Below are positions 1 through 64,000 of a DNA stretch of 64,000 nucleotides, piece by piece. The notes under the pieces were generated by a model, which worked only from the letters and a program-made list of their open reading frames with translations, did not search any database and was not told the origin of the DNA. The DNA comes from Frankiaceae bacterium (lineage in GTDB: Bacteria > Actinomycetota > Actinomycetes > BP-191): positions 124,001 through 188,000 of the forward strand of contig DATMES010000024.1 of NCBI GenBank assembly GCA_035556555.1, in the 5' to 3' direction. The stretch's first letter is position 1, and the number at the start of each line of letters is the position of its first letter. Made by a program: the position numbers and the translations under genes.

Positions 1-305
1 ACCGACCCGCGCGCGAACTCGAGGAACGCCGGCACGACGTCCTCGATCCGCGGCGCGCCCGCGACCATGCCGTCGGTGATGCCGGTCAGCACCGCGATGA
101 ACGGCGGGATCGGCGAGCCAGGGTTGACCAGCGTCTGGAACTCGCCCTGCACGACCCCGCCGCGGACGCGTACGGCACCCACCTCGGTGATGGAGGAGGT
201 CGCGGGGGAGCCGCCCGTCGTCTCGAGGTCGACGACGACGAACGTCGTGTCGCGCAGGGGAGTCCCGAGCTCGTCGAACGTGCTCTGGACCGCGGTCACC
301 GTCAT
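1..305 (-). CDS. DEDDh exonuclease, DNA polymerase III epsilon (DnaQ)-like, 5' part only
   Basis: Reading leftwards from an ATG at 305, the frame stays open to the window edge (about 101 codons). It contains [11 protein letters not shown], the ExoI motif of DEDD exonucleases with the two metal-binding acids (DxE), followed by [12 protein letters not shown] and [24 protein letters not shown], all typical of DnaQ-type 3'-5' proofreading exonucleases. ExoII and ExoIII motifs and the C-terminus lie beyond the left edge, so I cannot tell whether this is a stand-alone epsilon-like exonuclease or the common actinobacterial fusion to a UvrC-type GIY-YIG nuclease. It is transcribed divergently from the secreted-protein cassette on the right. 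Confidence 0.85.
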
Positions 306-425
306 GCCTGGCGACGCTAGAAGGGGGGTGTGACAAGTTTGCGGCGCCGCGCCGACGGATGGTTCGCGAGCCCGGGCGAGGGCTCACCCGATGTTCTCCG
401 ACTACGTGCGGGAATAGGGCGCCGC

Positions 426-445
426 GTGGCGCGGACACGCGCCAC
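426..445. promoter_or_regulatory. Perfect 8-bp inverted repeat in the divergent promoter region
   Basis: GTGGCGCG (426-433), a 4-base loop and CGCGCCAC (438-445) form a perfect dyad in the 306-552 gap between the exonuclease and the secreted-protein cassette. It ends 5 bp before a predicted -35 box (451-456), so an operator for a repressor is plausible. A transcript hairpin is less likely because the site lies upstream of both flanking genes. Confidence 0.4.
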
Positions 446-450
446 GGGCC

Positions 451-479
451 TTGACGCATTAATGGCCCTTCGCTACGTT
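451..479 (+). promoter_or_regulatory. Predicted sigma70-type promoter of the secreted-protein cassette
   Basis: TTGACG at 451-456 and TACGTT at 474-479 are separated by 17 bp, a good match to actinobacterial housekeeping promoters (TTGACN, TANNNT). Transcription would begin near 486, about 65 nt before the TTG start at 553. The local sequence is richer in A/T (GCATTAATGG) than its surroundings. Confidence 0.55.
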
Positions 480-552
480 CTGCCGCCATCAGGTACACGT
501 TGTCCTACTCGGCCCCCAAGGCCCGATGAACGCAACGAACGGGGGAACGTCC

Positions 553-948
553 TTGCGTGCCATTTCCGCGGCTGCCCTAGGGGCAGCCGCTTTGTTGTGT
601 CCGGCTACGCCAGTGTCAGCGTTCACGGTGCCACTCGGCATCGACGCCGTCGTCCATGTCGATCCGGACTTCACGGCCTGCGCCACGGTGACGGCTGATG
701 ACGGCACCGTGTTCGCCGGGACGTTCACCGCCGTCGGCTATATGCAAGGCCCCGGCACGAAGGCCGCGACGGTCCGCGGTGCCACTCCCGTCAGCGGCGC
801 CGGTTTCTGGTACGGCTGCATCTCCGGGGCATATTCCGGAGCGACCGTGGGCGAGGCGAAGTACGTGCTGAACGCGCATGGCGAGACCGGTGACGTCGCC
901 GTCGTCATCCAATGTGTAATCAACCGCGGGTCTTTGACGTGTGTCTGA
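553..948 (+). CDS. Small secreted Cys-rich protein, paralogue 1 of the cassette
   Basis: 131 aa, function unknown. I start it at TTG 553 because the ribosome-binding block gaacgggggaacg (538-550) lies just upstream. The same 13 bases precede the paralogue at 1944. An in-frame ATG at 526 would place this block inside the gene. An N-terminal signal peptide ends near PATPVSA. The mature part has four cysteines (ACATV, FWYGC, VIQC, LTCV), a GPGT turn and the ending GDVAVVIQCVINRGSLTC, which aligns with the 1944 and 2345 products. Probably an extracellular all-beta domain with two disulfides. First gene of a four-gene run with a predicted promoter at 451-479. No family recognised. Confidence 0.7.
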   Translation: MRAISAAALGAAALLCPATPVSAFTVPLGIDAVVHVDPDFTACATVTADDGTVFAGTFTAVGYMQGPGTKAATVRGATPVSGAGFWYGCISGAYSGATVGEAKYVLNAHGETGDVAVVIQCVINRGSLTCV

Positions 949-1018
949 CACGCGCCGCCGTGACGGACACGGAGCAACGGCCGGAGTTCGCTTGATTCAC
1001 CGCGATGGGGGAGTTGCC

Positions 1019-1915
1019 ATGTGCCGGCTGCGAACGGCGTTGGTGCTGCTGTTGCCGGGCGTGCTGATGCTCCCTGCGCCGGCCACGTCTGCCGCGCCAG
1101 GCGTGACGATGGCGGGGGTCACGACGATCACCGGGACCCGGCCCGGGTACGCCGACGTTCGCGTGCCGCGCACGGTCACGGTCGACACGTCGTTCGACGG
1201 TGGCCGTGATCTCGCCGTGTCGGGAGCCGGTGCGCTCACGGCGTTCGTGCTGGTCGGCACCGACGCGCGTACGCGCGGCTTCACCCTCGCGGGCGGCGCC
1301 GCGGTGGTGAGCGGACAGGCCGAACGTTTCCTGATGCCGGTGCCGGAGTGGCCCGCTCTCGGCGGCGGGACCTACGAGGACACGAAGACGTATGCGAACT
1401 CCACGAAGCTGCCGGGGGGCTCGTACCGCCTCTATTACGTGTCCACGAGTCGCGGCGCCATCTCACTGCGCCTACCCGGTCTGCCTGGGCGCACCACTGT
1501 CCGGCCTGGCGGAAGGGTGACCGCGAAGGTCGCCCCGCCCGACCATGAGCTGACGGGCACACCCGCCCGCGAGAACGTGTTCGTCGCGTCCACGACCGAG
1601 AAGATGACACGGCGAGGGTTCGCGCTCCAGGTTCTGCATTCACGGCTCGAGGCCGAAGCCGCCTGGCAGCTGGTGATGTGTCACAACAATCCGGCCGAGT
1701 CGGCCGCGGAACCACTGCGCGACGCACCCGGTTGTCCTGCGGGCGAGAAGCACACCCTGGTCAATCATCGTTACCCCGGCATCGACCCGGACACGAAGAT
1801 GTTCGTGCAGGCATATGCGGGCCTACCGGCCGGCGAACACGGTTTGAGCGCCATCTTCACGAACGAAGGGCGCGCCACCGCCATCGGTTACTCCACCTTA
1901 TGGCTGGAGTACTGA
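1019..1915 (+). CDS. Secreted protein of unknown function
   Basis: 298 aa. ATG 1019 is chosen over an upstream in-frame start at 941 because GGGGGAG sits just ahead of it and the signal peptide (CRLRTALVLLLPGVLMLP, cleaved near ATSAA) begins there. The mature protein is predicted mainly beta: VDTSFDGGRDLAVSGAGALTAF, GGSYRLYYVSTSRGAISLRLPG, then a C-terminal part with two cysteines (VMCHNNPAE, APGCPAGEKH) and QAYAGLPAGEHGLSAIF. It lies between two of the Cys-rich paralogues but is not obviously related to them. Codon use is less GC-biased than in neighbouring housekeeping genes. I recognise no catalytic motif, and no function can be assigned. Confidence 0.7.
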   Translation: MCRLRTALVLLLPGVLMLPAPATSAAPGVTMAGVTTITGTRPGYADVRVPRTVTVDTSFDGGRDLAVSGAGALTAFVLVGTDARTRGFTLAGGAAVVSGQAERFLMPVPEWPALGGGTYEDTKTYANSTKLPGGSYRLYYVSTSRGAISLRLPGLPGRTTVRPGGRVTAKVAPPDHELTGTPARENVFVASTTEKMTRRGFALQVLHSRLEAEAAWQLVMCHNNPAESAAEPLRDAPGCPAGEKHTLVNHRYPGIDPDTKMFVQAYAGLPAGEHGLSAIFTNEGRATAIGYSTLWLEY

Positions 1916-1943
1916 GCAGACATTCCAAGAACGGGGGAACGAC

Positions 1944-2348
1944 GTGCGCGGAGCTCTGACGCGCGCCGCAGTCGCCATCGCGCTGGTCGCGGTTCCGCTC
2001 TCCGAAGCGGGGGCGACGCGGGCGAGATTCGGCGCCGACGGCGCGATCACCGTCTACGACGACATGGGCGCTTGCGCGGTGCTGGAGTTCGATCAGCCCG
2101 TCACCGGAAGTGGCCAGCTCACGAGTGACGGGGTCGTCAACGGACCAGGCACGATCACCGCTCCCGTAGCGGGTGCCCAGCCCGTCGTGCTCGTCGGGGC
2201 GACGTCGTGGTACGGGTGCCTGCCGGACTCCTACGCCGGTGCGGCGACCGGGGCGGCGACCTACCAGCTGACCGCGACGACGACGGCAGGCGACTACGCC
2301 GAGGTTCTCGTGTGCACGGTCCGGCTCGGGTGGGTGACGTGCCGATGA
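1944..2348 (+). CDS. Small secreted Cys-rich protein, paralogue 2
   Basis: 134 aa from GTG 1944, with the block gaacgggggaacg at 1929-1941 as ribosome-binding site. Signal peptide MRGALTRAAVAIALVAVPLSEAGA, then a mature domain with four cysteines: ACAVLEF, SWYGCLP, EVLVC and WVTCR. The stretch GPGT...WYGC...YAGAATGAATYQLTA...GDYAEVLVC matches paralogue 1 closely and paralogue 3 at its C-terminal half. Its stop overlaps the start of the next gene (ATGA), so the two are translationally coupled. Function unknown; an extracellular disulfide-stabilised beta domain is inferred. Confidence 0.72.
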   Translation: MRGALTRAAVAIALVAVPLSEAGATRARFGADGAITVYDDMGACAVLEFDQPVTGSGQLTSDGVVNGPGTITAPVAGAQPVVLVGATSWYGCLPDSYAGAATGAATYQLTATTTAGDYAEVLVCTVRLGWVTCR

Positions 2349-2770
2349 GGCGGCGACTCCCGGCGGTCGTAGCGATCATGCTCGCGGCTTCGGCGGCGCC
2401 GGCGTTCGGCGTCGGCGTCAACGTCCGTGGCGGCCCGGTCGGCTACGACGTCGACGACACCGGTGAGGCCTGCTTCACGCACGTCACGAGGGGCTCGGTC
2501 CAGGCTGTCGCGACCGCGGTCGGGCTCGTCACGGTGGGGCCGCTCGAGGAGCTCATGACGATCCACACGACGCGGGGCACTCAGCCGACACGCATCACCG
2601 ACGTCGCGGATCGGACGACGAAGGACTACGTCTTCGTCTGTGTCGGTGGCACCGGCCGCCGCGTGGTCGGGGGAAGCGTCGTGTTCACGTTCACCGCGCA
2701 CGGCACGACGAGCGACCTCGCCGAGGTGCTGGTCTGCCGCTACACCTACGCCGGGCCGCACTGCACCTGA
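2345..2770 (+). CDS. Small secreted Cys-rich protein, paralogue 3
   Basis: 141 aa from ATG 2345, overlapping the preceding stop by 4 bases. Signal peptide MRRRLPAVVAIMLAASAAPAFG. Four cysteines in the mature part (EACFTH, VFVCVGG, EVLVCRY, PHCT). The C-terminal TFTAHGTTSDLAEVLVC is clearly the counterpart of TYQLTATTTAGDYAEVLVC in paralogue 2, while the middle has diverged and lost the WYGC motif. Last gene of the cassette; the next gene is convergent and only 2 bp away. Function unknown. Confidence 0.7.
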   Translation: MRRRLPAVVAIMLAASAAPAFGVGVNVRGGPVGYDVDDTGEACFTHVTRGSVQAVATAVGLVTVGPLEELMTIHTTRGTQPTRITDVADRTTKDYVFVCVGGTGRRVVGGSVVFTFTAHGTTSDLAEVLVCRYTYAGPHCT

Positions 2771-2772
2771 CG

Positions 2773-2979
2773 TCAGTCCTCGGGGCTGGTCACGCGCACG
2801 CGGACGGTCGCGATCGTTCCGAACACCGCCACGAGCGCGGTCAGCACGGCGACGAGCAGACCCGCGGCGGGACCGGCGGCGACATGCGTGCCGGCACCGG
2901 CTACGGCACCCGCCCCGACACCCGCCAGAGCGGCGGTGGCGGCGCAGGTCCGTGCCTCGTTCAGGGACATCCGGGTCAT
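2773..2979 (-). CDS. Small membrane protein, hypothetical
   Basis: 68 aa with two predicted membrane helices (TCAATAALAGVGAGAVAGAG and GPAAGLLVAVLTALVAVFGTIATVRV) and charged ends (MTRMSLNEAR, TSPED). On the reverse strand an AAGGGAGGG ribosome-binding site lies just ahead of the ATG, which supports a real gene. It converges on the secreted cassette and diverges from the carboxyltransferase gene. No family recognised. Confidence 0.5.
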   Translation of the reverse strand: MTRMSLNEARTCAATAALAGVGAGAVAGAGTHVAAGPAAGLLVAVLTALVAVFGTIATVRVRVTSPED

Positions 2980-3078
2980 CGGGGATCCCTCCCTTCCACC
3001 CCTTCGTTCTGCCCGCGCAACGGCCGCTCCTGCGCCGCCGCCGCGTGATCTGGCTCACAGGGTGAGAGGCTGCGGGCC

Positions 3079-4644
3079 ATGACGGACGAGACGTTGCGCG
3101 ACGTCGCCGCCGCGCTGGCCGAACGCCGCGCCGACGCGTTGCGCATGGGCGGCGACGACCTGGTCGAGCGGCAGCACTCCCTCGGCAAGCTGACGGTGCG
3201 CGAGCGCCTCGAGCTGCTGTTCGACCAGGGGACGTTCGTGGAGTCGGGGCTGCTGGCCGGCGCGGTCGACTCGCCGCAGTCGCAGGGCAAGCGCACGCCC
3301 GCCGACGGCTGCGTCACGGGCGTCGGCGAGGTCGACGGGCGCAAGGTCACGGTGATCGCGTACGACTTCACGGTCCTGGCCGGCTCGATCGGCCTGCACG
3401 GCGAGCGCAAGGCGGCACGGGCGCGCGAGATGGCGGTACGCCACGGCATGCCGATCGTCTACCTGCTCGACTCCGCCGGCGCGCGCGTGACGGAGTCGGT
3501 GGGGGCTGCGTTCGCGGGGGCGGGCGACCTGTTCCGCGAGCTGACGACGATGAGCGGCGCGGTGCCGCAGGTCGCCGCGATGATGGGCCCCTGCTCGGCG
3601 GGGACGGCGTACATCCCGGCGCTCTGCGACTTCGTGCCGATGGTCAAGGGCACGTCGTCGATGGCGCTGGCGGGCGTGCACCTCGTCCGCGCCGCGACGG
3701 GCGAGGAGGTCACCGAGGAGGAGATGGGCGGCAGCGCCGTCCATAACAAGATCAGCGGCGTCGCCGACCGCGAGGCGGCCGACGACCCGTCCTGCCTCGC
3801 GATGGTGCGCGACTACCTGTCGTACCTGCCGTCGAAGTACGGCGACCCTGTCCCGCTGCGTGCCACCGAGGACCCGAGTGACCGCCGGTGCGAGGAGCTG
3901 TACGACATCGTTCCCGCCGAGAACCGCAAGGCCTACGACATGCGCCGCGTCCTCAAGGTCCTCGCCGACGACGGCGAGTTCTTCCCGATGAAGCCCGACT
4001 GGGCCCGCTCGGTCATCACCGGCTTCGCGCGGTTCGGCGGGCGGACGGCGGGCGTCGTCGCGTCACAGCCGATGCACATGGGCGGCGCGCTCGACATGCA
4101 CTCCGCCGACAAGGCCGCGCGCTTCGTCAACCTCTGCGACTCGTTCGAGGTGCCGCTCGTCTTCCTGGTCGACGTGCCCGGCTTCCTCGTCGGCAAGAAG
4201 GTCGAGCACGACGGCATCATCAGGCACGGCGCGAAGATGCTCTACAACGTCTCCGAGGCCACGGTCCCGAAGGTCACCGTGGTGCTGCGGAAGGCGTACG
4301 GCGCCGGCTACTTCGTCATGGCGGGGCGCGCGTACGAGGCCGACCGGCTGCTCGCCTGGCCGACCGCGGAGTTCTCGGTGATGGGGCCCGAGGGGGCGGT
4401 CAACATCCTGTTCCGCAAGCAGCTCGCGGCGGCCGGGGACGACGAGGCGCGCGAGGCGCTGCGCGCGCAGCTCGTGGCGGGGATCAAGCAGAGCATCGAC
4501 CCGTACCTCGCCGCGAAGATGGGCTTCGTCGACGACCTCATCGACCCGGCCGACACGCGCCGGCACATCTGCCACGCGCTGGAGGTGTCCGCGGGCAAGC
4601 GGATTCTGCGGCCGCACCGCAAGCGCGGCGTCACACCGGTCTAG
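3079..4644 (+). CDS. Acyl-CoA carboxylase carboxyltransferase (beta) subunit
   Basis: 521 aa, usual length for the propionyl/acetyl/methylcrotonyl-CoA carboxylase beta subunit. It transfers a carboxyl group from biotin-carboxyl carrier protein to an acyl-CoA. The crotonase-fold halves are visible: N-terminal GKLTVRERLELLFDQGTF and LLDSAGARVTESVG (acyl-CoA side, GA oxyanion region), C-terminal VFLVDVPGFLVGKKVEHDGI and RKAYGAGYFVMAGRAYEAD (biotin side). GAGTGAGAGG-type spacing precedes ATG 3079. No biotin carboxylase/carrier (alpha) gene is in the window, so the substrate cannot be fixed. Possible roles are fatty-acid precursor supply or branched amino-acid breakdown. Confidence 0.93.
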   Translation: MTDETLRDVAAALAERRADALRMGGDDLVERQHSLGKLTVRERLELLFDQGTFVESGLLAGAVDSPQSQGKRTPADGCVTGVGEVDGRKVTVIAYDFTVLAGSIGLHGERKAARAREMAVRHGMPIVYLLDSAGARVTESVGAAFAGAGDLFRELTTMSGAVPQVAAMMGPCSAGTAYIPALCDFVPMVKGTSSMALAGVHLVRAATGEEVTEEEMGGSAVHNKISGVADREAADDPSCLAMVRDYLSYLPSKYGDPVPLRATEDPSDRRCEELYDIVPAENRKAYDMRRVLKVLADDGEFFPMKPDWARSVITGFARFGGRTAGVVASQPMHMGGALDMHSADKAARFVNLCDSFEVPLVFLVDVPGFLVGKKVEHDGIIRHGAKMLYNVSEATVPKVTVVLRKAYGAGYFVMAGRAYEADRLLAWPTAEFSVMGPEGAVNILFRKQLAAAGDDEAREALRAQLVAGIKQSIDPYLAAKMGFVDDLIDPADTRRHICHALEVSAGKRILRPHRKRGVTPV

Positions 4645-5062
4645 TAGCGAAACGGGGGCCGGGTGCACGGAGCGTGACCGTGGCTCGCTCGCCGGGCCAC
4701 CCCTTGCCCGATCGGGGTGCGTTTTGCTCCTTTTCACCGCACGGACCGCAACCCGGAGCCTTTTCCCATCCTGACGTGCCGAGGCGCTGGGAGTACGCTC
4801 TGCCACCGGCGTTTCCGTGCTGGAACGCCATTCCGGAACCGTAGAACCCGGCCGGGCTCGCTCCGGGGCCGGTCCTGGGCGAACCTTGCACTTCAGGCGC
4901 CGGTCTCCCCGCGTGGCGATCTTCGGAGTTCGGCCGGCGAGACACCCGGCGGACGGTCGTGGACCCTCCGATGACCAACCACGATGGAAAAGGCTCCCGG
5001 TTGCGACGTGACGGCGGAGGCGTCACCGCGGGTGATCGCGGGTGCCGTTGCGCCAAGCCCTG
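4645..5062. other. Gene-poor gap holding a short dispersed repeat copy
   Basis: About 420 bp without a convincing ORF. It includes T-rich patches (TTTTGCTCCTTTT near 4724) unusual for this chromosome. A segment at about 4876-4928 (CTGGGCGAACCTTGCACTTC..., then GGCGCCGGTCTC and GCGTGGCGATCTTC) aligns over some 50 bp with 25257-25311. I see no tRNA or clear terminator here. Confidence 0.5.
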
Positions 5063-5302
5063 CTAGTCCTTGGGCAGGTCGTCCAGCCAGTACGGGTGCT
5101 CGGCCGTGGAGTGCTCCCGCCGCCAGTACCGCACGCCCATGACCGTGAAGCGGACGGCGAAGTAGACGACGACGCCCAGCGCGGCGTAGAGGAACCAGGT
5201 GTAGAACGCGCCGAGGAACAGCAGGATCACGAACGTCGTCGCCCAGCGGGCGTCCTTGGTCGCCCACTCCTGCCCGACGTACTTCTTCCGGCGTCTCCAC
5301 AC
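5063..5302 (-). CDS. Small membrane protein, hypothetical
   Basis: 79 aa from GTG 5302 (an in-frame GTG at 5347 would add 15 residues but reaches into the leader of the divergent gene). Basic N-terminus WRRRKKYVGQEWATKD, a hydrophobic stretch TTFVILLFLGAFYTWFLYAALGVVVYFAVRF that would make one long or two short helices, and an acidic C-terminus HPYWLDDLPKD. Probably an inner-membrane protein. Divergently placed from the acyltransferase gene at 5380. Family not recognised. Confidence 0.55.
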   Translation of the reverse strand: MWRRRKKYVGQEWATKDARWATTFVILLFLGAFYTWFLYAALGVVVYFAVRFTVMGVRYWRREHSTAEHPYWLDDLPKD

Positions 5303-5379
5303 GCGTCCATGATGCCCGGTTGGGCGCGACACGGGCCGGGGAGACACACTGTCGTCCCGCCCGGAGAGAGGATGTGGCC

Positions 5380-6768
5380 GTGCCCCGGCTGCCCGCGCTG
5401 ATGTCCCCGACGTCGTCGGTGTTCCTGTACCCGGAGTCGCGCGACCAGCCGATGCACGTCGGCGGGCTGCAGCTGTTCACGACGCCCGAGGGCGCCGGCC
5501 ACGACTACCTCACCAGCCTGTACGACGAGGCCGTCAGCACGACGGATGTCGCGCCGCTGTTCCGGCGCCGGCCCACGCGCGGGTGGAGCACGCTCGGGCA
5601 GTGGGCGTGGGCCGACGACGGCGAGATCGACCTCGAGCACCACATCCGCCACTCGGCGCTGCCGCGGCCTGGCCGCATCCGCGAGCTGCTCGCGCTGGTC
5701 TCGCGCCTGCACGGCACGCTGCTCGACCGGCACCGCCCGCTCTGGGAGACCCACCTCATCGAGGGGCTCGCCGACGGCCGGTTCGCCGTCTACGGCAAGA
5801 TCCACCACTCGGTCATGGACGGCGTCTCCGCGCTGCGCCTCACCGAGCGCAGCCTCTCCCCGGACCCCGACGCGCGCGACGTGCCACTGCCGTACGCCAA
5901 CCGCCCCCGCCGCTCCCGCAAGGACGACGACGGGCTCAGCCTGTCGTCGGTCGCGAACACACTCGGCAACGTCGTCACCGACGCCGTCGGCCTCACCCCG
6001 CGGCTGCTCTCCATCGCCGCCGGCTCGCTGCGCGACCAGGCCGCCGCGCTGCCGGGCCAGGCGCCGCGAAGCATGCTCAACGTCCCCATCACCGGCAGCC
6101 GGCGCTTCGCCGCGGACGACTGGGAGCTGGCCCGCATCCGCGCGGTCGGCAAGAAGGCCCGCTGCACGATCAACGACGTCATCCTCGCGATGTGCGCCCA
6201 CGCGCTGCGCGACTACCTCATCGAGCAGGACGCGCTGCCCGACGCGCCGCTCGTCGCGATGACGCCGGTGTCGCTGCGGACGTCCGACGACGAGGACGAC
6301 GGTGACGGCGGCGGCAACGCCGTGGGTGCCGTTCTCGTCAGCCTCGGCACGGAGATCGCCGACCCGGAGGCGCGGCTGCTCGCGATCCGCGCGTCGAGCA
6401 GGCAGGCGAAGGCGTCGTTGCAGGGGCTGTCGCAGCTCCAGATCACGGCGCTGTCGGCGGCGGTGCTCAGCCCGCTGCTCGTCAACCAGGTGCTCGGCGC
6501 GCACAGTGTCCTGCGGCCGGCGTTCAACCTCGTCATCTCGAACGTCCCCGGCCCGCAGCACCCCCTGTACTGGAACGGCGCGCGGCTCGACGGCATGTAC
6601 CCGCTGTCGATCCCGCTGGCCGGCCAGGCGCTGAACATCACGATCACGTCGTACAACGGCCGCGCGCACTTCGGCCTCACCGGCTGCCGCCGCTCGCTGC
6701 CGCACATGCAGCACCTGCTCCACGGGCTCGACGAGGGGCTCGCCGCGCTCGAGAAGGCGTTCCACTAG
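5380..6768 (+). CDS. Wax ester synthase/diacylglycerol acyltransferase (WS/DGAT)
   Basis: 462 aa from GTG 5380, preceded by GGAGAGAGG with 9-10 nt spacing; a second possible start is ATG 5401. It joins an acyl-CoA to diacylglycerol or a fatty alcohol to make storage lipid. The catalytic HHxxxDG motif is present (KIHHSVMDGVS) as is the family start LSPTSSVFLYPES-like MSPTSSVFLYPESRDQPMHVGGL. The second-domain motifs NLVISNVPGP and PLSIPLAGQALNITITSY are typical. The gene directly abuts an SCP2-hydrolase fusion gene (stop 6768, start 6769), suggesting a lipid storage/turnover pair. Confidence 0.9.
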   Translation: MPRLPALMSPTSSVFLYPESRDQPMHVGGLQLFTTPEGAGHDYLTSLYDEAVSTTDVAPLFRRRPTRGWSTLGQWAWADDGEIDLEHHIRHSALPRPGRIRELLALVSRLHGTLLDRHRPLWETHLIEGLADGRFAVYGKIHHSVMDGVSALRLTERSLSPDPDARDVPLPYANRPRRSRKDDDGLSLSSVANTLGNVVTDAVGLTPRLLSIAAGSLRDQAAALPGQAPRSMLNVPITGSRRFAADDWELARIRAVGKKARCTINDVILAMCAHALRDYLIEQDALPDAPLVAMTPVSLRTSDDEDDGDGGGNAVGAVLVSLGTEIADPEARLLAIRASSRQAKASLQGLSQLQITALSAAVLSPLLVNQVLGAHSVLRPAFNLVISNVPGPQHPLYWNGARLDGMYPLSIPLAGQALNITITSYNGRAHFGLTGCRRSLPHMQHLLHGLDEGLAALEKAFH

Positions 6769-7989
6769 ATGCCGCGTCGCAAGACCCTGGTCGACGCGGT
6801 CAGGCGCCGCGCCGCCACCGACGCGGCCGGGCTGGCCGACGTCGACGCCGTCGTGCACTTCTCGGACGGCACCACCGAGGTGTCGATACGGATCGCGCAC
6901 GGCACGGTGCACGTCCTCCCCGAGTCGGCCGTCCCGACGACGCGGATCAGCGCCGACCCCAAGACCCTCCTGAACGTCGTGGAGGGCAAGGAGAGCGGCG
7001 TCGCGGCGTTCCTCGACGGCCGGCTGAAGGTCGACGGCGACCTGTCGCTGTCGCTGCGGCTCGACGGCGTCTTCGCCGCGTCGGACGAGCGGCCCGCGCG
7101 GTTCCCGCGGTCGGCGATGGTGCAGGCGGGACGGACGCGGACGTTCCACCTGGAGGCCGGTCCCGCGGACGCGCCGCCGGTGGTGCTGCTGCACGGCCTC
7201 GGGGCGACCAACGCGTCGTTGCTGCCGACGCTCTGGGACCTCGCGGCCGACTACCGCGTCCTGGCCCCTGACCTGCCTGGACACGGCGCGTCAGCGGCGC
7301 CGTACGGCGCGTACGACGCCCGCTTCTTCGCTCGCTGGCTGGCCGCGTACCTCGACGCCGTCGGCGTCGAGACCTGCGTGCTGCTCGGCAACTCCCTCGG
7401 CGGCCGCGTCGCGCTGGAGGTCGCGCTGCTGGAGCCGACGCGCGTGAGCGGGCTGATCCTGCTGGCGCCGGCGGTGGCGTTCCGGCGGCTGCGGCAGTTC
7501 GTGCCCGTCGTACGCCTCGCGCGCTCGGAGGCGGCGGCGCTGCCGCTGCCGATGACGCGGGGGATGGCGCGGGTGACGTTGCGGCGGATGTTCTCGCAGC
7601 CCGCGCGGCTGACGGCGCAGTCGTACGACGCGGCGGCGGGCGAGTTCGTGCGCGTCTACAAGCGGGCGGCGTACCGCGTGGCGTTCTTCTCGTCGCTCAA
7701 GCAGATCTACCTCGACGACGCGTTCGGCGAGGAAGGGTTCTGGCGGCGGCTGCCGTCGCTGGCGCCGCCCGCGCTGTTCCTCTGGGGCGACCGCGACCGG
7801 CTCGTGCCGTCGGGGTTCGCGCGGCACGTCGCGGCGGCGCTGCCTGCCGCCCGGTCCGTGGTGCTGCCGGACTGCGGGCACGTACCCCAGTTCGAGCACC
7901 CCGACCGCACGCATCAGGAGGTGCGGGCGTTCCTCAGAGAGCTCGCTGGAACGGGAACGTCGCGGCGTACGCCCGCGCCCGGGGCGTGA
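6769..7989 (+). CDS. SCP2-like domain fused to alpha/beta hydrolase
   Basis: 406 aa. Residues about 1-105 resemble a sterol-carrier-protein-2 (SCP2) lipid-binding domain (DAVVHFSDGTTEVSIRIAHG, DPKTLLNVVEGKESGVAAFLDGRLKVDGDLSLSLRL). Residues about 120-395 are an alpha/beta hydrolase: HGLG oxyanion motif, nucleophile elbow GNSLGG, acid in LWGDRDRLVP and histidine in DCGHVPQFEHP, so the catalytic triad is complete. It begins on the base after the WS/DGAT stop, so the two should be co-translated. A lipase/esterase acting on the stored ester or a lipid intermediate is inferred; the substrate is unknown. Confidence 0.82.
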   Translation: MPRRKTLVDAVRRRAATDAAGLADVDAVVHFSDGTTEVSIRIAHGTVHVLPESAVPTTRISADPKTLLNVVEGKESGVAAFLDGRLKVDGDLSLSLRLDGVFAASDERPARFPRSAMVQAGRTRTFHLEAGPADAPPVVLLHGLGATNASLLPTLWDLAADYRVLAPDLPGHGASAAPYGAYDARFFARWLAAYLDAVGVETCVLLGNSLGGRVALEVALLEPTRVSGLILLAPAVAFRRLRQFVPVVRLARSEAAALPLPMTRGMARVTLRRMFSQPARLTAQSYDAAAGEFVRVYKRAAYRVAFFSSLKQIYLDDAFGEEGFWRRLPSLAPPALFLWGDRDRLVPSGFARHVAAALPAARSVVLPDCGHVPQFEHPDRTHQEVRAFLRELAGTGTSRRTPAPGA

Positions 7990-8722
7990 TACCGGGGTCG
8001 TCATTGGTCATTGCGGCAGAGACAGTCTCGGCGAGGTCCCAGCCGTAGGTGTCGGCGATCGACGCGATGTCGTACGCCGGGTCGCCGAGGTGCACCTGCG
8101 CCCAGTCGAGGACGCCGGTGAGCCGGGTCTCGTCGGCGTCCCAGCGGAGGTTGGCGCCGCAGAAGTCGCCGTGGGTCAGCGCCGGTGGCGGGGTGTCGAG
8201 CGCTCGTACGGCCGCGAACGCGTCGTGCGCCTCGGGTCCGCACAGCTCGGCCAGCTCGTCCCAGGTCCTGCGCAGCGGGGCGCGGGTGAGGACGCGTTCG
8301 AGGTCGGGCGTGATCGTCACGGCGGCGAGGCAGTCGAGGACGCGGGCCAGCTCGGCGGCGAACCGGTACGCCATCGGCCCGACGGCGTCGACGCTCGCCT
8401 TCGGGAGTGGCTCGCCTTCCAGGAACCGCTGCGCCACGAACGCCCGGCCCAGCGTGTTGTCCGAGCAGTCGACGAGCACCTCGGGGAGGACGACGTCGAC
8501 CTTCGGGTCCGCGTCGTCGAGCTCGGCGAGGGCGGCGACCTCGCGAGGCAGCGCGTCGAGCGCCCGCTGCGTCCGCGGGAAGCGGAACGCCGCCTCCTCG
8601 CCCAGCAGCACGACGTCGTGGTCGCGGCCCTCGTGGAGGCGTACCGCCGCCCGCCCGAACGAGCCGGGCCAGGCGGTCGCGACGACGCCGACGTAGTCGG
8701 AGAGACGGGTGGCATCCGGCAC
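7934..8722 (-). CDS. Aminoglycoside-phosphotransferase-family kinase
   Basis: 262 aa from GTG 8722. The C-terminal lobe has the APH catalytic loop LTHGDFCGANLRWD (Brenner HGDxxxxN) and the metal-binding GVLDWAQVHLGDPAYD. The N-terminal lobe has RFPRTQRALDALPREVAALAEL. These kinases phosphorylate small hydroxylated substrates; most chromosomal members are not resistance genes and the substrate cannot be read from sequence. Its 3' end overlaps the convergent hydrolase gene by 56 bp. It diverges from the short acyl-CoA dehydrogenase. Confidence 0.82.
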   Translation of the reverse strand: MPDATRLSDYVGVVATAWPGSFGRAAVRLHEGRDHDVVLLGEEAAFRFPRTQRALDALPREVAALAELDDADPKVDVVLPEVLVDCSDNTLGRAFVAQRFLEGEPLPKASVDAVGPMAYRFAAELARVLDCLAAVTITPDLERVLTRAPLRRTWDELAELCGPEAHDAFAAVRALDTPPPALTHGDFCGANLRWDADETRLTGVLDWAQVHLGDPAYDIASIADTYGWDLAETVSAAMTNDDPGITPRARAYAATFPFQRAL

Positions 8723-8741
8723 GGGTGCATCATGGCGGATC

Positions 8742-9299
8742 GTGGTCCCCGACTCTCGTAACCCCGATGCAGTGGCCGCCGCCGGCCTGGCGCGGTCGGT
8801 GCTCGCGCGGTCCGGTCTGGACGCCGCCGCCCTGTCCGGTGCCGGGCTGCTCGACCCCGCCCTGCCGGACGTCGTCCGCGTCGAGGTGCTGCGTGAGTGC
8901 GGGCGGGCTGGGTGCTCGTTCGGGCTCTCGCTGGCTGGTGACGAGCTGGGGCGCGCGGCGGTGCTCGGCGGCGCGGGGGAGGCGCTGGCGGAGACCGGGA
9001 TGGCGTACGCGAGCTCCCGGGTGGTCTTCGGGCGGCCGCTCGCGAAGATGCCGGTGCAGCGGTACGCGTTCGCGGCGGTGACGGCGTCCGTCGAGGCGGC
9101 GGTCGCGCTGGTGCGGCGGGTGGCGTCGGGCGCGGGGACCTCGCTCGACGCGGAGTCGGTGCTGCCGTTCGCGCTCGACGCCGCGTGGGCGGCGGCGGAG
9201 GCGGCGCTGCAGGTGCACGGGGGGTACGGCTACAGCGACGAGTACCCCGTCTCTGTCATGTGGACCGAGGTCGTCGCGGCGCGCGCTTCTCTGCTGTAA
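8742..9299 (+). CDS. Half-size acyl-CoA dehydrogenase-like protein (C-terminal domain)
   Basis: About 185 aa. GTG 8742 is my preferred start; the frame is open from 8709 but that start overlaps the divergent gene. It holds only the C-terminal helical part of an acyl-CoA dehydrogenase: AYASSRVVFGRPLAKMPVQRYAFA (helix G/FAD contact region) and ALQVHGGYGYSDEYPVSVMW (the ALQxxGGxGY motif near the C-terminus). The N-terminal helical domain and middle beta domain are missing; the family is normally about 380 aa. The catalytic Glu position is not evident. It may be a partner of another subunit, or a decayed gene. Confidence 0.65.
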   Translation: MVPDSRNPDAVAAAGLARSVLARSGLDAAALSGAGLLDPALPDVVRVEVLRECGRAGCSFGLSLAGDELGRAAVLGGAGEALAETGMAYASSRVVFGRPLAKMPVQRYAFAAVTASVEAAVALVRRVASGAGTSLDAESVLPFALDAAWAAAEAALQVHGGYGYSDEYPVSVMWTEVVAARASLL

Positions 9300-9330
9300 C
9301 GCGGGGCGCGCTGCCGACGATGTCCCCGGC

Positions 9331-10623
9331 ATGACGCGCCGTTTCGCCACGCTGCTGCTGCTTCTTGCCGGGTTCGTGTCGGTGCCGCTGCCCGCGGACG
9401 CCGCGACCGCCACCGTCACCATCGGCTCCTCGCTGTCGCCGAAGTCGCTCACCGTCGCGCCGGGGACCACGGTCACCTGGCGCAACAGCCACTCCGAGCG
9501 GCACCGCATCCGCACCACCAGCGCGCCGGTCGAGATCGACTCCGACGACCTCGAGCCCGGGGAGTCGTACTCGATCACGCTGCGGACGGCGGGGACGTAC
9601 CGCTACGTCGACCACCGCGAGGAGGACGACTCGAACTACTGGGGGATCGTCACGGTCTCGTCGTCCGGCGGCGGGTCTGGCGGGGGCGGCACCGGCGGCG
9701 GTGGCGGCGGAACCGGTGGGGGCGGCACCACGGCGCCGGCCAGCGGCACGGTGACGATGGCCGGGCGGGCGTTCTCCCCGTCGTCCATCTCGGTGCGCGT
9801 CGGCGGCACGATCACGTTCTCGAACAACGACGACGACGAGCACACCGTGACCGCGAACGACCGCTCGTTCGACTCCGGCGTGCTCAACGCGGGCGGCCGC
9901 TACACGCGGACGTTCCGCACCGCGGGCACGTTCCGGTACTTCTGTGCGATCCACACCGACATGACCGGCACCGTGACCGTGCCGTCGGCGAGCGGCGCCG
10001 TGCCCCCGCCCGCGCCGGCGGCCCCGCGTCCCCCGGCTGCCGCGCCCGCCCCGCCACCGGCGCCTCCGGTGCGCGTGGCGGGCAAGCCGGCCGCCGTCCG
10101 CGTCAACGTGATCGACTTCGGCTACACGCCCGCCCGCGCCACCGCGCGCGTCGGCGACACCGTCTCCTGGGTCAACGTCGGCGCCGCGCCGCACACCGTG
10201 ACGCCGTCGGGCGGCGCGCCGTTCGGTACGTCGATGCTCGCGGCGGGGGCGACGTACCGGTGGTCGCCGACGAAGACGGGGACGTGGTCGTACGTCTGCG
10301 CCTTCCACCCGCAGATGACCGGCACCCTCGTCGTGCTGCCGAAGTCCGCGGCGGCCCCTCGGAACGCACCGGCCGGTGCTCCCGCGCCCGCGGTGCGTAC
10401 CTCCCGCTCTCCCACGGCGGCGGCGTCGTCACCGGTCGTGGCGGCACCGGGATCGGGTACGCCCTCGCCCGGCGCCGCGCGGTCGCGGTCGATGGAGCCG
10501 GTGTCGGCGAGCAGCCCGCTCGTCGCGTGGTCGCTGTGGGGCGCGCTGGGGCTGGTGACGTTCCTCGCACTGGCCTGGTGGCGCGGCCGCGAGGTGGCCG
10601 GGGACGCCGCGCCGCGCGGGTAG
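9331..10623 (+). CDS. Secreted, membrane-anchored protein with three cupredoxin domains
   Basis: 430 aa. Signal peptide about 1-24 (LLLLLAGFVSVPLPADA). Domain 1 about 25-112, Gly-rich linker, domain 2 about 136-217, Pro/Ala linker, domain 3 about 252-340, low-complexity stretch and a C-terminal membrane helix (VAWSLWGALGLVTFLALAWW) with a basic tail. Domains 2 and 3 keep the type-1 copper ligands: EHTVT...FRYFCAIHTDMTG and PHTVT...WSYVCAFHPQMTG (His, Cys, His, Met). Domain 1 has ERHRI and YRYVDHREEDD but no Cys or Met, so it should not hold a type-1 site. A copper-binding or electron-transfer role outside the membrane is inferred. Confidence 0.82.
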   Translation: MTRRFATLLLLLAGFVSVPLPADAATATVTIGSSLSPKSLTVAPGTTVTWRNSHSERHRIRTTSAPVEIDSDDLEPGESYSITLRTAGTYRYVDHREEDDSNYWGIVTVSSSGGGSGGGGTGGGGGGTGGGGTTAPASGTVTMAGRAFSPSSISVRVGGTITFSNNDDDEHTVTANDRSFDSGVLNAGGRYTRTFRTAGTFRYFCAIHTDMTGTVTVPSASGAVPPPAPAAPRPPAAAPAPPPAPPVRVAGKPAAVRVNVIDFGYTPARATARVGDTVSWVNVGAAPHTVTPSGGAPFGTSMLAAGATYRWSPTKTGTWSYVCAFHPQMTGTLVVLPKSAAAPRNAPAGAPAPAVRTSRSPTAAASSPVVAAPGSGTPSPGAARSRSMEPVSASSPLVAWSLWGALGLVTFLALAWWRGREVAGDAAPRG

Positions 10624-10633
10624 GCTCGGGCGC

Positions 10634-10900
10634 GTGCCCGTCGCGCCGCCCACTGCCGAGACCCGCTGGCGCTGCGTCGCCTGCGGCAACCTCACCCGCT
10701 TCGACGTCGTCCGCACCCGCAGGCTGCGCGATTACGTCCACGCCGACCTCGCCGGCGACCCCGTCGTCGAGGAGTCCGAGACGCTGTCGGACGTCGTGGA
10801 GCACGTGACCTGCCGCTGGTGCGGCGCCACCGACCAGGTCGAGCTGGTGCCGCGCCCCGGAGTGGCGGAAGCCGCGGCGGCGCCGCCCGTCGTCCCGTGA
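10634..10900 (+). CDS. Small zinc-ribbon protein
   Basis: 88 aa from GTG 10634. Two Cys pairs (RCVACGN and CRWCGA) separated by about 45 residues can bind one zinc. The rest is charged. Its stop overlaps the start of the CoA-transferase gene (GTGA), so they are coupled. Role unknown. Confidence 0.6.
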   Translation: MPVAPPTAETRWRCVACGNLTRFDVVRTRRLRDYVHADLAGDPVVEESETLSDVVEHVTCRWCGATDQVELVPRPGVAEAAAAPPVVP

Positions 10901-12144
10901 GCGAGCCCGGATCCTCGCCCGGTCCCGGTCCCGGTCCCGGTCCCGGCTCCGGTCCCGGTTCCGCGCCCGGCCTGCCCCTCGCCGGCCTCAGGGTCCTCGA
11001 CCTCTCCCGGCTCCTCCCCGGCGGGTACGCGACCCTCCTCCTCGCCGACCTCGGCGCCGACGTGCTCAAGGTCGAGGAGCCGGGCAAGGGCGACTACCTG
11101 CGCTGGATGCCGCCGTACGCCGCCACCGGCGAGGGTGCCATGCACCTCGCCCTCAACCGCGGCAAGCGCTCGCTCACGCTCAATCTAAAAATGTCACAGG
11201 GCCGTGATGTCCTCAGGAGGCTCGTCCGAGACGCGGACGTGCTGATCGAGTCGTTCCGGCCCGGGGTCATGTCCCGGCTCGGAGTGGGCTGGGAGGTGCT
11301 ATCGGCAGACAACGAGCGGCTGATCTACGCCGCGATATCCGGATACGGCGCGGACGGTCCGTACGCCCAACGCGCCGGGCATGACATCAACTACCTCGGG
11401 TACGCCGGCGCGCTGTCGTTCAGCGGTCACCCCGAGACCGGTCCGTGGCAGCCAGGGCTGCAGATCGGCGACCTCGGCGGTGGCGGCCTCATGGCAGCCG
11501 TCGCGGTCCTCACCGCGCTGCACGTGCGGGAGCGGACGGGTACGGGGCAGTTCTGCGACGTGTCGATGACCGACGGCGTGCTGTCGTGGCTGACGCTCAC
11601 GGCGGGGGCGTTCGCGGCGACCGGCGTGCCGCCCCGCGTCGGCCGGGAGACGCTCAACGGCGGCCTCGCCTGCTACGGCGTCTACCGGTGCGCGGACGGC
11701 CGGCACCTGACGGTGGGCGCGTTGGAGCCGCAGTTCTTCGCCGCCCTGTGCGGAGCGCTCGGCCTCGACGAGCTGGTGCCGTGGCACCTCGACCCCGCGC
11801 GGCAGGCGGAGCTGCGCGCGCGGCTCGAGGCGGTCTTCGCGACGCGGCCACGCGACGAGTGGCTCGACCTGCTCGTGCCCGCGGACTGCTGCGTCGGGCC
11901 GGTCAACGACCTCGCCGAGGCGTACGCCGACCCGCAGGTCCGCGCGCGCGGCATGGTGGCCGAGCAGGCGCTGGCCGACGGGACGCCGTTCGCGCAGGTC
12001 GGGGTCGTGCCGCGGCTCGCGGACACGCCGGGACGCGTCGGCGCGGTGGCATCGCCGCTCGGCGCCGACACCGACGACGTGCTGGCCGCGGCCGGGTACG
12101 ACGCCGACGAGGTCGCGGCGCTGCGCGCGGCAGGTGCCGTGTGA
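10897..12144 (+). CDS. CaiB/BaiF-type (family III) CoA transferase / alpha-methylacyl-CoA racemase-like
   Basis: 415 aa from GTG 10897, overlapping the upstream stop. It has the family signatures LRVLDLSRLLPGGYATLLLADLGADVLKVE, the catalytic aspartate in LQIGDLGGGGLMA and a histidine in AGHDINYLGYAGAL, both as in alpha-methylacyl-CoA racemases. It would interconvert or transfer CoA on 2-methylacyl substrates. The N-terminus carries a (GP)n run encoded by a hexanucleotide repeat. Codon use at 11180-11225 (NLKMSQGRDVL) is unusually A/T-rich. Coupled by GTGA to the NYN-domain gene downstream. Confidence 0.88.
   Translation: MSEPGSSPGPGPGPGPGSGPGSAPGLPLAGLRVLDLSRLLPGGYATLLLADLGADVLKVEEPGKGDYLRWMPPYAATGEGAMHLALNRGKRSLTLNLKMSQGRDVLRRLVRDADVLIESFRPGVMSRLGVGWEVLSADNERLIYAAISGYGADGPYAQRAGHDINYLGYAGALSFSGHPETGPWQPGLQIGDLGGGGLMAAVAVLTALHVRERTGTGQFCDVSMTDGVLSWLTLTAGAFAATGVPPRVGRETLNGGLACYGVYRCADGRHLTVGALEPQFFAALCGALGLDELVPWHLDPARQAELRARLEAVFATRPRDEWLDLLVPADCCVGPVNDLAEAYADPQVRARGMVAEQALADGTPFAQVGVVPRLADTPGRVGAVASPLGADTDDVLAAAGYDADEVAALRAAGAV
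10921..10962 (+). repeat. Hexanucleotide tandem repeat (GGTCCC)n inside the CoA-transferase N-terminus
   Basis: Four perfect GGTCCC units from 10921 followed by three imperfect ones (GGCTCC, GGTCCC, GGTTCC). They encode a Gly-Pro/Ser tail before the conserved domain. Because the unit is 6 bp, length changes would alter the tail without shifting the frame. Confidence 0.8.
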
Positions 12145-13436
12145 GCGAGGGCGGCGTCGCCCTGCCCGAGGCGGCGCGGCAGCGCGTGCTCGCGTACGCC
12201 TCGACGGCGCTCGGCGCGCTGGAGCCTGCCGACGTGCCGCCGACGCTGAAGCGGTTCGCGTCGTTCACGCCGGCCAAGCGCGCCAAGCTGGCCGGGCCCG
12301 CGCTGGCGACGGTCGTGGACGCGATGCCGGCGTTCCGGCAGGTCGTCGCCACGGTCGCGCAGCGGCACCAGCCCGAGCTGGCCGAGGCACTGGAGGCGGG
12401 CACCGCGCCGGCCGCGGCCGACCCGGCGGAGGTGGCGGCGCTCGCGTACCTGCTGCGCCCCGAAGGCTGGGAGGAGCACGTCGCCACGGCCGCCGCGCGG
12501 CTGGCCGACCGCGCCGCCGAGGCGCGCGCGGGGGAGGAGGCCGCCGAGGTCGAACGCCTGCGCGCCGAGGCCGCCGACGCCCGCCGCGCGGCCAAGGCGG
12601 AGCAGGAGCGCCTCCGCGCCGAGGTCGCCGCGCTCAGGTCCGAGCTGGAGGCGGCCCGTCGTGCCGCGCGGACGGCCGCCGACGGCACCCGCCGCGCCGA
12701 GGCCGCCGCCGCGACCGCCGCCGCCGACCTCGCCGCCGCGCGCGAGTCCGCCGCCAAGGACGCCGCCACGGCCGAGTCCGCCGCCAGGCGCGCCCGCACC
12801 CGCATCGCCGAGGTGGAGAGCCAGCTGGAGGCGGCGCGCAGGGCGGGGCGGGAAGGGCGCTCGGAGGACACGATCCGCCTTCGCGTGCTGCTCGACGCGC
12901 TGGTCAACGCCGCCGCCGGCCTGCGCCGCGAGCTGGCCCTGCCGCCGACCACCGACCGGCCTGGCGACCTCGTCGCGCAGGGCAGCGCCGGCGCGGCGGG
13001 CTCGCAGGCGCGCGGGCTGGGGCCCGGCGACGCGCCGTACCTGGAGGCGCTGCTCGGCGCCCCCACCGCGCACCTCATCGTGGACGGCTACAACGTCACC
13101 AAGACCGGCTACCCCTCCCTGTCCCTGGAGGAGCAGCGCTCGCGGCTGGTCGCGAGCCTGCGTGCGCTCGCGGCGCGAACGGGGGCGGAGGTGACGTGCG
13201 TGTTCGACGGCGCGGCCGCGGCGACGAGCGCGCCGCTGGGCTCGCGCCAGCTGCGCGTGCACTTCACCCCGCCGGGCCGTACGGCGGACGAGGCGATCGC
13301 GGCGTTCGTCGCGGCGGAGCCGCCAGGCCGCCCGCTGATCGTCGTGTCGTCGGACAAGGAGGTGGCCGACCGTGCCCGGCGCGCGCAGGCGACGCCCGTG
13401 CCCTCGGCGACCCTGCTGGCCCTCCTCGGGAGGTAG
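12141..13436 (+). CDS. Coiled-coil protein with C-terminal NYN (YacP-like) nuclease domain
   Basis: 431 aa from GTG 12141. Residues about 1-130 are helical; about 130-265 are a long Ala/Glu/Arg coiled coil. About 305-431 form a NYN/PIN-like domain: HLIVDGYNVTKTGYPSLSLEEQRSRL, VTCVFDGAAAA, TADEAIAAFVAAEPPGRPLIVVSSDKEVADRARRAQA, with the conserved acids (DGYN, FDG, TADE, SSD) of the metal site. YacP/Rae1-type relatives act on RNA, so an RNA-processing role is inferred. It is the last gene of a 10634-13436 coupled run. Confidence 0.82.
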   Translation: MSEGGVALPEAARQRVLAYASTALGALEPADVPPTLKRFASFTPAKRAKLAGPALATVVDAMPAFRQVVATVAQRHQPELAEALEAGTAPAAADPAEVAALAYLLRPEGWEEHVATAAARLADRAAEARAGEEAAEVERLRAEAADARRAAKAEQERLRAEVAALRSELEAARRAARTAADGTRRAEAAAATAAADLAAARESAAKDAATAESAARRARTRIAEVESQLEAARRAGREGRSEDTIRLRVLLDALVNAAAGLRRELALPPTTDRPGDLVAQGSAGAAGSQARGLGPGDAPYLEALLGAPTAHLIVDGYNVTKTGYPSLSLEEQRSRLVASLRALAARTGAEVTCVFDGAAAATSAPLGSRQLRVHFTPPGRTADEAIAAFVAAEPPGRPLIVVSSDKEVADRARRAQATPVPSATLLALLGR

Positions 13437-13499
13437 CCCCGCCGAAAAATGTCACAGGGGGGTTCTACGGTTTCCCCAGACGACATCGGGAGGCCGATC

Positions 13500-13763
13500 G
13501 TGACCGAGTTCCTGCGTGCACCACTGCACGTCCTGCCCAGCGAGTCCGGGTGCGTGATCGACTGCGACACGTGCACCGTCCGCGGCGCCGCGTGCGCCGA
13601 CTGCGTCGTGAGCGTCATGCTCGGCGGCCCGCCGGAGACGGTGGAGCCCGAGGAGGAGCGCGCCCTCGGCGTGCTCGCCGGGATGGGCCTCGTGCCGCCG
13701 CTGCTCATGACCCCGCCCACGGCCGCGTCACCTCCGGACGACCCGGCCGTTGAGCCAGGGTGA
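13500..13763 (+). CDS. Small Cys-rich protein, hypothetical
   Basis: 87 aa. GTG 13500 is preferred because GGGAGG (13488-13493) sits 6 nt before it; the frame opens earlier at 13449. It has four clustered cysteines (GCVIDCDTCTVRGAACADC) compatible with a metal site, followed by VVSVMLGGPPETVEPEEERALGVLAGMGLVPPLL. A conserved actinobacterial type by its look, but I cannot name a family. The 15-mer AAAAATGTCACAGGG at 13445-13459 lies in its leader. Confidence 0.6.
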   Translation: MTEFLRAPLHVLPSESGCVIDCDTCTVRGAACADCVVSVMLGGPPETVEPEEERALGVLAGMGLVPPLLMTPPTAASPPDDPAVEPG

Positions 13764-13785
13764 AGGCGCCGCGAGGGCGGCGGGG

Positions 13786-13815
13786 TTGATCCCGCCGAAC
13801 GCCACTCGGTAGCCT
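13786..13815 (+). promoter_or_regulatory. Predicted promoter of the riboswitch-NlpC/P60 transcript
   Basis: TTGATC (13786-13791), 18 bp, TAGCCT (13810-13815). A start near 13822 would place the whole riboswitch in a 5' leader of about 225 nt. Confidence 0.45.
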
Positions 13816-13862
13816 TTGACCGGTTCCGTACGACCTGCCGCCCAGCCAGGGCAGCGGTACGG

Positions 13863-14025
13863 AGCACCGCCGAGTCCTAGGCGCGTGCCGTTGGCGCGTG
13901 CCCGGGAGCCGGGGAACCACGTTCCTCGGGGTGAATCGGGCACCCGTACGCCCTCCCAGGGGTGTGCCGCCCGTAGGGCCATCTTCCGGCCCGAACCCGT
14001 CAGCTCACCCGGTAGGCGGCCGTGG
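13863..14025 (+). ncRNA. Cyclic di-AMP riboswitch (ydaO-yuaA type)
   Basis: The leader has the conserved blocks of this class in order: CCGAGTCCTAGGCGC, CCGGGAGCCGGGGAACCA, TCGGGGTGAATCGGGCAC, a variable hairpin, then CCCGAACCCGTCAGCTCACC and CGGTAGGCGGC. It ends about 20 nt before the TTG start of a secreted NlpC/P60 hydrolase, the classic target in actinobacteria. The family usually switches expression off when c-di-AMP is high, linking cell-wall hydrolysis to turgor signalling. Exact ends are estimated. No strong terminator hairpin is evident, so control may be at translation or through Rho. Confidence 0.88.
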
Positions 14026-14046
14026 AAGAAATGGAGAGCCGCCGCC

Positions 14047-15111
14047 TTGGCGACCCCCCGCAGCAACCCCCGCACGTCCCGTTCGTCCCTTCCCGGCACG
14101 CTGAGCACCCGCGGCACCCGCGCCGTCGGCGTGCTGCTCGCGACGCTGCTGGCACTCGTGCTCGTGCCATTCTCCGGCGCCAGTGCCGACCCGACGCCGA
14201 CCCCCGCGCAGGCGCGCCGCGAGCTGGCCCGCCTCGAGGCCGAGGTCGACAACGCCGTCGAGGACTACAACGACGCCCGCATCGCCCTCAAGAAGGCGCA
14301 GCGCAGCGCCGCCGCCGTCCAGGCGCGCGTCGACCGCGCCGCCGCCCGCGTCGCCGCGCTGCGCAAGCAGATGGGCCGCTTCGCGTCGGCCGCGTACCAG
14401 TCCGGCGGGCTCGACTCGTTCGTCACGCTGATGTCGACGAGCAACCCCCAGACGTTCCTCGACCAGGCCACGACGCTCGACCAGATCGCCCGTGACCAGG
14501 CCGGCGACCTCCGCGAGCTGAAGGCGGCCTCGCACGCCCTCGCCGCGCAGGAGGCCGAGGCCAAGGCCGCGATCGAGGCCACCAAGGCCGTCGAGCGCCG
14601 CATGGCCGCCGTCCGCAAGACCATCGAGGCCAAGGTCGCCCGCCAGCAGCGGCTCGTCGAGATCGCCGAGAGCGCGGCCGACGCCGCCGCCGCGCGTCAC
14701 CGCGCCGGCAGCGCCCGCGCGAGCCGCTCGGCCGCGCCGCGCGTCTACTACAACGGCCCCGCGTCGGGCCGCGCCAAGATCGCCGTCGCCGAGGCGTACC
14801 GCCAGCTCGGCAAGTGGTACCAGTGGGGCGCCGCGGGCCCGGACCGCTTCGACTGCTCCGGCCTGACGATGTGGGTCTGGGGCAAGGCCGGCGTCTCGCT
14901 GCCGCACTCCAGCCGCATGCAGATCGGCTACGGCCGCCGGGTCCAGCGCAGCGAGCTGCTGCCGGGCGACCTGGTGTTCTACGGCAGCCCGATCCACCAC
15001 GTCGGCATCTACGTCGGCGGCGGCCGCTACATCGCCGCCCCGCACACCGGCGCGCAGGTCGGCTTCCGCGACGTCAACCGCGGCGACTGGGCCGGAGCCA
15101 CACGCCTGTAA
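14047..15111 (+). CDS. Secreted NlpC/P60 peptidoglycan hydrolase with coiled coil
   Basis: 354 aa from TTG 14047, with GGAGAG about 10 nt upstream. The frame is open back to 13816, but that part is the riboswitch. Signal peptide about 1-48 (AVGVLLATLLALVLVPFSGASA), coiled coil about 55-220 as in RipC/CwlO-type endopeptidases, then the NlpC/P60 domain from about 235. The catalytic Cys is in RFDCSGLTMWVWG (about residue 270), with HSSRMQ, LLPGDLVFYG and the catalytic His in HHVGIYVGGG. It cuts D-Glu-diaminopimelate bonds in stem peptides. The coiled coil probably docks an FtsEX-like activator. Confidence 0.93.
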   Translation: MATPRSNPRTSRSSLPGTLSTRGTRAVGVLLATLLALVLVPFSGASADPTPTPAQARRELARLEAEVDNAVEDYNDARIALKKAQRSAAAVQARVDRAAARVAALRKQMGRFASAAYQSGGLDSFVTLMSTSNPQTFLDQATTLDQIARDQAGDLRELKAASHALAAQEAEAKAAIEATKAVERRMAAVRKTIEAKVARQQRLVEIAESAADAAAARHRAGSARASRSAAPRVYYNGPASGRAKIAVAEAYRQLGKWYQWGAAGPDRFDCSGLTMWVWGKAGVSLPHSSRMQIGYGRRVQRSELLPGDLVFYGSPIHHVGIYVGGGRYIAAPHTGAQVGFRDVNRGDWAGATRL

Positions 15112-15205
15112 GCGCGTCGCCTTGTCGGCGCGACCGGCGGCGCGGGATCATGCGTTGCCGGTCATTCCGGGCGGCGACACCGAGCGAGGCGAGGGGTACG
15201 AGCGC

Positions 15206-15862
15206 GTGCGCGAACTCCACGTCGTCGCGCTCAGCTCCGACGGCAAGCACCTGGTCGTGACCCCGACGAAGGGGTCGCTCAAGGGCGCGTACCTCCTCCC
15301 GGTCAACGCCCGCCTGCGCAAGGCGCTCAACGGCGAGCTCAACCCCAAGCCCAAGCCGGCGAAGGCCGAGCCGGAGCCGGCCCCGCCGCCGAAGCCCGCC
15401 GCCGAGAGCCGCCTCACGCCCGCGCAGATCCAGGCGCGGCTGCGCGCGGGCCAGACGCCGGAACGCGTCGCGCGCAGCGCCGGGGTCCCCGTCGACAGGG
15501 TCACCCGCTTCTACGGCCCCGTGCTGTCGGAGCGCGCGCTCGTCCTCGACGCCGCCCGCGAGGGCGTCCTCACCCGCGCCCGCCTCGGCGCCAGCAAGGC
15601 CCCGCTCGGCCCCGCCGTCAACGCCAACCTCGCCGCCAAGGGCCTCCCCGCCCCGTCGAACGACGACTGGACGGCGTTCCGCAAGCCCGACGGCAGCTGG
15701 GTCGTCTGCCTCACGGTGGCCGCCGCGCGCGGCAGCAGGCGCGCCGAGTGGTCGTGGCAGCCCGCCACGAAGGCCCTCGCGCCGCTGAATCCGTACGCCG
15801 CCGCCCTCGGCCACGTCGACAAGCCGGTCACCAAGCCGAGGACAGGGCTGCGGCGGCGGTGA
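15206..15862 (+). CDS. sepH: Septation protein SepH
   Basis: 218 aa from GTG 15206 with GAGGGG about 10 nt upstream. The N-terminal domain RELHVVALSSDGKHLVVTP...GAYLLPVNARLRKALNGEL (formerly DUF3071) is followed by a helix-turn-helix-like LTPAQIQARLRAGQTPERVARSAGVPVDRVTRFYGPVLSERALVLDAAREG. This is the actinobacterial FtsZ-binding divisome regulator. It is shorter than the Streptomyces protein, with a brief C-terminal tail. Its stop overlaps the next start (GTGA), tying it to a lipoprotein gene. Confidence 0.88.
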   Translation: MRELHVVALSSDGKHLVVTPTKGSLKGAYLLPVNARLRKALNGELNPKPKPAKAEPEPAPPPKPAAESRLTPAQIQARLRAGQTPERVARSAGVPVDRVTRFYGPVLSERALVLDAAREGVLTRARLGASKAPLGPAVNANLAAKGLPAPSNDDWTAFRKPDGSWVVCLTVAAARGSRRAEWSWQPATKALAPLNPYAAALGHVDKPVTKPRTGLRRR

Positions 15863-16569
15863 GAGCCCGCACCATGACGGCCGCCGCGCTGGCCGCCGTG
15901 CTCGTCCTCACCGGGTGCGGGAACGGTGGCGACCCGCCCGAGCGGCCTGTCGTCACGCAGTACCTCGAGGACCTCTCCGCCGCGATCGAGGGCCTCAACG
16001 CCGCCCGCGCCCGCCTCGCCGAGGACGCCAACGCCATCGGCGCCGCCGCCGCCGCGCTCGACGACGTCGACGACGTCGCGATCGACGGCAACCGCGACGC
16101 CGCCCGCAACCGCCGCCCCGCGGCCGACCGCGCGATGCCCAAGGCGAGCGCCGCCGCGCGCAGGCTCAACCGCGACGTCGTCACGTACCGGCGCTCGGTC
16201 ACCGCGCTGGACGAGGCACGCGACCCGAGCCTCACCGCCGCGCAGGACCAGGCGATCAGGGACGTCGTCGCGGAGGCGCGCAAGGAGGTGGCGCAGCTCA
16301 AGTCGTACGCCACCGTCATCGCGTCCGTCTGGCCGCGCTACGAGCGCTACGACGAGAACCAGAAGCTCTGGCTGCTGCGCTCCTCCGGCGGCTGGTACCG
16401 CGACACCAAGGAGGCGGCGGGCGGCTACGCCGTCCTCAACGACCGCGCGGTCCTCGCCCGCGACCGCCGCTCGCTGTCGAGCGCGGACGAGAAGCGGCTC
16501 GCCGCCGCCCGCGGGGCCGGCGACGCCATCGCCGCGGCACGCGGCGCGCTGGCCGCCCTGCTCGGTTGA
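15859..16569 (+). CDS. Lipoprotein, hypothetical
   Basis: 236 aa from GTG 15859. N-terminus MRARTMTAAALAAVLVLTGCGNGG has a clear lipobox (LTGC). The body is an Ala/Arg-rich helical region with heptad-like spacing (AIEGLNAARARLAEDANAIGAAAAALDD) and a more ordered centre (VWPRYERYDENQKLWLLRSSGGWYRDTKEA). Expected on the outer face of the membrane. Coupled to sepH upstream. Function unknown. Confidence 0.7.
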   Translation: MRARTMTAAALAAVLVLTGCGNGGDPPERPVVTQYLEDLSAAIEGLNAARARLAEDANAIGAAAAALDDVDDVAIDGNRDAARNRRPAADRAMPKASAAARRLNRDVVTYRRSVTALDEARDPSLTAAQDQAIRDVVAEARKEVAQLKSYATVIASVWPRYERYDENQKLWLLRSSGGWYRDTKEAAGGYAVLNDRAVLARDRRSLSSADEKRLAAARGAGDAIAAARGALAALLG

Positions 16570-16589
16570 ACGCACGTACGATCCGCCCC

Positions 16590-17930
16590 GTGGACGGAAC
16601 CGGCCCGCGGCGGCCCCGGTGGGCGCGCGCGCTGGTGGCCGGGTTCGTGGCGTTCGAGCTCGTGGCCGCAGGCGTGCTGGTCGCCCGCGACACCGACGAT
16701 CCGGTCACGACGACCGGCGCGAAGCCTGCCTCGGCCGGCCCCACCCCGGACCGGCCCCGGCAGGGCGCCGCCGACCGTTCGGCCGTCGTCCGGGCCAACG
16801 CCGTCACCGACCTGCTCGAACGCCGCGCCCGCGCGATCCGCCGCCGCGACAGGACCTCGTTCACGGCGACTCTCGACGTGACGCAGCGCGCGTTCGTGAC
16901 ACGGCAGCTGAAGCTCTTCGACGCGCTGGCCGAGGTGCCGCTGGCCGAGTGGCGGTACGACCTCGTCACCGCCGACGAGGCCACGCCGCCCCAGCGGAAG
17001 TACGGCGCCGCCGAGACCTGGGCTCCGCGCGTCACGCTGCGGTACCGGCTGACCGGTTACGACACCAGCGCGACGGCGGCCGACCAGTACCTCACGTTCG
17101 TCCGCCGCGGCACCCGCTGGCTCGTGGCCGACGACGCCGACTTCGACGAGGACGGGCGGCGTACGGCGCGCGACATCTGGGACTTCGGCCCGGTGTCGGT
17201 CGTGCGCGGCGTCCGCAGCCTCGTCCTCGGGCACCCGGGGCAGCACTCGTTCCTCCGCGACGTCGCCCGGCACGCCGACGACGCCGTGCCGCGGGTCAGC
17301 CGCGTGTGGGGGACCAGCTGGTCGCGCAAGGTCGTCGTCGTCGTGCCCGCCACCGACGACGAGCTCGGCGCGATCATCGGCGACGACGGGGACCTGTCGC
17401 GCATCGCCGCGGTCGCCGTCGCGGAGCTGCCCGGCGACACCGGCAACCGCCCCGTCGGCAACCGCGTCATCGTCAACCCGCCGAACTTCCGCCGCCTCGG
17501 CAACCTCGGCCGCCGCGTCGTCCTCACCCACGAGGTCACGCACGTCGCGACCCGCGACGACAGCGCCGTCGGCGTCCCGACGTGGCTGGTCGAGGGGTTC
17601 GCCGACTACGTCGGCTACCTCGGCACCGGCCTGTCCGCGCGTGCCATCTGCCAGGAGCTCGCCGCCGACGTACGAGCGGGTCGCGCGCCGCGCCAGCTGC
17701 CGCACGACGGCGACTTCGACGGCGGCAACGACAAGCTCGCGCAGGCGTACGAGTCGGCGTGGCTCGCCGTCCACCTCGTCGTCGAGCGCGCGGGGGAGGA
17801 CGGCCTCGTCGACCTCTACCGCCGCGCCGCGACCCGCCCGCTCCCCGAGGTGCTGAAGGACGTCACCGGCCTCACTGTCGAACGCTTCCTCGTCCAGTGG
17901 CGCGCGTACGTCAAGGCGACCCTCGGGTGA
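16590..17930 (+). CDS. Membrane-anchored HExxH metallopeptidase-like protein
   Basis: 446 aa from GTG 16590. N-terminal membrane anchor ALVAGFVAFELVAAGVLVA, a linker, an NTF2-like region about 65-190 (ADRSAVVRANAVTDLLERRARAIRRRDRTSFTATLD...TFVRRGTRWLVADDADFD), then a peptidase-MA-like domain with VVLTHEVTHVATRD (HExxH) and VPTWLVEGFADYVGY (third ligand Glu). The protease domain faces outside. Substrate unknown. It is followed by an M48 protease in a coupled pair (GTGA at 17927). Confidence 0.75.
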   Translation: MDGTGPRRPRWARALVAGFVAFELVAAGVLVARDTDDPVTTTGAKPASAGPTPDRPRQGAADRSAVVRANAVTDLLERRARAIRRRDRTSFTATLDVTQRAFVTRQLKLFDALAEVPLAEWRYDLVTADEATPPQRKYGAAETWAPRVTLRYRLTGYDTSATAADQYLTFVRRGTRWLVADDADFDEDGRRTARDIWDFGPVSVVRGVRSLVLGHPGQHSFLRDVARHADDAVPRVSRVWGTSWSRKVVVVVPATDDELGAIIGDDGDLSRIAAVAVAELPGDTGNRPVGNRVIVNPPNFRRLGNLGRRVVLTHEVTHVATRDDSAVGVPTWLVEGFADYVGYLGTGLSARAICQELAADVRAGRAPRQLPHDGDFDGGNDKLAQAYESAWLAVHLVVERAGEDGLVDLYRRAATRPLPEVLKDVTGLTVERFLVQWRAYVKATLG

Positions 17931-19180
17931 ACGTCCCCCGCCTCCCCGCGCTCGTCGCGTTCCTCGCGCTCGGCCTGCTGCTCGTCGTGCTGCTCGCGCT
18001 GACGACACCGTGGAACCCGTTGGGCGCCAACGCTCCCAAGGTCGCGACCGATCCGTCCCGCGACTTCACCGCGGCGCAGCTCGCGAAGGAGAACGCGTTC
18101 CACAACGCGCTGCGCCCGTGGAGCCTCACGTCGCTCGCGCTCGGCCTCGTCGTCGCGGCCATGCTCGGACTGACGCCGCTCGGCGCGCGCGTCGTCACCG
18201 CCGTCGGCCGCGGCCCATGGCCGGTGCGGGCGGCGCTCGGCGGGCTCGCCCTCTCGCTCGTACCGATGCTCGTCACGCTGCCACTGGACGCGAAGTCGGA
18301 GACCGTCCTGCGGCGGTACGGCCTGTCCACGCAGACGTGGGGCACCTGGGCCGTCGACCGGCTCAAGGTCGCACTCGTCGGCGCCGTGCTCCTCGTCCTC
18401 GTCGTGGTCGGCATCGTCGGCCTGGCTCGCATCGCGCCGCGGACGTGGTGGGCCTTCGGCGCGCTCGGCGCGGCCGTCCTCGTCACGGCGGCGAGCTACG
18501 TCTTCCCGCTCGTCGTCGAGCCGCTCTTCAACAAGTTCACGCCACTGCAGGCCGGCACCCTCAGGACCGAGCTGCTCGACCTCGCCGACCGCGACGGCAT
18601 CCCCGTGAAGGAGATCCTCGTCGCCGACGCGTCGCGGCGGACGACGGCCCTCAACGCGTACGTCTCCGGCATCGGCAACACCCGCCGCATCGTCGTCTAC
18701 GACACCCTGCTGGAGAAGGGCACGCCCGCCGAGGTACGCCTCGTCGTCGCGCACGAGCTCGGCCACGTCAAGACGCACGACGTCCGCAACCAGACGCTGC
18801 TCGGCGCGCTCGCCGCGGCGGCGTCGGTCTGCGGGCTGTTCCTGCTGCTCACCAGCCGCCTCGTGGCGCGAGCCGGCGCGGAGGCCGCTTCCGACCCGCG
18901 CGCGCTCGGCCTGGTGCTCTTCGCGGTCGCGGCCGCGACGTTCCTCAGCAGCCCCGTGCAGACGCTCGTCTCGCGCCGGGTCGAGGCGCGTGCCGACGTC
19001 CACTCGCTCGACCTCACCGGCGACCTCGACGCGTTCGTCGAGTCGGAGAAGACGCTCGCCGTCACGAACCTCGGCGACCTCGACCCCCACCCGCTGCTCT
19101 ACACGTGGTTCTGGACGCACCCCACCAGCCCCGAGCGCATCGCGCTCGCCCGCGCCTGGGCGCAGCAGGCCGGCCGATGA
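17927..19180 (+). CDS. M48 (Ste24/HtpX-like) membrane metallopeptidase
   Basis: 417 aa. Several membrane helices surround the zinc motif VVAHELGHVKTHDV (HExxH), with the third ligand in RRVEARADVHSLDL. The N-terminal part and YVFPLVVEPLFNKFTPL match the CAAX-protease Ste24 layout. Likely membrane-protein quality control. It overlaps the gene before it (GTGA) and the pimB start after it (ATGA). Confidence 0.88.
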   Translation: MNVPRLPALVAFLALGLLLVVLLALTTPWNPLGANAPKVATDPSRDFTAAQLAKENAFHNALRPWSLTSLALGLVVAAMLGLTPLGARVVTAVGRGPWPVRAALGGLALSLVPMLVTLPLDAKSETVLRRYGLSTQTWGTWAVDRLKVALVGAVLLVLVVVGIVGLARIAPRTWWAFGALGAAVLVTAASYVFPLVVEPLFNKFTPLQAGTLRTELLDLADRDGIPVKEILVADASRRTTALNAYVSGIGNTRRIVVYDTLLEKGTPAEVRLVVAHELGHVKTHDVRNQTLLGALAAAASVCGLFLLLTSRLVARAGAEAASDPRALGLVLFAVAAATFLSSPVQTLVSRRVEARADVHSLDLTGDLDAFVESEKTLAVTNLGDLDPHPLLYTWFWTHPTSPERIALARAWAQQAGR

Positions 19181-20295
19181 GGACCCTCGTCGTCACGAAC
19201 GACTTCCCGCCGCGCCCCGGCGGCATCCAGCAGTTCGTCCACGCGCTCGCCTCGCGGCTGCCCTCCGACGAGGTCGTCGTCTACGCGCCGAAGTGGAAGC
19301 GCGACGCGCTCTTCGACAGCGAGCAGAAGTTCCCCGTCGTACGCCACCCGACGTCGTTGATGCTGCCCGTCCCCGACGTCCTCAGGCGCGCCCGCGAGAT
19401 CGCGCGCGCCGAGGGCTGCGACACCGTGTGGTTCGGCGCCGCCGCGCCGCTCGGCCTGCTCGCCGAACGACTGAAGAGGACCGGTGTGCGCCGCGCCGTC
19501 GCCTCGACCCACGGCCACGAGGTCGGCTGGGCGCGGCTGCCCGCCGCCCGCCAGGTGCTCCGCAGGATCGGTCGCCAGGTCGACGTCGTGACGTACCTCG
19601 GCGGCTACACCCGCTCGCGCCTCGAGCCCGCCCTCGGTCCCGGCGCGACGCTCGCGCAGCTGCCGAGCGGCGTCGACACCGACGTGTTCCACCCGGGGGC
19701 CGGCCGCGAGGACGTACGCCGCCGCCTCGCGCTCGCCGACCGGCCCGTCGTCGTCTGCGTGTCGCGGCTGGTGCAGCGCAAGGGCCAGGACGTGCTCATC
19801 CGCGCGCTGCCCGCGGTCCGCCGCGCGGTGCCCGGCGCCGCACTGCTCGTCGTCGGCGGCGGCCCCGACATGCCACGGCTGCAACGTCTCGCGGCCGAGA
19901 CCGGCGTCGCCGACGACGTACGGTTCACCGGGTCGGTGCCCTGGCAGGAGCTGCCCGCGCACTACGCGGCGGGCGACGTCTTCGCGATGCCGTGCCGTAC
20001 GCGCCTCGGCGGTATCGACGTCGAGGGCCTCGGCATCGTCTACCTCGAAGCCGCGGCTACGGGCCTGCCCGTCGTCGCCGGCGACAGCGGGGGAGCGCCC
20101 GACGCGGTGCTCGACGGCGAGACCGGCGTCGTCGTCGACGGCCGCGACGTCGAGCGCGTCGGCACCGAGGTCGCCGCGCTGCTGGCCGACCCGCGGCGCG
20201 CCGCCGCCATGGGCGCGCGCGGCCGCGCGTGGGTCGAGGAGGCATGGCGCTGGGACGTCCTCGCCGACCGGCTCCACGGCCTGCTGACCGGATGA
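19177..20295 (+). CDS. pimB: GT4 mannosyltransferase, PimB-like
   Basis: 372 aa. N-terminal MRTLVVTNDFPPRPGGIQQFVHALA is the acceptor-side fold start. The donor side shows VSRLVQRKGQDVLIRALP, FAMPCRTRLGGIDVEGLGIVYLEAAATGLPVVAGDSGG with the EX7E motif (E..GLGIVYLE). This stretch is close to what is known for mycobacterial and corynebacterial PimB', which adds the second mannose to phosphatidylinositol mannoside using GDP-mannose. Overlaps both neighbours by ATGA, so it is in the operon with the M48 protease and a GT-C protein. Confidence 0.85.
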   Translation: MRTLVVTNDFPPRPGGIQQFVHALASRLPSDEVVVYAPKWKRDALFDSEQKFPVVRHPTSLMLPVPDVLRRAREIARAEGCDTVWFGAAAPLGLLAERLKRTGVRRAVASTHGHEVGWARLPAARQVLRRIGRQVDVVTYLGGYTRSRLEPALGPGATLAQLPSGVDTDVFHPGAGREDVRRRLALADRPVVVCVSRLVQRKGQDVLIRALPAVRRAVPGAALLVVGGGPDMPRLQRLAAETGVADDVRFTGSVPWQELPAHYAAGDVFAMPCRTRLGGIDVEGLGIVYLEAAATGLPVVAGDSGGAPDAVLDGETGVVVDGRDVERVGTEVAALLADPRRAAAMGARGRAWVEEAWRWDVLADRLHGLLTG

Positions 20296-22112
20296 CCCGC
20301 GCCGAGGCCGCCGTCCTCACCGCCGCCGCGTGGGTCGCGGCGGCCGCGACGGCCTCGCTCGTCCTCGCCGTCGCGGGCGTGCACGAGATCGCGCCGTACA
20401 TCGTGGGCTTTCTCCTGGTCCTGGCGCTCGCCGCCGGCACAGCGCTCGTACGCCGCTCCGCACCCGACCGCACGGGCGCGCTGCTCGCCCTCGGCGCCGT
20501 CGTGCTGGGGGGCGTGATGTTCACGCCGGCGTACCCGTACGGCAGCAGCGACCGCGACCCCGGCGTCTACACGTACGCCACCTATGCCATCGCGCGCACC
20601 GGCTCGGCGTACGTGCCCGACCCGCTCGCGCACCCGCCGGCCGGGCTCGACACGATCCTCGACGAGCAGCGCGTCCCCGGCCTGCACCCGACGGGCGACA
20701 CCGCGCTGCCGGGGTTCTTCCTGACGGAGCCGGCGTTCGGGGCAACGTTCCAGCGCGTCGGCGGCGACCTCGGCCGCGCGCTCATGAACCCCCTCGTCGG
20801 CGTCATCGCGCTGGCCGCGCTGGGGCTGTTCGTACGCCGCCTGGCAGGCCCGCTCGCCGCCGCCATCGCGATCGCGCTGCTGGCCGGCAGCATGATCCAG
20901 GTCTGGCAGGCGCGCGTCCCAGGCCCCGAGATGCTGGCGCAGGCGGGCATCGCCGGCGCGCTGCTCGCCGCCGCCGTCGGCCGCGAGCACAGAGCCGCCG
21001 CAACGCTCTCCGGCGTCCTCACGACGTTCGTCCTCGTCGCCCGTCCCGACGGCCTGCTCGCGGTGCTGGCCGGCCTCGCGTTCGGCTGGAGGTCACGCCA
21101 CTACGTGCTCGGGCTCGCCGCGGCGGCACCGGTCGCGCTGTGGCAGACGTACGCCGTCGCCGGTGACTACGCCGCCCGCAACGGCATCCCGCCGTGGTGG
21201 GTCCTGTTCTGCCTCGTCCTCCTCGCGGTCGCGGGCGCGGAGGCGTTCCTGCGGTGGCCGCGCGTGCCCGGCCCGCGGCTGCTGCTGGGCGGCACGCTGG
21301 CATTCGTCGCGCTGCTGCTGCTGCGCCAGGTCCTCTCGCCCGACCCGCCGCCGCTGCGGGGCGGCGCGGCGCCCAAGGGGTACGCCCCGTACACCCTCTC
21401 CCGCATCGCCGGCCTGGTCACCTGGCCGGGCCTCGCGCTGAGCATCGCCGGCGTGTACGACGCGGCCAGGCGCAACGCGTGGCTGCTCCTGGTCCCCGCC
21501 CTCCTCGGCGCGCCGTACCTCGTCGACCCGCGGATCAGCCCGGACCTGATGTTCTGGGGCAGGCGGTTCGTGCCGATGCTGCTGCCCGGCGTCGTCGTCC
21601 TCGCCGCCGTCGGGGCGACCGCCGCGCTGCGCCACCGGCGTGCCGCCCCGCTCGCCGCCCTGGCGCTCGGCGTCGCGGTGGCGCTGCCCTACACGCAGTC
21701 GGTCCCGCTGCTCTTCCACCGCGAGTACGACGGCACGCGCGAGGCGGCGCGCATAGCCGCGGACGCGTCACGCGGCGAGCAGGCGATCTACCTCTGGGTA
21801 CGTCCCCGCGCCGAGTGCTGCGACGAGCCGGCCTACCTCTACGCGGGCGCGGTCTGGCTCCGCTACGGCAAGGCGAGCATGACCATGCACCCCGACGACG
21901 CCGAGCGGCAGGCGGGAGCGGCGCTGGCTCTGGGCCGGCCGGTGCTCGTCGTCGCGGAGGGCACGGCGCCGCCGTTCGCCGGGCTGACGGCGGTCGCCCA
22001 CGACCGGCGCACGGTCCCCGTCTGGGAACGTGGCGGCCTCACCCGGCCCGACAGAGCGCGGCGGGTGCCCGTGGAGTTCACGGTGTGGCGGTACTCCGCC
22101 ACAGCGCCCTGA
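20292..22112 (+). CDS. Multi-spanning GT-C-like glycosyltransferase/membrane protein
   Basis: 606 aa with about 11-13 predicted helices, then a C-terminal soluble part (REYDGTREAARIAADASRGEQAIYLWVRP onward). The first large loop contains YGSSDRDPGVYTYATYAIARTGS; acidic pairs in this loop are where GT-C enzymes hold the lipid-phosphate sugar donor and metal. It follows pimB directly, so a polyprenol-phosphate-sugar-dependent step in envelope glycan or glycolipid synthesis is inferred. Its 3' end overlaps the convergent GT-C gene by 35 bp. Confidence 0.7.
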   Translation: MTRAEAAVLTAAAWVAAAATASLVLAVAGVHEIAPYIVGFLLVLALAAGTALVRRSAPDRTGALLALGAVVLGGVMFTPAYPYGSSDRDPGVYTYATYAIARTGSAYVPDPLAHPPAGLDTILDEQRVPGLHPTGDTALPGFFLTEPAFGATFQRVGGDLGRALMNPLVGVIALAALGLFVRRLAGPLAAAIAIALLAGSMIQVWQARVPGPEMLAQAGIAGALLAAAVGREHRAAATLSGVLTTFVLVARPDGLLAVLAGLAFGWRSRHYVLGLAAAAPVALWQTYAVAGDYAARNGIPPWWVLFCLVLLAVAGAEAFLRWPRVPGPRLLLGGTLAFVALLLLRQVLSPDPPPLRGGAAPKGYAPYTLSRIAGLVTWPGLALSIAGVYDAARRNAWLLLVPALLGAPYLVDPRISPDLMFWGRRFVPMLLPGVVVLAAVGATAALRHRRAAPLAALALGVAVALPYTQSVPLLFHREYDGTREAARIAADASRGEQAIYLWVRPRAECCDEPAYLYAGAVWLRYGKASMTMHPDDAERQAGAALALGRPVLVVAEGTAPPFAGLTAVAHDRRTVPVWERGGLTRPDRARRVPVEFTVWRYSATAP

Positions 22113-23250
22113 CGGCGAGCGCCGTCGCGACGAGCAGCAGGACGTTGCGCAGCACCAGCGCGACGACGACGGGCAGACCGTCGCCGTTGACCAGGTCGAT
22201 GTAGTACGCCGGGTACACGTACTGCCCCAGCACCCCGCACCCCGCGACGATCGCCGCGGGCACGACGAGCGGCGAGCCGCGGCGGCAGAGCGCGGCGGCG
22301 AACAGCGCGAGCAGCCAGATGACGTACTGCGGGCTGAGGATCTTGCCCGTCACGGTCAGCAGGAGCAGCGCGACGGCGGCGAGGTCGGCGAACGTCTCCG
22401 GCACCCGCCGCGCGCGCCACGCCAGCACCGCGATCAGCGCGAGCGCGAGCAGCGACGCGACCGACGCGGCGGTGAGCGCCGCCGAGGTGCCCGTGCCGGT
22501 GACGTCCCACGACCCCGAGGACTTGTAGTGCGAGATGTCGACGGCGGCGCCCGCGCGCTGCGCGACGACGAGCGGCGTCGCCGCGATCGACTCGACCTGC
22601 AGGCCGCGGCCGCTGTGCCGCTGGACCAGTTCGTCGCCGTGCTCGGCGCCGCCCGTGGCGAGGACCGCGAGCGCCGTCAGCGCGACCGTCGCGCCCGCCG
22701 CGCCGAGGATGCGCCGCCTGCCGGAGACGTACGGCACGACGATCAGCAGCAGCGCCGGCCAGAGCTTCGTGACGAAGCCGCCCGCGAGCGCGACGCCCGC
22801 CGCGATCGGCGCCGCCGACGCGATCGCGAGCAGCGTGAGGACCGCGAGCCAGGCGGAGACCGTGTCGTACCGGCCGAACACGATCGGCCCCATCAACGTG
22901 ATCCCCGCGAGCCAGAGCCGCACGCCGCGGTCGGACCCGAGCCGGTCGCCGAGGCGTACGAGCGCCGCGAGGACGCCGTAGTCGGCGAGCAGCATCATCG
23001 CGACGAAGACCACCGGGTAGAGCGAGCCGAAGAACGCCGGCGGCGTGACGACGAGCGCCGCCCCCGGCGGGTACTCCCACACGAAGTCGCGGAACGGCAC
23101 CCGCGACCAGTCGGCGATGCCGTTGCCCCAGAGCTCGTAGAAGCGCATGTCCGCGAACAGCCGCGGGCCGCCGACCACCGGCACGGCGAGCAGCACGAGC
23201 AGGAGCAGGCGCGTCGCGGCCCAGACCGTGACGACGCGGCGTCGCGTCAC
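22078..23250 (-). CDS. GT87/DUF2029-type membrane mannosyltransferase-like protein
   Basis: 390 aa, about 9-10 helices. Early loop LFADMRFYELWGNGIADWSRVPFRDFVWEYPPGAALV has the aspartate and EYPP motif typical of GT87 (PimE-like alpha-mannosyltransferases using polyprenyl-phosphate-mannose). VTKLWPALLL and GKILSPQYVIWLLAL also fit. Coupled (ATGA at 23247-23250) with the upstream membrane protein. Target glycan unknown. Confidence 0.78.
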   Translation of the reverse strand: MTRRRVVTVWAATRLLLLVLLAVPVVGGPRLFADMRFYELWGNGIADWSRVPFRDFVWEYPPGAALVVTPPAFFGSLYPVVFVAMMLLADYGVLAALVRLGDRLGSDRGVRLWLAGITLMGPIVFGRYDTVSAWLAVLTLLAIASAAPIAAGVALAGGFVTKLWPALLLIVVPYVSGRRRILGAAGATVALTALAVLATGGAEHGDELVQRHSGRGLQVESIAATPLVVAQRAGAAVDISHYKSSGSWDVTGTGTSAALTAASVASLLALALIAVLAWRARRVPETFADLAAVALLLLTVTGKILSPQYVIWLLALFAAALCRRGSPLVVPAAIVAGCGVLGQYVYPAYYIDLVNGDGLPVVVALVLRNVLLLVATALAVRALWRSTATP

Positions 23251-24602
23251 GGCGCCGCCAGCAGCACGAACGTCCCGTCCGCCCCGAGCCGGCGCCAGCC
23301 GCGTTCGTTCTCCAGGGCATGGGCGAGCGGCACGTCCGCCTCGAGGAGCGCGTGCGTCGGGTCGAGCTCGTCGACGAGGCCGGCCCAGTCGCCGCGCAGG
23401 TCCATGGCGGCACGGTAGCGGTCGAGGAACCCCGCAGGAAAAGCGTCGATGCGGCCGTCCACCGCGGCGCTGACGTCGTCACCGCCGAGGCCCGTGAGGT
23501 AGCCGCCGACGTTGTACGAGTTGAGCACCCGCGCGTCGCCGGGGTGCGCGCGCAGCGTCGCGACGAGGTCGCGAGGCGCGTCGGTGGGCAGCCGCGGGTT
23601 GGCGGCGTACAGCGCGCCGAGCACGAGGACGCCGACCGCGCCCGCGACCGCGAGAGTCCAGCGCGGCAGTGTCGAGCGCCGCCCCTCCGGCACCAGCGCC
23701 GAGATCCGCCGCGCCACGATCGGCGCGAGCAGCACGGTCGCGAACGACACGTTGCGCCCGGCCGACAGCGCCGCCGCGACGACCGCGGCGCACCACACCA
23801 TCTCTCCGCGCGGCACCGGCCTGCCGCCGCGCGCCCAGGCCACGACGAGCGCCGTGACGAGCAGCACGAACGGCACCAGCGCGGGCCGCCACAGCACCGG
23901 CGGCTGCCACTCCGCGAGCGACCCCGCCGCGCGCGACACGACGTACGGCCGCGTCAGCAGCGCGGGTCCGGCCGGCGTCAGGGCGGCGCCCGCGACCGCG
24001 GCGAGCGCCGCGAGGACCAGCCCTCGCGAGCGCGTGAGGACCGCCGTCAGGACGAACGCCGCCGGCAGCAGCGGCCACGAGCCGTGCAGCGACGCCCAGA
24101 GCCAGCCGAGCGCGGCGGCGGCGAGCCAGTGCGGCGCCGTACCCGCGCGGGCGCGGTCGAGCAGCGGGAGCAGCGCGGCGAGGAGGACGAGCGCGAAGAG
24201 CTGGGGGCGCTCGAGGATCGCCGGCGCGAGGCCGAGCGCCGCGACCGCGAAGACGACAGGCCCCACGACGGCGTCGCTGCCGCGGACGACGTGCCGGGCG
24301 AGCAGCGCCAGCAGCGCCGCCCCGAGCGCCAGGCGCAGCACGACGACGCCGCCCCAGCCGGCCCGCTGCGCGAGCGCGAGGACGACGTCGGAGAGCCAGG
24401 AGTGCGCCACCCACGGGCGGCCGGCCGCGGGGAAGTCCCAGAGCTCGCGGGTGGGGAGGCGGCGGGTCCGGAGGATCAGGTTGCCGAGGCGTACGTGCCA
24501 GTAGACGTCGTAGTCCCTGACGGGGCCGGTGGCGGGCACCAGCGCGCCGGCGGCGGCGACGACGGCGAACAGCCGCCAGAGCGGCGTACGCCCCGCTAGC
24601 AC
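23247..24602 (-). CDS. Multi-spanning membrane protein, GT-C-like
   Basis: 451 aa from GTG 24602. About 11 helices after MLAGRTPLWRLFAVVAAAGALVP. The first loop VRDYDVYWHVRLGNLILRTRRLPTRELWDFPAAGRPWVAHSWLSDVVLAL resembles a GT-C donor loop (D-Y-D plus WxxHSW). A soluble C-terminal domain (VVATLRAHPGDARVLNSYNVGGYLTGLGGDDVSAAVDGR) follows. The start overlaps the end of the Flp pilin gene by 7 bp, so this membrane pair may be read from the pilin promoter. Confidence 0.65.
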   Translation of the reverse strand: MLAGRTPLWRLFAVVAAAGALVPATGPVRDYDVYWHVRLGNLILRTRRLPTRELWDFPAAGRPWVAHSWLSDVVLALAQRAGWGGVVVLRLALGAALLALLARHVVRGSDAVVGPVVFAVAALGLAPAILERPQLFALVLLAALLPLLDRARAGTAPHWLAAAALGWLWASLHGSWPLLPAAFVLTAVLTRSRGLVLAALAAVAGAALTPAGPALLTRPYVVSRAAGSLAEWQPPVLWRPALVPFVLLVTALVVAWARGGRPVPRGEMVWCAAVVAAALSAGRNVSFATVLLAPIVARRISALVPEGRRSTLPRWTLAVAGAVGVLVLGALYAANPRLPTDAPRDLVATLRAHPGDARVLNSYNVGGYLTGLGGDDVSAAVDGRIDAFPAGFLDRYRAAMDLRGDWAGLVDELDPTHALLEADVPLAHALENERGWRRLGADGTFVLLAAP

Positions 24603-24778
24603 TCCTCGGTGCCGCTTGCCTTCGCCTGGATGGAGTGGCAGGTGTCGTCGAAGAGCATGAAGACGTGCTGGCCCAGCATGAACACGATCGCGACGATCAC
24701 GGCCGCGACGGCGGCGACGAGCAGCGCGTACTCGACGGCGGTGGCCCCGGTGTCGTCACGGGTGCTGGGGCGGCGCAT
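24596..24778 (-). CDS. Flp/Fap-type pilin 1
   Basis: 60 aa from ATG 24778, with AAGAGAGG about 7 nt upstream. Short charged leader MRRPSTRDDTGATAVEYALLVAAVAAVIVAIVFML is the class IVb Flp signature (G/A then a hydrophobic helix with Glu at +5: AVEYALL). The C-terminal tail DDTCHSIQAKASGTEEC has two cysteines 12 residues apart. It would polymerise into the Tad pilus whose machinery is encoded at 28857-38639. Located 107 bp after a second pilin gene. Confidence 0.85.
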   Translation of the reverse strand: MRRPSTRDDTGATAVEYALLVAAVAAVIVAIVFMLGQHVFMLFDDTCHSIQAKASGTEEC

Positions 24779-24885
24779 CGGCTGGCCTCTCTTGCGGGCG
24801 GGGGCGGAACCGGCGAACGGACGACGGCGGGCCGTGGAGACCCGTCGTCGTCCGTTCGCCGTCGTGCTGTGTTCGGAGGGCGGTG

Positions 24886-25092
24886 CTACTCGGTGCGGCA
24901 CTCGCCGCTGGTGTTGCCTTCCGCCACGATCTCCTCGCAGGTGTCCGAGAACACCCGCTGGATGATCTGGCCCAGCGCGAAGACGATGACGACGATGAGC
25001 GCGGCGATGGCGGCCACGAGGAGGCCGTACTCGACCGCGGAGGCGCCGTCCTCGCGCTTCGCTCGCATGATCGAACGCATGTACTGGAGCAC
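24886..25092 (-). CDS. Flp/Fap-type pilin 2
   Basis: 68 aa. GTG 25092 is preferred because AGGAGG lies 4-5 nt ahead of it. Leader MLQYMRSIMRAKREDGASAVEYGLLVAAIAALIVVIVFALG gives the prepilin-peptidase region and the Glu+5 helix. The tail FSDTCEEIVAEGNTSGECRTE carries the same C-x12-C spacing as pilin 1. The two pilins are diverged paralogues, not recent copies. Processing needs a TadV/CpaA-type peptidase, which is not in this window. Confidence 0.87.
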   Translation of the reverse strand: MLQYMRSIMRAKREDGASAVEYGLLVAAIAALIVVIVFALGQIIQRVFSDTCEEIVAEGNTSGECRTE

Positions 25093-25256
25093 GGTTCCTC
25101 CTGGTCGCGTCGGGCGTGCCCCGTTGGCTCCGCCTGTGGTTCCGTTGCGTTCAGTGAAGCAGCGGGGGAGCCGTCATCCCATCGAACGACCCGGTGATGA
25201 TCACGGCCGACCGAGGGATTGACGTACGGCGTGTGCGGGTGTAGTCGGCCTGCTGC

Positions 25257-25311
25257 CCTGGTCGTTCCTTGCAGCTCGGGCGCCGGCCTCGCGCGTGGTG
25301 GTCTTCAGAGA
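25257..25311. repeat. Second copy of an approx. 50-bp dispersed repeat
   Basis: Aligns with 4876-4928: shared blocks CCTTGCA, GGCGCCGG, GCGTGG and TCTTC in the same order and spacing. It sits in the 25093-25330 gap between the pilin start and the response-regulator stop. Origin unknown. Confidence 0.5.
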
Positions 25312-25330
25312 ACGGGTCGGGGCCGCCCGG

Positions 25331-25972
25331 CTAGCGCGACCCAGGATCGCGGATCATGCCCGCGCGCATCGCCGTCATGAGGGCCTGCGCGCGGTTGGCG
25401 GCGCCGAGCTTCTCGTAGAGCTTCGAGACGTGCGTCTTGGCCGTGGACTCGCTGATGTACAGCTGCTTCGCGATCGCCGGGATCGCGAGCCCGTCGCTGA
25501 GGAGCTGGAGGATCTCGCGTTCGCGCTCGGTGAGCCGCGGCCCCTGCGGGTCGAGCCGCCGCCGCATCGCGCCGGCCAGGTCGGCGGCGCTGAAGTTGGC
25601 GGGCGCCGCGGCGGCGTGCCGCGCGGCGTTGACGACCTCCTCGGCGGGCGCGCTCTTCGCGACGAACGACGACGCCCCCGACTCGAGCGCGTCGAACATC
25701 TGCTGGTCGCCGGCGTACATCGTCAGCACGACGATGCCGACGTCGGGCCTGCGCGCGCGGATCTTCTTCGTGGCGTCGAGCCCCGAGCCGTCGGGGAGGC
25801 GTACGTCCATGACGACGACGTCGGGGGAGTGCTCGGCGTCGAGCGCCACGGCTTCGGCGACCGACCCCGCCTCGGCCACCACCTCGAACGTCTCGTCGCG
25901 CTCGAACGCGCGCCGCAGCCCGTCGCGGATCAGCGCGTGGTCGTCGCAGAGCAGGACTCTCGTCTTCGTCAC
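25331..25972 (-). CDS. NarL/LuxR-family response regulator
   Basis: 213 aa. The receiver domain has the acidic pair (LLCDDHALIRDG), phospho-acceptor Asp in VVVMDVRLPDGSG, Thr in VVLTMYAG and the Lys in FVAKSAPAEE. A LuxR-type helix-turn-helix follows (LTEREREILQLLSDGLAIPAIAKQLYISESTAKTHVSKLYEKLG). Pairs with the histidine kinase by a 4-base ATGA overlap. Position between the pilins and the Tad operon suggests control of piliation, which is inference only. Confidence 0.93.
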   Translation of the reverse strand: MTKTRVLLCDDHALIRDGLRRAFERDETFEVVAEAGSVAEAVALDAEHSPDVVVMDVRLPDGSGLDATKKIRARRPDVGIVVLTMYAGDQQMFDALESGASSFVAKSAPAEEVVNAARHAAAAPANFSAADLAGAMRRRLDPQGPRLTEREREILQLLSDGLAIPAIAKQLYISESTAKTHVSKLYEKLGAANRAQALMTAMRAGMIRDPGSR

Positions 25973-27567
25973 CCGGCTGCTCCTCCGACCTCGACCTCGA
26001 CGCGTGTTCCCTGGGGTTGACGGCTCGTGACGCGCAACGTCGCGCCGAGCCGGTCCGCGCGTTCCTTCATGATGTCCAGCCCGAAGCCGCGGCGCCCCGC
26101 GGCGTCGATCCCCTGGCCGTCGTCCTCGACCCGCAGCAGCACGTGCGGCGGGTCGACGTTCAGGGTGATCCAGAGGTTACGTGCCTTCGAGTGCTTGCGC
26201 GCGTTGCTGACCGCCTCCTGCGCGATCCGCAGCAGCTCGGCCTCGGCGTCGGCGGGGAGCCGCGCGGGGTCCTCGGACAGCGAGAGGTGTACGGCGATGC
26301 CCGCGGCGCCGGCGACGGAGCGTACGTACTCGCCGAGCGCCGCCCCCAGGCCGCCCGGCTCGGGTGCCGTACGCAGCGTGAAGATCGACAGCCGCAGCTC
26401 GCTGATGATGCGCGTGACGTGGTCGCGGGTGCGGCGTACGGTCTCCCGCGCCGTCGGCCGCTTGGCGTCCATGTCGGCGCCAAGTGCGTCGAGCTCGTAG
26501 CCGACGTAGACCAGCTCCTGGGCGATGCCGTCGTGGATCTCGCGCGCGACGCGCTGGCGTTCCTCGACGGTGGCGATGCGGCGGATCTCGTCGAACAGCA
26601 GCGCCGACTCCAGCCGCGGCGCCGCCGCGATGGCAAGCCTGCCGATGCCGTTGACCACGCCGGGGGGGAACGCGTTCTCCGCGGCCGCCTCCAGCACGAG
26701 CAGCCCCGTGCACCCCTCCTCCGCGGGGATCGGCACGACGACGAGCGACGTGAGGCCGGTGCGTACCTGCCTGCCCGTCTCGCGGACGGCGCAGCCGCTC
26801 TGCCACGCGTGCGCGATGTGGCCCTCGCCGCTGACGCGCGTGTCGTGGTCGAGGCGCTCGGCGCCGCGGACGACCAGCGGCGTCAGCCGGTCGCCCGACG
26901 TCGGCAGCAGCACCGCCCCCCGGTCGAACGCCGTCACCTCCGCGCACTCGTCGAGCAGCGTCTCCGCGGCGCTCACCGGGTCGAGGCTGCCGGGCAACCG
27001 TCGCGCCATCCCGCTCAGCTCCCCGAGCAGCCTGGACACCTGCGCGTACCGCGTCGCGGGGTTCTCGGAGCCGGCCAGCACGCGCGCCCACGCGGCGACC
27101 AGCCCGAACATGACCGCGAGCGCGACCCACTGGGTCGCGGAGATGACGTAGGCGCGCCGGTCGTCACGGATCGCGTCCAGCGGCAGCGCCGCGACGAGCA
27201 GCGCCGCCGACACCGCGCCGCCGACCGCGACCAGCCGCGCGCCGCCGCGGAAGCCGATGCCGAACAGCGGCCCGAGCAGGTACGGCAGCATCGCGCTCCG
27301 CGCGCCGCCCGTCACCGGGATGGACGCGGCCGCGATGAGCAGCTCCATGCAGACGGCCCAGCGCCAGAGCCAGCCGGTGTTGCGCTGCGACACCGCGAGA
27401 CCCGCGAGCGCGGCGGTCGGCAGCAGCCAGGCGAGCGTACGTCCCGGATAGTCCGACACCGTGGCCAGCAGCGTCGCGACGACGACGACGAGCAGGCGTA
27501 CGGCGCCGACCGTCAGCTGGGCGCGGCGGGCCACCGGGTCGCGCAGCACGATCGTCTCGCGGGGCAC
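25969..27567 (-). CDS. Membrane sensor histidine kinase with GAF domain (NarL-type partner)
   Basis: 532 aa from GTG 27567. About five to six N-terminal helices (to about residue 165), a GAF-like domain about 185-325 (LLDECAEVTAFDRGAVLLPTSG...), then HisKA_3 with the phospho-His in ERQRVAREIHDGIAQELVYVGYELDAL, and an HATPase_c domain with N-box LRIAQEAVSNARKHSKA and G-box VEDDGQGIDAAGRRGFGLDIMKERA. Signal unknown. Diverges from the DnaB-like ATPase gene. Confidence 0.92.
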   Translation of the reverse strand: MPRETIVLRDPVARRAQLTVGAVRLLVVVVATLLATVSDYPGRTLAWLLPTAALAGLAVSQRNTGWLWRWAVCMELLIAAASIPVTGGARSAMLPYLLGPLFGIGFRGGARLVAVGGAVSAALLVAALPLDAIRDDRRAYVISATQWVALAVMFGLVAAWARVLAGSENPATRYAQVSRLLGELSGMARRLPGSLDPVSAAETLLDECAEVTAFDRGAVLLPTSGDRLTPLVVRGAERLDHDTRVSGEGHIAHAWQSGCAVRETGRQVRTGLTSLVVVPIPAEEGCTGLLVLEAAAENAFPPGVVNGIGRLAIAAAPRLESALLFDEIRRIATVEERQRVAREIHDGIAQELVYVGYELDALGADMDAKRPTARETVRRTRDHVTRIISELRLSIFTLRTAPEPGGLGAALGEYVRSVAGAAGIAVHLSLSEDPARLPADAEAELLRIAQEAVSNARKHSKARNLWITLNVDPPHVLLRVEDDGQGIDAAGRRGFGLDIMKERADRLGATLRVTSRQPQGTRVEVEVGGAAG

Positions 27568-27646
27568 GTACGGACCGTTTCACGCCGCCCGTACGCGGGC
27601 AACGAAAGCGGCCCGCGGCGCGCCGGAGAGTGGCATCCTCGGGACC

Positions 27647-28648
27647 ATGAAGAAGGAGCCGGTGGTCTCGCTGCGTGACGTCCTCGACCGTGCCGACGCC
27701 GCCGCGCGGCGCGGCGAGTCCGCCGGGGCCGCGATCTACCCCACGGGGTTCCACCCGCTCGACTCGTACCTCGGCGGCGGCCTCCGCTCCGGCGAGCTGA
27801 CGCTGCTCGGCGGGCCGCAGGGCCTCGGCAAGACGACGATGGCGCTGCAGGTGGCGCGCAACGTCGCCGCGTCCGGGTGCGACGTCGTGTACTTCTCGTT
27901 CGAGCACGACGAGGTGTCGCTGCTGACGCGGCTCGTCGCCCTCGAGGCCGGCCTGCGCGACGGCACCGCGGCCGTGACGCTGCGGCAGGTACGCCAGGCC
28001 GTCGACGCCACCGCCGACTCGCCGTCGGGGCTCGCGGGCCGGCTCGAGGGCCTCGGCGGCGGCTCCGACGCCGTGAAGGCCGTGGGGGAGTATGCCGAGC
28101 GGATCGTCGTGCACCGCTCCGACGGGCGGCGTACGTCGGCCGACGTCGTACGCTCCGTCGTCGCCGGCTTCGTCAAGGCCGACCGCCAGCCGCTCGTCGT
28201 CGTCGACTACATCCAGAAGGTCGCCGTCGAGCGCGACCTGCCCAACGAGGACGAGCGCACCACCGTCGTCGTGGAGGCGTTGAAGGACCTCGCCCTGGAG
28301 TACGGCGTACCCGTGCTCGCCATCGTCGCCGCCGACAAGGCCGGTCTCGCGAAGACCGGGCGGCTGCGGATCTTCGACCTGCGCGGCTCGTCGGCGCTGG
28401 CGTACGAGGCCGACGTCGTGCTCATGCTCAACGACAAGTACGACGTCGTCGCGCGCCACCACCTCGTCTACGACGTCGCCAACGCCGAGCGCTTCCGCGG
28501 CTGGGTCGTGGTGTCGCTGGAGAAGAACCGTTCCGGCCTCGACCGCATCGACCTGGAGTTCCGCAAGGTCTTCGAGCAGGGCCGCTTCGACACCGAGGGC
28601 AACGCCGTGGCGGAGCAGCTCACCGACGACCGCGTCTTCGTGGAGTAG
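27647..28648 (+). CDS. Stand-alone DnaB-C/RecA-like ATPase
   Basis: 333 aa from ATG 27647. Walker A LLGGPQGLGKTTMALQVARN, catalytic Glu region VVYFSFEHDEVSLLTRL, Walker B PLVVVDYIQKVAVERD and a Q/His-rich switch (LAIVAADKAGLAKTGRLRIFDLRGSSALAYEADVVLML) match the C-terminal helicase domain of DnaB. The DnaB N-terminal primase-binding domain is absent. It is not the replicative helicase (about 450 aa, normally elsewhere). Position between a two-component system and the Tad operon is unusual. Role unknown; KaiC/RadA-type regulatory ATPases are alternatives. Confidence 0.78.
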   Translation: MKKEPVVSLRDVLDRADAAARRGESAGAAIYPTGFHPLDSYLGGGLRSGELTLLGGPQGLGKTTMALQVARNVAASGCDVVYFSFEHDEVSLLTRLVALEAGLRDGTAAVTLRQVRQAVDATADSPSGLAGRLEGLGGGSDAVKAVGEYAERIVVHRSDGRRTSADVVRSVVAGFVKADRQPLVVVDYIQKVAVERDLPNEDERTTVVVEALKDLALEYGVPVLAIVAADKAGLAKTGRLRIFDLRGSSALAYEADVVLMLNDKYDVVARHHLVYDVANAERFRGWVVVSLEKNRSGLDRIDLEFRKVFEQGRFDTEGNAVAEQLTDDRVFVE

Positions 28649-28703
28649 CCCGGCTCGAGATTCCCGTGCGCTCGCGCGCGCAGGGGCGCTATCAGTCGCG
28701 GTG

Positions 28704-28815
28704 GCGTCGCGAACTTGCAATGCGGCCGAGCACGCGAGGAGCGCCCCGGCATCCCACGTTGCGTGTCGTGCGCTGCGCTGCGTCGCGAACTTCCAGTGCG
28801 GTCGCGCACGCGAGG
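28704..28815. repeat. Two direct repeats of 36 bp, 76 bp apart
   Basis: GCGTCGCGAACTTGCAATGC... at 28704-28739 and GCGTCGCGAACTTCCAGTGC... at 28780-28815 match at 32 of 36 positions, ending in GCACGCGAGG. They occupy the 28649-28856 gap between two convergent genes. The GCGAACxTTGCA core recalls the dispersed repeat at 4876 and 25257. No terminator-like hairpin is obvious here. Confidence 0.6.
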
Positions 28816-28856
28816 GGGTCGGGTGGCACCGGAAGGTGCGCTAGGCCGGGCCGCCC

Positions 28857-29930
28857 CTACTCCTCCACGTCCGTGAACGGCGCCAGTGCGCGCGCCACCG
28901 CCCGCAGCGCCAGCGCGTCGGTCAGCATCGGGTTCGCCTCGCCCGCGACCGACACCGCCGTCGCGAGCGCCGCCCCGTCGAACGCCTCTCCCTCGCGCGC
29001 CGCCACGAACACCCCGCGCACCGCCGGCACCGGCACGGCCAGCACGCGCGCCCACGACGCGAGCGGCGCGCCGATGAGCTCGTCGCGCGCGCCGTCCGAG
29101 TCGTCGACGACGACACCCTCGCCGTGCTCGACGACGGTCGAGACGAGCCAGTGGTCGGCACCGAGCCGCAGGCGGTGCTCCAACGGCCGCAGCCCCACGC
29201 CGCCCGCGACGCGCCACTCCGCGCCGTCGGGCAGCAGCAGCGCGGCGGCCTCGGCGCCGGTGCGCTCGGCCAGCTCCGCGACGACGACCTCGGCGGTCTC
29301 GCGTACGTCGCTGCGCTCGCTCGCCCACGCCAGCACCGACTCGGCGAACTCGCCGATCGGCACCGAAGGCACTTCCGGGTCCGCCGCCACGAGGGGCTCG
29401 ACCGGGGACGGTGGCGGCTCCTCCGCCACCCGCACCCGCGGCAGCGGGCTCGACTCGTCCGGCGTCAGCGTCCCCGAGTCGCTGATCGCCAGCCCGACGC
29501 TCGCGGCGACCTTGGACAGCAGCTCGTTCTCGTTCGACGGGGGAGGGGGTACGTCGAGCGGTCCCGCCGCGAGCAGCTCGTCGAGCGCCGCGGTGAGCAG
29601 CCCCAGCGAGATCGGCAGCGGCAGCACGCGCGCCGCGCCGCCCACGTGCGCCGCCGTGGCGTCCCAGCCCGGGGTGTCGTTGGAGACGAGCAGCACGGGC
29701 ACGCCGAGGCCCTCGGAACGCAGCCGCTGCACCGCCGCCTCCGCCGCGACCGCGTCGGAGAGCTCGAGCACGAGGGCGTCGGCCCAGCGCGCGTTGCCCA
29801 TCCACTCGCCGTACTTGTCGGGGCGTACGTCGGCCACGTCGTAGCCCTGGTGGATGAGCCCGACAGGCAGCGTCGCGTTGCGCGTGACGACGACGACCGA
29901 CGTCGCGGAACGCTCCTTCGGCGGCTGCAC
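28857..29930 (-). CDS. Receiver-like plus GAF-like protein of the Tad operon
   Basis: 357 aa from GTG 29930, abutting the tadC stop with no gap. Residues about 10-125 look like a pseudo-receiver (SVVVVTRNATLPVGLIHQGYDVADV, VPVLLVSNDTPGW) without a clear phospho-Asp. A Pro/Glu linker follows, then about 195-350 a GAF-like domain (WASERSDVRETAEVVVAELAERTGAEAAALLLPDGAEWRVAGGVGL). It may sense or localise for the pilus machine. I cannot name the family. Confidence 0.62.
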   Translation of the reverse strand: MQPPKERSATSVVVVTRNATLPVGLIHQGYDVADVRPDKYGEWMGNARWADALVLELSDAVAAEAAVQRLRSEGLGVPVLLVSNDTPGWDATAAHVGGAARVLPLPISLGLLTAALDELLAAGPLDVPPPPSNENELLSKVAASVGLAISDSGTLTPDESSPLPRVRVAEEPPPSPVEPLVAADPEVPSVPIGEFAESVLAWASERSDVRETAEVVVAELAERTGAEAAALLLPDGAEWRVAGGVGLRPLEHRLRLGADHWLVSTVVEHGEGVVVDDSDGARDELIGAPLASWARVLAVPVPAVRGVFVAAREGEAFDGAALATAVSVAGEANPMLTDALALRAVARALAPFTDVEE

Positions 29931-30869
29931 CTACAGGTCCGTGAAGTTACGGATGATGGTGATGCCGGCCGGGCCGATGACGACGACGAACAGCGCGGGC
30001 AGGATGCAGAAGATCAGCGGGAACAGGATCTTCACAGGCACCTTCTGCGCCTGCTCCTCGGCCCGCTGCATGCGCTTGATACGCATCTCGCGCGCCTGCA
30101 CGCGCAGGACGTTCGCGACGGGGATGCCGAAGACGTCGGCCTGGATCATCGCGGTGACGAAGTTGCGGAGGTCGGCGACGTTCGTGCGCTCGGTCAGCGC
30201 GCGGAACGCCTCCGCCCGCCCGAGGCCGATCTGCATCTCCTGGAGGACGCGGAAGAACTCGTCGGCGAGGGGCCCCTCCGTGTTGCGCGCGACCTGCGCG
30301 AGCGCCGCGTCGAAGCCGAGGCCGGCCTCCACGGAGATCGTGAGCAGGTCGAGCGCGTCGGGGAGCGTGCGCTGGATCTTCTCCGAGCGGTCGTACGCCA
30401 TCTGGTACAGGCCGAGGTCGGGCGCGAAGTACCCGGCGAGGCCGAGCACGACGGCGACGCCGATCGCGGTGAGCGGGCTCAGCCCGAGCAGCAACGGCAC
30501 CGCGAGACCGGTCACGCCGAGCCCGACGAGACCGAGGCCCTTGAACGCCAGCACGCGTTCCGGGTCCCACCGCGGCGGGCTGCCGGCCAGCTCGAGCTTG
30601 TGGCGGAGACGTTCGTTCTGCCCGCCGGGGGCGAGCCGCCGGCCCAGGCCCGCGAACCGGTGCAGCATCGGCCGTACGACGCGGTCGGCGAACGCCGGGT
30701 CCGCCTCCTTGCGCAGCGAGTCCGGTGCCGACTGCATCGCGCGGACGGCGGCCAGCGAACGGCCCACCTGGGCGCGTTCGGAGGTGACGACGCCGATGGT
30801 GCCGAGCGCCACGGTCAGCGCGGCGAACAGCGCCCCGAGGCCGAGGAGGAGGACGACGGAGTCGTTCAC
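29931..30869 (-). CDS. tadC: Tad pilus inner-membrane platform protein TadC
   Basis: 312 aa from GTG 30869, with GGAGGTG just upstream. Type II secretion F-domain: helices at the N-terminus, DALDLLTISVEAGLGFDAALAQVARNTEGPLADEFFRVLQEMQIG, TERTNVADLRNFVTAMIQAD, and C-terminal helices ILFPLIFCILPALFVVVIGPAGITII. It partners TadB to couple CpaF ATP hydrolysis to pilin extrusion. Third from the end of the operon. Confidence 0.92.
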   Translation of the reverse strand: MNDSVVLLLGLGALFAALTVALGTIGVVTSERAQVGRSLAAVRAMQSAPDSLRKEADPAFADRVVRPMLHRFAGLGRRLAPGGQNERLRHKLELAGSPPRWDPERVLAFKGLGLVGLGVTGLAVPLLLGLSPLTAIGVAVVLGLAGYFAPDLGLYQMAYDRSEKIQRTLPDALDLLTISVEAGLGFDAALAQVARNTEGPLADEFFRVLQEMQIGLGRAEAFRALTERTNVADLRNFVTAMIQADVFGIPVANVLRVQAREMRIKRMQRAEEQAQKVPVKILFPLIFCILPALFVVVIGPAGITIIRNFTDL

Positions 30870-30871
30870 GG

Positions 30872-32884
30872 CTACACCTCCACCCTGACGACCTTGCGCA
30901 TCCAGAAGATGCCCGCGATGAAGATCAGCGCGACCGTGACGAGCATGATGATGCCGATCGGGTCCGTGAACAGCGGCTTGATGTAGCGGGGCCGCACGAG
31001 GATCAGGTAGATCGCGAACAGCGGCGGCAGGCCGCCGAGCACCCACGCGGAGAGCCGGCCCTCGGCGGAGAGCACGCGGACCTGGCGGCGTACGCGCTCG
31101 CGCTCGCGCATCGTGTTGGCGACGGTGGTGAGGACCTCGGCGAGGTTGCCGCCGACCTCGCGCTGGATGCGGATCGCCATGACGATCCAGGCGAAGTCCC
31201 TGCTGTCCATGCGGGTCGCGATGCTCTCCATCGCGTCCTCGATCGGCACGCCGAGGCGGCTCTCGATGATGGCGCGGTTGAACTCCGTCGCGATCGGCTG
31301 CGCGCCCTCGCGGACGACCGCGTCGACGGCCTGGGGGAGCGAGTAGCCGGCCGACAGCGAGCCGGCGAGGAGCTGCAGCGTGTCGGGCACCTGGGCCATG
31401 AACGTCGCCGTCCGCCGCGACCCCTTGAACGACAGGAAGACGTACGGCCCCGCGAAGCCGAAGAAGAAGCCGAGCAGCGTCGGGACGATCCGTCCGCCCG
31501 AGAGCAGCAGGAGCAGCAGCGCGGCGCCGATCGTCACGGCGGCGTGGATGAGCAGCCACTCGGCGGGCTTCAGCGCGCTGCCCGCGCGTTCGAGCTTGCG
31601 GGCGAGGACGGACTCGAAGTCGCGCTGCCGTACGACGCGGTCGGCGAGGTCGACGGCCGAGCGCGCGACGCCGCTGTCGCCCAGAGCGGTCGACTCGCGC
31701 TCCTCGGCGGGGGCGCGGCCGGTCAGCGTGTAGAGCGAGAGCCTGCGGCGCATGCGGCCCGACCTGCGGTCCGGCGAGAACGTCCCCAGCGCGATGACGA
31801 ACACCACGAGTAGCGCCACGAAGAGGCCGCCGAGGGCGCCGTACAGCAGGCCCTTGCTCGTGAACGCCCCGCTGTCGACGTCGACCGCGCGCGGGCCGAC
31901 GGGCGCCTGGGTCGGGGGCAGGACGACGGTGTGCACGACCTCGTCGGTCAACGCCTCCGTGCCGGCCTGCGCGCGGACGGACACCGTCACCGCGCCGGTG
32001 ATGGACGCGGGGATGTCGGCGGTGACGACGAGCTGGCCCGAGATGGCGCGGGCGGCATCGCGGAACGCCGCGCCGATGTCGCCCGCGCGGTTGGCGCCGA
32101 CCGCGCGGCCGCCGCCGGCCGCGGCGATCTGGCGGAGCGCGCCCGCGGTGGTCTCCTCGGTCTTGAACGCGACGGTGTTGAGGGTGGCCTTCGCCTCGCC
32201 CGCCCGCTTGACGACGTCGGGGAGCTTCGCGGTGCTGCTCGTGTCGGCGCCGTCGGAGAGGACGAGCACGTTGCGCGTGCCGCTGGTGCCGACCTCGCGG
32301 AGACCGAGCAGGACTCCGTCGTACAGGGCGGTCTCGCCGGCCGGCTGCAGGCCGTTGATGGCCGCGCGCAGGCGGTTGCGGTCGCGCGTCGGCGGCACGC
32401 GGACGGTGGCCTTGTCGGCGAACGTCACGATGCCGACCTCGACATCGGCGGGCACCGCGCCGACGAACGCCAGCGCCGCGGCCTTGGCGCCGGTGATGCC
32501 CTCGCCGCGCATCGAGCCGCTCGTGTCGATGACCAGCTCGGCGGCGCGGCGTACGGTCGCCGCGGTCACGGGCTTGGCCTCGCTCGGGATCTGCTGGCCG
32601 TCGATCGTGACGGACACCGAGGCGGGGTCGAGCGTCACGCCGGCGGGCAGCGTGTCTGCGGAGAACACCAGCCGGAGCTGGCCCTTCTCCGACGTGATCT
32701 CGGTGATCCGGCCGGTCACCGCATGTGCGGCGGACGCGGGCAGCAGCGCCAGCGCCACCGCCGCGAGCGCCGCGCACACCACCGGCTTTCGTGATCTTGG
32801 CAACGTTCGTGCCACCCGGGCAGCAGGAACGTTGCCAAGATCACGAAGAACGGCGGCAGGGCGCCGCGGCACGCGCCCGGTCAT
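30872..32884 (-). CDS. tadB: TadB platform protein with N-terminal von Willebrand A domain
   Basis: 670 aa. ATG 32884 overlaps the cpaF stop (ATGA). The first about 33 residues are encoded by a palindromic element; then a signal-like helix CAALAAVALALLPASAAHA, a beta region, a VWA domain about 113-300 with the MIDAS motif VIDTSGSMRG and VLSDGADT, a membrane helix (LLYGALGGLFVALLVVFVIALG), and a type II secretion F domain about 485-660 (TLQLLAGSLSAGYSLPQAVDAVVREG). VWA plus TadB fusion puts a metal-dependent adhesion/assembly domain outside the platform. Adhesion or assembly sensing is inferred. Confidence 0.88.
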   Translation of the reverse strand: MTGRVPRRPAAVLRDLGNVPAARVARTLPRSRKPVVCAALAAVALALLPASAAHAVTGRITEITSEKGQLRLVFSADTLPAGVTLDPASVSVTIDGQQIPSEAKPVTAATVRRAAELVIDTSGSMRGEGITGAKAAALAFVGAVPADVEVGIVTFADKATVRVPPTRDRNRLRAAINGLQPAGETALYDGVLLGLREVGTSGTRNVLVLSDGADTSSTAKLPDVVKRAGEAKATLNTVAFKTEETTAGALRQIAAAGGGRAVGANRAGDIGAAFRDAARAISGQLVVTADIPASITGAVTVSVRAQAGTEALTDEVVHTVVLPPTQAPVGPRAVDVDSGAFTSKGLLYGALGGLFVALLVVFVIALGTFSPDRRSGRMRRRLSLYTLTGRAPAEERESTALGDSGVARSAVDLADRVVRQRDFESVLARKLERAGSALKPAEWLLIHAAVTIGAALLLLLLSGGRIVPTLLGFFFGFAGPYVFLSFKGSRRTATFMAQVPDTLQLLAGSLSAGYSLPQAVDAVVREGAQPIATEFNRAIIESRLGVPIEDAMESIATRMDSRDFAWIVMAIRIQREVGGNLAEVLTTVANTMRERERVRRQVRVLSAEGRLSAWVLGGLPPLFAIYLILVRPRYIKPLFTDPIGIIMLVTVALIFIAGIFWMRKVVRVEV
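32788..32847. repeat. Palindromic element A, copy 1: perfect 21-bp inverted repeat, inside tadB
   Basis: Arms 32788-32808 and 32827-32847 are exact reverse complements (core GTGATCTTGGCAACGTT), with an 18-bp GC-rich centre (GTGCCACCCGGGCAGCAG). A second copy lies at 59627-59686 with about 90% identity. This copy is in frame within the tadB ORF, between its coupled start and its signal-like helix, so it encodes residues about 13-32 (VLRDLGNVPAARVARTLPRS). Confidence 0.9.
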
Positions 32885-34263
32885 CGCGAGAACTTCTCGA
32901 ACGCGAACATCTTCGGGTCGACCTGCACGCCGTGGTCGGAGAGCTTGTCGAGGAACTTCGGCCGCAGGCCCGTCGACTTCAGCACGCCCTTGCTGCGGCC
33001 CGCGTCGTCGAAGCCCATGCCGTGGTCGAACAGGAAGATGTCCTGCAACGTCACCACGTCGCCCTCCATGCCCACGACCTCGGTGACGTGGGTGAAGCGG
33101 CGGGTGCCGTCCTTGAGGCGCGACTGGTGGACGATCAGGTCGAACGCGCTCGACACCTGTTCGCGGATCGCCCGGACCGGCAGCTCGAGCCCGGCCATCA
33201 GCACCATGGTCTCGAGGCGCGCGAGCGCGTCGCGCGGGGTGTTGGAGTGGACGGTGCAGATCGAGCCGTCGTGCCCGGTGTTCATCGCCTGGAGCATGTC
33301 GAGCGCGGCGGCGTCACGGACCTCGCCGACGACGATGCGGTCGGGGCGCATGCGCAGGGCGTTGCGGACGAGGTCGCGGATGGTGACCTCGCCGCGGTTC
33401 TCGATGTTCGGCGGGCGGGCCTCGAGCCGCAGGACGTGCTCCTGGTCGAGCTGGAGCTCGGCCGCGTCCTCGATCGTGATGATCCGCTCCTCCTCGGGGA
33501 TGAACGAGGAGAGGACGTTGAGCGTCGTCGTCTTGCCGGCGCCGGTGCCGCCGGAGACGAGGATGTTGAGGCGCCCCTCGACGCACGCGGCGAGGAAGTC
33601 GGCGACGGCGCGGGTCATCGTGCCGAAGCCGACGAGGTCGTCGACGCGGTACGGGTCCGAGGAGAACTTCCGGATCGTCAGCAGCGAGCCGTCGAGCGCC
33701 AGCGGCGCGATGATCGCGTTGACGCGGCTGCCGTCGGGCAGGCGGGCGTCGACCATCGGGCTGCTCTCGTCGACGCGCCGGCCGACGCGGCCCACGATCT
33801 TCTCGATCGTGCGGCGCAGGTGCATGTCGTCGCTGAAGCCGCCCTCGACCGGGTAGAGCTTGCCGGAGCGCTCGACGTAGATGGAGCCGGGGCCGTTGAC
33901 CATGACCTCGGTGACGTCGGGGTCGCGCAGGAACGGCTCCAGCGGGCCGTAGCCGAGGATGTCGTCGGCGATGTCCTGCGCGATGCGCGTGCGGTCGTTG
34001 GTCGTGAGCGGCGTCTCCTCGGTGCGCAGCACCTCCTGGAGCGTGTGCCTGACCTTGGTCTCGAGCTCCGACTGGGTCATCCGCGCGTCGTACAGCGTCG
34101 GCCCGAGGCTCTCCAGCAGCGCCTGGTGCACCGTGCGCTTGAGGTCGGCGAACGGGTCGACGTGGCGAGCCCGCGACCGCGTGGGACCGGTGGCCACATC
34201 GGCCGTCGACGTCTCGGCGGTCTTGGTCTTCTTCGCCTGGGCGAGGCGGTCGGCGAGGCTCAT
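32881..34263 (-). CDS. cpaF: Tad pilus secretion ATPase CpaF/TadA
   Basis: 460 aa. Walker A NILVSGGTGAGKTTTLNVL, Asp box IITIEDAAELQL, Walker B RMRPDRIVVGEVRDAAALDMLQAMNTGHDGS and His box are all present, as is the N-terminal YGPLEPFLRDPDVTEVMVNG of the TadA/CpaF family. It powers pilus extension (and in some relatives retraction) at the cytoplasmic face. Starts immediately after cpaE stop; overlaps tadB by ATGA. Confidence 0.96.
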   Translation of the reverse strand: MSLADRLAQAKKTKTAETSTADVATGPTRSRARHVDPFADLKRTVHQALLESLGPTLYDARMTQSELETKVRHTLQEVLRTEETPLTTNDRTRIAQDIADDILGYGPLEPFLRDPDVTEVMVNGPGSIYVERSGKLYPVEGGFSDDMHLRRTIEKIVGRVGRRVDESSPMVDARLPDGSRVNAIIAPLALDGSLLTIRKFSSDPYRVDDLVGFGTMTRAVADFLAACVEGRLNILVSGGTGAGKTTTLNVLSSFIPEEERIITIEDAAELQLDQEHVLRLEARPPNIENRGEVTIRDLVRNALRMRPDRIVVGEVRDAAALDMLQAMNTGHDGSICTVHSNTPRDALARLETMVLMAGLELPVRAIREQVSSAFDLIVHQSRLKDGTRRFTHVTEVVGMEGDVVTLQDIFLFDHGMGFDDAGRSKGVLKSTGLRPKFLDKLSDHGVQVDPKMFAFEKFSR

Positions 34264-35466
34264 CTACGACTTCTCCGAACGGCGACGGAGACCGAACCTT
34301 CGGTTGTCCGTACGCATCGAGGCGGGCAGGGCCTTGGCCGGCACTCCGGCCGCGAACGTCTCGGCGAACTGCTTGATCGCTTGCGAGACAGGGTGTCCCG
34401 GCTCGTCGAGAACGATCGGCACGCCGCGGTTGATGGACGCGGGCACCGAGCGCGACGACGGGATCTGGACGGCGATGGGGACGCGCAGCGTCTTCTCGAC
34501 CTCGTTGAGCTGCAGTCCCACCTTGGAGTCGGCGCGGTTGAGGACGACGCGCCAACGGTCGCGCGGGTAGTTGAGCAGGTCGAGCGTCTCCAGCGTCAGC
34601 TTGAGGTTCTTCAAGGCCGGGATGTCGAGCGTCGCGAGCAGCGCGACGTAGTCGCTCTCGTCGAACGCCGCGAGGACGTGGTCGGTGAACGCCGGCGGCG
34701 TGTCGACGACGACGAACTGGAACATCTGCCGGAGCAGCCGCAGAACCCGTCCGATGAGCGCGGCGGGGATCGTGTCGGCGGCGCCCGGCTCCACCGGCGC
34801 GACGAGCGTCGTCAGACCAGGGGAGTGGGGTGTCAGCAGCGCCGCGACCGCGGTCTCGTCGAGCGAGTCGGACATCGACACCGCGTCGGAGAGCGTGTGC
34901 GCGGGGAACAGCTGGAGCGCGATCGCGACGTCGCCGAACGCCAGGTCGAGGTCGACCAGGCAGACGTTGCGGCGGCCGCCGTCGGCCAGCGCCGCGGCGA
35001 GGTTGGTCGACACGGTGGTCTTCCCCGCGCCGCCCTTCGCCGAGAACACCGTGATGAGCCTGCCGAGCTCCACGGGCTCGTCGGACGTGCTGCCCAGCCC
35101 GGCCTTCTCGCGGACGGCGTGCGAGAGCTGCACGGTGCGCTGCACGGCGGCGAGGACGCCGTCGATGTCGCGCTCCTTGACGACCTCGCGGACGCCCGCG
35201 CGCAGCGCGTCCGACAGCGTCGCCGTGTCGATGCGCGGGCGGACGAGGATGACGCCGAGCATCGGGCGTTGCAGCCGCATCGCGTCGCTCAGCGCGAGCG
35301 CGCCCTCGAGGTCGACGTGCGGGCCGATGAGCACGACGTCGACGTCCTGCTGCTCGTTGATGCGGCGGTACGCGGCGTCCAGGTCGGGCACGACGACGCT
35401 GCCCGACCCAGCGGCGCCGCGCAGCGCCTCCTGCGACAGGGCGTCGGGCTCGACGACGACGATCAA
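34264..35466 (-). CDS. cpaE: Pilus assembly protein CpaE/TadZ (MinD-like ATPase)
   Basis: 400 aa from TTG 35466, with AGGAAAGGA about 7 nt upstream. An N-terminal pseudo-receiver (VVVPDLDAAYRRINEQQDVDVVLIGPHVDLEG) is followed by a ParA/MinD-type ATPase: deviant Walker A TVFSAKGGAGKTTVSTNLAA, switch VDLDLAFGDVAIAL and VVVDTPPAFTD. TadZ proteins position the Tad machine at the pole or site of assembly. Confidence 0.93.
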   Translation of the reverse strand: MIVVVEPDALSQEALRGAAGSGSVVVPDLDAAYRRINEQQDVDVVLIGPHVDLEGALALSDAMRLQRPMLGVILVRPRIDTATLSDALRAGVREVVKERDIDGVLAAVQRTVQLSHAVREKAGLGSTSDEPVELGRLITVFSAKGGAGKTTVSTNLAAALADGGRRNVCLVDLDLAFGDVAIALQLFPAHTLSDAVSMSDSLDETAVAALLTPHSPGLTTLVAPVEPGAADTIPAALIGRVLRLLRQMFQFVVVDTPPAFTDHVLAAFDESDYVALLATLDIPALKNLKLTLETLDLLNYPRDRWRVVLNRADSKVGLQLNEVEKTLRVPIAVQIPSSRSVPASINRGVPIVLDEPGHPVSQAIKQFAETFAAGVPAKALPASMRTDNRRFGLRRRSEKS

Positions 35467-35494
35467 AGTGGGTCCTTTCCTGCTGTAGGAGCGG

Positions 35495-36232
35495 TTACTC
35501 GAGGAGGTCGGCGTCCGTCAGGACGCGGCGACGGGTGATGACCGAGTCCTCGTTGAGGAGGCCGAAGTACAGGTCGCCCTTGCGCTGCGCGTGGATGATC
35601 TTCTCCGCCTCCTCCTGCGTCGTGGCCAGCGTGAGGATCGCCGTCGGCAGAGACTCCTTGTTGGCCTGCGCGGCCGGTGCCGCCTTGAGCGTCGTCGGCC
35701 CGACGGCGAGGACCGTGATCTTCGGCAGCAGGAGCGTCGTGATCTCCTCGTCCGGTCTGGCGTTGGGGCCCTCGAACTTCACCGTGCCGGACAGGAAGAT
35801 GACGACGTTCGACCCAGGCCGTAGGAAGCCGGCCACGCGTTCGGGGTCGCCCAGGCGCACCGACATCGCGATCTTCCCCGTGGGGATCGCCAGCGCGCTC
35901 GTGGTGCCGGAGACCGCGAACTTGTTCCGAATGATCTGCTCGCCGGGGTAGATGTCGCCGACGGCGACCAGCTCGCTGATCGGTCGCGGGTCGCTGAGCA
36001 CGCCCTCGATCGTCGCGGATCGGGGGATGCGCTGCAGCCTGAACGCGCCCGCCTTCTCCGCGTTGGAGCCGAGCGTGCCGGCGCGGATGAGCGTCTTCGC
36101 GACGAGCACCTCCACCGGCTCCTGGTCCTTCAGGGCGCGGTCGTCCGCCTGGCGGACGTACGCGAAGATCAGCAGCGTCCCCAGCGCGGCCACGACGAGC
36201 GCGGCGACGAGCAAGAGCGTTCGGCGACCCAC
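35495..36232 (-). CDS. cpaB: Pilus assembly protein CpaB/RcpC
   Basis: 245 aa. N-terminal anchor RTLLLVAALVVAALGTLLIFAYV, then an SAF domain (VEVLVAKTLIRAGTLGSNAE) and VGDIYPGEQIIRNKFAV...IAMSVRLGDPERVAGFLRPGSNVVIFLSG, the CpaB/RcpC signature. In Gram-negatives this protein joins the secretin; in actinobacteria, without an outer-membrane secretin, it probably shapes an envelope channel or binds wall glycan. Confidence 0.92.
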   Translation of the reverse strand: MGRRTLLLVAALVVAALGTLLIFAYVRQADDRALKDQEPVEVLVAKTLIRAGTLGSNAEKAGAFRLQRIPRSATIEGVLSDPRPISELVAVGDIYPGEQIIRNKFAVSGTTSALAIPTGKIAMSVRLGDPERVAGFLRPGSNVVIFLSGTVKFEGPNARPDEEITTLLLPKITVLAVGPTTLKAAPAAQANKESLPTAILTLATTQEEAEKIIHAQRKGDLYFGLLNEDSVITRRRVLTDADLLE

Positions 36233-36300
36233 GGATCAGCCCCTCACTGTCGAGCGGAAACGGGCGGGCAGGGCGGATCGCCCGCCCCCGGCGTAGGTGT

Positions 36301-38124
36301 TCATCGGATGAGCACCGTCCCGGACTCGGGACGGGCCACGGAGTCGTTCGGGTCGGGCGCCATGACGAGCGTGCCCTGACCGCCGATCTCCAGCTTGTTG
36401 GCCCAGAACTGCGCGTTCGTCTGCACCTGGGCTGCCTGGCCCGTGTAGTCGAACGTCGCGTTCGGCACGAAGAGGATGCCGCGCAGCACGATCGCGGCCT
36501 GGCCGCCGAGCTCCTGCGTCTGCGTGGACTCGTTCCACAGCGCGAGCTTGCCGAAGCGGGAGTTCTGGCACTCCTCGTCGCAGGAGTCGGTGTCGGGGCG
36601 CGGATTGGTGAGGTAGAGCGCACCACTCCCGGCGCCGAACGCGATGTGCCCGGTCTTCATGTAGACGAACGACCGCTCGACGAAGATCGCGCCCTGGCTG
36701 CCCTTGGTGAAGTTGCCGCCGCGCAGGAAGAGGATGCCCTCCGTGCTCGCCGAGGGGACGACCTCGCCGAGGGCGTTCTGCGTCGGGCAGGCGGTCGCGC
36801 TGAGCAGCGGGACGTTCATCGCGAAGCAGCCGCCTTCGACGTGGATGCCGCCGCGCGACACGACGTTGCCGCCCGCGAAGATGAGGCGGCCGCGCACCGT
36901 CACCGTGTTGCAGTCGAGGTACCAGTTGCCGGCGGGTACGTAGATCGTGGCGCCGGTGCCGACGGTGCAGTTGTTCGGCCAGCCGAGGATGCCGTTGGCG
37001 ACGCTGACCGTCTTGAACGCCGTCGAGGAGAACACCGCCGAGTGCGCGTACGGCTGCGGGGTGTTGCTGTCGAACGCGTTCTCCAGCGACGTGACGTACG
37101 CCTCCGGCGAGTCGGGGCAGTCGTCGGTGCCGGCGCAGTCGTAGATGTTCGTGACCGGCGTCGCGCCGAAGCGCTCGCCCATGATCTCGGGCGTCGGCAG
37201 CAGCAGGTCGCTGCCGGGCGCGATCGTGTCGGGGTTGTACGCCTCGCCGGGGTTGGCGTCGGAGTTCAGCGCGTACGAGTAGATGGTCCCCTGGCCGACG
37301 CCGTCGACGCCGTGGGCCCAGACGTGGCCGCCGGCCGCGGACTCGGCGACGTCGATGACCCACGGCTTGTTGTTGGGGCAGTCGTTGGGGTCACGGCCGG
37401 AGGACTCGACGGCGATGATGCCGGGCCGGTCGTCGACGGCCGAGATCTCGATGGACGCCTGGCCGCTGGTGAGGATCGCCTGGCACTCGTTGTCCTCGAG
37501 GACGTTGAGCGCCGCGATCGGCCCCTCGTCGCCGAGCGTGGTGGTCGAGCGGGCGACGCTGGTCACGGTCGTCGCCGTGCCGTCCTGGCCGAACACCGAG
37601 GAGAACGCCGGCTCCTGGTCCTGCTGCACGGTCACGGCGATCCGCCCGCAGGGGTCCTCGCCGTCGGTCTCGGGGTCGATCGCCTGCGTGACCGTGTCGC
37701 CGGTGGTGACGTTCGGCTCGGTGAGCAGCGCGGAGTCGTCGGCGACGGGCCAGGTGATCGCGATCGTGAACTCGTCGACCGTGCCCCGCGCCACGGTGGG
37801 CGCCGGCGGGTTGGTGGGGCAGGCCGCGGCCGTCTCCGGCAGCACGCCGCAGCCGGTGGTGCCGGGGACGGTGAAGCCGAGGTTGGTGGCGAGGTAGCTC
37901 CACGCGTCGACGCAGGCCTGTCGCGGGTTGGCTGTGCCCGCCGCGGTGTCGAGCTGGCCCGCGCCGGCGATGGCGGCGGCGTCGGCGGCGAGCCGGGTCT
38001 CGCGGCGGTTCTGCCGCAGTGACGCGAGGTCGACGACGAGCGCGGCCATGCCGAGGACAGCGAGCAGCAGGAGCCCGTAGAGGATGGCGTACGCGCCGTC
38101 GTCGCCGCGCGGCCGGCGCGTCAC
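36301..38124 (-). CDS. TadG-like pilus-associated surface protein
   Basis: 607 aa from GTG 38124, overlapping the tadE stop (GTGA). N-terminus RGDDGAYAILYGLLLLAVLGMAALVVDLASLRQNRRETRLAADAAAIAGAGQL is the Tad-like (TadE/G) membrane anchor. A large Cys-containing extracellular part follows with many DPN/DT turns and repeated short beta motifs (IFVERSFVYMKTGHIAFGAG, IVLRGILFVPNATFDYTG), suggestive of a right-handed beta-helix. It may be a minor tip or adhesin-type component. Twelve or more cysteines suggest multiple disulfides. Confidence 0.78.
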   Translation of the reverse strand: MTRRPRGDDGAYAILYGLLLLAVLGMAALVVDLASLRQNRRETRLAADAAAIAGAGQLDTAAGTANPRQACVDAWSYLATNLGFTVPGTTGCGVLPETAAACPTNPPAPTVARGTVDEFTIAITWPVADDSALLTEPNVTTGDTVTQAIDPETDGEDPCGRIAVTVQQDQEPAFSSVFGQDGTATTVTSVARSTTTLGDEGPIAALNVLEDNECQAILTSGQASIEISAVDDRPGIIAVESSGRDPNDCPNNKPWVIDVAESAAGGHVWAHGVDGVGQGTIYSYALNSDANPGEAYNPDTIAPGSDLLLPTPEIMGERFGATPVTNIYDCAGTDDCPDSPEAYVTSLENAFDSNTPQPYAHSAVFSSTAFKTVSVANGILGWPNNCTVGTGATIYVPAGNWYLDCNTVTVRGRLIFAGGNVVSRGGIHVEGGCFAMNVPLLSATACPTQNALGEVVPSASTEGILFLRGGNFTKGSQGAIFVERSFVYMKTGHIAFGAGSGALYLTNPRPDTDSCDEECQNSRFGKLALWNESTQTQELGGQAAIVLRGILFVPNATFDYTGQAAQVQTNAQFWANKLEIGGQGTLVMAPDPNDSVARPESGTVLIR

Positions 38125-38639
38125 GCCGCGGCCTCGAAGTGCGTGACGGACTCGCTGCCGACGTTGATCGAGCCCCCGAAGAACAGCACGTCGAACACCG
38201 TGTCACTGCGCACGACGACCTGCACGCGGTCGTCGTCGCGGTTGTCGTCGACGCACGGCTCGGACGACGAGGGGCCGCCGGTGCCCTCGGTGAGGCTCTT
38301 GGTCTCCTCCTCGGTGACGTACGCGACGCAGACGTAGCGGCCCGGCCTGTCGTCGTCGAGGTCGGAGCCGGCGGCCGACTCGGCGACCTCGAGCACCTTC
38401 GCCAGCCAGGTGTCGATGTCGCCGGCGTTGCCGGGGGCCGACGCCGTCAACGACAGCGTGGCGCCGTAGCGCGACGCCTCGCGCGCCGTCTGCGTGAGGT
38501 TGATCTTCTGGTTGAACGCGAAGCCGAAGTTGATGATCCCGAACACGAGCGCGAGGAAGAGGGGGAAGAGCAGCGCGAACTCGACCGCCGCCGCACCGTG
38601 GTCACGGTGCGCCGTCGCGGCGAGTCGTGCTCGTCCCAT
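38121..38639 (-). CDS. tadE: TadE-family minor pilin-like protein
   Basis: 172 aa from ATG 38639, with GGGAAGGGG 7 nt upstream; an in-frame start at 38720 is less likely. HRDHGAAAVEFALLFPLFLALVFGIINFGFAFNQKINLTQTAREASRYGA is the TadE signature, with a prepilin-like cleavage region. The C-terminal domain has two cysteines (RYVCVAYV, SEPCVDD). First gene of the leftward Tad operon. Confidence 0.9.
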   Translation of the reverse strand: MGRARLAATAHRDHGAAAVEFALLFPLFLALVFGIINFGFAFNQKINLTQTAREASRYGATLSLTASAPGNAGDIDTWLAKVLEVAESAAGSDLDDDRPGRYVCVAYVTEEETKSLTEGTGGPSSSEPCVDDNRDDDRVQVVVRSDTVFDVLFFGGSINVGSESVTHFEAAA

Positions 38640-38780
38640 GCGGGCGCCCCTTCCCGTCACGATCTTGACCCTGGTCGATCCAACCAGCAATGACCCGCCG
38701 CATGCCTCCTGTTGGCCCAAAAGTGTCCGATCGACGTCTCGGACGGGCCGAAGGTCCCGAACCGGACGCCTGGCAGCCTC

Positions 38781-40289
38781 CTACCCGGCGGCGACGGTGA
38801 CGGTGACGTACGCGCGCCACCGCGGGTCGCGCCACAGCCGTGCGGCGTACGCCGCCGAGCGAAGCCCGAGCAGCACGATCGGCAGCGCGACGAGGACCGG
38901 CGCCTCCCACAGCCCGGTGGCCGTCGCGCCGGTGACCAGCAGGCCGGTGAGCGTCGTCTGCGCCGCCATCCGTACCGAGTAGACGGCCATCGTGCCCGGC
39001 GGCGCCGGCGTGTCGCGGCGGCCTCTCAGGTCGGCGCGGTGCGGGCGCAGGACCGACAGCCGTAACGACGTCCCGACGACGGACACGACGGACGCGACGA
39101 CCGCGCAGGCCAGCCCGACGACGTCGGCGGTGGTGACCTCGCCCCGTACGCGCAGCAGCCCGGCGCCGACCGCGAGCGCGACGCAGACCAGCGTCGTCTC
39201 GGTGACGGCCCACGCCTTCGCGCGCAGCGCGAGACGCGGGTCGTGGGGGAGGGTCGCGAGCCAGACCGCGCCGCCACCGTCGAGGCAGAACGTGTTGACG
39301 CCGAACAGCAGCACCGCCCCCGACGCGACCAGTCCAGGGAGCAGCAGCAGCGTGCTCCACTGCACCCCCAGCGCGAACGTCACGAGCCCCGGCAGCAGCC
39401 CCAGCACGACCGCGCCGCGGCGCAGCGACGCCGAGCGCCACACGCCGGCACGGTCGACGGCGAGCAGCTCGCGGAACGCCGTACGGCGCGCGCCGCGGAC
39501 CCGGACGGCGCGTCCCTCGCTGCTCGCGCCGGCGTCGCCGGGGCGGCGCAGCGACCACGCGCACGCCCACCGTCCCGCGAGGACCGACAGCGCCGCGAGG
39601 ACGGCGAGCAGCGCGGTGGTGCCTGCCCAGCGGCCGACCGGCCCGCCGTTCGACGCCTGGCCCATCGCGGTGACGACGGAGACCGTGGGGCTGGCCTCGA
39701 GGACGTCGACCGTACGGCCTGTGCGCACGCCCAGGACGACGGCGCCGCCGACGACCGCGGCGATCCCCCAGAGCCACGCGCGTCCCGCGCTGGTCTGGCG
39801 GACGCCCGCGACGAGCCACGAGCCCGCCTGGCCGAGGGCGGCGGCGAAGACGACGTACGCGACGACGGTCGGCACGGCGTACAGCGCACCCCACGACCTC
39901 GGCAGGAAGAACGCCGTGCCCGCGGCCAGCACGACGAGCTGGCTGATCCACGCGAGGTTGATGGGCAGGACCGCGAGGCCGGTGAGGTAGTGGGTCTCGG
40001 GGCGGATCGGGTACGCGACGAGCTGGTCGGCGGGGTAGAGCTCGTTGCCGCCGCCCGCGGTGAGGGGCGAGACGACGGAGAGCAGCAGGAAGCCGAGGTA
40101 GACCGTCGGCGCGATGATGCCCGCGTCGAGGCGCACGCTCTCCGGGGCGAGCTGCGCGCCGGCGAGCACGCCGACGAGGGCGAGCGGGATGAGCGACGCG
40201 AGTGCCGCCAGACCGCGGCGGGCGCGCGGCGAGCGGACCATGCGCCAGCGCAGCGCCACGAGCGCGCGGAGCTGCCGGTACGCCGTCAT
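38781..40289 (-). CDS. ABC-2-type transporter permease
   Basis: 502 aa from ATG 40289, which overlaps the ATPase stop (ATGA). About twelve hydrophobic stretches, e.g. LAALASLIPLALVGVLAGAQLA, YLGFLLLSVVSPLTAGGG and VALPIVLLGLRSAAYAARLWRD. The GGGNELYPADQLVAYPIRPETHYL loop is typical of large ABC-2 exporters. Cargo unknown. Works with the ATPase at 40286. Confidence 0.8.
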   Translation of the reverse strand: MTAYRQLRALVALRWRMVRSPRARRGLAALASLIPLALVGVLAGAQLAPESVRLDAGIIAPTVYLGFLLLSVVSPLTAGGGNELYPADQLVAYPIRPETHYLTGLAVLPINLAWISQLVVLAAGTAFFLPRSWGALYAVPTVVAYVVFAAALGQAGSWLVAGVRQTSAGRAWLWGIAAVVGGAVVLGVRTGRTVDVLEASPTVSVVTAMGQASNGGPVGRWAGTTALLAVLAALSVLAGRWACAWSLRRPGDAGASSEGRAVRVRGARRTAFRELLAVDRAGVWRSASLRRGAVVLGLLPGLVTFALGVQWSTLLLLPGLVASGAVLLFGVNTFCLDGGGAVWLATLPHDPRLALRAKAWAVTETTLVCVALAVGAGLLRVRGEVTTADVVGLACAVVASVVSVVGTSLRLSVLRPHRADLRGRRDTPAPPGTMAVYSVRMAAQTTLTGLLVTGATATGLWEAPVLVALPIVLLGLRSAAYAARLWRDPRWRAYVTVTVAAG

Positions 40290-40993
40290 CCCAGGAGCGC
40301 CCGGTAGCGCGCGGCCCCCGCTTCGCCCGCGAGCTCCGCGGCCGGTGCCGCGGCGACCGCGCGGCCACCGCGCAGGACGACCGCCTCGTCGCACGCCTCG
40401 ACCGCGAGCGCGAGCAGGTGCGTCGACACGACCACCGCGCCGCCGCCGAGCCGCGCCTCGCGGATGACGTCCATCGTCGCCTCGACGCCGAGCGGGTCCA
40501 CGCCGTCGAACGGCTCGTCCAGCAGCAGCAGCGCGGGCTCGTGGAACGCCGCCAGCACCACCGACAGCCGGCGCCCCATGCCGTGCGAGAAGCCGGCCGT
40601 GATCCGGTGCGTGGCGGTGCCGAGGTCGAAGCGTTCGAGCAGGTCGCGGCCGCGGTCCTCCCAGCCGGTGAGCCCGCGCAGCGTCGCCGCGAGCTGGAGG
40701 TGCTCCCACGGCGTCGCGCGCGGGATCAGCCCGCCGACGTCGGGGCAGTAGCCGACCCGCTCCCGTACGCCCGCCGGGTCGAGCCGCGCGTCGACGCCGC
40801 CGATCACGACGCGGCCCGCGGACGGCGGGAGGACGCCGGCGAGCGCGCGCAGGGTCGTGGACTTGCCGGCGCCGTTGCGGCCGACGAGGGCCACGCCGGC
40901 CCCTGGCCGTACGGTCAGGTCGAGGCCCTCGACAGCGCGAACGGACCCGAACTCGACGGTGAGCCCGGTGACCTCCGCGACGGCCGCGCTCAT
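40286..40993 (-). CDS. ABC transporter ATP-binding protein (exporter type)
   Basis: 235 aa. Walker A LVGRNGAGKSTTLRAL, Q-loop VGYCPDVGGLIPRATPWEHLQLAATLRGL, Walker B LLLLDEPFDGVDPLG and switch His in VVVSTHLLAL. The signature is FSHGMGRRLSV, a variant common in export ATPases in place of LSGGQ. Starts two bases after a hairpin repeat that fills the gap behind the acyl-CoA ligase. Confidence 0.9.
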   Translation of the reverse strand: MSAAVAEVTGLTVEFGSVRAVEGLDLTVRPGAGVALVGRNGAGKSTTLRALAGVLPPSAGRVVIGGVDARLDPAGVRERVGYCPDVGGLIPRATPWEHLQLAATLRGLTGWEDRGRDLLERFDLGTATHRITAGFSHGMGRRLSVVLAAFHEPALLLLDEPFDGVDPLGVEATMDVIREARLGGGAVVVSTHLLALAVEACDEAVVLRGGRAVAAAPAAELAGEAGAARYRALLG

Positions 40994-40994
40994 G

Positions 40995-41043
40995 CCGGGG
41001 TCCCCGCGGCGGCGCGAGCGCAGCGAGTGGCGTCGTGGGGGAG
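40995..41043. repeat. GC-rich dispersed repeat D, copy 1
   Basis: Runs from CCGGGGTCCCCGCGGC (40995-41010) to GTCGTGGGGGAG (41032-41043) with a GCG-rich imperfect hairpin between, and almost exactly fills the gap between the ligase stop and the ABC ATPase start. The same ends recur at 48554-48594 inside cysC. Confidence 0.7.
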
Positions 41044-41045
41044 GC

Positions 41046-42836
41046 TCAGGAGTAGAGCGCCTCGACGTCGTTGGCGAAGTCGGTGAGGACGACGTTGCGC
41101 TTGAGCTTGAGGCTCGGCGTCAGGTGGCCGGTCTCCTCGGTGAAGTCGCCCGGCAGGATGCGGAACGACCGGATCGACTCGGCCTTGGAGACGGCCTTGT
41201 TGGCCTCGTCGACCGCGGCCTGGATCGTGCCGCGCAGCTCCGCGTCGTCCACGAGGTCGGCGATCGTCGCGCCGTCGGGCTTGCCCGCCTGCTTCTTCCA
41301 GGCGGGGAACGCCTCCGGGTCGATCGTGACGAGCGCGCCGATGAACGGCTTGTTGTCGCCGACGACGAGGCACTGGCTCACGAGCGGGTGCGCGCGGAGC
41401 CGGTCCTCGAGGACGGCGGGGGCGACGTTCTTGCCGCCGGCCGTGACGATGAGCTCCTTCTTGCGGCCGGTGATGGTGACGTAGCCCTGGTCGTCGATCG
41501 TCCCGATGTCGCCCGAGTGGAACCACCCGTCGGCGTCGAGCGCCTCCTTGGTGGCCTTCGGGTTGTTGTAGTAGCCGCGGAAGATCTGCGCGCCCTTGAG
41601 GAGGATCTCGCCGTCCTCGGCGATGCGGACGCTGGTGCCGGGGATGGCACGTCCGACGGTGCCGATCCTCATGGCGTTCGGCAGGTTGAGGGTGGAGCCC
41701 GCGCTGGTCTCCGTGAGGCCGTACCCCTCGAGGATCGTCACGCCGATGCCGCGGAAGAAGTGCCCGAGCCGCGCGCCGAGCGGGGCGCCGCCGGAGACGC
41801 AGTGGGTGACGTTGCCGCCGAGGGCCGCGCGCAGCTTGGAGTAGACGAGCTTGTCGAACAGCGCGTGCTGCAGCTTCAGCGGGAGCGGGACGCTGCCCTT
41901 GTCGAGCGCCTCGGAGTACGAGATCGCGACCTTCTCGGCGAGGTCGAAGATCTTCCCCTTGCCGTCGGCGTGCGCCTTCTGCTTGGAGCCGTTGTAGACC
42001 TTCTCGAACACCCGCGGCACCGACAGGAGGAACGTCGGCTTGAACGTCGCCAGGTCGGCCAGCAGGTTCTTGACGTCGGCGCTGTGCGCGACCTTGACGC
42101 GGTTGGCGGTGGCGCCGAGCTGGATGATCCGGCCGAACACGTGCGCGAGCGGCAGGAACAGCAGCGTCGAGCCGGTCTCGTTGTAGAACTCGCCGAGGCC
42201 CTCGCTCGTCGACGCGATGTCGAAGAGGAAGTTGCCGTGCGTCAGCTCGCAGCCTTTGGGGCGGCCGGTCGTGCCGGACGTGTAGATGATCGTCGCGAGC
42301 GTGTCGGGGGTGAGCGCGCCGTGCCGCGCGTCGAGGGTCGCGCGCTCGACGCCCTTGCCCTGCTCGACGAGCTTCTCGAGGTCGCCGCTGTCGATGGCCC
42401 ACGAGTGGCGCAGGTCGGGCAGCTTGCCGCGCACCGACGCGACCGTCTCGGAGTGGCCGTCGTTCTCGACGATCACAGCGACGGCGCCGGAGTCGGAGAG
42501 GATCCACTCGACCTGCTCGGCCGACGACGTCTCGTAGATCGGCACGGTGATGCCGCCGGCCGCCCAGATCGCGTAGTCGGCGAGCGCCCACTCGTAGCGC
42601 GTACGGCTCATGAGGCCGACGCGGTCGCCGACCTGCACGCCGGACGCCACGAAGCCGGCGGCGAGCGCGCGGACCTCCTCGGCGAACTGGCGCGACGTGA
42701 CGTCGGACCAGCCGCCGCCGGAGCGCTTGGCGAAGATGACGTCGTCGGGGTGGTCGCGCTCGTTGTCCCACACCATGTCGGTGAGGTTGCCGCTCGTGGG
42801 CTCGGCGATCCGGACGGGGCTCGTGTACTCCTTCAT
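41046..42836 (-). CDS. Long-chain acyl-CoA synthetase (AMP-forming), FadD15-like
   Basis: 596 aa. Motif I IIYTSGTTGRPKGCELTHGN (P-loop), motif II GYGLTETSAGSTLN, motif III GWFHSGDIGTIDDQGYVTITGRKKELIVTAGGKNVAP. The usual length of the mycobacterial FadD15 / long-chain ligase group. Activates fatty acids to acyl-CoA through an acyl-adenylate. Fits the acyl-CoA theme (WS/DGAT, CoA transferase) elsewhere in the window. Confidence 0.95.
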   Translation of the reverse strand: MKEYTSPVRIAEPTSGNLTDMVWDNERDHPDDVIFAKRSGGGWSDVTSRQFAEEVRALAAGFVASGVQVGDRVGLMSRTRYEWALADYAIWAAGGITVPIYETSSAEQVEWILSDSGAVAVIVENDGHSETVASVRGKLPDLRHSWAIDSGDLEKLVEQGKGVERATLDARHGALTPDTLATIIYTSGTTGRPKGCELTHGNFLFDIASTSEGLGEFYNETGSTLLFLPLAHVFGRIIQLGATANRVKVAHSADVKNLLADLATFKPTFLLSVPRVFEKVYNGSKQKAHADGKGKIFDLAEKVAISYSEALDKGSVPLPLKLQHALFDKLVYSKLRAALGGNVTHCVSGGAPLGARLGHFFRGIGVTILEGYGLTETSAGSTLNLPNAMRIGTVGRAIPGTSVRIAEDGEILLKGAQIFRGYYNNPKATKEALDADGWFHSGDIGTIDDQGYVTITGRKKELIVTAGGKNVAPAVLEDRLRAHPLVSQCLVVGDNKPFIGALVTIDPEAFPAWKKQAGKPDGATIADLVDDAELRGTIQAAVDEANKAVSKAESIRSFRILPGDFTEETGHLTPSLKLKRNVVLTDFANDVEALYS

Positions 42837-42884
42837 GCGACGAACCTAAGGGAACGGCCCGCGTCCCGCTACCGTCGAACCGCC

Positions 42885-43469
42885 ATGACCATCGCCCGCG
42901 CCCTACGCGCCCTCCTGCTGGCCGTCGTGTTCGCCTGCGCTCTGCCGGTTTCCGGGGCATATGCCTGCTCCTGCGCGGTCGAGCCGGGCGGCGTCGCGCC
43001 GCTGGAGGGCACCGTCTTCTACGGCGAGATCGTCCGCCGCGACGTCGAGGGGCAGGGCGCGACGTACGTCGTCGACGTCGAGCGCGTCTACGCGGGCTCC
43101 GTCGGCACGCGCGCCGAGGTGCGTACGCCGGCGCACGGCGCCTCGTGCGGCCTGGAGATCCCCGGCAGCGGCGGCGCGCTGTTCTACGCGGAGGAGAAGA
43201 ACGGCCTGCTGACGTCGCACCTGTGCACCGGAACGCGGTCCGCCGACGGCCCGCCCGCCCACCTCGGGGAGGGCTACCCGCCCACGGGCGCGGGGGCCGT
43301 GGCGACGTCCGAGCCGGCTGCCGCACCGCCTTCCGGGGACGGCGGCGGGAGCGGGTCGCGCGCGCTGCCGGTCGCGGCGGCGTTCGTCGCGGTGGCGGCG
43401 TGCGCGGTGCTCGTGCTGCGGACGAAGCGCCCGGCCCTGACGCAGCCGTCGCCAGGCCCCGCCGCCTGA
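42885..43469 (+). CDS. Secreted TIMP/NTR-like protein with C-terminal membrane anchor
   Basis: 194 aa from ATG 42885. Signal peptide about 1-26 (ALRALLLAVVFACALPVSGAYA), then a Cys-x-Cys start (CSCAV) followed by VFYGEIVRRDVEGQGATYVVDVERVYAGSVGTRAEVRTPAHGASCGLEI and FYAEEKNGLLTSHLCTGT, the netrin/TIMP-like OB-fold pattern with three or four cysteines. The C-terminus has a membrane helix (ALPVAAAFVAVAACAVLVLR). Surface protein; partner unknown. Diverges from the acyl-CoA ligase. Confidence 0.72.
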   Translation: MTIARALRALLLAVVFACALPVSGAYACSCAVEPGGVAPLEGTVFYGEIVRRDVEGQGATYVVDVERVYAGSVGTRAEVRTPAHGASCGLEIPGSGGALFYAEEKNGLLTSHLCTGTRSADGPPAHLGEGYPPTGAGAVATSEPAAAPPSGDGGGSGSRALPVAAAFVAVAACAVLVLRTKRPALTQPSPGPAA

Positions 43470-43543
43470 AGGGACGCGCCCGGGTTGCCTCCCGCACAGT
43501 GCCGAGATCACGAGATGAGGCCGCTCGTACGGCCGTGACTCAC

Positions 43544-43612
43544 GTTATTGGTGAGTAGCGACGTCGCCGTTCACCAGTTCGTGCTCGGCCCGAGTCGCTA
43601 CTCACCAGTAAC
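43544..43612. repeat. Palindrome B: 19-bp near-perfect inverted repeat between convergent genes
   Basis: GTTATTGGTGAGTAGCGAC (43544-43562) and GTCGCTACTCACCAGTAAC (43594-43612) pair over 19 bp with one T/C difference (a G-U pair in RNA), around a 31-base loop. It sits between the convergent stops at 43469 and 43617 and is much less GC-rich than the surroundings. It could serve as a bidirectional terminator, but it lacks a U tract and looks like a mobile palindromic unit. Confidence 0.85.
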
Positions 43613-43616
43613 CGGG

Positions 43617-44477
43617 TCAGGCAGCCGTCGCCAGACCGCGCCGCCGCAGCACCCGGCGCTCCAGCGGGGCGAACACCAGCAGCTCGATCCCCACGCCGAC
43701 CGCGAGGATGACGAGGATCGACGCGACGACGAGGGACATGTCGGACAGCTGGCGTCCCGCGTCGAGGAGCTGGCCGAGGCCCAGACCCAGGCGCGGGCTG
43801 AACGTGATGAGCTCGGCCGCCATCAGCGAGCGCCACGAGAACGCCCATCCCTGCTTCAGCCCGGCGACGTACCCCGGCAGCGCGGCGGGCACGACGACGT
43901 GGCGCGCGGCCGTGAAGCGCCGCGCGCCGAGGACGCGGCCGACCTTGAGGTACAGCGGCGGGATCTGGTCGATGCCGGCGACGAGGCCGTTCGCGATGGA
44001 CGGCACCGCGCCCATGAGCACGACGAAGTAGATCGCCGCGTCCGACAGACCGAACCAGATGATCGCGGCCGGCACCCACGCCACCGAAGGCAGGCTCTGC
44101 AGGCCCGAGATGATCGGGCCGATCGCGAGGCGTACGACCCTGACGCGCGCGATGAGCAGCCCGAGCGGCGTACCGACGGCGATGGACGCGAGGAAGCCGA
44201 GTACGCCGCGGTGCAGGCTGTTCTTCACGGCCTCCTGCACGGTGCCCTTGGCCCACTGGTCGCCGAGGCTGCGCCACACGTCGGCCGGCGACGGCATCGC
44301 GTGCGGGTCCTTCAGCTCGAGGACGTACGCCAGCTGCCACACGCCGAGCAGCAGCGCCAGCGCCACGAGCGGGGGTACGGCGCGGACCCAGCGGCGCTCC
44401 GTACGCGAGGGGGCAGCCGGCTCCTCCAGCGCGTCGAGACCCGCTTCGAGGGTGGCGAGCGCGTCAGTCTCTGCCAT
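43617..44477 (-). CDS. ssuC: ABC transporter permease, sulfonate/taurine/nitrate type
   Basis: 286 aa. Six helices and the EAA-type loop (SFSWRSLMAAELITFSPRLGLGLGQLLDAGRQ) of the binding-protein-dependent permease family; SLPSVAWVPAAIIWFGLSDAAIYFVVLMGAVPSI is characteristic of SsuC/TauC. Last gene of the sulfur operon; overlaps the ATPase by 14 bp. Substrate (sulfonate, sulfate ester or other organosulfur) inferred from neighbours. Confidence 0.85.
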   Translation of the reverse strand: MAETDALATLEAGLDALEEPAAPSRTERRWVRAVPPLVALALLLGVWQLAYVLELKDPHAMPSPADVWRSLGDQWAKGTVQEAVKNSLHRGVLGFLASIAVGTPLGLLIARVRVVRLAIGPIISGLQSLPSVAWVPAAIIWFGLSDAAIYFVVLMGAVPSIANGLVAGIDQIPPLYLKVGRVLGARRFTAARHVVVPAALPGYVAGLKQGWAFSWRSLMAAELITFSPRLGLGLGQLLDAGRQLSDMSLVVASILVILAVGVGIELLVFAPLERRVLRRRGLATAA

Positions 44478-45237
44478 GCCGCCGGATCTCCTCGCGCAGG
44501 CGTTCGGTGATCTCGACCGACAGCCCCGCGACCTCGGGCGACTCGATGCGCCGCGGCTGCGGGATGCCGACCTCCCACTCGGCCGCGACGCGACCGGGCT
44601 TCGACGACAGGAGGACGACGCGCTGGCCGAGACGTACGGCCTCGCGGACGTTGTGCGTCACGAACAGCACCGTCAGCCCGACCTCGGCCCAGACCCGCGT
44701 CAGCTCCTCGTGCAGCGCGTCGCGGGTGATGGCGTCGAGTGCCGCGAACGGCTCGTCCATGAGGAGAACGCTGCTGTCCTGCGCGAGCGCGCGGGCCAGC
44801 GCGACGCGCTGCCGCATACCGCCGGACAGCTCGTGCACGCGCTTCTTCGCCTGGCCCTCGAGCCGGACGAGGGAGAGGAGGCGCTCCGCCTCCGGGCGCC
44901 GCGCCCCTCGCGGGACGCCTCGGAGACGGAGCGCGAGCTCGACGTTCTGGCCCGCGGTGAGCCAGGGGAACAGCGCCGACTCCTGGAACATCAGCGCCGC
45001 GCCGTTGCCGTGGTGGTGCACCCGGCCCGCGGTGGGCTCCTCCAGGCCCGCGACGAGCGAGAGCAGGGTCGACTTGCCGCAGCCGCTGGCGCCGACGAGG
45101 CAGAGGAACTCGCCCGGCTTCACCTCGAGGTCGATGCCGTCGAGCACGCGCGGCCCGTCGCCGAACGACTTGCTCACGTTGCGCAGCGACACGGCGTGCG
45201 GCGCCCTGACGAGCGCCTCTTCGTAGGTGACGGCCAT
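44464..45237 (-). CDS. ssuB: ABC transporter ATP-binding protein, sulfonate/taurine type
   Basis: 257 aa from ATG 45237. Walker A LVGASGCGKSTLLSLVAGLEEP, signature HELSGGMRQRVALARALAQD, Walker B VLLMDEPFAALDAITRD and switch His VTHNVREAVRLGQRVVLLSSKPGRV. Standard NitT/TauT-family ATPase. Begins 2 bp after the binding-protein stop. Confidence 0.92.
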   Translation of the reverse strand: MAVTYEEALVRAPHAVSLRNVSKSFGDGPRVLDGIDLEVKPGEFLCLVGASGCGKSTLLSLVAGLEEPTAGRVHHHGNGAALMFQESALFPWLTAGQNVELALRLRGVPRGARRPEAERLLSLVRLEGQAKKRVHELSGGMRQRVALARALAQDSSVLLMDEPFAALDAITRDALHEELTRVWAEVGLTVLFVTHNVREAVRLGQRVVLLSSKPGRVAAEWEVGIPQPRRIESPEVAGLSVEITERLREEIRRHGRD

Positions 45238-45239
45238 GG

Positions 45240-46283
45240 CTAGCTCCCTAGTCCCGCGTTCGCGACCGGTGCGGCACCGGTCGCGGTGAGCACCTCGTTG
45301 AGGAGGCGGAGGTCGTAGATGCCGGCGAGGTCGGGCTCGTCGAGCAGCCCTGCCTTCACGGCGTGGGCCGCGCTCGTGGCGAGCGAGGCGGCGACGGGGT
45401 CGTTCGTGATGGTCAGCTCCGCGAACGCCCTGTCGAGCACCGGCCCCGGCAGTGCCTTCTGCGTCAGCTTCTCCAGCGCGGCGTTGACGGTGGTCTTGGC
45501 CTCGGCGGCGTTGGCGTCGATCCAGGCGGTGGTCTCGACGTGGGCCTCGAGCAGGCGCTTGACGATGCCGGGGTTCTTGTCGAGGAACTTCGTCGCGACG
45601 ACGAGGTGCGTCGTCACGAACTGCCCGCCCGGCCAGAGGTCCTTCTCGTTGACGAGCACCTCCGCGCCGCCTTCGAGAACGAGACGGCTGGCCCACGGCT
45701 CGGGCAGCCACGCGCCCGCGACGTCGCCCTTGCGGAACAGCTCCAGCGTCGTGGCGTTCTCCGACGGCGCGATCGTCACGTCGCCGCCGGTCTGCGGGTC
45801 GGTGTGCAAGTCGTTCGACTCCAGCCACGCGCGCAGCGCGACGTCCTGCGTGTTGCCGAGCTGCGGCGTCGCGACGGTCTTGCCGCGCAGGTCGTTCGCG
45901 CTCGTGATGCCCGGCTTCACGACCAGCGCCGCGCCGCCGCTCGTGGCGCCGGCGACGATGCGCAGCGCCGAGCCCTTGCTCCTGACGTACGCGTTGATGG
46001 CCGGGTTGGGGCCGATGTACGTCGCGTCGATCGCCCCCGCGAACAGCGCCTCCACCGCCGCCGGGCCCGCGTTGAAGACCTGCGTCTCCAGCCGGGTCGG
46101 GCCGAGCCTGGTGGCGTACGTCCCGCGCTCGACGCCGATGACCGGCGTGGCGTGGGTGACGTTGGCGAAGTAGCCGAGGCGCAGCGTGCCCCCGGGGCCG
46201 GCGCTGGCGCTGGGCGACGTCGAGCAGCCGGCCGTCGCGGCGAGCGTGGCGACGGCGGCGAGCGCGAGGAGGGCCTTCTTCAC
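45240..46283 (-). CDS. ssuA: ABC substrate-binding lipoprotein, sulfonate/taurine type
   Basis: 347 aa from GTG 46283, overlapping the cysN stop (GTGA). Lipoprotein signal KKALLALAAVATLAATAGC. The fold-family pattern LRLGYFANVTHATPVIGVERGTYA...NAGPAAVEALFAGAIDATYIGPNPAINAY...LRGKTVATPQLGNTQDVALRAWL is that of SsuA/NrtA/TauA. Its place in the cys operon points to organosulfur capture. Confidence 0.88.
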   Translation of the reverse strand: MKKALLALAAVATLAATAGCSTSPSASAGPGGTLRLGYFANVTHATPVIGVERGTYATRLGPTRLETQVFNAGPAAVEALFAGAIDATYIGPNPAINAYVRSKGSALRIVAGATSGGAALVVKPGITSANDLRGKTVATPQLGNTQDVALRAWLESNDLHTDPQTGGDVTIAPSENATTLELFRKGDVAGAWLPEPWASRLVLEGGAEVLVNEKDLWPGGQFVTTHLVVATKFLDKNPGIVKRLLEAHVETTAWIDANAAEAKTTVNAALEKLTQKALPGPVLDRAFAELTITNDPVAASLATSAAHAVKAGLLDEPDLAGIYDLRLLNEVLTATGAAPVANAGLGS

Positions 46284-47611
46284 GCGCCGACCATCCCCGC
46301 GCCGGCGGTCGCGCCGGTCAGCTCGTCGACGAGGATGAACGCGCCCGTCGCGCGGTTCTCGGCGTAGTCGTCGGCGAACAGCGGCTGCGCCGTCCGCAGC
46401 GTCACGCGGCCGATGTCGTTGAGGCCGAGCTCGGTGGCAGGCACCGGCTCGAACGTCGCCACGTCCAGCCGCTGGTCCAGCGTCTTCACGACCGCCTTCG
46501 CGGTGCGGGTCGTGTGCTTGACGAGCAGCCTGCTGCCGGGGCGCAGCGGCTCGTCGGTCATCCAGCAGACGGTGGCGGTGACGTCGTTGGTGACGTCGGG
46601 GCGGCCGCCGACGCCGACGATCATGTCGCCGCGCGAGACGTCGACCTCGTCGGCGAGGCGCAGCGTCACCGACATCGGCGCGAACGCCGTGTCGACCGGA
46701 CCGTCGTACGTGTCGATCGCCTCGATCCGCGTCCGCAGCCCGCTCGGCAGCACCTCGACCTCGTCGCCGGGACGCAGAACGCCGGACGCGACGGTGCCCG
46801 CGTAGCCGCGGTAGCCGGTGCGGTGATCGCGGATCACATGCTGGACGGGGAACCGCGCGTCGCCGATGTGGTGCGTGGTCGCGACGTCGACCGACTCCAG
46901 GTGCTCCAGGAGCGAGGGGCCGTCGTACCAGGGCGTGTTGGCGGAACGCTCCACGACGTTGTCGCCGTGGAGAGCGGAGAGCGGGATGGCCGTGGCCTCG
47001 AACGGGAACGCCGAGGCGATCGCGCGGAAGACCTCCTCGTCCCACCCGACCAGGTCCATCTTGTTCACGGCGAGGACGAGGTGCGGCACCCGCAACAGCC
47101 GAGACAAGAACGCGTGACGGCGGCTCTGCTCGACCAGCCCCTTGCGGGCATCCACGAGGATGACGGCAAGATCAGCGGTCGAGGCACCCGTGACCATGTT
47201 GCGCGTGTACTGCACGTGGCCAGGGGTGTCCGCGACGATGAACTTGCGCCGCGGCGTGGCGAAGTACCGGTACGCCACGTCGATCGTGATCCCCTGCTCC
47301 CGCTCCGCACGGAGACCATCGGTGAGCAAAGCGAGATTGGTGGCCTCGCCGCGCCGCTCAGAGGCATCGACAACAGCGGCAGCCTGGTCCTCGAACACGC
47401 TCTTGCTGTCCCAGAGCAGGCGCCCGATCAGGGTGCTCTTGCCATCGTCGACGGAGCCCGCGGTGGCGAGGCGGAGCAGTTCCGTGGTCCCAGCGGAAGC
47501 GCCCGGGGTGGAGGGGTCGTCGGGGGAGGCTGCCGAGCGACTAGAGCGACGTAGGAGCCCTAGCGAGGCAGCCTCCCCCGACGGCACCGACTCTGGTGAG
47601 AGAGAAGACAT
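46280..47611 (-). CDS. cysN: Sulfate adenylyltransferase subunit 1 (GTPase) CysN
   Basis: 443 aa. GTP-binding motifs ATAGSVDDGKSTLIGRLLWDSK, VADTPGHVQYTRNMVTGAS and LAVNKMDLVGWDE. With CysD it makes APS from ATP and sulfate, driven by GTP. ATG 47611 overlaps the cysD stop by one base (TAATG). About 40 residues precede the conserved start (TELLRLATAG); residues about 10-31 of this extension are encoded by a perfect palindrome (47518-47583). No fused CysC domain; cysC is separate. Confidence 0.93.
   Translation of the reverse strand: MSSLSPESVPSGEAASLGLLRRSSRSAASPDDPSTPGASAGTTELLRLATAGSVDDGKSTLIGRLLWDSKSVFEDQAAAVVDASERRGEATNLALLTDGLRAEREQGITIDVAYRYFATPRRKFIVADTPGHVQYTRNMVTGASTADLAVILVDARKGLVEQSRRHAFLSRLLRVPHLVLAVNKMDLVGWDEEVFRAIASAFPFEATAIPLSALHGDNVVERSANTPWYDGPSLLEHLESVDVATTHHIGDARFPVQHVIRDHRTGYRGYAGTVASGVLRPGDEVEVLPSGLRTRIEAIDTYDGPVDTAFAPMSVTLRLADEVDVSRGDMIVGVGGRPDVTNDVTATVCWMTDEPLRPGSRLLVKHTTRTAKAVVKTLDQRLDVATFEPVPATELGLNDIGRVTLRTAQPLFADDYAENRATGAFILVDELTGATAGAGMVGA
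47518..47583. repeat. Palindrome C: perfect 17-bp inverted repeat inside cysN
   Basis: CGTCGGGGGAGGCTGCC (47518-47534) and GGCAGCCTCCCCCGACG (47567-47583) are exact reverse complements around a 32-base centre. It lies in frame near the 5' end of cysN and encodes a Ser/Ala/Arg-rich segment (SGEAASLGLLRRSSRSAASP) absent from the conserved part of the family. Confidence 0.88.
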
Positions 47612-48543
47612 TAGAAGTACCCCTCTCGCTTGCGGTCCTCCATAGCGGCGTCGGAGACCTTGTCGTCAGCCCGGGTAGCGCCCCGCTCGGTGATGCGCGT
47701 AGCGGCAACCTCCGCGATGACCTCGGCGACGGTGGACGCGGACGAGAGGACGGCTCCGGTGCACGAGGCGTCGCCAACAGTGCGGTAGCGCACGGTCGCC
47801 TCGAAGGGCGTCTCCGAGGGCCGGAGGGTGACGTACGGCGAGACGGCCAGCAACATGCCGTCGCGCGAGAACACCTCGCGCCGGTGCGCGTAGTAGATGG
47901 AGGGGACTTCCAGGGACTCGCGAGAGATGTACTGCCAGATGTCGAGCTCGGTCCAGTTGGAGAGCGGGAAGACACGGATGTGCTCGCCGGGGTTGTGGCG
48001 GCCGTTGTAGAGCGACCACAGCTCGGGGCGCTGGTTCTTCGGGTCCCACTGCCCGAACTCGTCGCGGAACGAGAACACCCGCTCCTTGGCGCGGGCCTTC
48101 TCCTCGTCGCGGCGGGCGCCGCCGAAGACGGCGTCGTACCGGCCGTTGGCGATGCCGTCGAGCAGCGTGACGGTCTGGAGCGGGTTGCGGGACTGGCCGG
48201 CGCGCTCGCGGACGCGGCCGGTGTCGATGGACTCCTGGACGCTGGCGACGACGAGCCGCGCGCCGAGCTCCGCGACGCGGCGGTCGCGGTAGTCGATGAC
48301 CTCGGGGAAGTTGTGGCCGGTGTCGACGTGCATGAGCGGGAACGGGATCGGCGCGGGCCAGAACGCCTTCTCCGCCAGCCGCAGCATGACGATGGAGTCC
48401 TTGCCGCCGGAGAAGAGGAGGACGGGGCGTTCGAGCTCGGCGACGACCTCGCGCATGACGTGGATGGACTCGCTCTCCAGCACGTCGAGGTGGGAGAGGG
48501 CGTACGGCGTGTGCCGGACGACGGGCTCGATGACAGCGGTCAT
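47611..48543 (-). CDS. cysD: Sulfate adenylyltransferase subunit 2 CysD
   Basis: 310 aa. PP-loop LLFSGGKDSIVMLRLAEKAFWP, then FPLMHVDTGHNFPEVIDYRD and FGGARRDEEKARAKERVFSFRDEFGQWDPKNQRPELWSLYN, the CysD signature. Catalyses sulfate adenylylation with CysN. ATG 48543 overlaps the cysC stop (ATGA). Confidence 0.96.
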   Translation of the reverse strand: MTAVIEPVVRHTPYALSHLDVLESESIHVMREVVAELERPVLLFSGGKDSIVMLRLAEKAFWPAPIPFPLMHVDTGHNFPEVIDYRDRRVAELGARLVVASVQESIDTGRVRERAGQSRNPLQTVTLLDGIANGRYDAVFGGARRDEEKARAKERVFSFRDEFGQWDPKNQRPELWSLYNGRHNPGEHIRVFPLSNWTELDIWQYISRESLEVPSIYYAHRREVFSRDGMLLAVSPYVTLRPSETPFEATVRYRTVGDASCTGAVLSSASTVAEVIAEVAATRITERGATRADDKVSDAAMEDRKREGYF

Positions 48544-49088
48544 GCGCTCTCCTCCGGGGTCCCCGCGGCCGCGCGCAGCGCGGTCGTGGGGGAGATCAGC
48601 TCCAGGACTCGGGCGGCGGACTCGGCAACGGACTCGGACTCCGTGTGGATGACGAGGTCGGGGGAGACGGGCGGCTCGTACGGGTCGTGGATGCCGGTGA
48701 AGTTCGCGATCTCGCCGGCCCGCGCCTTGGCGTAGAGGCCCTTCACGTCGCGCGCCTCGGTGACCTCGAGCGGCGTGGCGACGTATACCTCGTAGAAGTC
48801 GGCGCCGGCCTCGCCGTGCAGCGCGCGGACCTTGTCGCGGGCGGCGGCGTACGGCGAGACGAGTGAGGCGAGGACGGTGACGCCGTTGCGCGCCAGCCGC
48901 GACGCGACCCAGCCGACGCGGAGCACCTGCGTGTCGCGGTCCTCCTTCGTGAACCCGAGGCCCTTCGACAGGTGCTCGCGGATCTCGTCGCCGTCGAGGA
49001 CCTCGAGGGGGCCGTCGAGACGTTCGGCGACGGCGCGCGCGATCGTCGTCTTACCGGCGCTCGGGAGGCCGGTGAGCCAGATGGTCAT
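48540..49088 (-). CDS. cysC: Adenylylsulfate (APS) kinase CysC
   Basis: 182 aa from ATG 49088 (overlapping the sulfite-reductase stop, ATGA). P-loop IWLTGLPSAGKTTIARAVAERL, LDGDEIREHLSKGLGFTKEDRD, FYEVYVATPLEVTEARDVKGLYAKARAGEIANFTGIHDPYEPP. Makes PAPS. The last about 14 residues (SPTTALRAAAGTPE) are encoded by dispersed repeat D. Because cysH here is an APS-type reductase, PAPS made by CysC is probably for sulfation rather than for assimilation. Confidence 0.93.
   Translation of the reverse strand: MTIWLTGLPSAGKTTIARAVAERLDGPLEVLDGDEIREHLSKGLGFTKEDRDTQVLRVGWVASRLARNGVTVLASLVSPYAAARDKVRALHGEAGADFYEVYVATPLEVTEARDVKGLYAKARAGEIANFTGIHDPYEPPVSPDLVIHTESESVAESAARVLELISPTTALRAAAGTPEESA
48554..48594. 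repeat. GC-rich dispersed repeat D, copy 2, inside the cysC 3' end
   Basis: CCGGGGTCCCCGCGGC (48554-48569) through GTCGTGGGGGAG (48583-48594): the same outer blocks as 40995-41043 with a shorter centre. It encodes the C-terminal tail of CysC in frame. Confidence 0.7.
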
Positions 49089-50896
49089 CCCGCGCATTCG
49101 CCACGCCCCAGGATGACCTCGAACGGCGTCGTCTCGCCCCAGTCGGTGAAGTCGTCCGGGGCCTCCTCGCGCGTCCTCTTCTCGTCGAACGCCGCGAGCG
49201 ACGCGCCGATGGCTTCCGCCCCTACGCGGTCCACCCACTCGCCGAACCGCTCGTCGCCGCGGCGTTCGTCACGGAACCGGCCGACCACCGCGACGACCGC
49301 CTCGGGCGTCCGCTTCGCGGGCGCCTTGGCGACGTACTGGCCGAACCTGGCCCCGCCCTCCGTGACCCGGCCACCGAGCAGGATGCGGTAGCCGGGGGCT
49401 TCGTCCGTGCCGACCCTGCGGACCTGGCCGGAGAGGCCGATGTCCGCCATCTGCTGCTGCCCGCAGGAGTTGGGGCAGCCCGACACGTTGATGGACAGCG
49501 GCACGTCGCCGAGGCCGGCCGCGCGCAGCGCATCGATGGTGGCCGACGCGACGCCGCGGCTGGCCACCAGAGCGAGGTTGCACGTCTCGGCGCCGGGGCA
49601 GGCGACGACGTTCGACGCCCGCTCGGCGCCGTTCTCGTTGAGCCCGGCCTCCGCGAGGATGTCGTACAGCCGTGGCACGTCCCCGGGACGGAGGTCGCGG
49701 CCGACGAGGTTCTGCCGGACGGTCGTACGCCACTCCACGCCGAGCTCGCGCGACGCCTTCGCCAGCACCCGGAACTGCTCGGTCGTCACGTCGCCCATGC
49801 GCACGGAGACGTACGCCACGAAGCGGCCGCGCTGGCGCTGCTCGATGACGTTCGTCTCGCGCCACAGGGCGTAGCCGAACGGGTCCTTCGTCTCGTACGG
49901 CGTCTCCGCCGGCGGCTCGGGACGGACGGTGCGCGCGGGGAGGAACGCGTCCGGGTCGGCCTTGCGGTAGTCGGCGGAGCAGCGCAGCTTCTCGCGCTCG
50001 GCGAGGACCTTCTCGCGGAACGTCTCGATGCCCATCTTGGCGACGAGGAACTTCATCCGTGCCCGCGCCCGCTGGTGCCGCGGCATCTCGCGGTCCCACA
50101 CCCGCAGGATCGCCTCGGACGTGACGATGAGCTCGTCGGGGGAGGTGAGCGGCTCGATCGGCTGGGCGGCGTGCGGGTCGGTGCCGAGGCCGCCGCCGAC
50201 CATGAGCCGGAAGCCCTTCACCCCGTCGACCTCGGTGGCGAGGATGCCGATGTCGTGGATGCCGGTCAGCGCGCAGTCGATGGCGCAGCCGGACGCGGCG
50301 ACCTTGAACTTGCGGGGAAGGTTCTGCGCCAGCGGGTTGCGGAGGAAGTGCCGCGCGACGGCCTCCGCGGCGGCGTTGACGTCGAGCACCTCCATCGGGC
50401 AGACACCGGCGAGGTGGCAGGCGGTGACGTTGCGGACGGTGTCGCCGCAGGCCTCGCGCGACGTGACGCCGGCCTCGGCAAGCCGCTTCAACACCGCGGG
50501 CGCGTCGGCGAGCGCGACGAAGTGGAACTGCACGTTCTGACGCGTCGTGATGTGGCCCCAGCCGCGGCTCCACCTCTCCGACACGTCGGCCATGGCGTCG
50601 AGCGCCTCGGGCGTGAGGGCACCCCCTGGCAGCTTCGTACGGATCATGTGCACGTCGACGAGGTGGCGCTGGCCGTAGACGCCGTGCCAGAGGCGCAGGC
50701 GGCGGAACTCCTCGGGGTCGAGCTGGCCCGTCAGGTACTGCTTCACCGCGACCTCGAAGCGGTCCAGCTCCTCGACGTCGGCGAACGACGGCGCGTCGCG
50801 CAGGCTCGGCGCCGGCTCGTCGTCGGCGAGCAGCCGCGGCGCTGTCGAGGCGTCGACCGCCCCGCCGAAGGACGCGAACGTACGGACGTCAGACAT
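49085..50896 (-). CDS. sir: Ferredoxin-type sulfite reductase (nitrite/sulfite reductase family)
   Basis: 603 aa from ATG 50896, with GGAG 10 nt upstream. Reduces sulfite to sulfide with ferredoxin electrons. The siroheme/4Fe-4S ligands are present in the C-terminal half (VVACPGAETCNLAL and NVSGCPNSCGQQQMADIG: C-x5-C and C-x3-C). The pseudo-repeat half shows HLAGVCPMEVLDV and KVAASGCAIDCAL. RSWGRGWGHITTRQNVQFHFV-like binding region fits. Placed between cysH and cysC in the assimilatory sulfur operon, which favours sulfite over nitrite. Confidence 0.92.
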   Translation of the reverse strand: MSDVRTFASFGGAVDASTAPRLLADDEPAPSLRDAPSFADVEELDRFEVAVKQYLTGQLDPEEFRRLRLWHGVYGQRHLVDVHMIRTKLPGGALTPEALDAMADVSERWSRGWGHITTRQNVQFHFVALADAPAVLKRLAEAGVTSREACGDTVRNVTACHLAGVCPMEVLDVNAAAEAVARHFLRNPLAQNLPRKFKVAASGCAIDCALTGIHDIGILATEVDGVKGFRLMVGGGLGTDPHAAQPIEPLTSPDELIVTSEAILRVWDREMPRHQRARARMKFLVAKMGIETFREKVLAEREKLRCSADYRKADPDAFLPARTVRPEPPAETPYETKDPFGYALWRETNVIEQRQRGRFVAYVSVRMGDVTTEQFRVLAKASRELGVEWRTTVRQNLVGRDLRPGDVPRLYDILAEAGLNENGAERASNVVACPGAETCNLALVASRGVASATIDALRAAGLGDVPLSINVSGCPNSCGQQQMADIGLSGQVRRVGTDEAPGYRILLGGRVTEGGARFGQYVAKAPAKRTPEAVVAVVGRFRDERRGDERFGEWVDRVGAEAIGASLAAFDEKRTREEAPDDFTDWGETTPFEVILGRGECAG

Positions 50897-51563
50897 GGAG
50901 ACCACACTCCGTCTTGCTCAGCCCCGCCCAACGGCCACTGCGGGGGTCTTCACCAGGCGCCACGCGTCGCGTGCACGGCGCGCAGCCGATCGACGGGTAG
51001 CCGTCGGACAGCAGCGGGTTGACGAGGACGCCGTGCTCGGCGACGTACGCGTCGACGTCGGCCTGCGTCCAGGTCGCGAGCGGGTTGACCTTGACCTTGC
51101 CGCGCTTGTCGTCCCACCCGACGACCGGCGTGTCCGCGCGGGACGGGCTCTCGTCGCGGCGGACGCCGGAGCCCCAGGCGACGTACGGCGCCAGGGCCGC
51201 GTCGAGCGGGTCCACCTTGCGGGCCTTGCAGCAGGCCTCGACGTCGGTCTCGTACAGCCGGTCGTCGGGGCGGCCGCTCGTGATGGTGACGACGGTGACG
51301 TCGTACGTCGCGGCGATCGCGTCGCGGGTGCCGATCGTCTCGGCGAAGTGGTAGCCGGTGTCGAGGAAGAGCACGTCGACCTTCGGCGCGACGCGGCTGA
51401 CGAGGTGCGCGAGGACGCCGGTCTCCATCGACGACGTGACGGCGAAGCGCTCGCCGAACAGGCCCGCCGCCCACGCGAGCACGTCCTCGGCGGGCGCGCC
51501 CTCGAGGTCGCGGCCCGCCCGCAGCGCGATGTCGCGCAACGGGTCGGCGTAGGCGATCGTCAA
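50889..51563 (-). CDS. cysH: APS reductase, 4Fe-4S type (CysH)
   Basis: 224 aa. PP-loop-like VTSSMETGVLAHLVSRVAPKVDVLFLDTGYHFAET, iron-sulfur cysteines EACCKARKV and GCAPCTRRV (CC...CxxC, marking an APS rather than PAPS reductase), and the C-terminal catalytic-Cys motif SKTECGLH. Reduces APS to sulfite with thioredoxin. Its stop overlaps the sulfite-reductase start by 8 bp (ATGTCTGA). First enzyme gene after the leader peptide. Confidence 0.94.
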   Translation of the reverse strand: MTIAYADPLRDIALRAGRDLEGAPAEDVLAWAAGLFGERFAVTSSMETGVLAHLVSRVAPKVDVLFLDTGYHFAETIGTRDAIAATYDVTVVTITSGRPDDRLYETDVEACCKARKVDPLDAALAPYVAWGSGVRRDESPSRADTPVVGWDDKRGKVKVNPLATWTQADVDAYVAEHGVLVNPLLSDGYPSIGCAPCTRRVAPGEDPRSGRWAGLSKTECGLHV

Positions 51564-51651
51564 CGGAGGTCCTCAGGGGGTGGCGGAACGCGCGCCACGG
51601 CATCGGGGATGCGCCGTACGCGGCGTCCCGATCGGGGAAGTGGTCTAGGAG

Positions 51652-51694
51652 GCGCTCAGGGGAGCGCGGGGTCTAGCCGTCCGATCGGGACGGC
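51652..51694 (-). promoter_or_regulatory. Two leader hairpins behind the sulfur-operon leader peptide (candidate attenuator)
   Basis: Reading with the operon, hairpin 1 is GCCGTCC/GGACGGC (51694-51688 with 51682-51676, 5-base loop). It begins 2 nt after the leader's single Cys codon (TGT, 51699-51697) and covers the last codons. Hairpin 2 is GCGCTC/GAGCGC (51667-51652, 4-base loop) just after the leader stop. Ribosome stalling at Cys under starvation would open hairpin 1, which fits translation-coupled control of cysH. Confidence 0.5.
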
Positions 51695-51765
51695 CGACAC
51701 ATCGCGGTCGATACGCGCTGCAGGTCTACATGCAGGCGCGTGACGAGGACCGCGACGGAGGACAT
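51673..51765 (-). CDS. Leader peptide of the sulfur operon (putative-leader-peptide family)
   Basis: 30 aa, ATG 51765 to TAG 51673. The core TRLHVDLQRVSTAMCR matches the short actinobacterial leader peptides seen ahead of cys and sulfonate-transport operons, which share an R-x-H-VDL-RV motif and end in Cys-Arg. A single Cys codon lies two bases before a hairpin. The predicted -10 is 6 nt before the ATG, so the mRNA is probably leaderless, as is common for these peptides. Confidence 0.8.
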   Translation of the reverse strand: MSSVAVLVTRLHVDLQRVSTAMCRPSRSDG

Positions 51766-51771
51766 GTGCGG

Positions 51772-51801
51772 AGGGTAAGGGGTCGAATTCCGTTCTGTCC
51801 A
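51772..51801 (-). promoter_or_regulatory. Predicted promoter of the sulfur operon (leaderless)
   Basis: On the reverse strand TGGACA (51801-51796), 18 bp, TACCCT (51777-51772), then 6 nt to the ATG at 51765. Transcription would begin at or next to the A of the leader-peptide ATG. Confidence 0.55.
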
Positions 51802-51909
51802 TCTTCTTGTTACTTCTCACCTGCGCATCGTTCGCAACAAGCGAATGGAGGACTGAACGCCGCGACAGCGAATTGGCACAGCACTCACCCCCTACAGATG
51901 AGGATCTCC

Positions 51910-52728
51910 ATGTCCCAGCGCATCCGTACGACCGTGCTCGCGGCCGCCCTGGTCGCCGGCACCGGCGTGCTCGGTGGAGCGACCCCCGCCTCCGCCGTGC
52001 CCGTCTGGAACGCGAACGGCCCGATCCACCCCGGCGTGCAGACCTACACCGCGGGCGGCCAGTGCACCGCCAACTTCGTGTTCTACGACTCGTCGAACAA
52101 CGTCTACATCGGCCAGTCCGCGCACTGCGCGTCCACCGGCGGCCCGACCGACACGAACGGCTGCATCACCGGCTCCCAGCCGATCGGCACCAACGTCACC
52201 GTCACCGGCGCCACCCGCCCCGGCAAGCTCGTCTACAGCTCCTGGATCGCGATGAAGTCCGACCCGTCGGTGACGTCGGCGCAGTGCGCGTACAACGACT
52301 TCGCGATCGTCAAGCTCGACGCCGCCGACTACGGCCGCGTCAACCCGTCGGTGCCGTTCTGGGGCGGCCCGCAGGGCGTCAACACGAGCGGCCTGCCGGC
52401 GCGCTCGTACGTCTACACGTACGGCAACTCGTCGCTGCGCTTCGGCCTGACCCCGCTCAGCCCGAAGGTCGGCCAGACCACGACGACGACGCCCGCCACG
52501 GGGTGGCGTTACTCGGTCTACACGGTCAGCCCCGGCATCCCCGGTGACTCCGGCAGCGCGTTCCTCGACCGCAACGGCGCCGCGCTCGGCACCCTGTCGA
52601 CGCTGTCCACCGACGGCAGCAACGGCGTCATGAACCTCAACCTGGCGCTCGCGTACCTGCGGTCGCACTCGACGCTGACGTCGCTGCAGGTCGCCAACGG
52701 CCTGACGACGTTCGACCCGATCGTCTGA
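51910..52728 (+). CDS. Secreted trypsin-like serine protease (S1)
   Basis: 272 aa from ATG 51910 (GAGGA 5 nt upstream; an in-frame ATG at 51898 has no such site). Signal peptide SQRIRTTVLAAALVAGTGVLGGATPASA. The triad is readable: His in YIGQSAHCAS, Asp in YNDFAIVKLD, Ser in IPGDSGSAFLD. No long streptogrisin-type propeptide is seen; only about 20 residues precede the TAGGQCTANFVF strand. Two cysteine pairs are likely. Divergent from the sulfur operon with a 144-bp gap from the leader start. Confidence 0.85.
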   Translation: MSQRIRTTVLAAALVAGTGVLGGATPASAVPVWNANGPIHPGVQTYTAGGQCTANFVFYDSSNNVYIGQSAHCASTGGPTDTNGCITGSQPIGTNVTVTGATRPGKLVYSSWIAMKSDPSVTSAQCAYNDFAIVKLDAADYGRVNPSVPFWGGPQGVNTSGLPARSYVYTYGNSSLRFGLTPLSPKVGQTTTTTPATGWRYSVYTVSPGIPGDSGSAFLDRNGAALGTLSTLSTDGSNGVMNLNLALAYLRSHSTLTSLQVANGLTTFDPIV

Positions 52729-52767
52729 GTTGGCCGGCCGGGGGCGCGCCGCCCGATACTGGGTGGC

Positions 52768-53208
52768 GTGCCCCTGGTCGACGTCATCGACGAGACGTTC
52801 GTCGTCGCCTCGCCCGCGGCCGTTGCCGCGGCGGTGAAGGAGCCGGCGTTCTGGGCGCGGGTGTTCCCCGACCTGGAGCTGCACGTCTTCGAGGACCGCG
52901 GCGACGAGGGGATCCGCCTCACGATCACCGGCGCGCTCGTCGGCTCGAATGAGTTCTGGGTCGAGCCGTGGGGCGACGGCGCCGTCGTCCACTACTACCT
53001 GCGCGCCGACCCGAGCCGCCGCGGCAGCGACACCGAGCCGATCGCCGGCGACCCCCGGAGGCTGGTGCGCAAGGCGATCAAGGCGCGTACCGCCCACTGC
53101 GTCCGCCTCAAGGCCGGGCTCAACGAGATCAAGGACCGGCTCGAGGCCGGCCGCCCGCCGGGGCTGCCCCGCGAGAACCCGCCGGATCTCCGGGCTAAAG
53201 CCCGCTAG
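52768..53208 (+). CDS. SRPBCC (START-like) family protein 1
   Basis: 146 aa from GTG 52768. VDVIDETFVVASPAAVAAAVKEPAFWARVFPDLELHVFEDRGDEGIRLTITGALVGSNEFWVEPWGDGAVVHYYLRAD reads as the beta-sheet and first helices of a Bet v1/polyketide-cyclase fold; the C-terminal helix is ARTAHCVRLKAGLNEIKDRLEAG. Ligand unknown. A second SRPBCC gene lies at 54636. Confidence 0.72.
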   Translation: MPLVDVIDETFVVASPAAVAAAVKEPAFWARVFPDLELHVFEDRGDEGIRLTITGALVGSNEFWVEPWGDGAVVHYYLRADPSRRGSDTEPIAGDPRRLVRKAIKARTAHCVRLKAGLNEIKDRLEAGRPPGLPRENPPDLRAKAR

Positions 53209-53219
53209 GCCGTTCGGCC
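53191..53219 (+). terminator. Two tandem small hairpins at the end of the SRPBCC gene
   Basis: CGGGCT-AA-AGCCCG (53191-53204) covers the last codons and GGCCG-TT-CGGCC (53208-53219) starts on the last base of the stop. There is no U tract, so termination is uncertain; they may only separate this gene from the next one 12 bp later. Confidence 0.3.
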
Positions 53220-53231
53220 GATAGAGCAGGC

Positions 53232-53771
53232 ATGGCGAACGAACGGTGTCCGTCGTGCGGCGGAGCCGTGCGGGCGGGCGACCCGTGGTGCACGTTGTGC
53301 TGGACCGACCTCCGGCCCGAGCCCGCGCCGCCCCCTGCCCCGGTGGCTCCGCCGCGTCCTGCCGTGCGCGCGGCCGTCGCCGCGCCGGTCGCGGTGCCCG
53401 TTCAGGGGTCCGCGCAGGGTGGTGTCGACCCGCTGACCGCGCCGCTGGCCGTGCTGCTCGGCGAGCCGCTCGCCGCCGACGCCGGCGCGCCGTCCGGCGC
53501 CACCTGGCCCTGCGTCGAGTGCGGCGAGCCGAACGCCCTCGACCTCGACGCGTGCGGCGTCTGCACGGCGCCGTTCGGCGGCCGCATCGCGCGGCTGAGC
53601 GACGTCAAGGCCGCCCGCCGCCGCTTCCTGCTGCTCTCGCTCGGCGCGATGCTGGCGTTCCTCACGGTGCTGGCGATCCTCACGTTCGCGTTCACGGACA
53701 CGACCGCGGGCGGCGGCGAGGCTTCGCTCGAACCGACCATCGACTACACGTCGCTGCCCCGCGAGGAGTAG
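53232..53771 (+). CDS. Zinc-ribbon protein with C-terminal membrane helix
   Basis: 179 aa. N-terminal zinc ribbon RCPSCGGAVRAGDPWCTLCWTDL (CxxC...CxxC), a Pro/Ala-rich linker, a second ribbon WPCVECGEPNALDLDACGVCTAPFGG, then one membrane helix FLLLSLGAMLAFLTVLAILTFAF and an acidic tail. Tail faces outside if the ribbons are cytoplasmic. Function unknown. Confidence 0.75.
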   Translation: MANERCPSCGGAVRAGDPWCTLCWTDLRPEPAPPPAPVAPPRPAVRAAVAAPVAVPVQGSAQGGVDPLTAPLAVLLGEPLAADAGAPSGATWPCVECGEPNALDLDACGVCTAPFGGRIARLSDVKAARRRFLLLSLGAMLAFLTVLAILTFAFTDTTAGGGEASLEPTIDYTSLPREE

Positions 53772-53857
53772 CTCTCCTCGTTCCGTGCGGCGTTCGTCGA
53801 AACGCTGCACCGGACGGATGCGGGCCCTGCCGTCGGCCGCGCCGTACGCTCGCACCC

Positions 53858-54625
53858 ATGCGGGTGCATGTCGTCAGCGACGTCCACGGGGCGGCGGCCG
53901 CGCTCGCCCGCGCGGGCGACGGCGCCGACGCGCTGGTCTGCCTCGGCGACCTCATCCACTTCATCGACTACGGCGACTACAGCGGGATCATGGCCGACTT
54001 GTTCGGCACCGCCGCGGTGGAGAAGCTGGTCGAGCTGCGGACGGCGCGGCGCTTCGACGAGGCCCGCGCGTTCTCCAACGACCTCTGGGCCAGCAAGGAC
54101 GAGGAGCGCTGGGTCCTGCTGGAGCGGGCGATCCGCGCGCAGTACGCCGAGCTGTTCGCGGCGTTCCCGACACCGACGTACCTGACGTACGGCAACGTCG
54201 ACGTCCCGCACCTCTACGACGACTACCTGCGCGACGGCATCACGCTGCTCGACGGCGCGACGGCGGAGATCGGGGGGAGGACGTTCGGTTTCGTGGGCGG
54301 CGGCCTGCGGACCCCGATGCGCACGCCGATGGAGATCGACGACGAGACGTACGCCGCCAAGGTCGCCGCGGTCGGCGCGGTGGACGTCCTCTGCTGCCAC
54401 ATCCCGCCGCAGTGGCCCTCTCTGGTCTACGACACCGAGGCCCGCCGCTTCGAACGCGGCAGCGAGGCCGTCCTCGACGCCATCCGCGACACGCAGCCCG
54501 ACCTCTGCCTGTTCGGGCACGTGCACCAGCCGCTGGAGGCGTCCCTCACGATCGGGCGTACGGAGTGCGTCAACGTCGGCTACTTCCGCGGCTCCGGCAG
54601 GCCGTACGTCCTGGAGTGGCAATAG
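53858..54625 (+). CDS. Calcineurin-like metallophosphoesterase
   Basis: 255 aa from ATG 53858. The five metal-site blocks are present: VVSDVHGA (DxH), VCLGDLIHF (GDxxH variant), YGNVDVP (GNxD), LCCHIPPQ and FGHVHQPL (GHxH). YfcE-like size. Hydrolyses a phosphodiester or phosphomonoester; substrate unknown. Followed after 10 bp by an SRPBCC gene. Confidence 0.86.
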   Translation: MRVHVVSDVHGAAAALARAGDGADALVCLGDLIHFIDYGDYSGIMADLFGTAAVEKLVELRTARRFDEARAFSNDLWASKDEERWVLLERAIRAQYAELFAAFPTPTYLTYGNVDVPHLYDDYLRDGITLLDGATAEIGGRTFGFVGGGLRTPMRTPMEIDDETYAAKVAAVGAVDVLCCHIPPQWPSLVYDTEARRFERGSEAVLDAIRDTQPDLCLFGHVHQPLEASLTIGRTECVNVGYFRGSGRPYVLEWQ

Positions 54626-54635
54626 GCTCACGGGC

Positions 54636-55070
54636 ATGGCGGACCAGGCGAGCAGCTCCATCACGATCGACGCCGCTCCTGCGGACGTCATGGCGGTCAT
54701 CGCGGACTTCGAGCGCTACCCCGAGTGGGCCGGCTTCATCAAGACCGCCGAGGTGCTCTCGACCGGCGCCGACGGCCGCGCCGACAAGGCCCGCTTCGTC
54801 GTGGACGCGGGCGTCATGAAGGCCGACTACACGCTGCGCTACACGTACTCCGGCGACGAGAAGATCACCTGGGAGCTCGAGGCCGGCAGCCTCAAGGAGA
54901 ACACCGGCTCGTACGTCCTCAGGCCCGAGGGCGACGCGACCCACGTGACGTACTCCCTGACGATCGACGCCGGCATCCCGATGCTGGGGATGTTCAAGCG
55001 CAAGGCCGAGAAGGTCGTCATGGACACCGCGCTGAAGGAGCTCAAGAAGCGCGTCGAGGGTCTCCACTAG
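54636..55070 (+). CDS. SRPBCC (polyketide cyclase/dehydrase-like) protein 2
   Basis: 144 aa. SSSITIDAAPADVMAVIADFERYPEWAGFIKTAEVLS is the typical N-terminus of the polyketide-cyclase group of the SRPBCC fold, followed by strands to SLKENTGSYVLRPEGDATHVTYSLTIDAGIPMLGMFKRKAEKVVMDTALKELKKRVEG. The intact lipid-like ligand pocket suggests a hydrophobic ligand. Abuts the M50 peptidase gene with no gap. Confidence 0.86.
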   Translation: MADQASSSITIDAAPADVMAVIADFERYPEWAGFIKTAEVLSTGADGRADKARFVVDAGVMKADYTLRYTYSGDEKITWELEAGSLKENTGSYVLRPEGDATHVTYSLTIDAGIPMLGMFKRKAEKVVMDTALKELKKRVEGLH

Positions 55071-56450
55071 ATGGCGATTCCGGTCCCCGGCGAGGGGCGA
55101 CGGGGGCTGCTGTCGTTCCGGCTGTTCGGCTTCCCCGTCACGATCCACACGAGCTTCCTCGTCATCGTGGTGGGACTGAGCCTGTACTCGCAGGAGTCGC
55201 AGTCGCTGGACGTCCCAGGCGCGCTCGTCTGGCTCGCCATCGTCACGGTGTCGGTCATCGCGCACGAGCTGGGGCACGCGTTCGTCGCGGCGCCCGCCGG
55301 TGGCAGGCCGCGCATCGACCTCTACATGATGGCCGGGCTCACGACGTGGCAGCCGGCCCGCGCGAGCCGCGGCCGCCGGGTCGCGGTCAGCGTCGCGGGG
55401 CCGTTCGCGGGTGTGGTGCTCGGTGTCGCGTTGGTCTTCGCCTACGTCACCCTCGACCCGCCGGAGACGTCGCTCCTCGCCGACGTCCTGTTCAGCGCCA
55501 TCTTCGTCAACCTCGGCTGGGGCCTGCTCAACCTCCTGCCGATGCTGCCTCTCGACGGTGGCCAGGTGGTGCTCGCGCTGATGCCGGGAGGGGACGACCT
55601 CGTCCGCATCCGCCGCGCGTCGTACGTCTCCCTCGGCGTCGCGGCGGCCGTCGCCGTGGCGGCGTTCGCGTACGGCGAGCCGATCGCCGCCGCGTTCGTC
55701 CTCTTCTTCGGTGCGGGCAACCTGCAGCGCATCCTGGCGCTGCGCAAGGGCGAGGACCCGGTCGTCAGCAGCCTCGCGGAGGCGGAGATCGCGCTGCACG
55801 ACGGCCGCCCCGAGGACGCGCTGCGGCACCTCCCCGACGTCGACGCGGTGGCGCCACCGCTGCGCGGCACGGCCGCGATCATCCGTTCCGCCGCGCTGCT
55901 GCGGCTCGGCCGGCACCGCGAGGCGCAGGACACGCTCGTCGACCTGCCGGCGGGGTCGGTGGAGCCGGTGTTCGGCGCGACGGTGCTGCTCGCGAACGGC
56001 CAGGAGCAGCTCGCCCGCGAACGCCTCACCACCGCGCTCGCCGACGATCCGCCGGCCTGGGCGGTACGCGAGCTGGCACTGCTGCTGCGTACCCGCGGCG
56101 AGGACCTCGTCGGCGTCATCGGCGGCGTCACGGGCCAGGGGGCGGCGGGCGTCATGGACGCGCTGTACCGCACGGACGACTACGCCGCCGCGGCCGCCTG
56201 GGGCGAACGCGCCCTCGCCACCGGCGCCACCGAGGCCGGCGTCGCGTACAACACCGCGTGCTCGTACGCCCGCGCCGGCGACCCCGAGCGGGCGCTGCGC
56301 GCCCTCGGCTACGCCGCCGAGCTGGGCTGGACCGACTTCTCCGCGATCGACGCCGACCCCGACCTCGCGCCCGTCCGCGACCTGCCGGCGTGGCCGGAGG
56401 TCCGTACGCGGATGGGCGGGCGATTGGGCGCGCCTCCCGAGGCCCGCTAG
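55071..56450 (+). CDS. Site-2 protease (M50) with C-terminal TPR-like region
   Basis: 459 aa. Membrane-embedded metalloprotease core: HELGHA zinc motif in VSVIAHELGHAFVA, second ligand motif in LLNLLPMLPLDGGQVVLALMP (NLLPxxPLDGG). Residues about 240-445 form helical hairpins (EAEIALHDGRPEDALRHLPDVDA, RLGRHREAQDTLVDLPA, AAWGERALATGATEAGVAYNTACSYARAGDPERALRALGYAAELG), i.e. TPR-like. The TPR part may recruit substrate for intramembrane cutting, which is inference. Starts right after the SRPBCC stop. Confidence 0.86.
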   Translation: MAIPVPGEGRRGLLSFRLFGFPVTIHTSFLVIVVGLSLYSQESQSLDVPGALVWLAIVTVSVIAHELGHAFVAAPAGGRPRIDLYMMAGLTTWQPARASRGRRVAVSVAGPFAGVVLGVALVFAYVTLDPPETSLLADVLFSAIFVNLGWGLLNLLPMLPLDGGQVVLALMPGGDDLVRIRRASYVSLGVAAAVAVAAFAYGEPIAAAFVLFFGAGNLQRILALRKGEDPVVSSLAEAEIALHDGRPEDALRHLPDVDAVAPPLRGTAAIIRSAALLRLGRHREAQDTLVDLPAGSVEPVFGATVLLANGQEQLARERLTTALADDPPAWAVRELALLLRTRGEDLVGVIGGVTGQGAAGVMDALYRTDDYAAAAAWGERALATGATEAGVAYNTACSYARAGDPERALRALGYAAELGWTDFSAIDADPDLAPVRDLPAWPEVRTRMGGRLGAPPEAR

Positions 56451-56460
56451 CCTCTGCCTG

Positions 56461-57648
56461 GTGCGCGTCGTCCTCTTCACCGGCAAGGGTGGTGTGGGGA
56501 AGACGACCGCCTCGGCGGCCACCGCGACGCTCGCCGCGGGCCGCGGCCTCAAGACGCTGATCGTCTCGACCGACCCGGCGCACTCGCTCGCCGACACCGT
56601 GGACTGCCCGCTCGGTCCCGAGCCGACGGAGATCGACGGCAGCCTGTACGGCCAGCAGATCGACGCGCAGCGGCAGTTCGAACGCTCCTGGCGCGAGGTG
56701 CAGGACTACCTGCGCAGCGTCCTCGACAAGTCCGGCATCGACCCGATGGCGGCCGAGGAGCTGACCGTGCTGCCCGGCGCCGAGGAGGTGCTGGCGCTGC
56801 TGGAGGTACGCCGCCAGGTCGCCTCGCAGACGTGGGACCTCGTCGTCGTCGACTGCGCTCCGACCGCGGAGACGCTGCGGCTGCTCGCGCTACCGGAGGC
56901 GCTGTCCTGGTACATGGACCGCGTCTTCCCCGCCTCCCGCCGCGTGGCCCGCGCGATGCGTCCGGTCATCGGGCGGGTGAGCAGCGTGCCGTTCCCGCAG
57001 GACAAGGTCTTCGACGCCGTCGAACGCCTCCACGCCGAGCTCGCCGACGTCCGCGCGATGCTCACCGACCAGACGACCTCGTCGGTACGCCTCGTCCTCA
57101 CGCCCGAGGCCGTCGTCGTCGCCGAGGCGCGCCGCACCCTGACGTCGCTGAGCCTCTACGGCTACCGCGTGGACGGCGTCGTCGCCAACCGTGTCTTCCC
57201 CGCGGGTGGTGACGCGTGGCGGGCCGGATGGGTTGCGGCGCAGCAGATCCAGCTCGGCGAGGTGGAGCAGTCGTTCGCGCCGCTGCCGATCTGGCTCAGC
57301 CCGTACCGCGCCGGCGAGCCGGTCGGCCTGGAGGAGCTGGCGGCGTTCGGCGCGGAGGCGTACGGCGCCCACGACCCGCTCGCGCTGCCGCCGCCGCACG
57401 ACCTCATGTCGGTGACCCGTACGGACGCCGGCTTCGACCTCGCGCTCGACCTGCCGCTCGCCGACAAGCGCGACCTCGACCTCGTACGACGCGGCGACGA
57501 GTTGGTCGTCACCGTCGGCTCCCGCCGTCGTGTGCTGGCGCTGCCGAGCGCGCTGCGCCGCTGCCTCGTCGACTCCGCCGCGCTGCGCGAAGGGCGGCTC
57601 GTGATCTCGTTCGTCCCCGACCCCGACCTCTGGAACGCATCGCTGTGA
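56461..57648 (+). CDS. ArsA/GET3-family ATPase
   Basis: 395 aa from GTG 56461. P-loop VVLFTGKGGVGKTTASAATATLAA (deviant Walker A), switch DPAHSLADTVDCPLG (DPAHS motif), and WDLVVVDCAPTAETLRLLALPEALSWYMDRVFP. One full copy, with a C-terminal alpha-crystallin-like domain (TDAGFDLALDLPLADKRDLDLVRRGDELVVTVGSRRRVLALPSALRRC) seen in bacterial GET3d-like proteins. Probably handles a hydrophobic client rather than arsenite, as no ars genes are near. Overlaps the next start (GTGA). Confidence 0.88.
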   Translation: MRVVLFTGKGGVGKTTASAATATLAAGRGLKTLIVSTDPAHSLADTVDCPLGPEPTEIDGSLYGQQIDAQRQFERSWREVQDYLRSVLDKSGIDPMAAEELTVLPGAEEVLALLEVRRQVASQTWDLVVVDCAPTAETLRLLALPEALSWYMDRVFPASRRVARAMRPVIGRVSSVPFPQDKVFDAVERLHAELADVRAMLTDQTTSSVRLVLTPEAVVVAEARRTLTSLSLYGYRVDGVVANRVFPAGGDAWRAGWVAAQQIQLGEVEQSFAPLPIWLSPYRAGEPVGLEELAAFGAEAYGAHDPLALPPPHDLMSVTRTDAGFDLALDLPLADKRDLDLVRRGDELVVTVGSRRRVLALPSALRRCLVDSAALREGRLVISFVPDPDLWNASL

Positions 57649-57932
57649 CCGAAGCCGTAGGAACCCTCGCCGACGAGGCCGCCAAGCTGTTCACCGCCGC
57701 CGAGTCGTGGTGGCGCGAGCACGCGCCTGCCGCGCCGGAGGAGGCCGCCGCCGAGTGCAGGTACTGCCCGTTCTGCCAGGCGCTGTCCGTCGTGCGCGGC
57801 GCGCAGCCGGAACTGTTCGAGCAGGTGACGGAGGCGGCGACCGGTCTGTTCACGGCGTTGCGGAACGCCGCCGAGACGACGGCGCACCGCAAGCGGGACG
57901 ACGTACCCGTCGAGCGGATCGACATCGCCTGA
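57645..57932 (+). CDS. Small CxxCPFCQ protein, hypothetical
   Basis: 95 aa from GTG 57645, overlapping the ATPase stop. Helical, with one ECRYCPFCQALSVVR motif (CxxCxxC) that could bind zinc or be redox-active, then ELFEQVTEAATGLFTALRNAAETT. The next gene starts inside its stop (TGATG). Its fixed position behind the ArsA/GET3-like ATPase suggests a partner role; no family name known to me. Confidence 0.7.
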   Translation: MTEAVGTLADEAAKLFTAAESWWREHAPAAPEEAAAECRYCPFCQALSVVRGAQPELFEQVTEAATGLFTALRNAAETTAHRKRDDVPVERIDIA

Positions 57933-58822
57933 TGGCGCTGGCGATCGGCGTCGACATCGGCGGCACCAAGGTCGCCGGCGGCGTCGTGGACGACGAAGGC
58001 AGGGTCGTCGCGGAGACGCGCCGCCCGACGCCGTCCGACGACTCCGACGCCGCGATCGAGGCCGTCGTCGGCGTCGTGCACGAGCTCTGCGCGTCGTACG
58101 ACGTCACCGCCGTCGGCATCGCGGCCGCGGGCTACGTGAGCGCCGACCGCTCGACGATGCTCTTCGCTCCGAACCTCCCCTGGGAGAACCTTCCCGTCCG
58201 CGACCTCCTGCAGGAGCGCATCGACCTCCCCGTCGACGTCGAGAACGACGCCAACTGCGCCGCGTGGGCGGAGCACCGCTACGGCGCCGCGCGCGGCGAG
58301 GACTGCGTCGTCTGCCTCACCGTCGGCACCGGCATCGGCGCCGGCATCCTCGTCGAGGGCGCGCTGTACCGAGGCCGTTTCGGCATCGCGGGGGAGCCGG
58401 GTCACCTCGGCGTCGTCCGCGACGGGATCCCCTGCGGCTGCGGCAACTCCGGCTGCCTCGAGCAGTACGCCTCGGGCACCGCCCTGGTCCGCTACGCGCG
58501 CGAGCGCGGCCTGTCCGCGGAGGGCCCGGAGATCACGGCCGCCGCGGAGGCAGGGGACGAGCGCGCGGTGGAGTCGTTCGCCGAGGTGGGGCGGTGGCTC
58601 GGGCACGCGCTCGCCGACATCGCGGCGGTGCTCGACCCCGGCATGTTCGTCATCGGCGGCGGCGTGGCCGACGCGGGCGAGCTGCTGCTCGGGCCGGCGA
58701 GGGAGACGTTCCGGGCGATGCTGCCGGGTCACGGGCACCGGCCGTTCGCGGACGTCCGCCAGGCGGTCCTCGGCAACGCCGCGGGGCTGGTCGGCGCCGC
58801 CGACCTCGCGCGGACGTCGTGA
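57932..58822 (+). CDS. ROK-family sugar kinase (glucokinase-like)
   Basis: 296 aa. ATP-phosphate motif LAIGVDIGGTKVAGGVVDDEG, catalytic Asp in DVENDANCAAWAEHRYG, LTVGTGIGAGILVEGALYRGRFGIAGEPGHLGV and the ROK zinc-binding CGCGNSGCLEQYASG. Typical actinobacterial ROK glucokinase. TGATG overlap upstream and GTGA overlap downstream keep it in one operon from 56461. Confidence 0.92.
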   Translation: MALAIGVDIGGTKVAGGVVDDEGRVVAETRRPTPSDDSDAAIEAVVGVVHELCASYDVTAVGIAAAGYVSADRSTMLFAPNLPWENLPVRDLLQERIDLPVDVENDANCAAWAEHRYGAARGEDCVVCLTVGTGIGAGILVEGALYRGRFGIAGEPGHLGVVRDGIPCGCGNSGCLEQYASGTALVRYARERGLSAEGPEITAAAEAGDERAVESFAEVGRWLGHALADIAAVLDPGMFVIGGGVADAGELLLGPARETFRAMLPGHGHRPFADVRQAVLGNAAGLVGAADLARTS

Positions 58823-59610
58823 GGGTCGGAACGGCGCTGCCGCAGCGGCGCATGGACGCGGCGTTCCTCGACGTGGCGCGGGAGGCCGAGGACCTCGGCT
58901 ACGCCTCGGTGTCGGTCTACGACCACCTCGTGCCGCTCGGCGCGCCCGAGGGGACGCCGGTGCTGGAGGCGTTCACGGCACTCGCCGCGGTCGCGGCGGC
59001 GACGTCGCGGATCGGCCTCGTGACGCTCGTCGTGCGGGCCGCGATGCGCCCGCCCGCGATGACCGCGCACCTCGCCCGCACGCTGCACGCCGTCGCCGGC
59101 GAACGCCTCGTGCTCGGCCTCGGCACGGGTGACGCGAGCAGCGCGCGGGAGGACGTACTCCTCGGCCTGCCCTCACTGACTGGCGAAGGCAGGCGGGACG
59201 CGCTGCGGGCGACGGTGGCCGCGGTGCGCGAGGGCGTACCTGGGCTGCCGGTCTGGGTCGGTGGCAACGGCGAGCGCACCCGCGCGCTGGCCGCCGACCT
59301 CGGCGACGCCTGGAACTGCTGGGCGCTGGCGCCGTCCGAGATCCCGGCGACGCCTGTCCCGATCACGTGGGGCGGCCAGGTCGTGCTCGGCTCGACCGCC
59401 GCCGAGGCCGCCGACCTGCTCGCCGGCTGGACCCCTGGCCGCAATCCCGCCGAACGCGCCCACGCCCTCACCGGCACGCCCGACGACGTCGCCGCCAGGC
59501 TGCGCGCCCTCGCGGACGCGGGCGTGACCGAGGCGGTGGTGGCGTTCGTCGGGGGGAACGCGGGCACGCAACGCCGCCTCTTCGCCCGCGAGGTGCTCCC
59601 GTTGCTCTGA
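58819..59610 (+). CDS. LLM-class flavin-dependent oxidoreductase
   Basis: 263 aa from GTG 58819. Luciferase-like (TIM-barrel) start RVGTALPQRRMDAAFLDVAREAEDLGYASVSVYDHLVP, then RIGLVTLVVRAAMRPPAMTAHLARTLHAVAGERLVLGLGTGD and GLPVWVGGNGERTRALAADLGDAWN. FMN or F420 dependence cannot be told from sequence; F420 is common in actinobacteria. Short for the family (about 300-350 aa). Substrate unknown. Confidence 0.82.
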   Translation: MRVGTALPQRRMDAAFLDVAREAEDLGYASVSVYDHLVPLGAPEGTPVLEAFTALAAVAAATSRIGLVTLVVRAAMRPPAMTAHLARTLHAVAGERLVLGLGTGDASSAREDVLLGLPSLTGEGRRDALRATVAAVREGVPGLPVWVGGNGERTRALAADLGDAWNCWALAPSEIPATPVPITWGGQVVLGSTAAEAADLLAGWTPGRNPAERAHALTGTPDDVAARLRALADAGVTEAVVAFVGGNAGTQRRLFAREVLPLL

Positions 59611-59626
59611 GCGCGCGCCTCCACTT

Positions 59627-59686
59627 TTCGTGATCTTGGCGACGTTCGTGCTGCCCGGGCAGCAGAAACGTTGCCAAGATCACCGG
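59627..59686. repeat. Palindromic element A, copy 2, intergenic
   Basis: Arms GTGATCTTGGCGACGTT (59630-59646) and AACGTTGCCAAGATCAC (59667-59683) pair with one G-T position; the centre CTGCCCGGGCAG is itself palindromic. About 90% identical to 32788-32847. It lies in the gap between the LLM oxidoreductase and carbamate kinase genes. Confidence 0.88.
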
Positions 59687-59719
59687 AATCGGGCCGTCGC
59701 CAACCCCTAGGCTCGGCGG

Positions 59720-60652
59720 ATGCGAGCCGTCGTCGCGCTGGGAGGCAACGCCCTCTCGCCGCCGCGCGCCACCGGCTCGGCGGACGAGATGCGCGCCGCT
59801 CTCGCGGACACCTGCGGCTACCTCGCGGACCTCGTGCTCGACGGCGTCGGCCTCGTCCTCACCCACGGCAACGGCCCGCAGGTCGGCCGCATCCTGCTCC
59901 AGCAGGAGGCCGCCGCGCCCGACATCCCCGCGATGCCGATGGACGTCTGCGGCGCCGAGTCCCAGGGCCAGATCGGCTACCTCCTCGCGCAGGCGCTCGA
60001 CAACGCGCTGCGTGCCCGCGGCTCCGACGTCCGCACCCTCTGCCTCGTGACGCAGGTCGTGGTGGACGGCCGCGACCCGGCGTTCCGCCGCCCGACCAAG
60101 CCGGTAGGCCCGAGCTACGAGCGCCCCGACGCGCAGCGCATCGCGGCCGAGACCGGGCACGTCTTCACGATCCAGCCGGACAAGCGGTGGCGGCGCGTCG
60201 TCGCCTCCCCGGAGCCGCTGCGATTCGTGGAGGAGGGGCCGCTGCTGCAGACGATCGAGGCGGGGCACGTCGTCATCGCGGCGGGCGGCGGCGGCGTACC
60301 CGTCGTCGACCTCGACGGCGCGCTGCGCGGGGTGGACGCGGTCGTCGACAAGGACCGTTCGGCGGCCAAGCTCGCGCTGCTCGTCGACGCCGACCTGCTG
60401 CTCATCCTCACGGAGGTCGAGGTGGTGCAGCAGGCGTTCGGGACGCCGGAGGCGAGGCCGCTGCGTCACCTCACCGCCGCCGAGGCGCGCGACCTGCTGA
60501 GCGCGGGAGAGTTCCCCGAGGGGTCGATGGGGCCGAAGGTGCAGGCCGCCTGCGACTTCGTGGAGAACGGCGGCGCCCGCGCGGTCATCACGTCGCTCGC
60601 CAAGGCGGCCGAGGCGGTCGCGGGCAAGGCGGGTACGGAGCTGACGGCGTGA
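59720..60652 (+). CDS. arcC: Carbamate kinase
   Basis: 310 aa. MRAVVALGGNALSPP, LVLTHGNGPQVGRILLQQE, PMDVCGAESQGQIGYLLAQALDN, AAGGGGVPVVD, VDKDRSAAKLALLVDADLLLILTEVEVV and SMGPKVQAACDFVENGG are the hallmark motifs. Interconverts carbamoyl phosphate + ADP and carbamate + ATP. No arcA (arginine deiminase) or arcB (ornithine carbamoyltransferase) is near, so a purine/oxalurate or other carbamoyl-phosphate route is possible. Confidence 0.95.
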   Translation: MRAVVALGGNALSPPRATGSADEMRAALADTCGYLADLVLDGVGLVLTHGNGPQVGRILLQQEAAAPDIPAMPMDVCGAESQGQIGYLLAQALDNALRARGSDVRTLCLVTQVVVDGRDPAFRRPTKPVGPSYERPDAQRIAAETGHVFTIQPDKRWRRVVASPEPLRFVEEGPLLQTIEAGHVVIAAGGGGVPVVDLDGALRGVDAVVDKDRSAAKLALLVDADLLLILTEVEVVQQAFGTPEARPLRHLTAAEARDLLSAGEFPEGSMGPKVQAACDFVENGGARAVITSLAKAAEAVAGKAGTELTA

Positions 60653-61329
60653 CCACCCTGCGCGTGCTGTCGTACAACGTCCTCTCGCTCCGCCGCGGGA
60701 CCGACAAGGTCGCCGCCGTCATCCGCGCCTGCGACCCGGACGTGGTCTGCGTGCAGGAGGCGCCGCGTTTCCTGTTCTGGCGGCGGCGGTGCCGCGCGCT
60801 GGCAGCGGCCGCGGGGCTGAAGGTCGTCACGGGAGGGCGGCCCGCGGGCGCCGTTCTCGTCCTCGCCCGACCCGGGCTGCGCGTCGTGACCACGAAGAAC
60901 GTCAAGCTGCCGTGGCACCCGCCGCTGCACCGGCGCGGGATGGCGATCGGGGTGTTCGAGGCCGGCGGCAGCGAGGTGACCGTCGCCTCGACGCACCTGA
61001 GCCTGAACGACGCCGAGCGGCTCGCGCAGGCAGACCTCGTCCTCACGCACCTCGCCGCGCTACGACGGCCCGCCGTGCTCGCCGGCGACGTCAACGAGGA
61101 CCCCGACGACGCCGCCTGGCGCGTGCTCGCGGGCGCGCTGGCCGACGCGTACGCCACGGCGCCGCTCGGCGACGGCTTGACGAGCACCGCCGCCACACCG
61201 CGCCGCCGCCTCGACGCGGTCTTCGTGGACCGGCGGCTCGGCGTCGTGTCCTGCGGGGTGCCCGAGGTCGCGGGGCTCGTCGAGGCGAGCGACCACAGGC
61301 CCGTCCTCGCGATCGTGCAAGTTCACTGA
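60649..61329 (+). CDS. Endonuclease/exonuclease/phosphatase (EEP) family protein
   Basis: 226 aa from GTG 60649, overlapping the carbamate-kinase stop. LRVLSYNVLSL, DVVCVQEAPRF (catalytic Glu), VTVASTHLSLND, VLAGDVNEDPDDAAW (GDxN) and ASDHRPVLAIV (SDHxP) show the complete EEP active site. Substrate could be DNA, a sugar phosphate or a lipid. Confidence 0.9.
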   Translation: MTTLRVLSYNVLSLRRGTDKVAAVIRACDPDVVCVQEAPRFLFWRRRCRALAAAAGLKVVTGGRPAGAVLVLARPGLRVVTTKNVKLPWHPPLHRRGMAIGVFEAGGSEVTVASTHLSLNDAERLAQADLVLTHLAALRRPAVLAGDVNEDPDDAAWRVLAGALADAYATAPLGDGLTSTAATPRRRLDAVFVDRRLGVVSCGVPEVAGLVEASDHRPVLAIVQVH

Positions 61330-61418
61330 GTCGGGTATCCGACAGTTCGCCCACAACGGCGAGACAAGCAGGGAGCATCGGGGACGCCCCCGCCCAGTTC
61401 CACCATGAGGAGCCTTGC

Positions 61419-61940
61419 TTGGATGCGTACGTGTTCGCGAGCAGTGCCACCGGTAACGCCCTGTCGACCCTTGCCACGCAGGTCGGCAACGGCGGACCCG
61501 CCCGGGTCGTCCTGCCCCTCTCGGGCGACCGGGCCGTCTACGTGGCAATCGAAGCCCCCGACGAGGAGACGTTGGAAGAGGAGATCGACGCGGTACTCGG
61601 CGTGACCGGCCTGAGCGGCGCGACGGCCTACATCGTCGACGAGGCGGCGTACGACGACTACACGTTCCCTACCCATGCCGTGGTCTCGGCCTGGGTGGGG
61701 TTCGCGCTTCTCCAGTCGAACGCGGCTGTCACGCTGGCCGGGGTCGTCGACGGCATGACCGGCGTCAGTGGCGTCGCCGTGGTCGACAACGGCAGCCAGA
61801 AGGTGCTCGTGGAGGTGACCGCCAGCACGAGCACCTCGTTGTCGAGCTACCTGTCCTCCGTCACCGCCGCCCAGGGCGTCACGGGAGTGACGTTCACGGC
61901 GACAGGTCAGCTCTCCAACGGCGCCGGATTCCCGGTCTGA
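61419..61940 (+). CDS. Internally duplicated RAM-like (AsnC ligand-binding-like) protein
   Basis: 173 aa from TTG 61419; GAGGAG (61407-61412) lies 6 nt upstream, so TTG is preferred over the longer frame beginning at 60789. Two half-repeats of about 75 aa align: GGPARVVLPLSGDRAVYVAIEAPDEETLEEEIDAVLGVTGLSGATAYIV and GVSGVAVVDNGSQKVLVEVTASTSTSLSSYLSSVTAAQGVTGVTFTA. Strand-helix-strand pattern and GV.GV turns resemble Lrp/AsnC sensor (RAM) domains, but there is no DNA-binding helix-turn-helix. Could be a metabolite sensor or partner of the cyclase-AAA protein 4 bp downstream. Confidence 0.62.
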   Translation: MDAYVFASSATGNALSTLATQVGNGGPARVVLPLSGDRAVYVAIEAPDEETLEEEIDAVLGVTGLSGATAYIVDEAAYDDYTFPTHAVVSAWVGFALLQSNAAVTLAGVVDGMTGVSGVAVVDNGSQKVLVEVTASTSTSLSSYLSSVTAAQGVTGVTFTATGQLSNGAGFPV

Positions 61941-61944
61941 GCGC

Positions 61945-64000
61945 ATGAACGCTCCCCGCGCCAGCGACTCCGCGACCTGCCGTTCGTGCGGGTCCGCGGT
62001 CGTCGCCGGCGCGCGGACGTGCTCCGTGTGCGGCGAGCCGACCGCACCGGCGGAACGCAAGCTCGTCACCCTCCTCTTCGCCGACATGACCGGGTACACC
62101 GAGCTGTGCGAGCGCCTCGACCCCGAGGACGCGCACGACTTCGTACGCCCGGCCATGACGGCGTTGCGGCGGGTCGTCGAGCACTACGGGGGAACGGTGC
62201 CGCAGATGCAGGGGGACGGGTTCATGGCGGTGTTCGGGGTTCCGGTCGGGCACGAGGACGACGCGGCGCGGGCCGCGCACGCGGCGGTCGCGCTGCACGC
62301 GGAGGTCGCGGCCATCAACCGGGGAGAGGAACGCCTCGCGGTCCCCGGGCTGCACATCGGCGTCAACACCGGCGAGGTGTTCGTCGCCGCGAGCAGGGAG
62401 GTGTCCGGGTTCTCGGTCGCGGGCGACACCGTCAACGTCGCCGCGCACCTGTGCTCGGCCGCGAGCGAGGGGGAGACGCTCGTCGGCGTCCGCACCGTCG
62501 AGCTCGCGGGGCCGGGGCTGCGACTCGGGCCGCGCAGGGAGATCGAGGTCAAGGGCCACACCGAGCCGGTGGCCGTGCACGAGGTCCTCGGCCTCGACCC
62601 CGTCGCCCCCGACGGCGTACGCCCCGACCGCGGCGCGTTCGTCGGCCGGTCCGACGCGATCGCGGTGCTGCACGCCGCGCTCGACAGCGCGGTCGCCGCG
62701 CGGACCTCGCGGGTGCTGCTCCTGACCGGCGACCCGGGCCAGGGGAAGACGCGGCTCGCGGGGGAGTTCCTCGCCCGCCGCGCCGGCGTCACCGTGCTCC
62801 GCGGGAGGTGCACGCCGTACGGCCGCCGCCGCCCGTTGCAGGCGGCCGTCGACGCGGTCGCGACCCACCTCGGCGTGCCCGCGGGCGCGCCGAAGCGCGA
62901 GGTCGCGGCGGCCGCGCGGCGCGTGTTCGGCGCGGCGGCGACGTCGCTCGTCGCGCAGACCGTCGCGCTCGTCGCGCAGGCGGCCGAGCCGCGTACCCCC
63001 TCACCCGGCACCGACCGGCTCGCCGCGGACGTGGCGGCGCTGCGTTCGGTGCTCACCGCGACCGCGGCGACGTTGCCGGTCGTGCTCGTCCTCGACGACC
63101 TGCACTGGGCAGGCGCCGAGCTCCTCGGGCTCGTCGCCGACCTGCACGCGTCACCGTTGCCCGCGCCGGTGCTCGTCCTCGGCCTGAGCAGGCCCGACGA
63201 CGCCCTGCCCGCCGGGCTGCCGCTGCGTGTCCTCGGCGCGCTCCCCGACGACGACATGCGCCGCCTGCTCGCGGACCTGCTCGGCGAGGAGCCGCCGGGC
63301 TGGCTCGCGGGCGACCTGCTGAGCCGCGCCGGGGGCAACCCGCTGTTCCTCGACGAGTGCCTGCGGATGCTGCTGGAGACCGGCGCGATCTCCCGCGGCG
63401 CCGCCGGCCTCGACGCCGATCGCGAGCAGGTACGCCGCGTCCCCAACTCGATGCGCATGTTCATCACCGCGCGTCTCGACAGCCTCTCGCCCGCCGAGAA
63501 GCGCCTGCTGCAGCGCGCCTCCGTCGCCGGCGACACCGTCTGGACCGGGCTGCTCGACGAGATGGCCGAGGAGCCCGAGCTCGAGGCGACGCTCGACGCG
63601 CTCGTCGCGCGCGGCCTGCTGCGGCACGCCGTCTCGTCGGTGCCCGGCGAGCGGGAGTACGTCTTCAAACACGTGCTCATCCGCGACGTGGCGTACGAGT
63701 CGCTGGCCCGCCGCGACCGTTCCGCGCTGCACCGCATCGTCGGCGACTGGCTCACCGAGGTGTCTGCCGGCGAGGGCGGCCCCAACCCGCCGCTCAGCCT
63801 GCTCGCGTACCACTTCCACCAGGCGTTCACGCTGGCCCGCTCGGACGCCGCGGGCGTGCAGCCGTCGTGCGACCTCGCGCGGCTCGCCGTACGCCACCTG
63901 CTCGCGTGGGGGCGTTCGCTGTACCGCTACCAGGCCCGCGACGCCGAGGCCGCACTGACGCAGGCGCTCGACGTGGCGCAGGCGGCCCGGCGGTGCATCC
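61945..64000 (+). CDS. Class III nucleotide cyclase-AAA ATPase regulator, 3' part cut by the window
   Basis: At least 685 codons from ATG 61945 to the window end. N-terminal zinc ribbon ATCRSCGSAVVAGARTCSVCGEPTAP, then a class III cyclase domain (about 38-215): metal Asp in LVTLLFADMTGYTEL, second Asp in QMQGDGFMAVFG, and FSVAGDTVNVAAHLCSA. In that last motif the transition-state Asn is kept but the usual Arg (NxxxR) is His, so cyclase activity is doubtful. Next an AAA_16/STAND ATPase: Walker A LLTGDPGQGKTRLAGE, Walker B LPVVLVLDDLHWAGAE. The C-terminal TPR/HTH part is off the edge. Confidence 0.88.
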   Translation, partial: MNAPRASDSATCRSCGSAVVAGARTCSVCGEPTAPAERKLVTLLFADMTGYTELCERLDPEDAHDFVRPAMTALRRVVEHYGGTVPQMQGDGFMAVFGVPVGHEDDAARAAHAAVALHAEVAAINRGEERLAVPGLHIGVNTGEVFVAASREVSGFSVAGDTVNVAAHLCSAASEGETLVGVRTVELAGPGLRLGPRREIEVKGHTEPVAVHEVLGLDPVAPDGVRPDRGAFVGRSDAIAVLHAALDSAVAARTSRVLLLTGDPGQGKTRLAGEFLARRAGVTVLRGRCTPYGRRRPLQAAVDAVATHLGVPAGAPKREVAAAARRVFGAAATSLVAQTVALVAQAAEPRTPSPGTDRLAADVAALRSVLTATAATLPVVLVLDDLHWAGAELLGLVADLHASPLPAPVLVLGLSRPDDALPAGLPLRVLGALPDDDMRRLLADLLGEEPPGWLAGDLLSRAGGNPLFLDECLRMLLETGAISRGAAGLDADREQVRRVPNSMRMFITARLDSLSPAEKRLLQRASVAGDTVWTGLLDEMAEEPELEATLDALVARGLLRHAVSSVPGEREYVFKHVLIRDVAYESLARRDRSALHRIVGDWLTEVSAGEGGPNPPLSLLAYHFHQAFTLARSDAAGVQPSCDLARLAVRHLLAWGRSLYRYQARDAEAALTQALDVAQAARRCI

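What the first reader, a model, noticed from the sequence alone, without database searches (positions are those of the whole stretch)
553..2770. Four-gene secreted cassette with three diverged Cys4 paralogues
The products at 553, 1944 and 2345 share a four-cysteine layout, a GPGT turn, WYGC in two of three and a GDxAEVLVC...TC ending. Two of them even share an identical 13-base ribosome-binding block (gaacgggggaacg), so upstream DNA was duplicated too. They are driven by a good promoter behind a perfect dyad. No family is recognised; this could be an undescribed surface, toxin-like or matrix module.
Basis: partly seen in the sequence, partly recalled or inferred. Interest (0 to 1): 0.7.

Follow-up and report, generated by a model that had tools for sequence, protein, structure and literature searches.

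The report
Paired secreted protein module in actinobacteria
Four neighbouring genes in a soil-type actinobacterium make three related small disulfide-bonded secreted proteins and a larger secreted partner; the partner belongs to an unnamed family that travels with its own matching small cysteine-rich proteins in several actinobacterial lineages, so this looks like an undescribed extracellular protein pair whose job is still unknown.

Summary
A (553-948), C (1944-2348) and D (2345-2770) are real, secreted, four-cysteine paralogues: A/C 41% identical (E 9e-15), A/C versus D profile score 47 against at most 21 in 200 shuffles. The identical 13-base ribosome-binding block is real and unique in the window. 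Order A-B-C-D, including a C/D stop-start overlap, is conserved in a second genome of the genus (MAG Frankiaceae BP_191) and missing from the same site in a third. AlphaFold gives mature C as an all-beta sandwich (pLDDT 88). No Pfam, NCBIfam or PDB family matches.

B belongs to an unnamed secreted family, multi-copy in this genus and in about 1-2% of sampled actinobacteria. Small secreted cysteine-rich proteins sit next to B far more often than chance (10/26 versus 4/189). Partner class follows B clade without exception among the classes tested (0 of 10,000 shuffles), and one partner tree copies its B tree. A separate B clade instead sits beside an ECF sigma gene and a BsuPI-domain membrane protein.

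Best reading: an exported B plus small-Cys-subunit pair, diversified by duplication and fast evolution, acting outside the cell in binding or recognition. The pairing is well supported; the biochemical function is inference.

The parts
425..446 (.). Perfect dyad CGTGGCGCG-GACA-CGCGCCACG just upstream of the promoter-like site
   Evidence: Sequence, dyad scan; not conserved in sister genome
451..479 (+). Promoter-like TTGACG-17-TACGTT
   Evidence: Sequence; below the threshold of the consensus scan; weak
537..549 (+). Ribosome-binding block GAACGGGGGAACG before A
553..948 (+). Gene A: 131-aa secreted Cys4 protein (signal peptide about 553-621)
   Evidence: ORF, paralogue of C, orthologue in G001 55%
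1019..1915 (+). Gene B: 298-aa secreted protein, member of an unnamed multi-copy actinobacterial family
   Evidence: ORF, orthologue 51% in G001, family by profile
1929..1941 (+). Identical ribosome-binding block before C
1944..2348 (+). Gene C: 134-aa secreted Cys4 protein (signal peptide about 1944-2015); predicted all-beta sandwich
   Evidence: ORF, structure pLDDT 87.7, orthologue 58% in G001
2345..2770 (+). Gene D: 141-aa secreted Cys4 protein (signal peptide about 2345-2410), start overlaps the stop of C (ATGA)
   Evidence: ORF, homologous to A/C, same overlap (GTGA) in G001

Best explanation
The cassette encodes an exported, extracellular two-part module. B is a larger (about 270 aa mature) mostly beta protein with one conserved Cys pair; A, C and D are small beta-sandwich subunits, each probably clamped by two disulfides (C1-C2 tying the sheets, C3-C4 across the last hairpin). 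They are made together (one operon, C and D translationally coupled), exported by Sec, oxidised outside the membrane, and act outside the cell without covalent anchoring. The small subunits most likely bind B and/or an external ligand (polymer, enzyme or neighbour-cell molecule), with B as the constant scaffold or co-receptor and the small proteins as the varied recognition part. Shown: paralogy, operon layout and its conservation, secretion-type N-termini, beta fold (predicted), statistical pairing of B with small Cys proteins, agreement of B clade with partner class. Inferred: physical B-partner contact, disulfide pairing, extracellular binding role.
For: Conserved A-B-C-D order and C/D overlap in a second species while the cassette proteins kept only 36-56% identity against 65-91% for most flanking genes. 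Small secreted Cys4-8 genes beside B relatives 10/26 vs 4/189 background, Fisher P 8e-8 (one of the four background cases is itself B-adjacent). Partner class maps on the B tree with the minimum 3 changes, 0/10,000 label shuffles as few. Within the C6 class the partner tree has the same topology as the B tree, across two families. A G34-type pair is found in genomes of two different families, f11 in the same class and f57 drawn at phylum level. High-confidence beta model of mature C; Cys101 and Cys110 are in register across the predicted last hairpin. No LPXTG or lipobox.
Against: No direct evidence of contact between B and the small proteins. The ACD domain is not detectably homologous to the other B partners, and its Cys spacing differs (45-62/31/8-9 vs 13-39/34-41/12-25). 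At least one tandem array of small Cys4 proteins in the same genome has no B next to it (G000 contig 3), and one B clade has no such partner. The B model is unusable (pLDDT 40). One genus member lacks the cassette, so it is dispensable.
Confidence: 0.45

Rival explanations
1. Secreted inhibitors: the small two-disulfide beta domains block an external hydrolase or protease of competitors or grazers, as small disulfide-bonded inhibitors of Streptomyces do, with B as a further inhibitor or carrier.
For: Size, paired cysteines, fast divergence; a B clade neighbours a membrane protein with a BsuPI (proteinase inhibitor family) ectodomain.
Against: No match to any inhibitor family in Pfam, NCBIfam or PDB; BsuPI here is in a neighbour, not in B or A/C/D; no conserved exposed reactive loop identified.
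Confidence: 0.15
2. Structural surface or matrix layer: A/C/D and B assemble into a coat or extracellular matrix on the cell.
For: Several similar small subunits plus a larger one, acidic small subunits, no known enzyme domain, no anchor; multi-copy family in the genus.
Against: Pairing is clade-specific rather than interchangeable; absent in one close relative; low codon adaptation in the window copy does not suggest high expression.
Confidence: 0.2
3. Secreted antibacterial toxins with partner (competition module).
For: Duplication, rapid divergence, presence/absence between close relatives.
Against: No recognisable immunity gene, no toxin domain, no dedicated secretion system in the cassette, no match in PADLOC or PHROGs; signal-peptide-like N-termini on every product including any would-be immunity protein.
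Confidence: 0.08
4. B and the small proteins are lineage-specific secreted orphans that merely sit together by chance and shared ancestry of loci.
For: Different partner families, some B copies alone.
Against: Adjacency enrichment and clade-partner agreement across families.
Confidence: 0.1

Closest known systems
Bacterial Ig-like beta-sandwich domains (weak Foldseek neighbours: ApaG/Asf1-type sandwiches, tick CirpT1)
   Same: All-beta sandwich of about 110 residues
   Different: No match at E<=0.001, TM-scores at most about 0.53, no sequence relation; only a fold-level likeness
Small disulfide-bonded secreted beta proteins of streptomycetes (tendamistat, neocarzinostatin; recalled from own knowledge)
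   Same: Secreted, about 75-115 aa, two disulfides, beta-sandwich
   Different: No Pfam hit to any of them at E<=1; as far as I know they come without a B-type partner
BsuPI (PF12690) membrane proteins beside ECF sigma factors
   Same: Neighbour of one B clade in the own genome and in two other families; beta domain outside the membrane
   Different: Not part of this cassette; neither A/C/D nor B matches PF12690

Membership tests
Neocarzinostatin-type or alpha-amylase-inhibitor (tendamistat) small beta proteins | Match to the family's Pfam model | tested here: not met
   no Pfam family at E<=1 for A, C, D
Neocarzinostatin-type or alpha-amylase-inhibitor (tendamistat) small beta proteins | Same fold in solved structures | tested here: inconclusive
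   beta sandwich, best Foldseek E 0.028, neither family among the 50 matches listed
BsuPI proteinase inhibitor family | PF12690 match | tested here: not met
   not in A/B/C/D; present only in neighbours of other B copies
Cell-wall-anchored or lipoprotein surface proteins | LPXTG sorting motif or lipobox | tested here: not met
   neither motif in any of the four
Phage or defence-island protein | Match to PHROGs or PADLOC, or presence on phages or plasmids | tested here: not met
   A/C/D: (C on plasmids); B on plasmids and phages:
The unnamed B + small-Cys-partner module described here | B-family protein by profile with an adjacent secreted Cys4-8 protein | tested here: met
The unnamed B + small-Cys-partner module described here | Small partners all homologous to one another | tested here: not met
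   ACD has no profile link to the other partner classes; some of the others link (G35-L113, C6-L112, G35-G31)

The most novel reading that the evidence does not exclude
B is the constant half of an undescribed extracellular recognition system of actinobacteria in which each B lineage has its own dedicated, co-inherited small disulfide-stabilised partner(s), and one B lineage is linked to an ECF sigma factor with a BsuPI-domain membrane protein, making it a possible sensor-effector or ligand-binding pair for outside signals.
Probability: 0.3. Interest if true: 0.7.

Novelty: new variant of a known kind. Interest (0 to 1): 0.5.

Why it matters
Small secreted proteins of unknown function are numerous in actinobacteria and usually have no handle. 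Here a statistically supported, clade-matched partner gives one: it predicts which protein each small one should bind, and makes the hypothesis testable with pull-downs. It also defines two protein families (B, and the ACD domain with a confident beta model) without a match in Pfam, NCBIfam or PDB.

Tried and rejected
Known families: Pfam, NCBIfam, PADLOC, PHROGs, PDB by sequence and by fold, all without a significant match. A wider search for ACD homologues: none outside the genus in 395 genomes of the class, none by pattern scan of genome contigs with C, none on plasmids. Mobile-element origin for B: no plasmid or phage match. Homology of ACD with the other partners: not detected at profile level. 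The dyad as conserved operator: rejected, absent in the sister genome. Structure of B: attempted, unusable. The first alignment of the G001 A gene was in a wrong frame and was redone. Literature searches gave nothing on this module.

Full report
WHAT IS THERE. Four plus-strand genes lie between a minus-strand gene at the window start (start codon near 305), a 585-aa DEDDh exonuclease/UvrC-like protein as judged from its sequence, and a convergent small membrane-protein gene (2773-2979), followed by an acyl-CoA carboxyltransferase (3079-4644). A, C and D are short, start with signal-peptide-like segments and carry four cysteines in the mature part; B is a 298-aa secreted protein. A/B and B/C gaps are 70 and 28 bases; C and D overlap by ATGA. 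The sister genome has GTGA at the same place, so the C/D overlap is conserved.

PARALOGY. A and C are 41% identical (E 9e-15); the A1-C1 pair of the sister genome is 47%. A-A1 (55%) and C-C1 (58%) exceed A-C, so the duplication predates the two species. D is more distant: its orthologue D1 is found by an A+C profile (E 7.5e-7), and profile-profile comparison of mature parts, signal peptides removed, scores 47.4 against at most 20.8 in 200 column shuffles. All six proteins keep 31 residues between the second and third Cys and 8 or 9 between the third and fourth. GPGT and WYGC are shared by A and C, not D.

CONSERVATION OF THE CASSETTE. The own order holds only three genomes in the collection, all of one genus. 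G002 has the same neighbours without the cassette. Cassette proteins are 36-56% identical between G000 and G001 while most flanking genes are 65-91% (the small membrane protein is 50% over a partial match). GC3 in the window copy is low for this genome (A 0.77, B 0.83, C 0.85, D 0.92, window genes mean 0.95), less so in G001. Fast evolution and gain/loss are typical of secreted proteins facing a changing environment; a recent foreign origin of the own copy would have to be squared with the syntenic copy in G001.

FOLD. AlphaFold on six sequences gives mature C at mean pLDDT 87.7, pTM 0.79, all strands. Foldseek finds only generic beta sandwiches (best E 0.028 in PDB, 0.014 in viral models; no E<=0.001). 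B could not be modelled (pLDDT 40, two sequences).

B AS THE CONSTANT PART. Profiles of B find 3-5 copies in each genus member and relatives in 8 of 395 genomes of the class and 4 of 396 drawn from the phylum, counting the own genome in both (only a few candidates were scored per genome, so copy numbers are lower bounds). Reading neighbours in 24 further stretches plus the G001 locus, an adjacent same-strand gene is a small secreted protein with 4-8 mature Cys in 10 of 26 cases, against 4 of 189 other genes (P 8e-8); one of those four (L090) is itself beside a B that my gene caller missed. The gene caller and signal-peptide rule are simple ones written here. Partner classes defined by sequence similarity (ACD; C6; G35 with L031), plus the ECF-sigma-linked class, fall on the B tree with 3 changes, the minimum, reached by none of 10,000 shuffles. 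In the C6 class the four small proteins branch in the same order as their four B proteins, spanning two families. The G34-type pair occurs in G012 (family f11, same class) and G403 (family f57, drawn at phylum level) and their B proteins group together (support 0.74). A profile of the C6 partner finds five places in 385 genomes: the four seeds, all beside B, and one weaker hit away from B.

LIMITS. ACD is not detectably related to the other partner classes, so 'B with a small Cys partner' may be repeated recruitment rather than one ancestral pair. A tandem array of four Cys4 genes in the own genome (contig 3) has no B nearby. The ECF clade of B has no small Cys partner in the stretches seen. 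The shuffle test treats related loci as independent. None of this shows binding.

FUNCTION. I consider an extracellular binding or recognition pair most likely, because of secretion, cysteine pairs, a beta sandwich, no known enzyme domain or anchor, clade-matched partners, duplication and fast divergence. One B clade stands beside (divergent from, or downstream of) an ECF sigma gene followed by a one-TM protein with a BsuPI ectodomain (E 1e-7 and 5e-6), in the own genome and in two other families, which hints that B proteins belong to envelope or outside-sensing circuits. Inhibitor, matrix and toxin readings are kept as rivals.

REGULATORY DNA. The 13-base block before A and C is real and singular in the window; B1 and A1 in the sister genome have similar blocks, C1 does not. 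The promoter is plausible but weak, the dyad is not conserved.

VERDICT.

Noticed in passing
L077 5072-7533 (G000 contig 21), L087, L091, L094, L095: A B-family clade sits divergent from, or just downstream of, an ECF sigma factor gene (Pfam Sigma70 r2/r4) that is followed by a one-TM protein with a BsuPI ectodomain (PF12690), in three families; a possible ECF/anti-sigma-like locus with a proteinase-inhibitor-type sensor domain.
   Followed up: partly
L114 4164-5948 (G000 contig 3): Tandem array of four secreted Cys4 paralogues (138-144 aa, Cys spacing 30-31/36-37/17) with no B gene beside them, in the same genome as the window.
   Followed up: partly
window 568-590: Strong perfect hairpin with T-rich tail (GCGGCTGCCCTAGGGGCAGCCGC TTTGTTGTGT) inside the signal-peptide codons of gene A; looks like an intrinsic terminator or attenuator; I saw no counterpart in the start of the sister A gene.
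   Followed up: partly
window 553-2770: Cassette GC3 (0.77-0.92) is below most other genes of the window (mean 0.95).
   Followed up: yes
G000:C49:12976-13644 (L069, L078): A truncated B-family copy with an in-frame TGA upstream, probably a decaying paralogue.
   Followed up: no
window 2773-2979 (-): 68-aa gene with one predicted membrane segment between the cassette and the carboxyltransferase; a 70-aa homologue lies at the same place in G001 (50% over a partial match), and G002 seems to have one too.
   Followed up: no
L093 4447-6906 and onward: B flanked by three mutually similar Cys4 proteins, an independent case of the same three-plus-one layout in another family.
   Followed up: yes

Follow-up and report, generated by a model that had tools for sequence, protein, structure and literature searches.

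A DnaB-related ATPase gene recurring beside Tad pilus genes: family placement, genomic linkage and possible accessory role

The locus described here raises the question of what a lone ATPase with the core of the DnaB helicase is doing inside a pilus gene cluster. In the window, by which we mean the whole stretch of 64,000 nucleotides analysed, the gene forms an open reading frame of 333 amino acids that spans exactly 27647 (ATG) to 28648 (TAG) on the plus strand; codon usage picks the same frame as coding and scores it well. On one side it is divergent from a minus-strand gene for a GAF-HisKA_3 histidine kinase (25969–27567), from which it is separated by a 79-base gap (27568–27646) that might be a shared promoter region. 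Beyond the kinase, and on the same strand, Pfam recognises a NarL/LuxR-type response regulator (25331–25972) and two Flp pilins (PF04964) at 24886–25092 and 24596–24778, the start of the second being set by codon usage within a longer ORF that reaches to 24901. On the other side the gene is convergent with the Tad operon. All genes here are on the minus strand: a GAF protein (GAF_2, 28857–29930) found beside the ATPase in several families, TadC (PF00482, 29931–30869), a VWA-TadB protein (30872–32782, with a longer ORF to 32884) that has a von Willebrand A domain fused ahead of TadB, the CpaF/TadA motor ATPase (PF00437, 220.6 bits, 32881–34263), CpaE/TadZ (34264–35466), CpaB/RcpC (35495–36232), a TadG-like protein (PF13400, 36301–38124) and TadE (PF07811, 38121–38639). 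The position between a two-component system and the Tad operon, on which the initial annotation had remarked, is borne out by these assignments.

The repeats that had been noticed in the convergent gap behind the gene (28649–28856) consist of a 36-nt direct repeat in two copies (28704–28739 and 28780–28815) that are 89% identical. Genome-wide, the 19-base core of this repeat occurs without mismatch only in the gap, and three occurrences elsewhere have two mismatches. The relative G002 has no such gap because its two convergent genes overlap. A search with Rfam at gathering threshold gave no match within 24000–31000. A Pfam scan of 18 flanking proteins, three of which have no match of any kind, gave no replication or phage family, in agreement with the earlier statement that no such gene is nearby. 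The N-terminal stretch of the GAF protein resembles, by eye in an alignment, a receiver domain without the phospho-acceptor. The genome also contains a second Tad locus (G000:C71:1878-3248), whose CpaF is 57% identical and which has TadC-like matches beside it.

The gene encodes a DnaB-C/RecA-fold ATPase without the DnaB N-terminal domain. Pfam DnaB_C (PF03796) covers residues 32–309 with 88.3 bits (E 7e-25, cut-off 27), weaker matches to AAA_25 and KaiC are also above cut-off, and the DnaB N-terminal domain was not found by Pfam in the 333 residues, as had been proposed from the start. Residues 14–104 align to positions 163–251 of the 435 in the DnaB profile. An AlphaFold model of the protein has a mean pLDDT of 91.4 and a pTM of 0.91. 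In a Foldseek search with this model the first 46 rows were DnaB-type helicases. Alignment with VIA-align gave Z 31.7 (rmsd 2.9 over 275 residues) for DnaB 4esv_E and Z 23.6 (rmsd 2.6 over 221 residues) for RadA 8rxc_C; KaiC does not figure in the 50 rows shown there, which is no evidence in either direction. The N-terminal helix of the model, residues 9–21, aligns structurally with the residues that precede the DnaB motor domain, and we take it to be a counterpart of the DnaB linker helix.

Placement of the protein among its relatives relied on 146 family matches in the fetched loci, selected by cut-offs of 150 bits and 270 aligned positions. These represent 104 distinct proteins; with the Chloroflexota limited to 14 we retained 81 members for the tree and residue counts, the partial protein of G025 being excluded by its length, and 59 of the 81 form the alignment used for invariant columns. 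The best NCBIfam match of the window protein is the DnaB equivalog with 83.7 bits against a cut-off of 385.25, while the equivalogs for RadA (33.3 bits, cut-off 403.05), KaiC (25.3 bits, cut-off 408) and ArlH (21.2 bits, cut-off 215) score lower still, all four being below threshold. Profiles for DnaB, RadA and one KaiC model matched all 59 aligned members and FlaH matched 40, and the best E-values over the 59 rank DnaB, RadA, KaiC and FlaH in the same order as for the window protein. A quick tree of 83 rows, composed of the 81 members and two DnaB rows, has a long starred branch between the family and DnaB; 27 of its 80 inner branches are open, and the pairing of L024 with L040 may be a long-branch artefact. 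The ATPase forms a separate family, distinct from DnaB, RadA and KaiC, the separation from DnaB being seen in the tree and that from RadA and KaiC in the profile scores. A KaiC-like or circadian ATPase, which the initial annotation had considered, was rejected as family identity on the profile scores, DnaB being nearer by profile and also filling the best structural rows. Elsewhere in the genome, the strongest DnaB_C match (296 bits) is on contig C22, where it is split in two inside a single 970-aa frame, a pattern that an intein would give (G000:C22:59797-61773), and RadA, with a KNRFG motif, is on contig C34.

Other origins of the gene were considered and rejected. Seven of the best eight of 211 matching phage records are helicases with 26.0–28.9% identity. 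The phage record MT839844 (L253, MT839844.1, labelled Bacteriophage sp.), at 46.6%, was read as mislabelled bacterial DNA, namely Intrasporangiaceae-like chromosomal DNA, because its neighbouring ORFs (SSADH, dxr and rseP, named by eye) are those of Intrasporangiaceae loci. The best eight of 68 matching plasmid records reach at most 32.8%. As to a defence system, PADLOC gave one weak match, mads_8, with an E-value of 3.3e-6.

The residues expected of an ATPase are conserved throughout the family. Walker A comprises residues 56–63 (GPQGLGKT, 27812–27835, plus strand as for all positions in the gene), with K62 in 81/81 members; the catalytic-type glutamate E86 (27902–27904) and D187 of Walker B (residues 184–187, VVVD, 28196–28207) are present in 81/81 as well. 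A KNRxG motif follows at residues 293–297 (28523–28537), of which K293 (81/81) and R295 (80/81) are the presumed trans finger. Across the 59 aligned members, which come from two phyla, 27 columns, including those of the Walker and catalytic residues, are invariant. Such constancy is hard to reconcile with a decaying helicase relic that has lost its function, an explanation to which the missing N-terminal domain and the replacement of two DnaB-type residues might otherwise lend themselves, and which we hold to be highly improbable.

The two replaced residues deserve closer attention. Position A228 (28328–28330), which corresponds to the motif-H3 glutamine of DnaB, is alanine in 81/81 members and glutamine in both DnaB rows. 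Residues 239–249 (RLRIFDLRGSS, 28361–28393) occupy the place of what we take to be the DnaB pore loop, and here the glutamate of the DnaB RESG motif, kept in both DnaB rows, has become G247 in 81/81 members. In DnaB, the positions of the H3 glutamine and the RESG glutamate couple to DNA. Their loss throughout the family speaks against the idea that the protein is a DNA-handling ring for Tad-dependent natural transformation, one that binds or moves the incoming strand brought by the pilus and that would represent a cytoplasmic motor for actinobacterial transformation. Other features are more favourable to this idea. The arginines R239 and R241 are invariant (59/59, like R329) and R246 is nearly so (arginine in 57, lysine in 2); R239 and R241 would fit nucleic acid equally well, which has to be counted against a pilus role. 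The KNRxG motif resembles the KNRFG of RadA, and the genome's own RadA has, by eye, VGHVTK without a glutamine at the H3 place, so that loss of this residue is compatible with DNA work. Tad genes are, moreover, described as necessary for the transformation of the actinobacterium Micrococcus luteus (PMC4322843). On the other hand, none of the 18 flanking proteins scanned with Pfam was identified as a competence protein, and overall we judge a DNA-handling function to be unlikely.

The strongest clue to the function of the ATPase is its genomic context. A first look at 60 relatives, the window's genome counted, found an orthologue (E below 1e-70) in seven, and the family (E <= 1e-35) is present in 22 of 393 genomes of the class. 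In 14 of these 22 carriers, belonging to six families, the gene lies beside tad genes: G000 and G002 (f1), G083 (f9), G021 (f20), G025, G043, G060 and G075 (f24), G031 (f30), and G104, G211, G287, G350 and G365 (f38). The link to Tad genes suspected initially is thus recurrent, but in the other eight carriers the gene is found elsewhere. These are G048 and G312 of f33, and G091, G135, G175, G184, G286 and G372 of f26; f33 corresponds to Intrasporangiaceae and f26 to Nocardioidaceae, because identical proteins occur in named records. All eight have TadC on another contig, and the Tad loci fetched from G048, G312, G372, G091 and G135 contain no ATPase gene.

Comparison of the loci themselves indicates how the gene is accommodated. 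Both TadC and the kinase are visible in 27 fetched loci, which were chosen and are not a random sample. The stretch between the two holds the ATPase gene in 13 of them, with a gap between the aligned parts of 1139–3048 bases, and is without it in the other 14, with a gap of 156–1147 bases, the upper value being that of L208. The TadC-kinase interval is an optional place, in which the gene is present or missing in otherwise similar loci. The GAF gene (28857–29930 in the window) is a second optional occupant of the same interval and occurs there without the ATPase in L202. In the same genus as the window, G001 is without the ATPase gene and has a CpaF that is 84% identical; its TadC-kinase place is out of sight because its Tad contig stops inside TadC. 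The ATPase gene is divergent from the kinase in 15 of 17 distinct loci (15 surveyed loci, the window and G025, each with the kinase on the contig) and on the kinase strand in L024 and L189; L043 and L189 have it on the same strand as TadC. Since its orientation differs among Tad-linked loci, the gene has been flipped in place without leaving the pilus locus. L194 and L195, which belong to G048 and G312, have the kinase-regulator pair inverted. Genes outside the Tad operon are also common to this region in relatives, so common ancestry may by itself explain part of the linkage.

Elsewhere the neighbourhoods are different. Among the best 80 of at least 273 relatives, ten loci are Tad-linked, all of them among the 42 actinobacterial loci and none among the 38 from Chloroflexota, the non-linked loci including short contigs that cannot tell. 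The ten linked loci are all titled as MAGs, and G031, linked and on one contig, may be an isolate; Phycicoccus and Nocardioides are among the carriers with an unlinked copy. When the neighbours in 85 loci were clustered, with gene names assigned by eye, 17 loci from Nocardioidaceae and their relatives had ribosomal genes of the L7/L12 and L10 types, 12 from Intrasporangiaceae and their relatives had dxr and rseP, and those from Chloroflexota had an M20 peptidase (37 loci), ftsH (34) and an inorganic pyrophosphatase (27). In the f33 and f26 carriers that have the gene and CpaF on one contig (three and ten, respectively) the two are never nearer than about 0.2 Mb. Orthologues in unrelated neighbourhoods, which the initial annotation had named as the observation that would weigh against a Tad connection, are therefore found in Nocardioidaceae, Intrasporangiaceae and Chloroflexota, beside the linkage that holds in the majority of class carriers. 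Some loci carry more than one copy: L029 (1639–4910) has tandem copies of which the first ones are partial, the same protein giving four matches in G494, and L046 of Nocardioides allogilvus (10001–12981) has two copies about 1 kb apart that fall into different parts of the tree.

These data have to be weighed against a further explanation, in which the protein is a general cellular ATPase without any pilus role, whose position in the Tad locus was inherited once and kept by descent. It could account for the settings in other groups, where the gene adjoins genes for ribosomal proteins, dxr/rseP/ispG or ftsH/pyrophosphatase. It is also compatible with the tree, in which the Tad-linked label, carried by 18 rows, needs only two changes compared with a mean of 16.6 after shuffling, meaning that linked copies cluster; some of the 49 rows labelled unlinked come from loci too short for linkage to be judged, and the tree cannot separate gain from loss of linkage. 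The 14 Chloroflexota rows form one starred group. A general role is less easily squared with a linkage that survives inversion of the gene, with the clean absence of the gene from the same place in relatives, and with the co-occurrence data described below, and we consider it somewhat unlikely.

A CpaF is present in 150 of the 393 genomes of the class at E <= 1e-100 and in 57 at E <= 1e-190, the search having scored the four best first-look candidates per genome. At the stricter threshold it is found in 21 of the 22 carriers. The exception is G025, whose 3.7-kb contig ends inside the ATPase gene, with the kinase, regulator and Flp genes adjoining. Counted by genus, strong CpaF occurs in 10/10 carrier and 16/127 non-carrier genera (p 1e-8). 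The enrichment extends to families in which the gene is unlinked: at E <= 1e-120, CpaF is found in 28/35 carriers versus 17/84 non-carriers of f33 (Fisher p 1.3e-9; 14/16 versus 11/37 genera, p 1e-4) and in 31/35 versus 80/124 of f26 (Fisher p 0.004; 9/10 versus 7/16 genera, p 0.02). The Fisher tests ignore shared ancestry, and as a genus was scored positive if any of its sampled genomes was, the genus counts favour large genera. A survey of relatives with and without Tad genes, as had been suggested, accordingly shows carriers to be enriched for strong CpaF. At the same threshold no CpaF was detected in seven of the 35 f33 carriers (G412, G420, G453, G465, G471, G489 and G504) and four of the 35 f26 carriers (G506, G550, G552 and G573), an observation in line with a general role. 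Some of these genomes are incomplete, but G489, a single contig with 99% completeness, and G412, with 30 contigs and 100%, are not. For Chloroflexota, 30 carriers of the 38 loci were searched, carriers only: 26 have CpaF at E <= 1e-90 and one at 1e-63, and in three none was found at E <= 1e-60.

Taken together, the ATPase probably has a Tad-related role of some kind. This reading is based directly on the predicted fold, the conservation of motifs, the recurrent linkage and the co-occurrence with CpaF; against it stand the eight unlinked carriers of the class, the CpaF-less carriers in f33 and f26, and the clustering of Tad-linked copies in the tree. That the protein is specifically an accessory ATPase of the Tad (type IVc) pilus, ArlH-like beside CpaF, is a tentative proposal to which we would give somewhat less than an even chance. 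A still more specific version, unlikely as it stands, would have a DnaB-derived ring recruited by Actinomycetota Tad pili to gate or reverse CpaF, as a convergent bacterial counterpart of ArlH that supplies the missing control of direction in a pilus with a single motor.

As an accessory Tad ATPase, the DnaB-motor-related protein would probably form a ring through the linker helix and the trans finger. An ATP-binding ring is what the conserved catalytic residues, the finger and the linker helix naturally suggest, and the protein probably still binds and hydrolyses ATP. Its most likely site of action would be the cytoplasmic face of the Tad machine, near CpaF, which it may touch, and the platform proteins TadB/TadC; there it could set the timing or direction of the CpaF drive, as is thought for ArlH beside the homologous motor ArlI in archaea. 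The 79-base divergent gap may couple its expression to the neighbouring kinase-regulator pair.

Tad pili have a single motor, CpaF, for both extension and retraction; it resembles archaeal FlaI, and the control of its direction is described as unclear (PMC11300603). CpaF is likewise said to serve extension and retraction alike in PMC11656802. An additional ATPase gene that recurs at one position in many Tad loci, and that relatives lack there, offers a concrete candidate for such control. PMC12024892 describes ArlH as required for the stimulation of ArlI and as never shown to hydrolyse ATP, and has other members of the superfamily assembling without an ArlH homologue. KaiC-family ATPases are predicted as regulators of archaeal pili in PMC4858521, and Tad is held to descend from archaeal Epd-like pili in PMC6668835. 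A DnaB-related ATPase in the role of a pilus regulator would be convergent. If true, a helicase-type motor would have been reused for a surface machine, in parallel to the KaiC-like ArlH of archaea. Among the open-licence papers listed by our searches, no title or abstract opening describes a DnaB-, KaiC- or RecA-like component of bacterial Tad loci.

The ATPase can be set beside several known systems. With the DnaB motor domain it shares the fold, a helix corresponding in position to the linker helix, Walker A and B, the catalytic glutamate and the K/R finger, but it has no N-terminal domain, scores below the equivalog cut-off, and carries alanine for the H3 glutamine and, in the window protein, RGSS for RESG. 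RadA/Sms has in common with it the KNR-x-G motif, an H3 place without glutamine and a structural match of Z 23.6. RadA has a Lon-like domain, whereas Pfam finds none in the window ATPase, which reaches 33.3 bits against the RadA cut-off of 403. The known second Tad ATPase, CpaE/TadZ, is also an accessory P-loop ATPase of the same locus; in contrast, it is of the ParA/MinD type and is encoded separately in the window. ArlH/FlaH resembles the protein in being a RecA-fold ATPase whose gene accompanies those of a type IV filament with a CpaF-like motor; the window protein differs in a profile score below the ArlH cut-off and in predicted catalytic residues that are intact. Finally, the KaiC-family pilus ATPases of archaea (arCOG01171, 01174 and 01175 in PMC4858521) provide a parallel as accessory RecA-fold genes next to pilus genes, but while these are archaeal and of KaiC type, the window ATPase is bacterial and nearer to DnaB.
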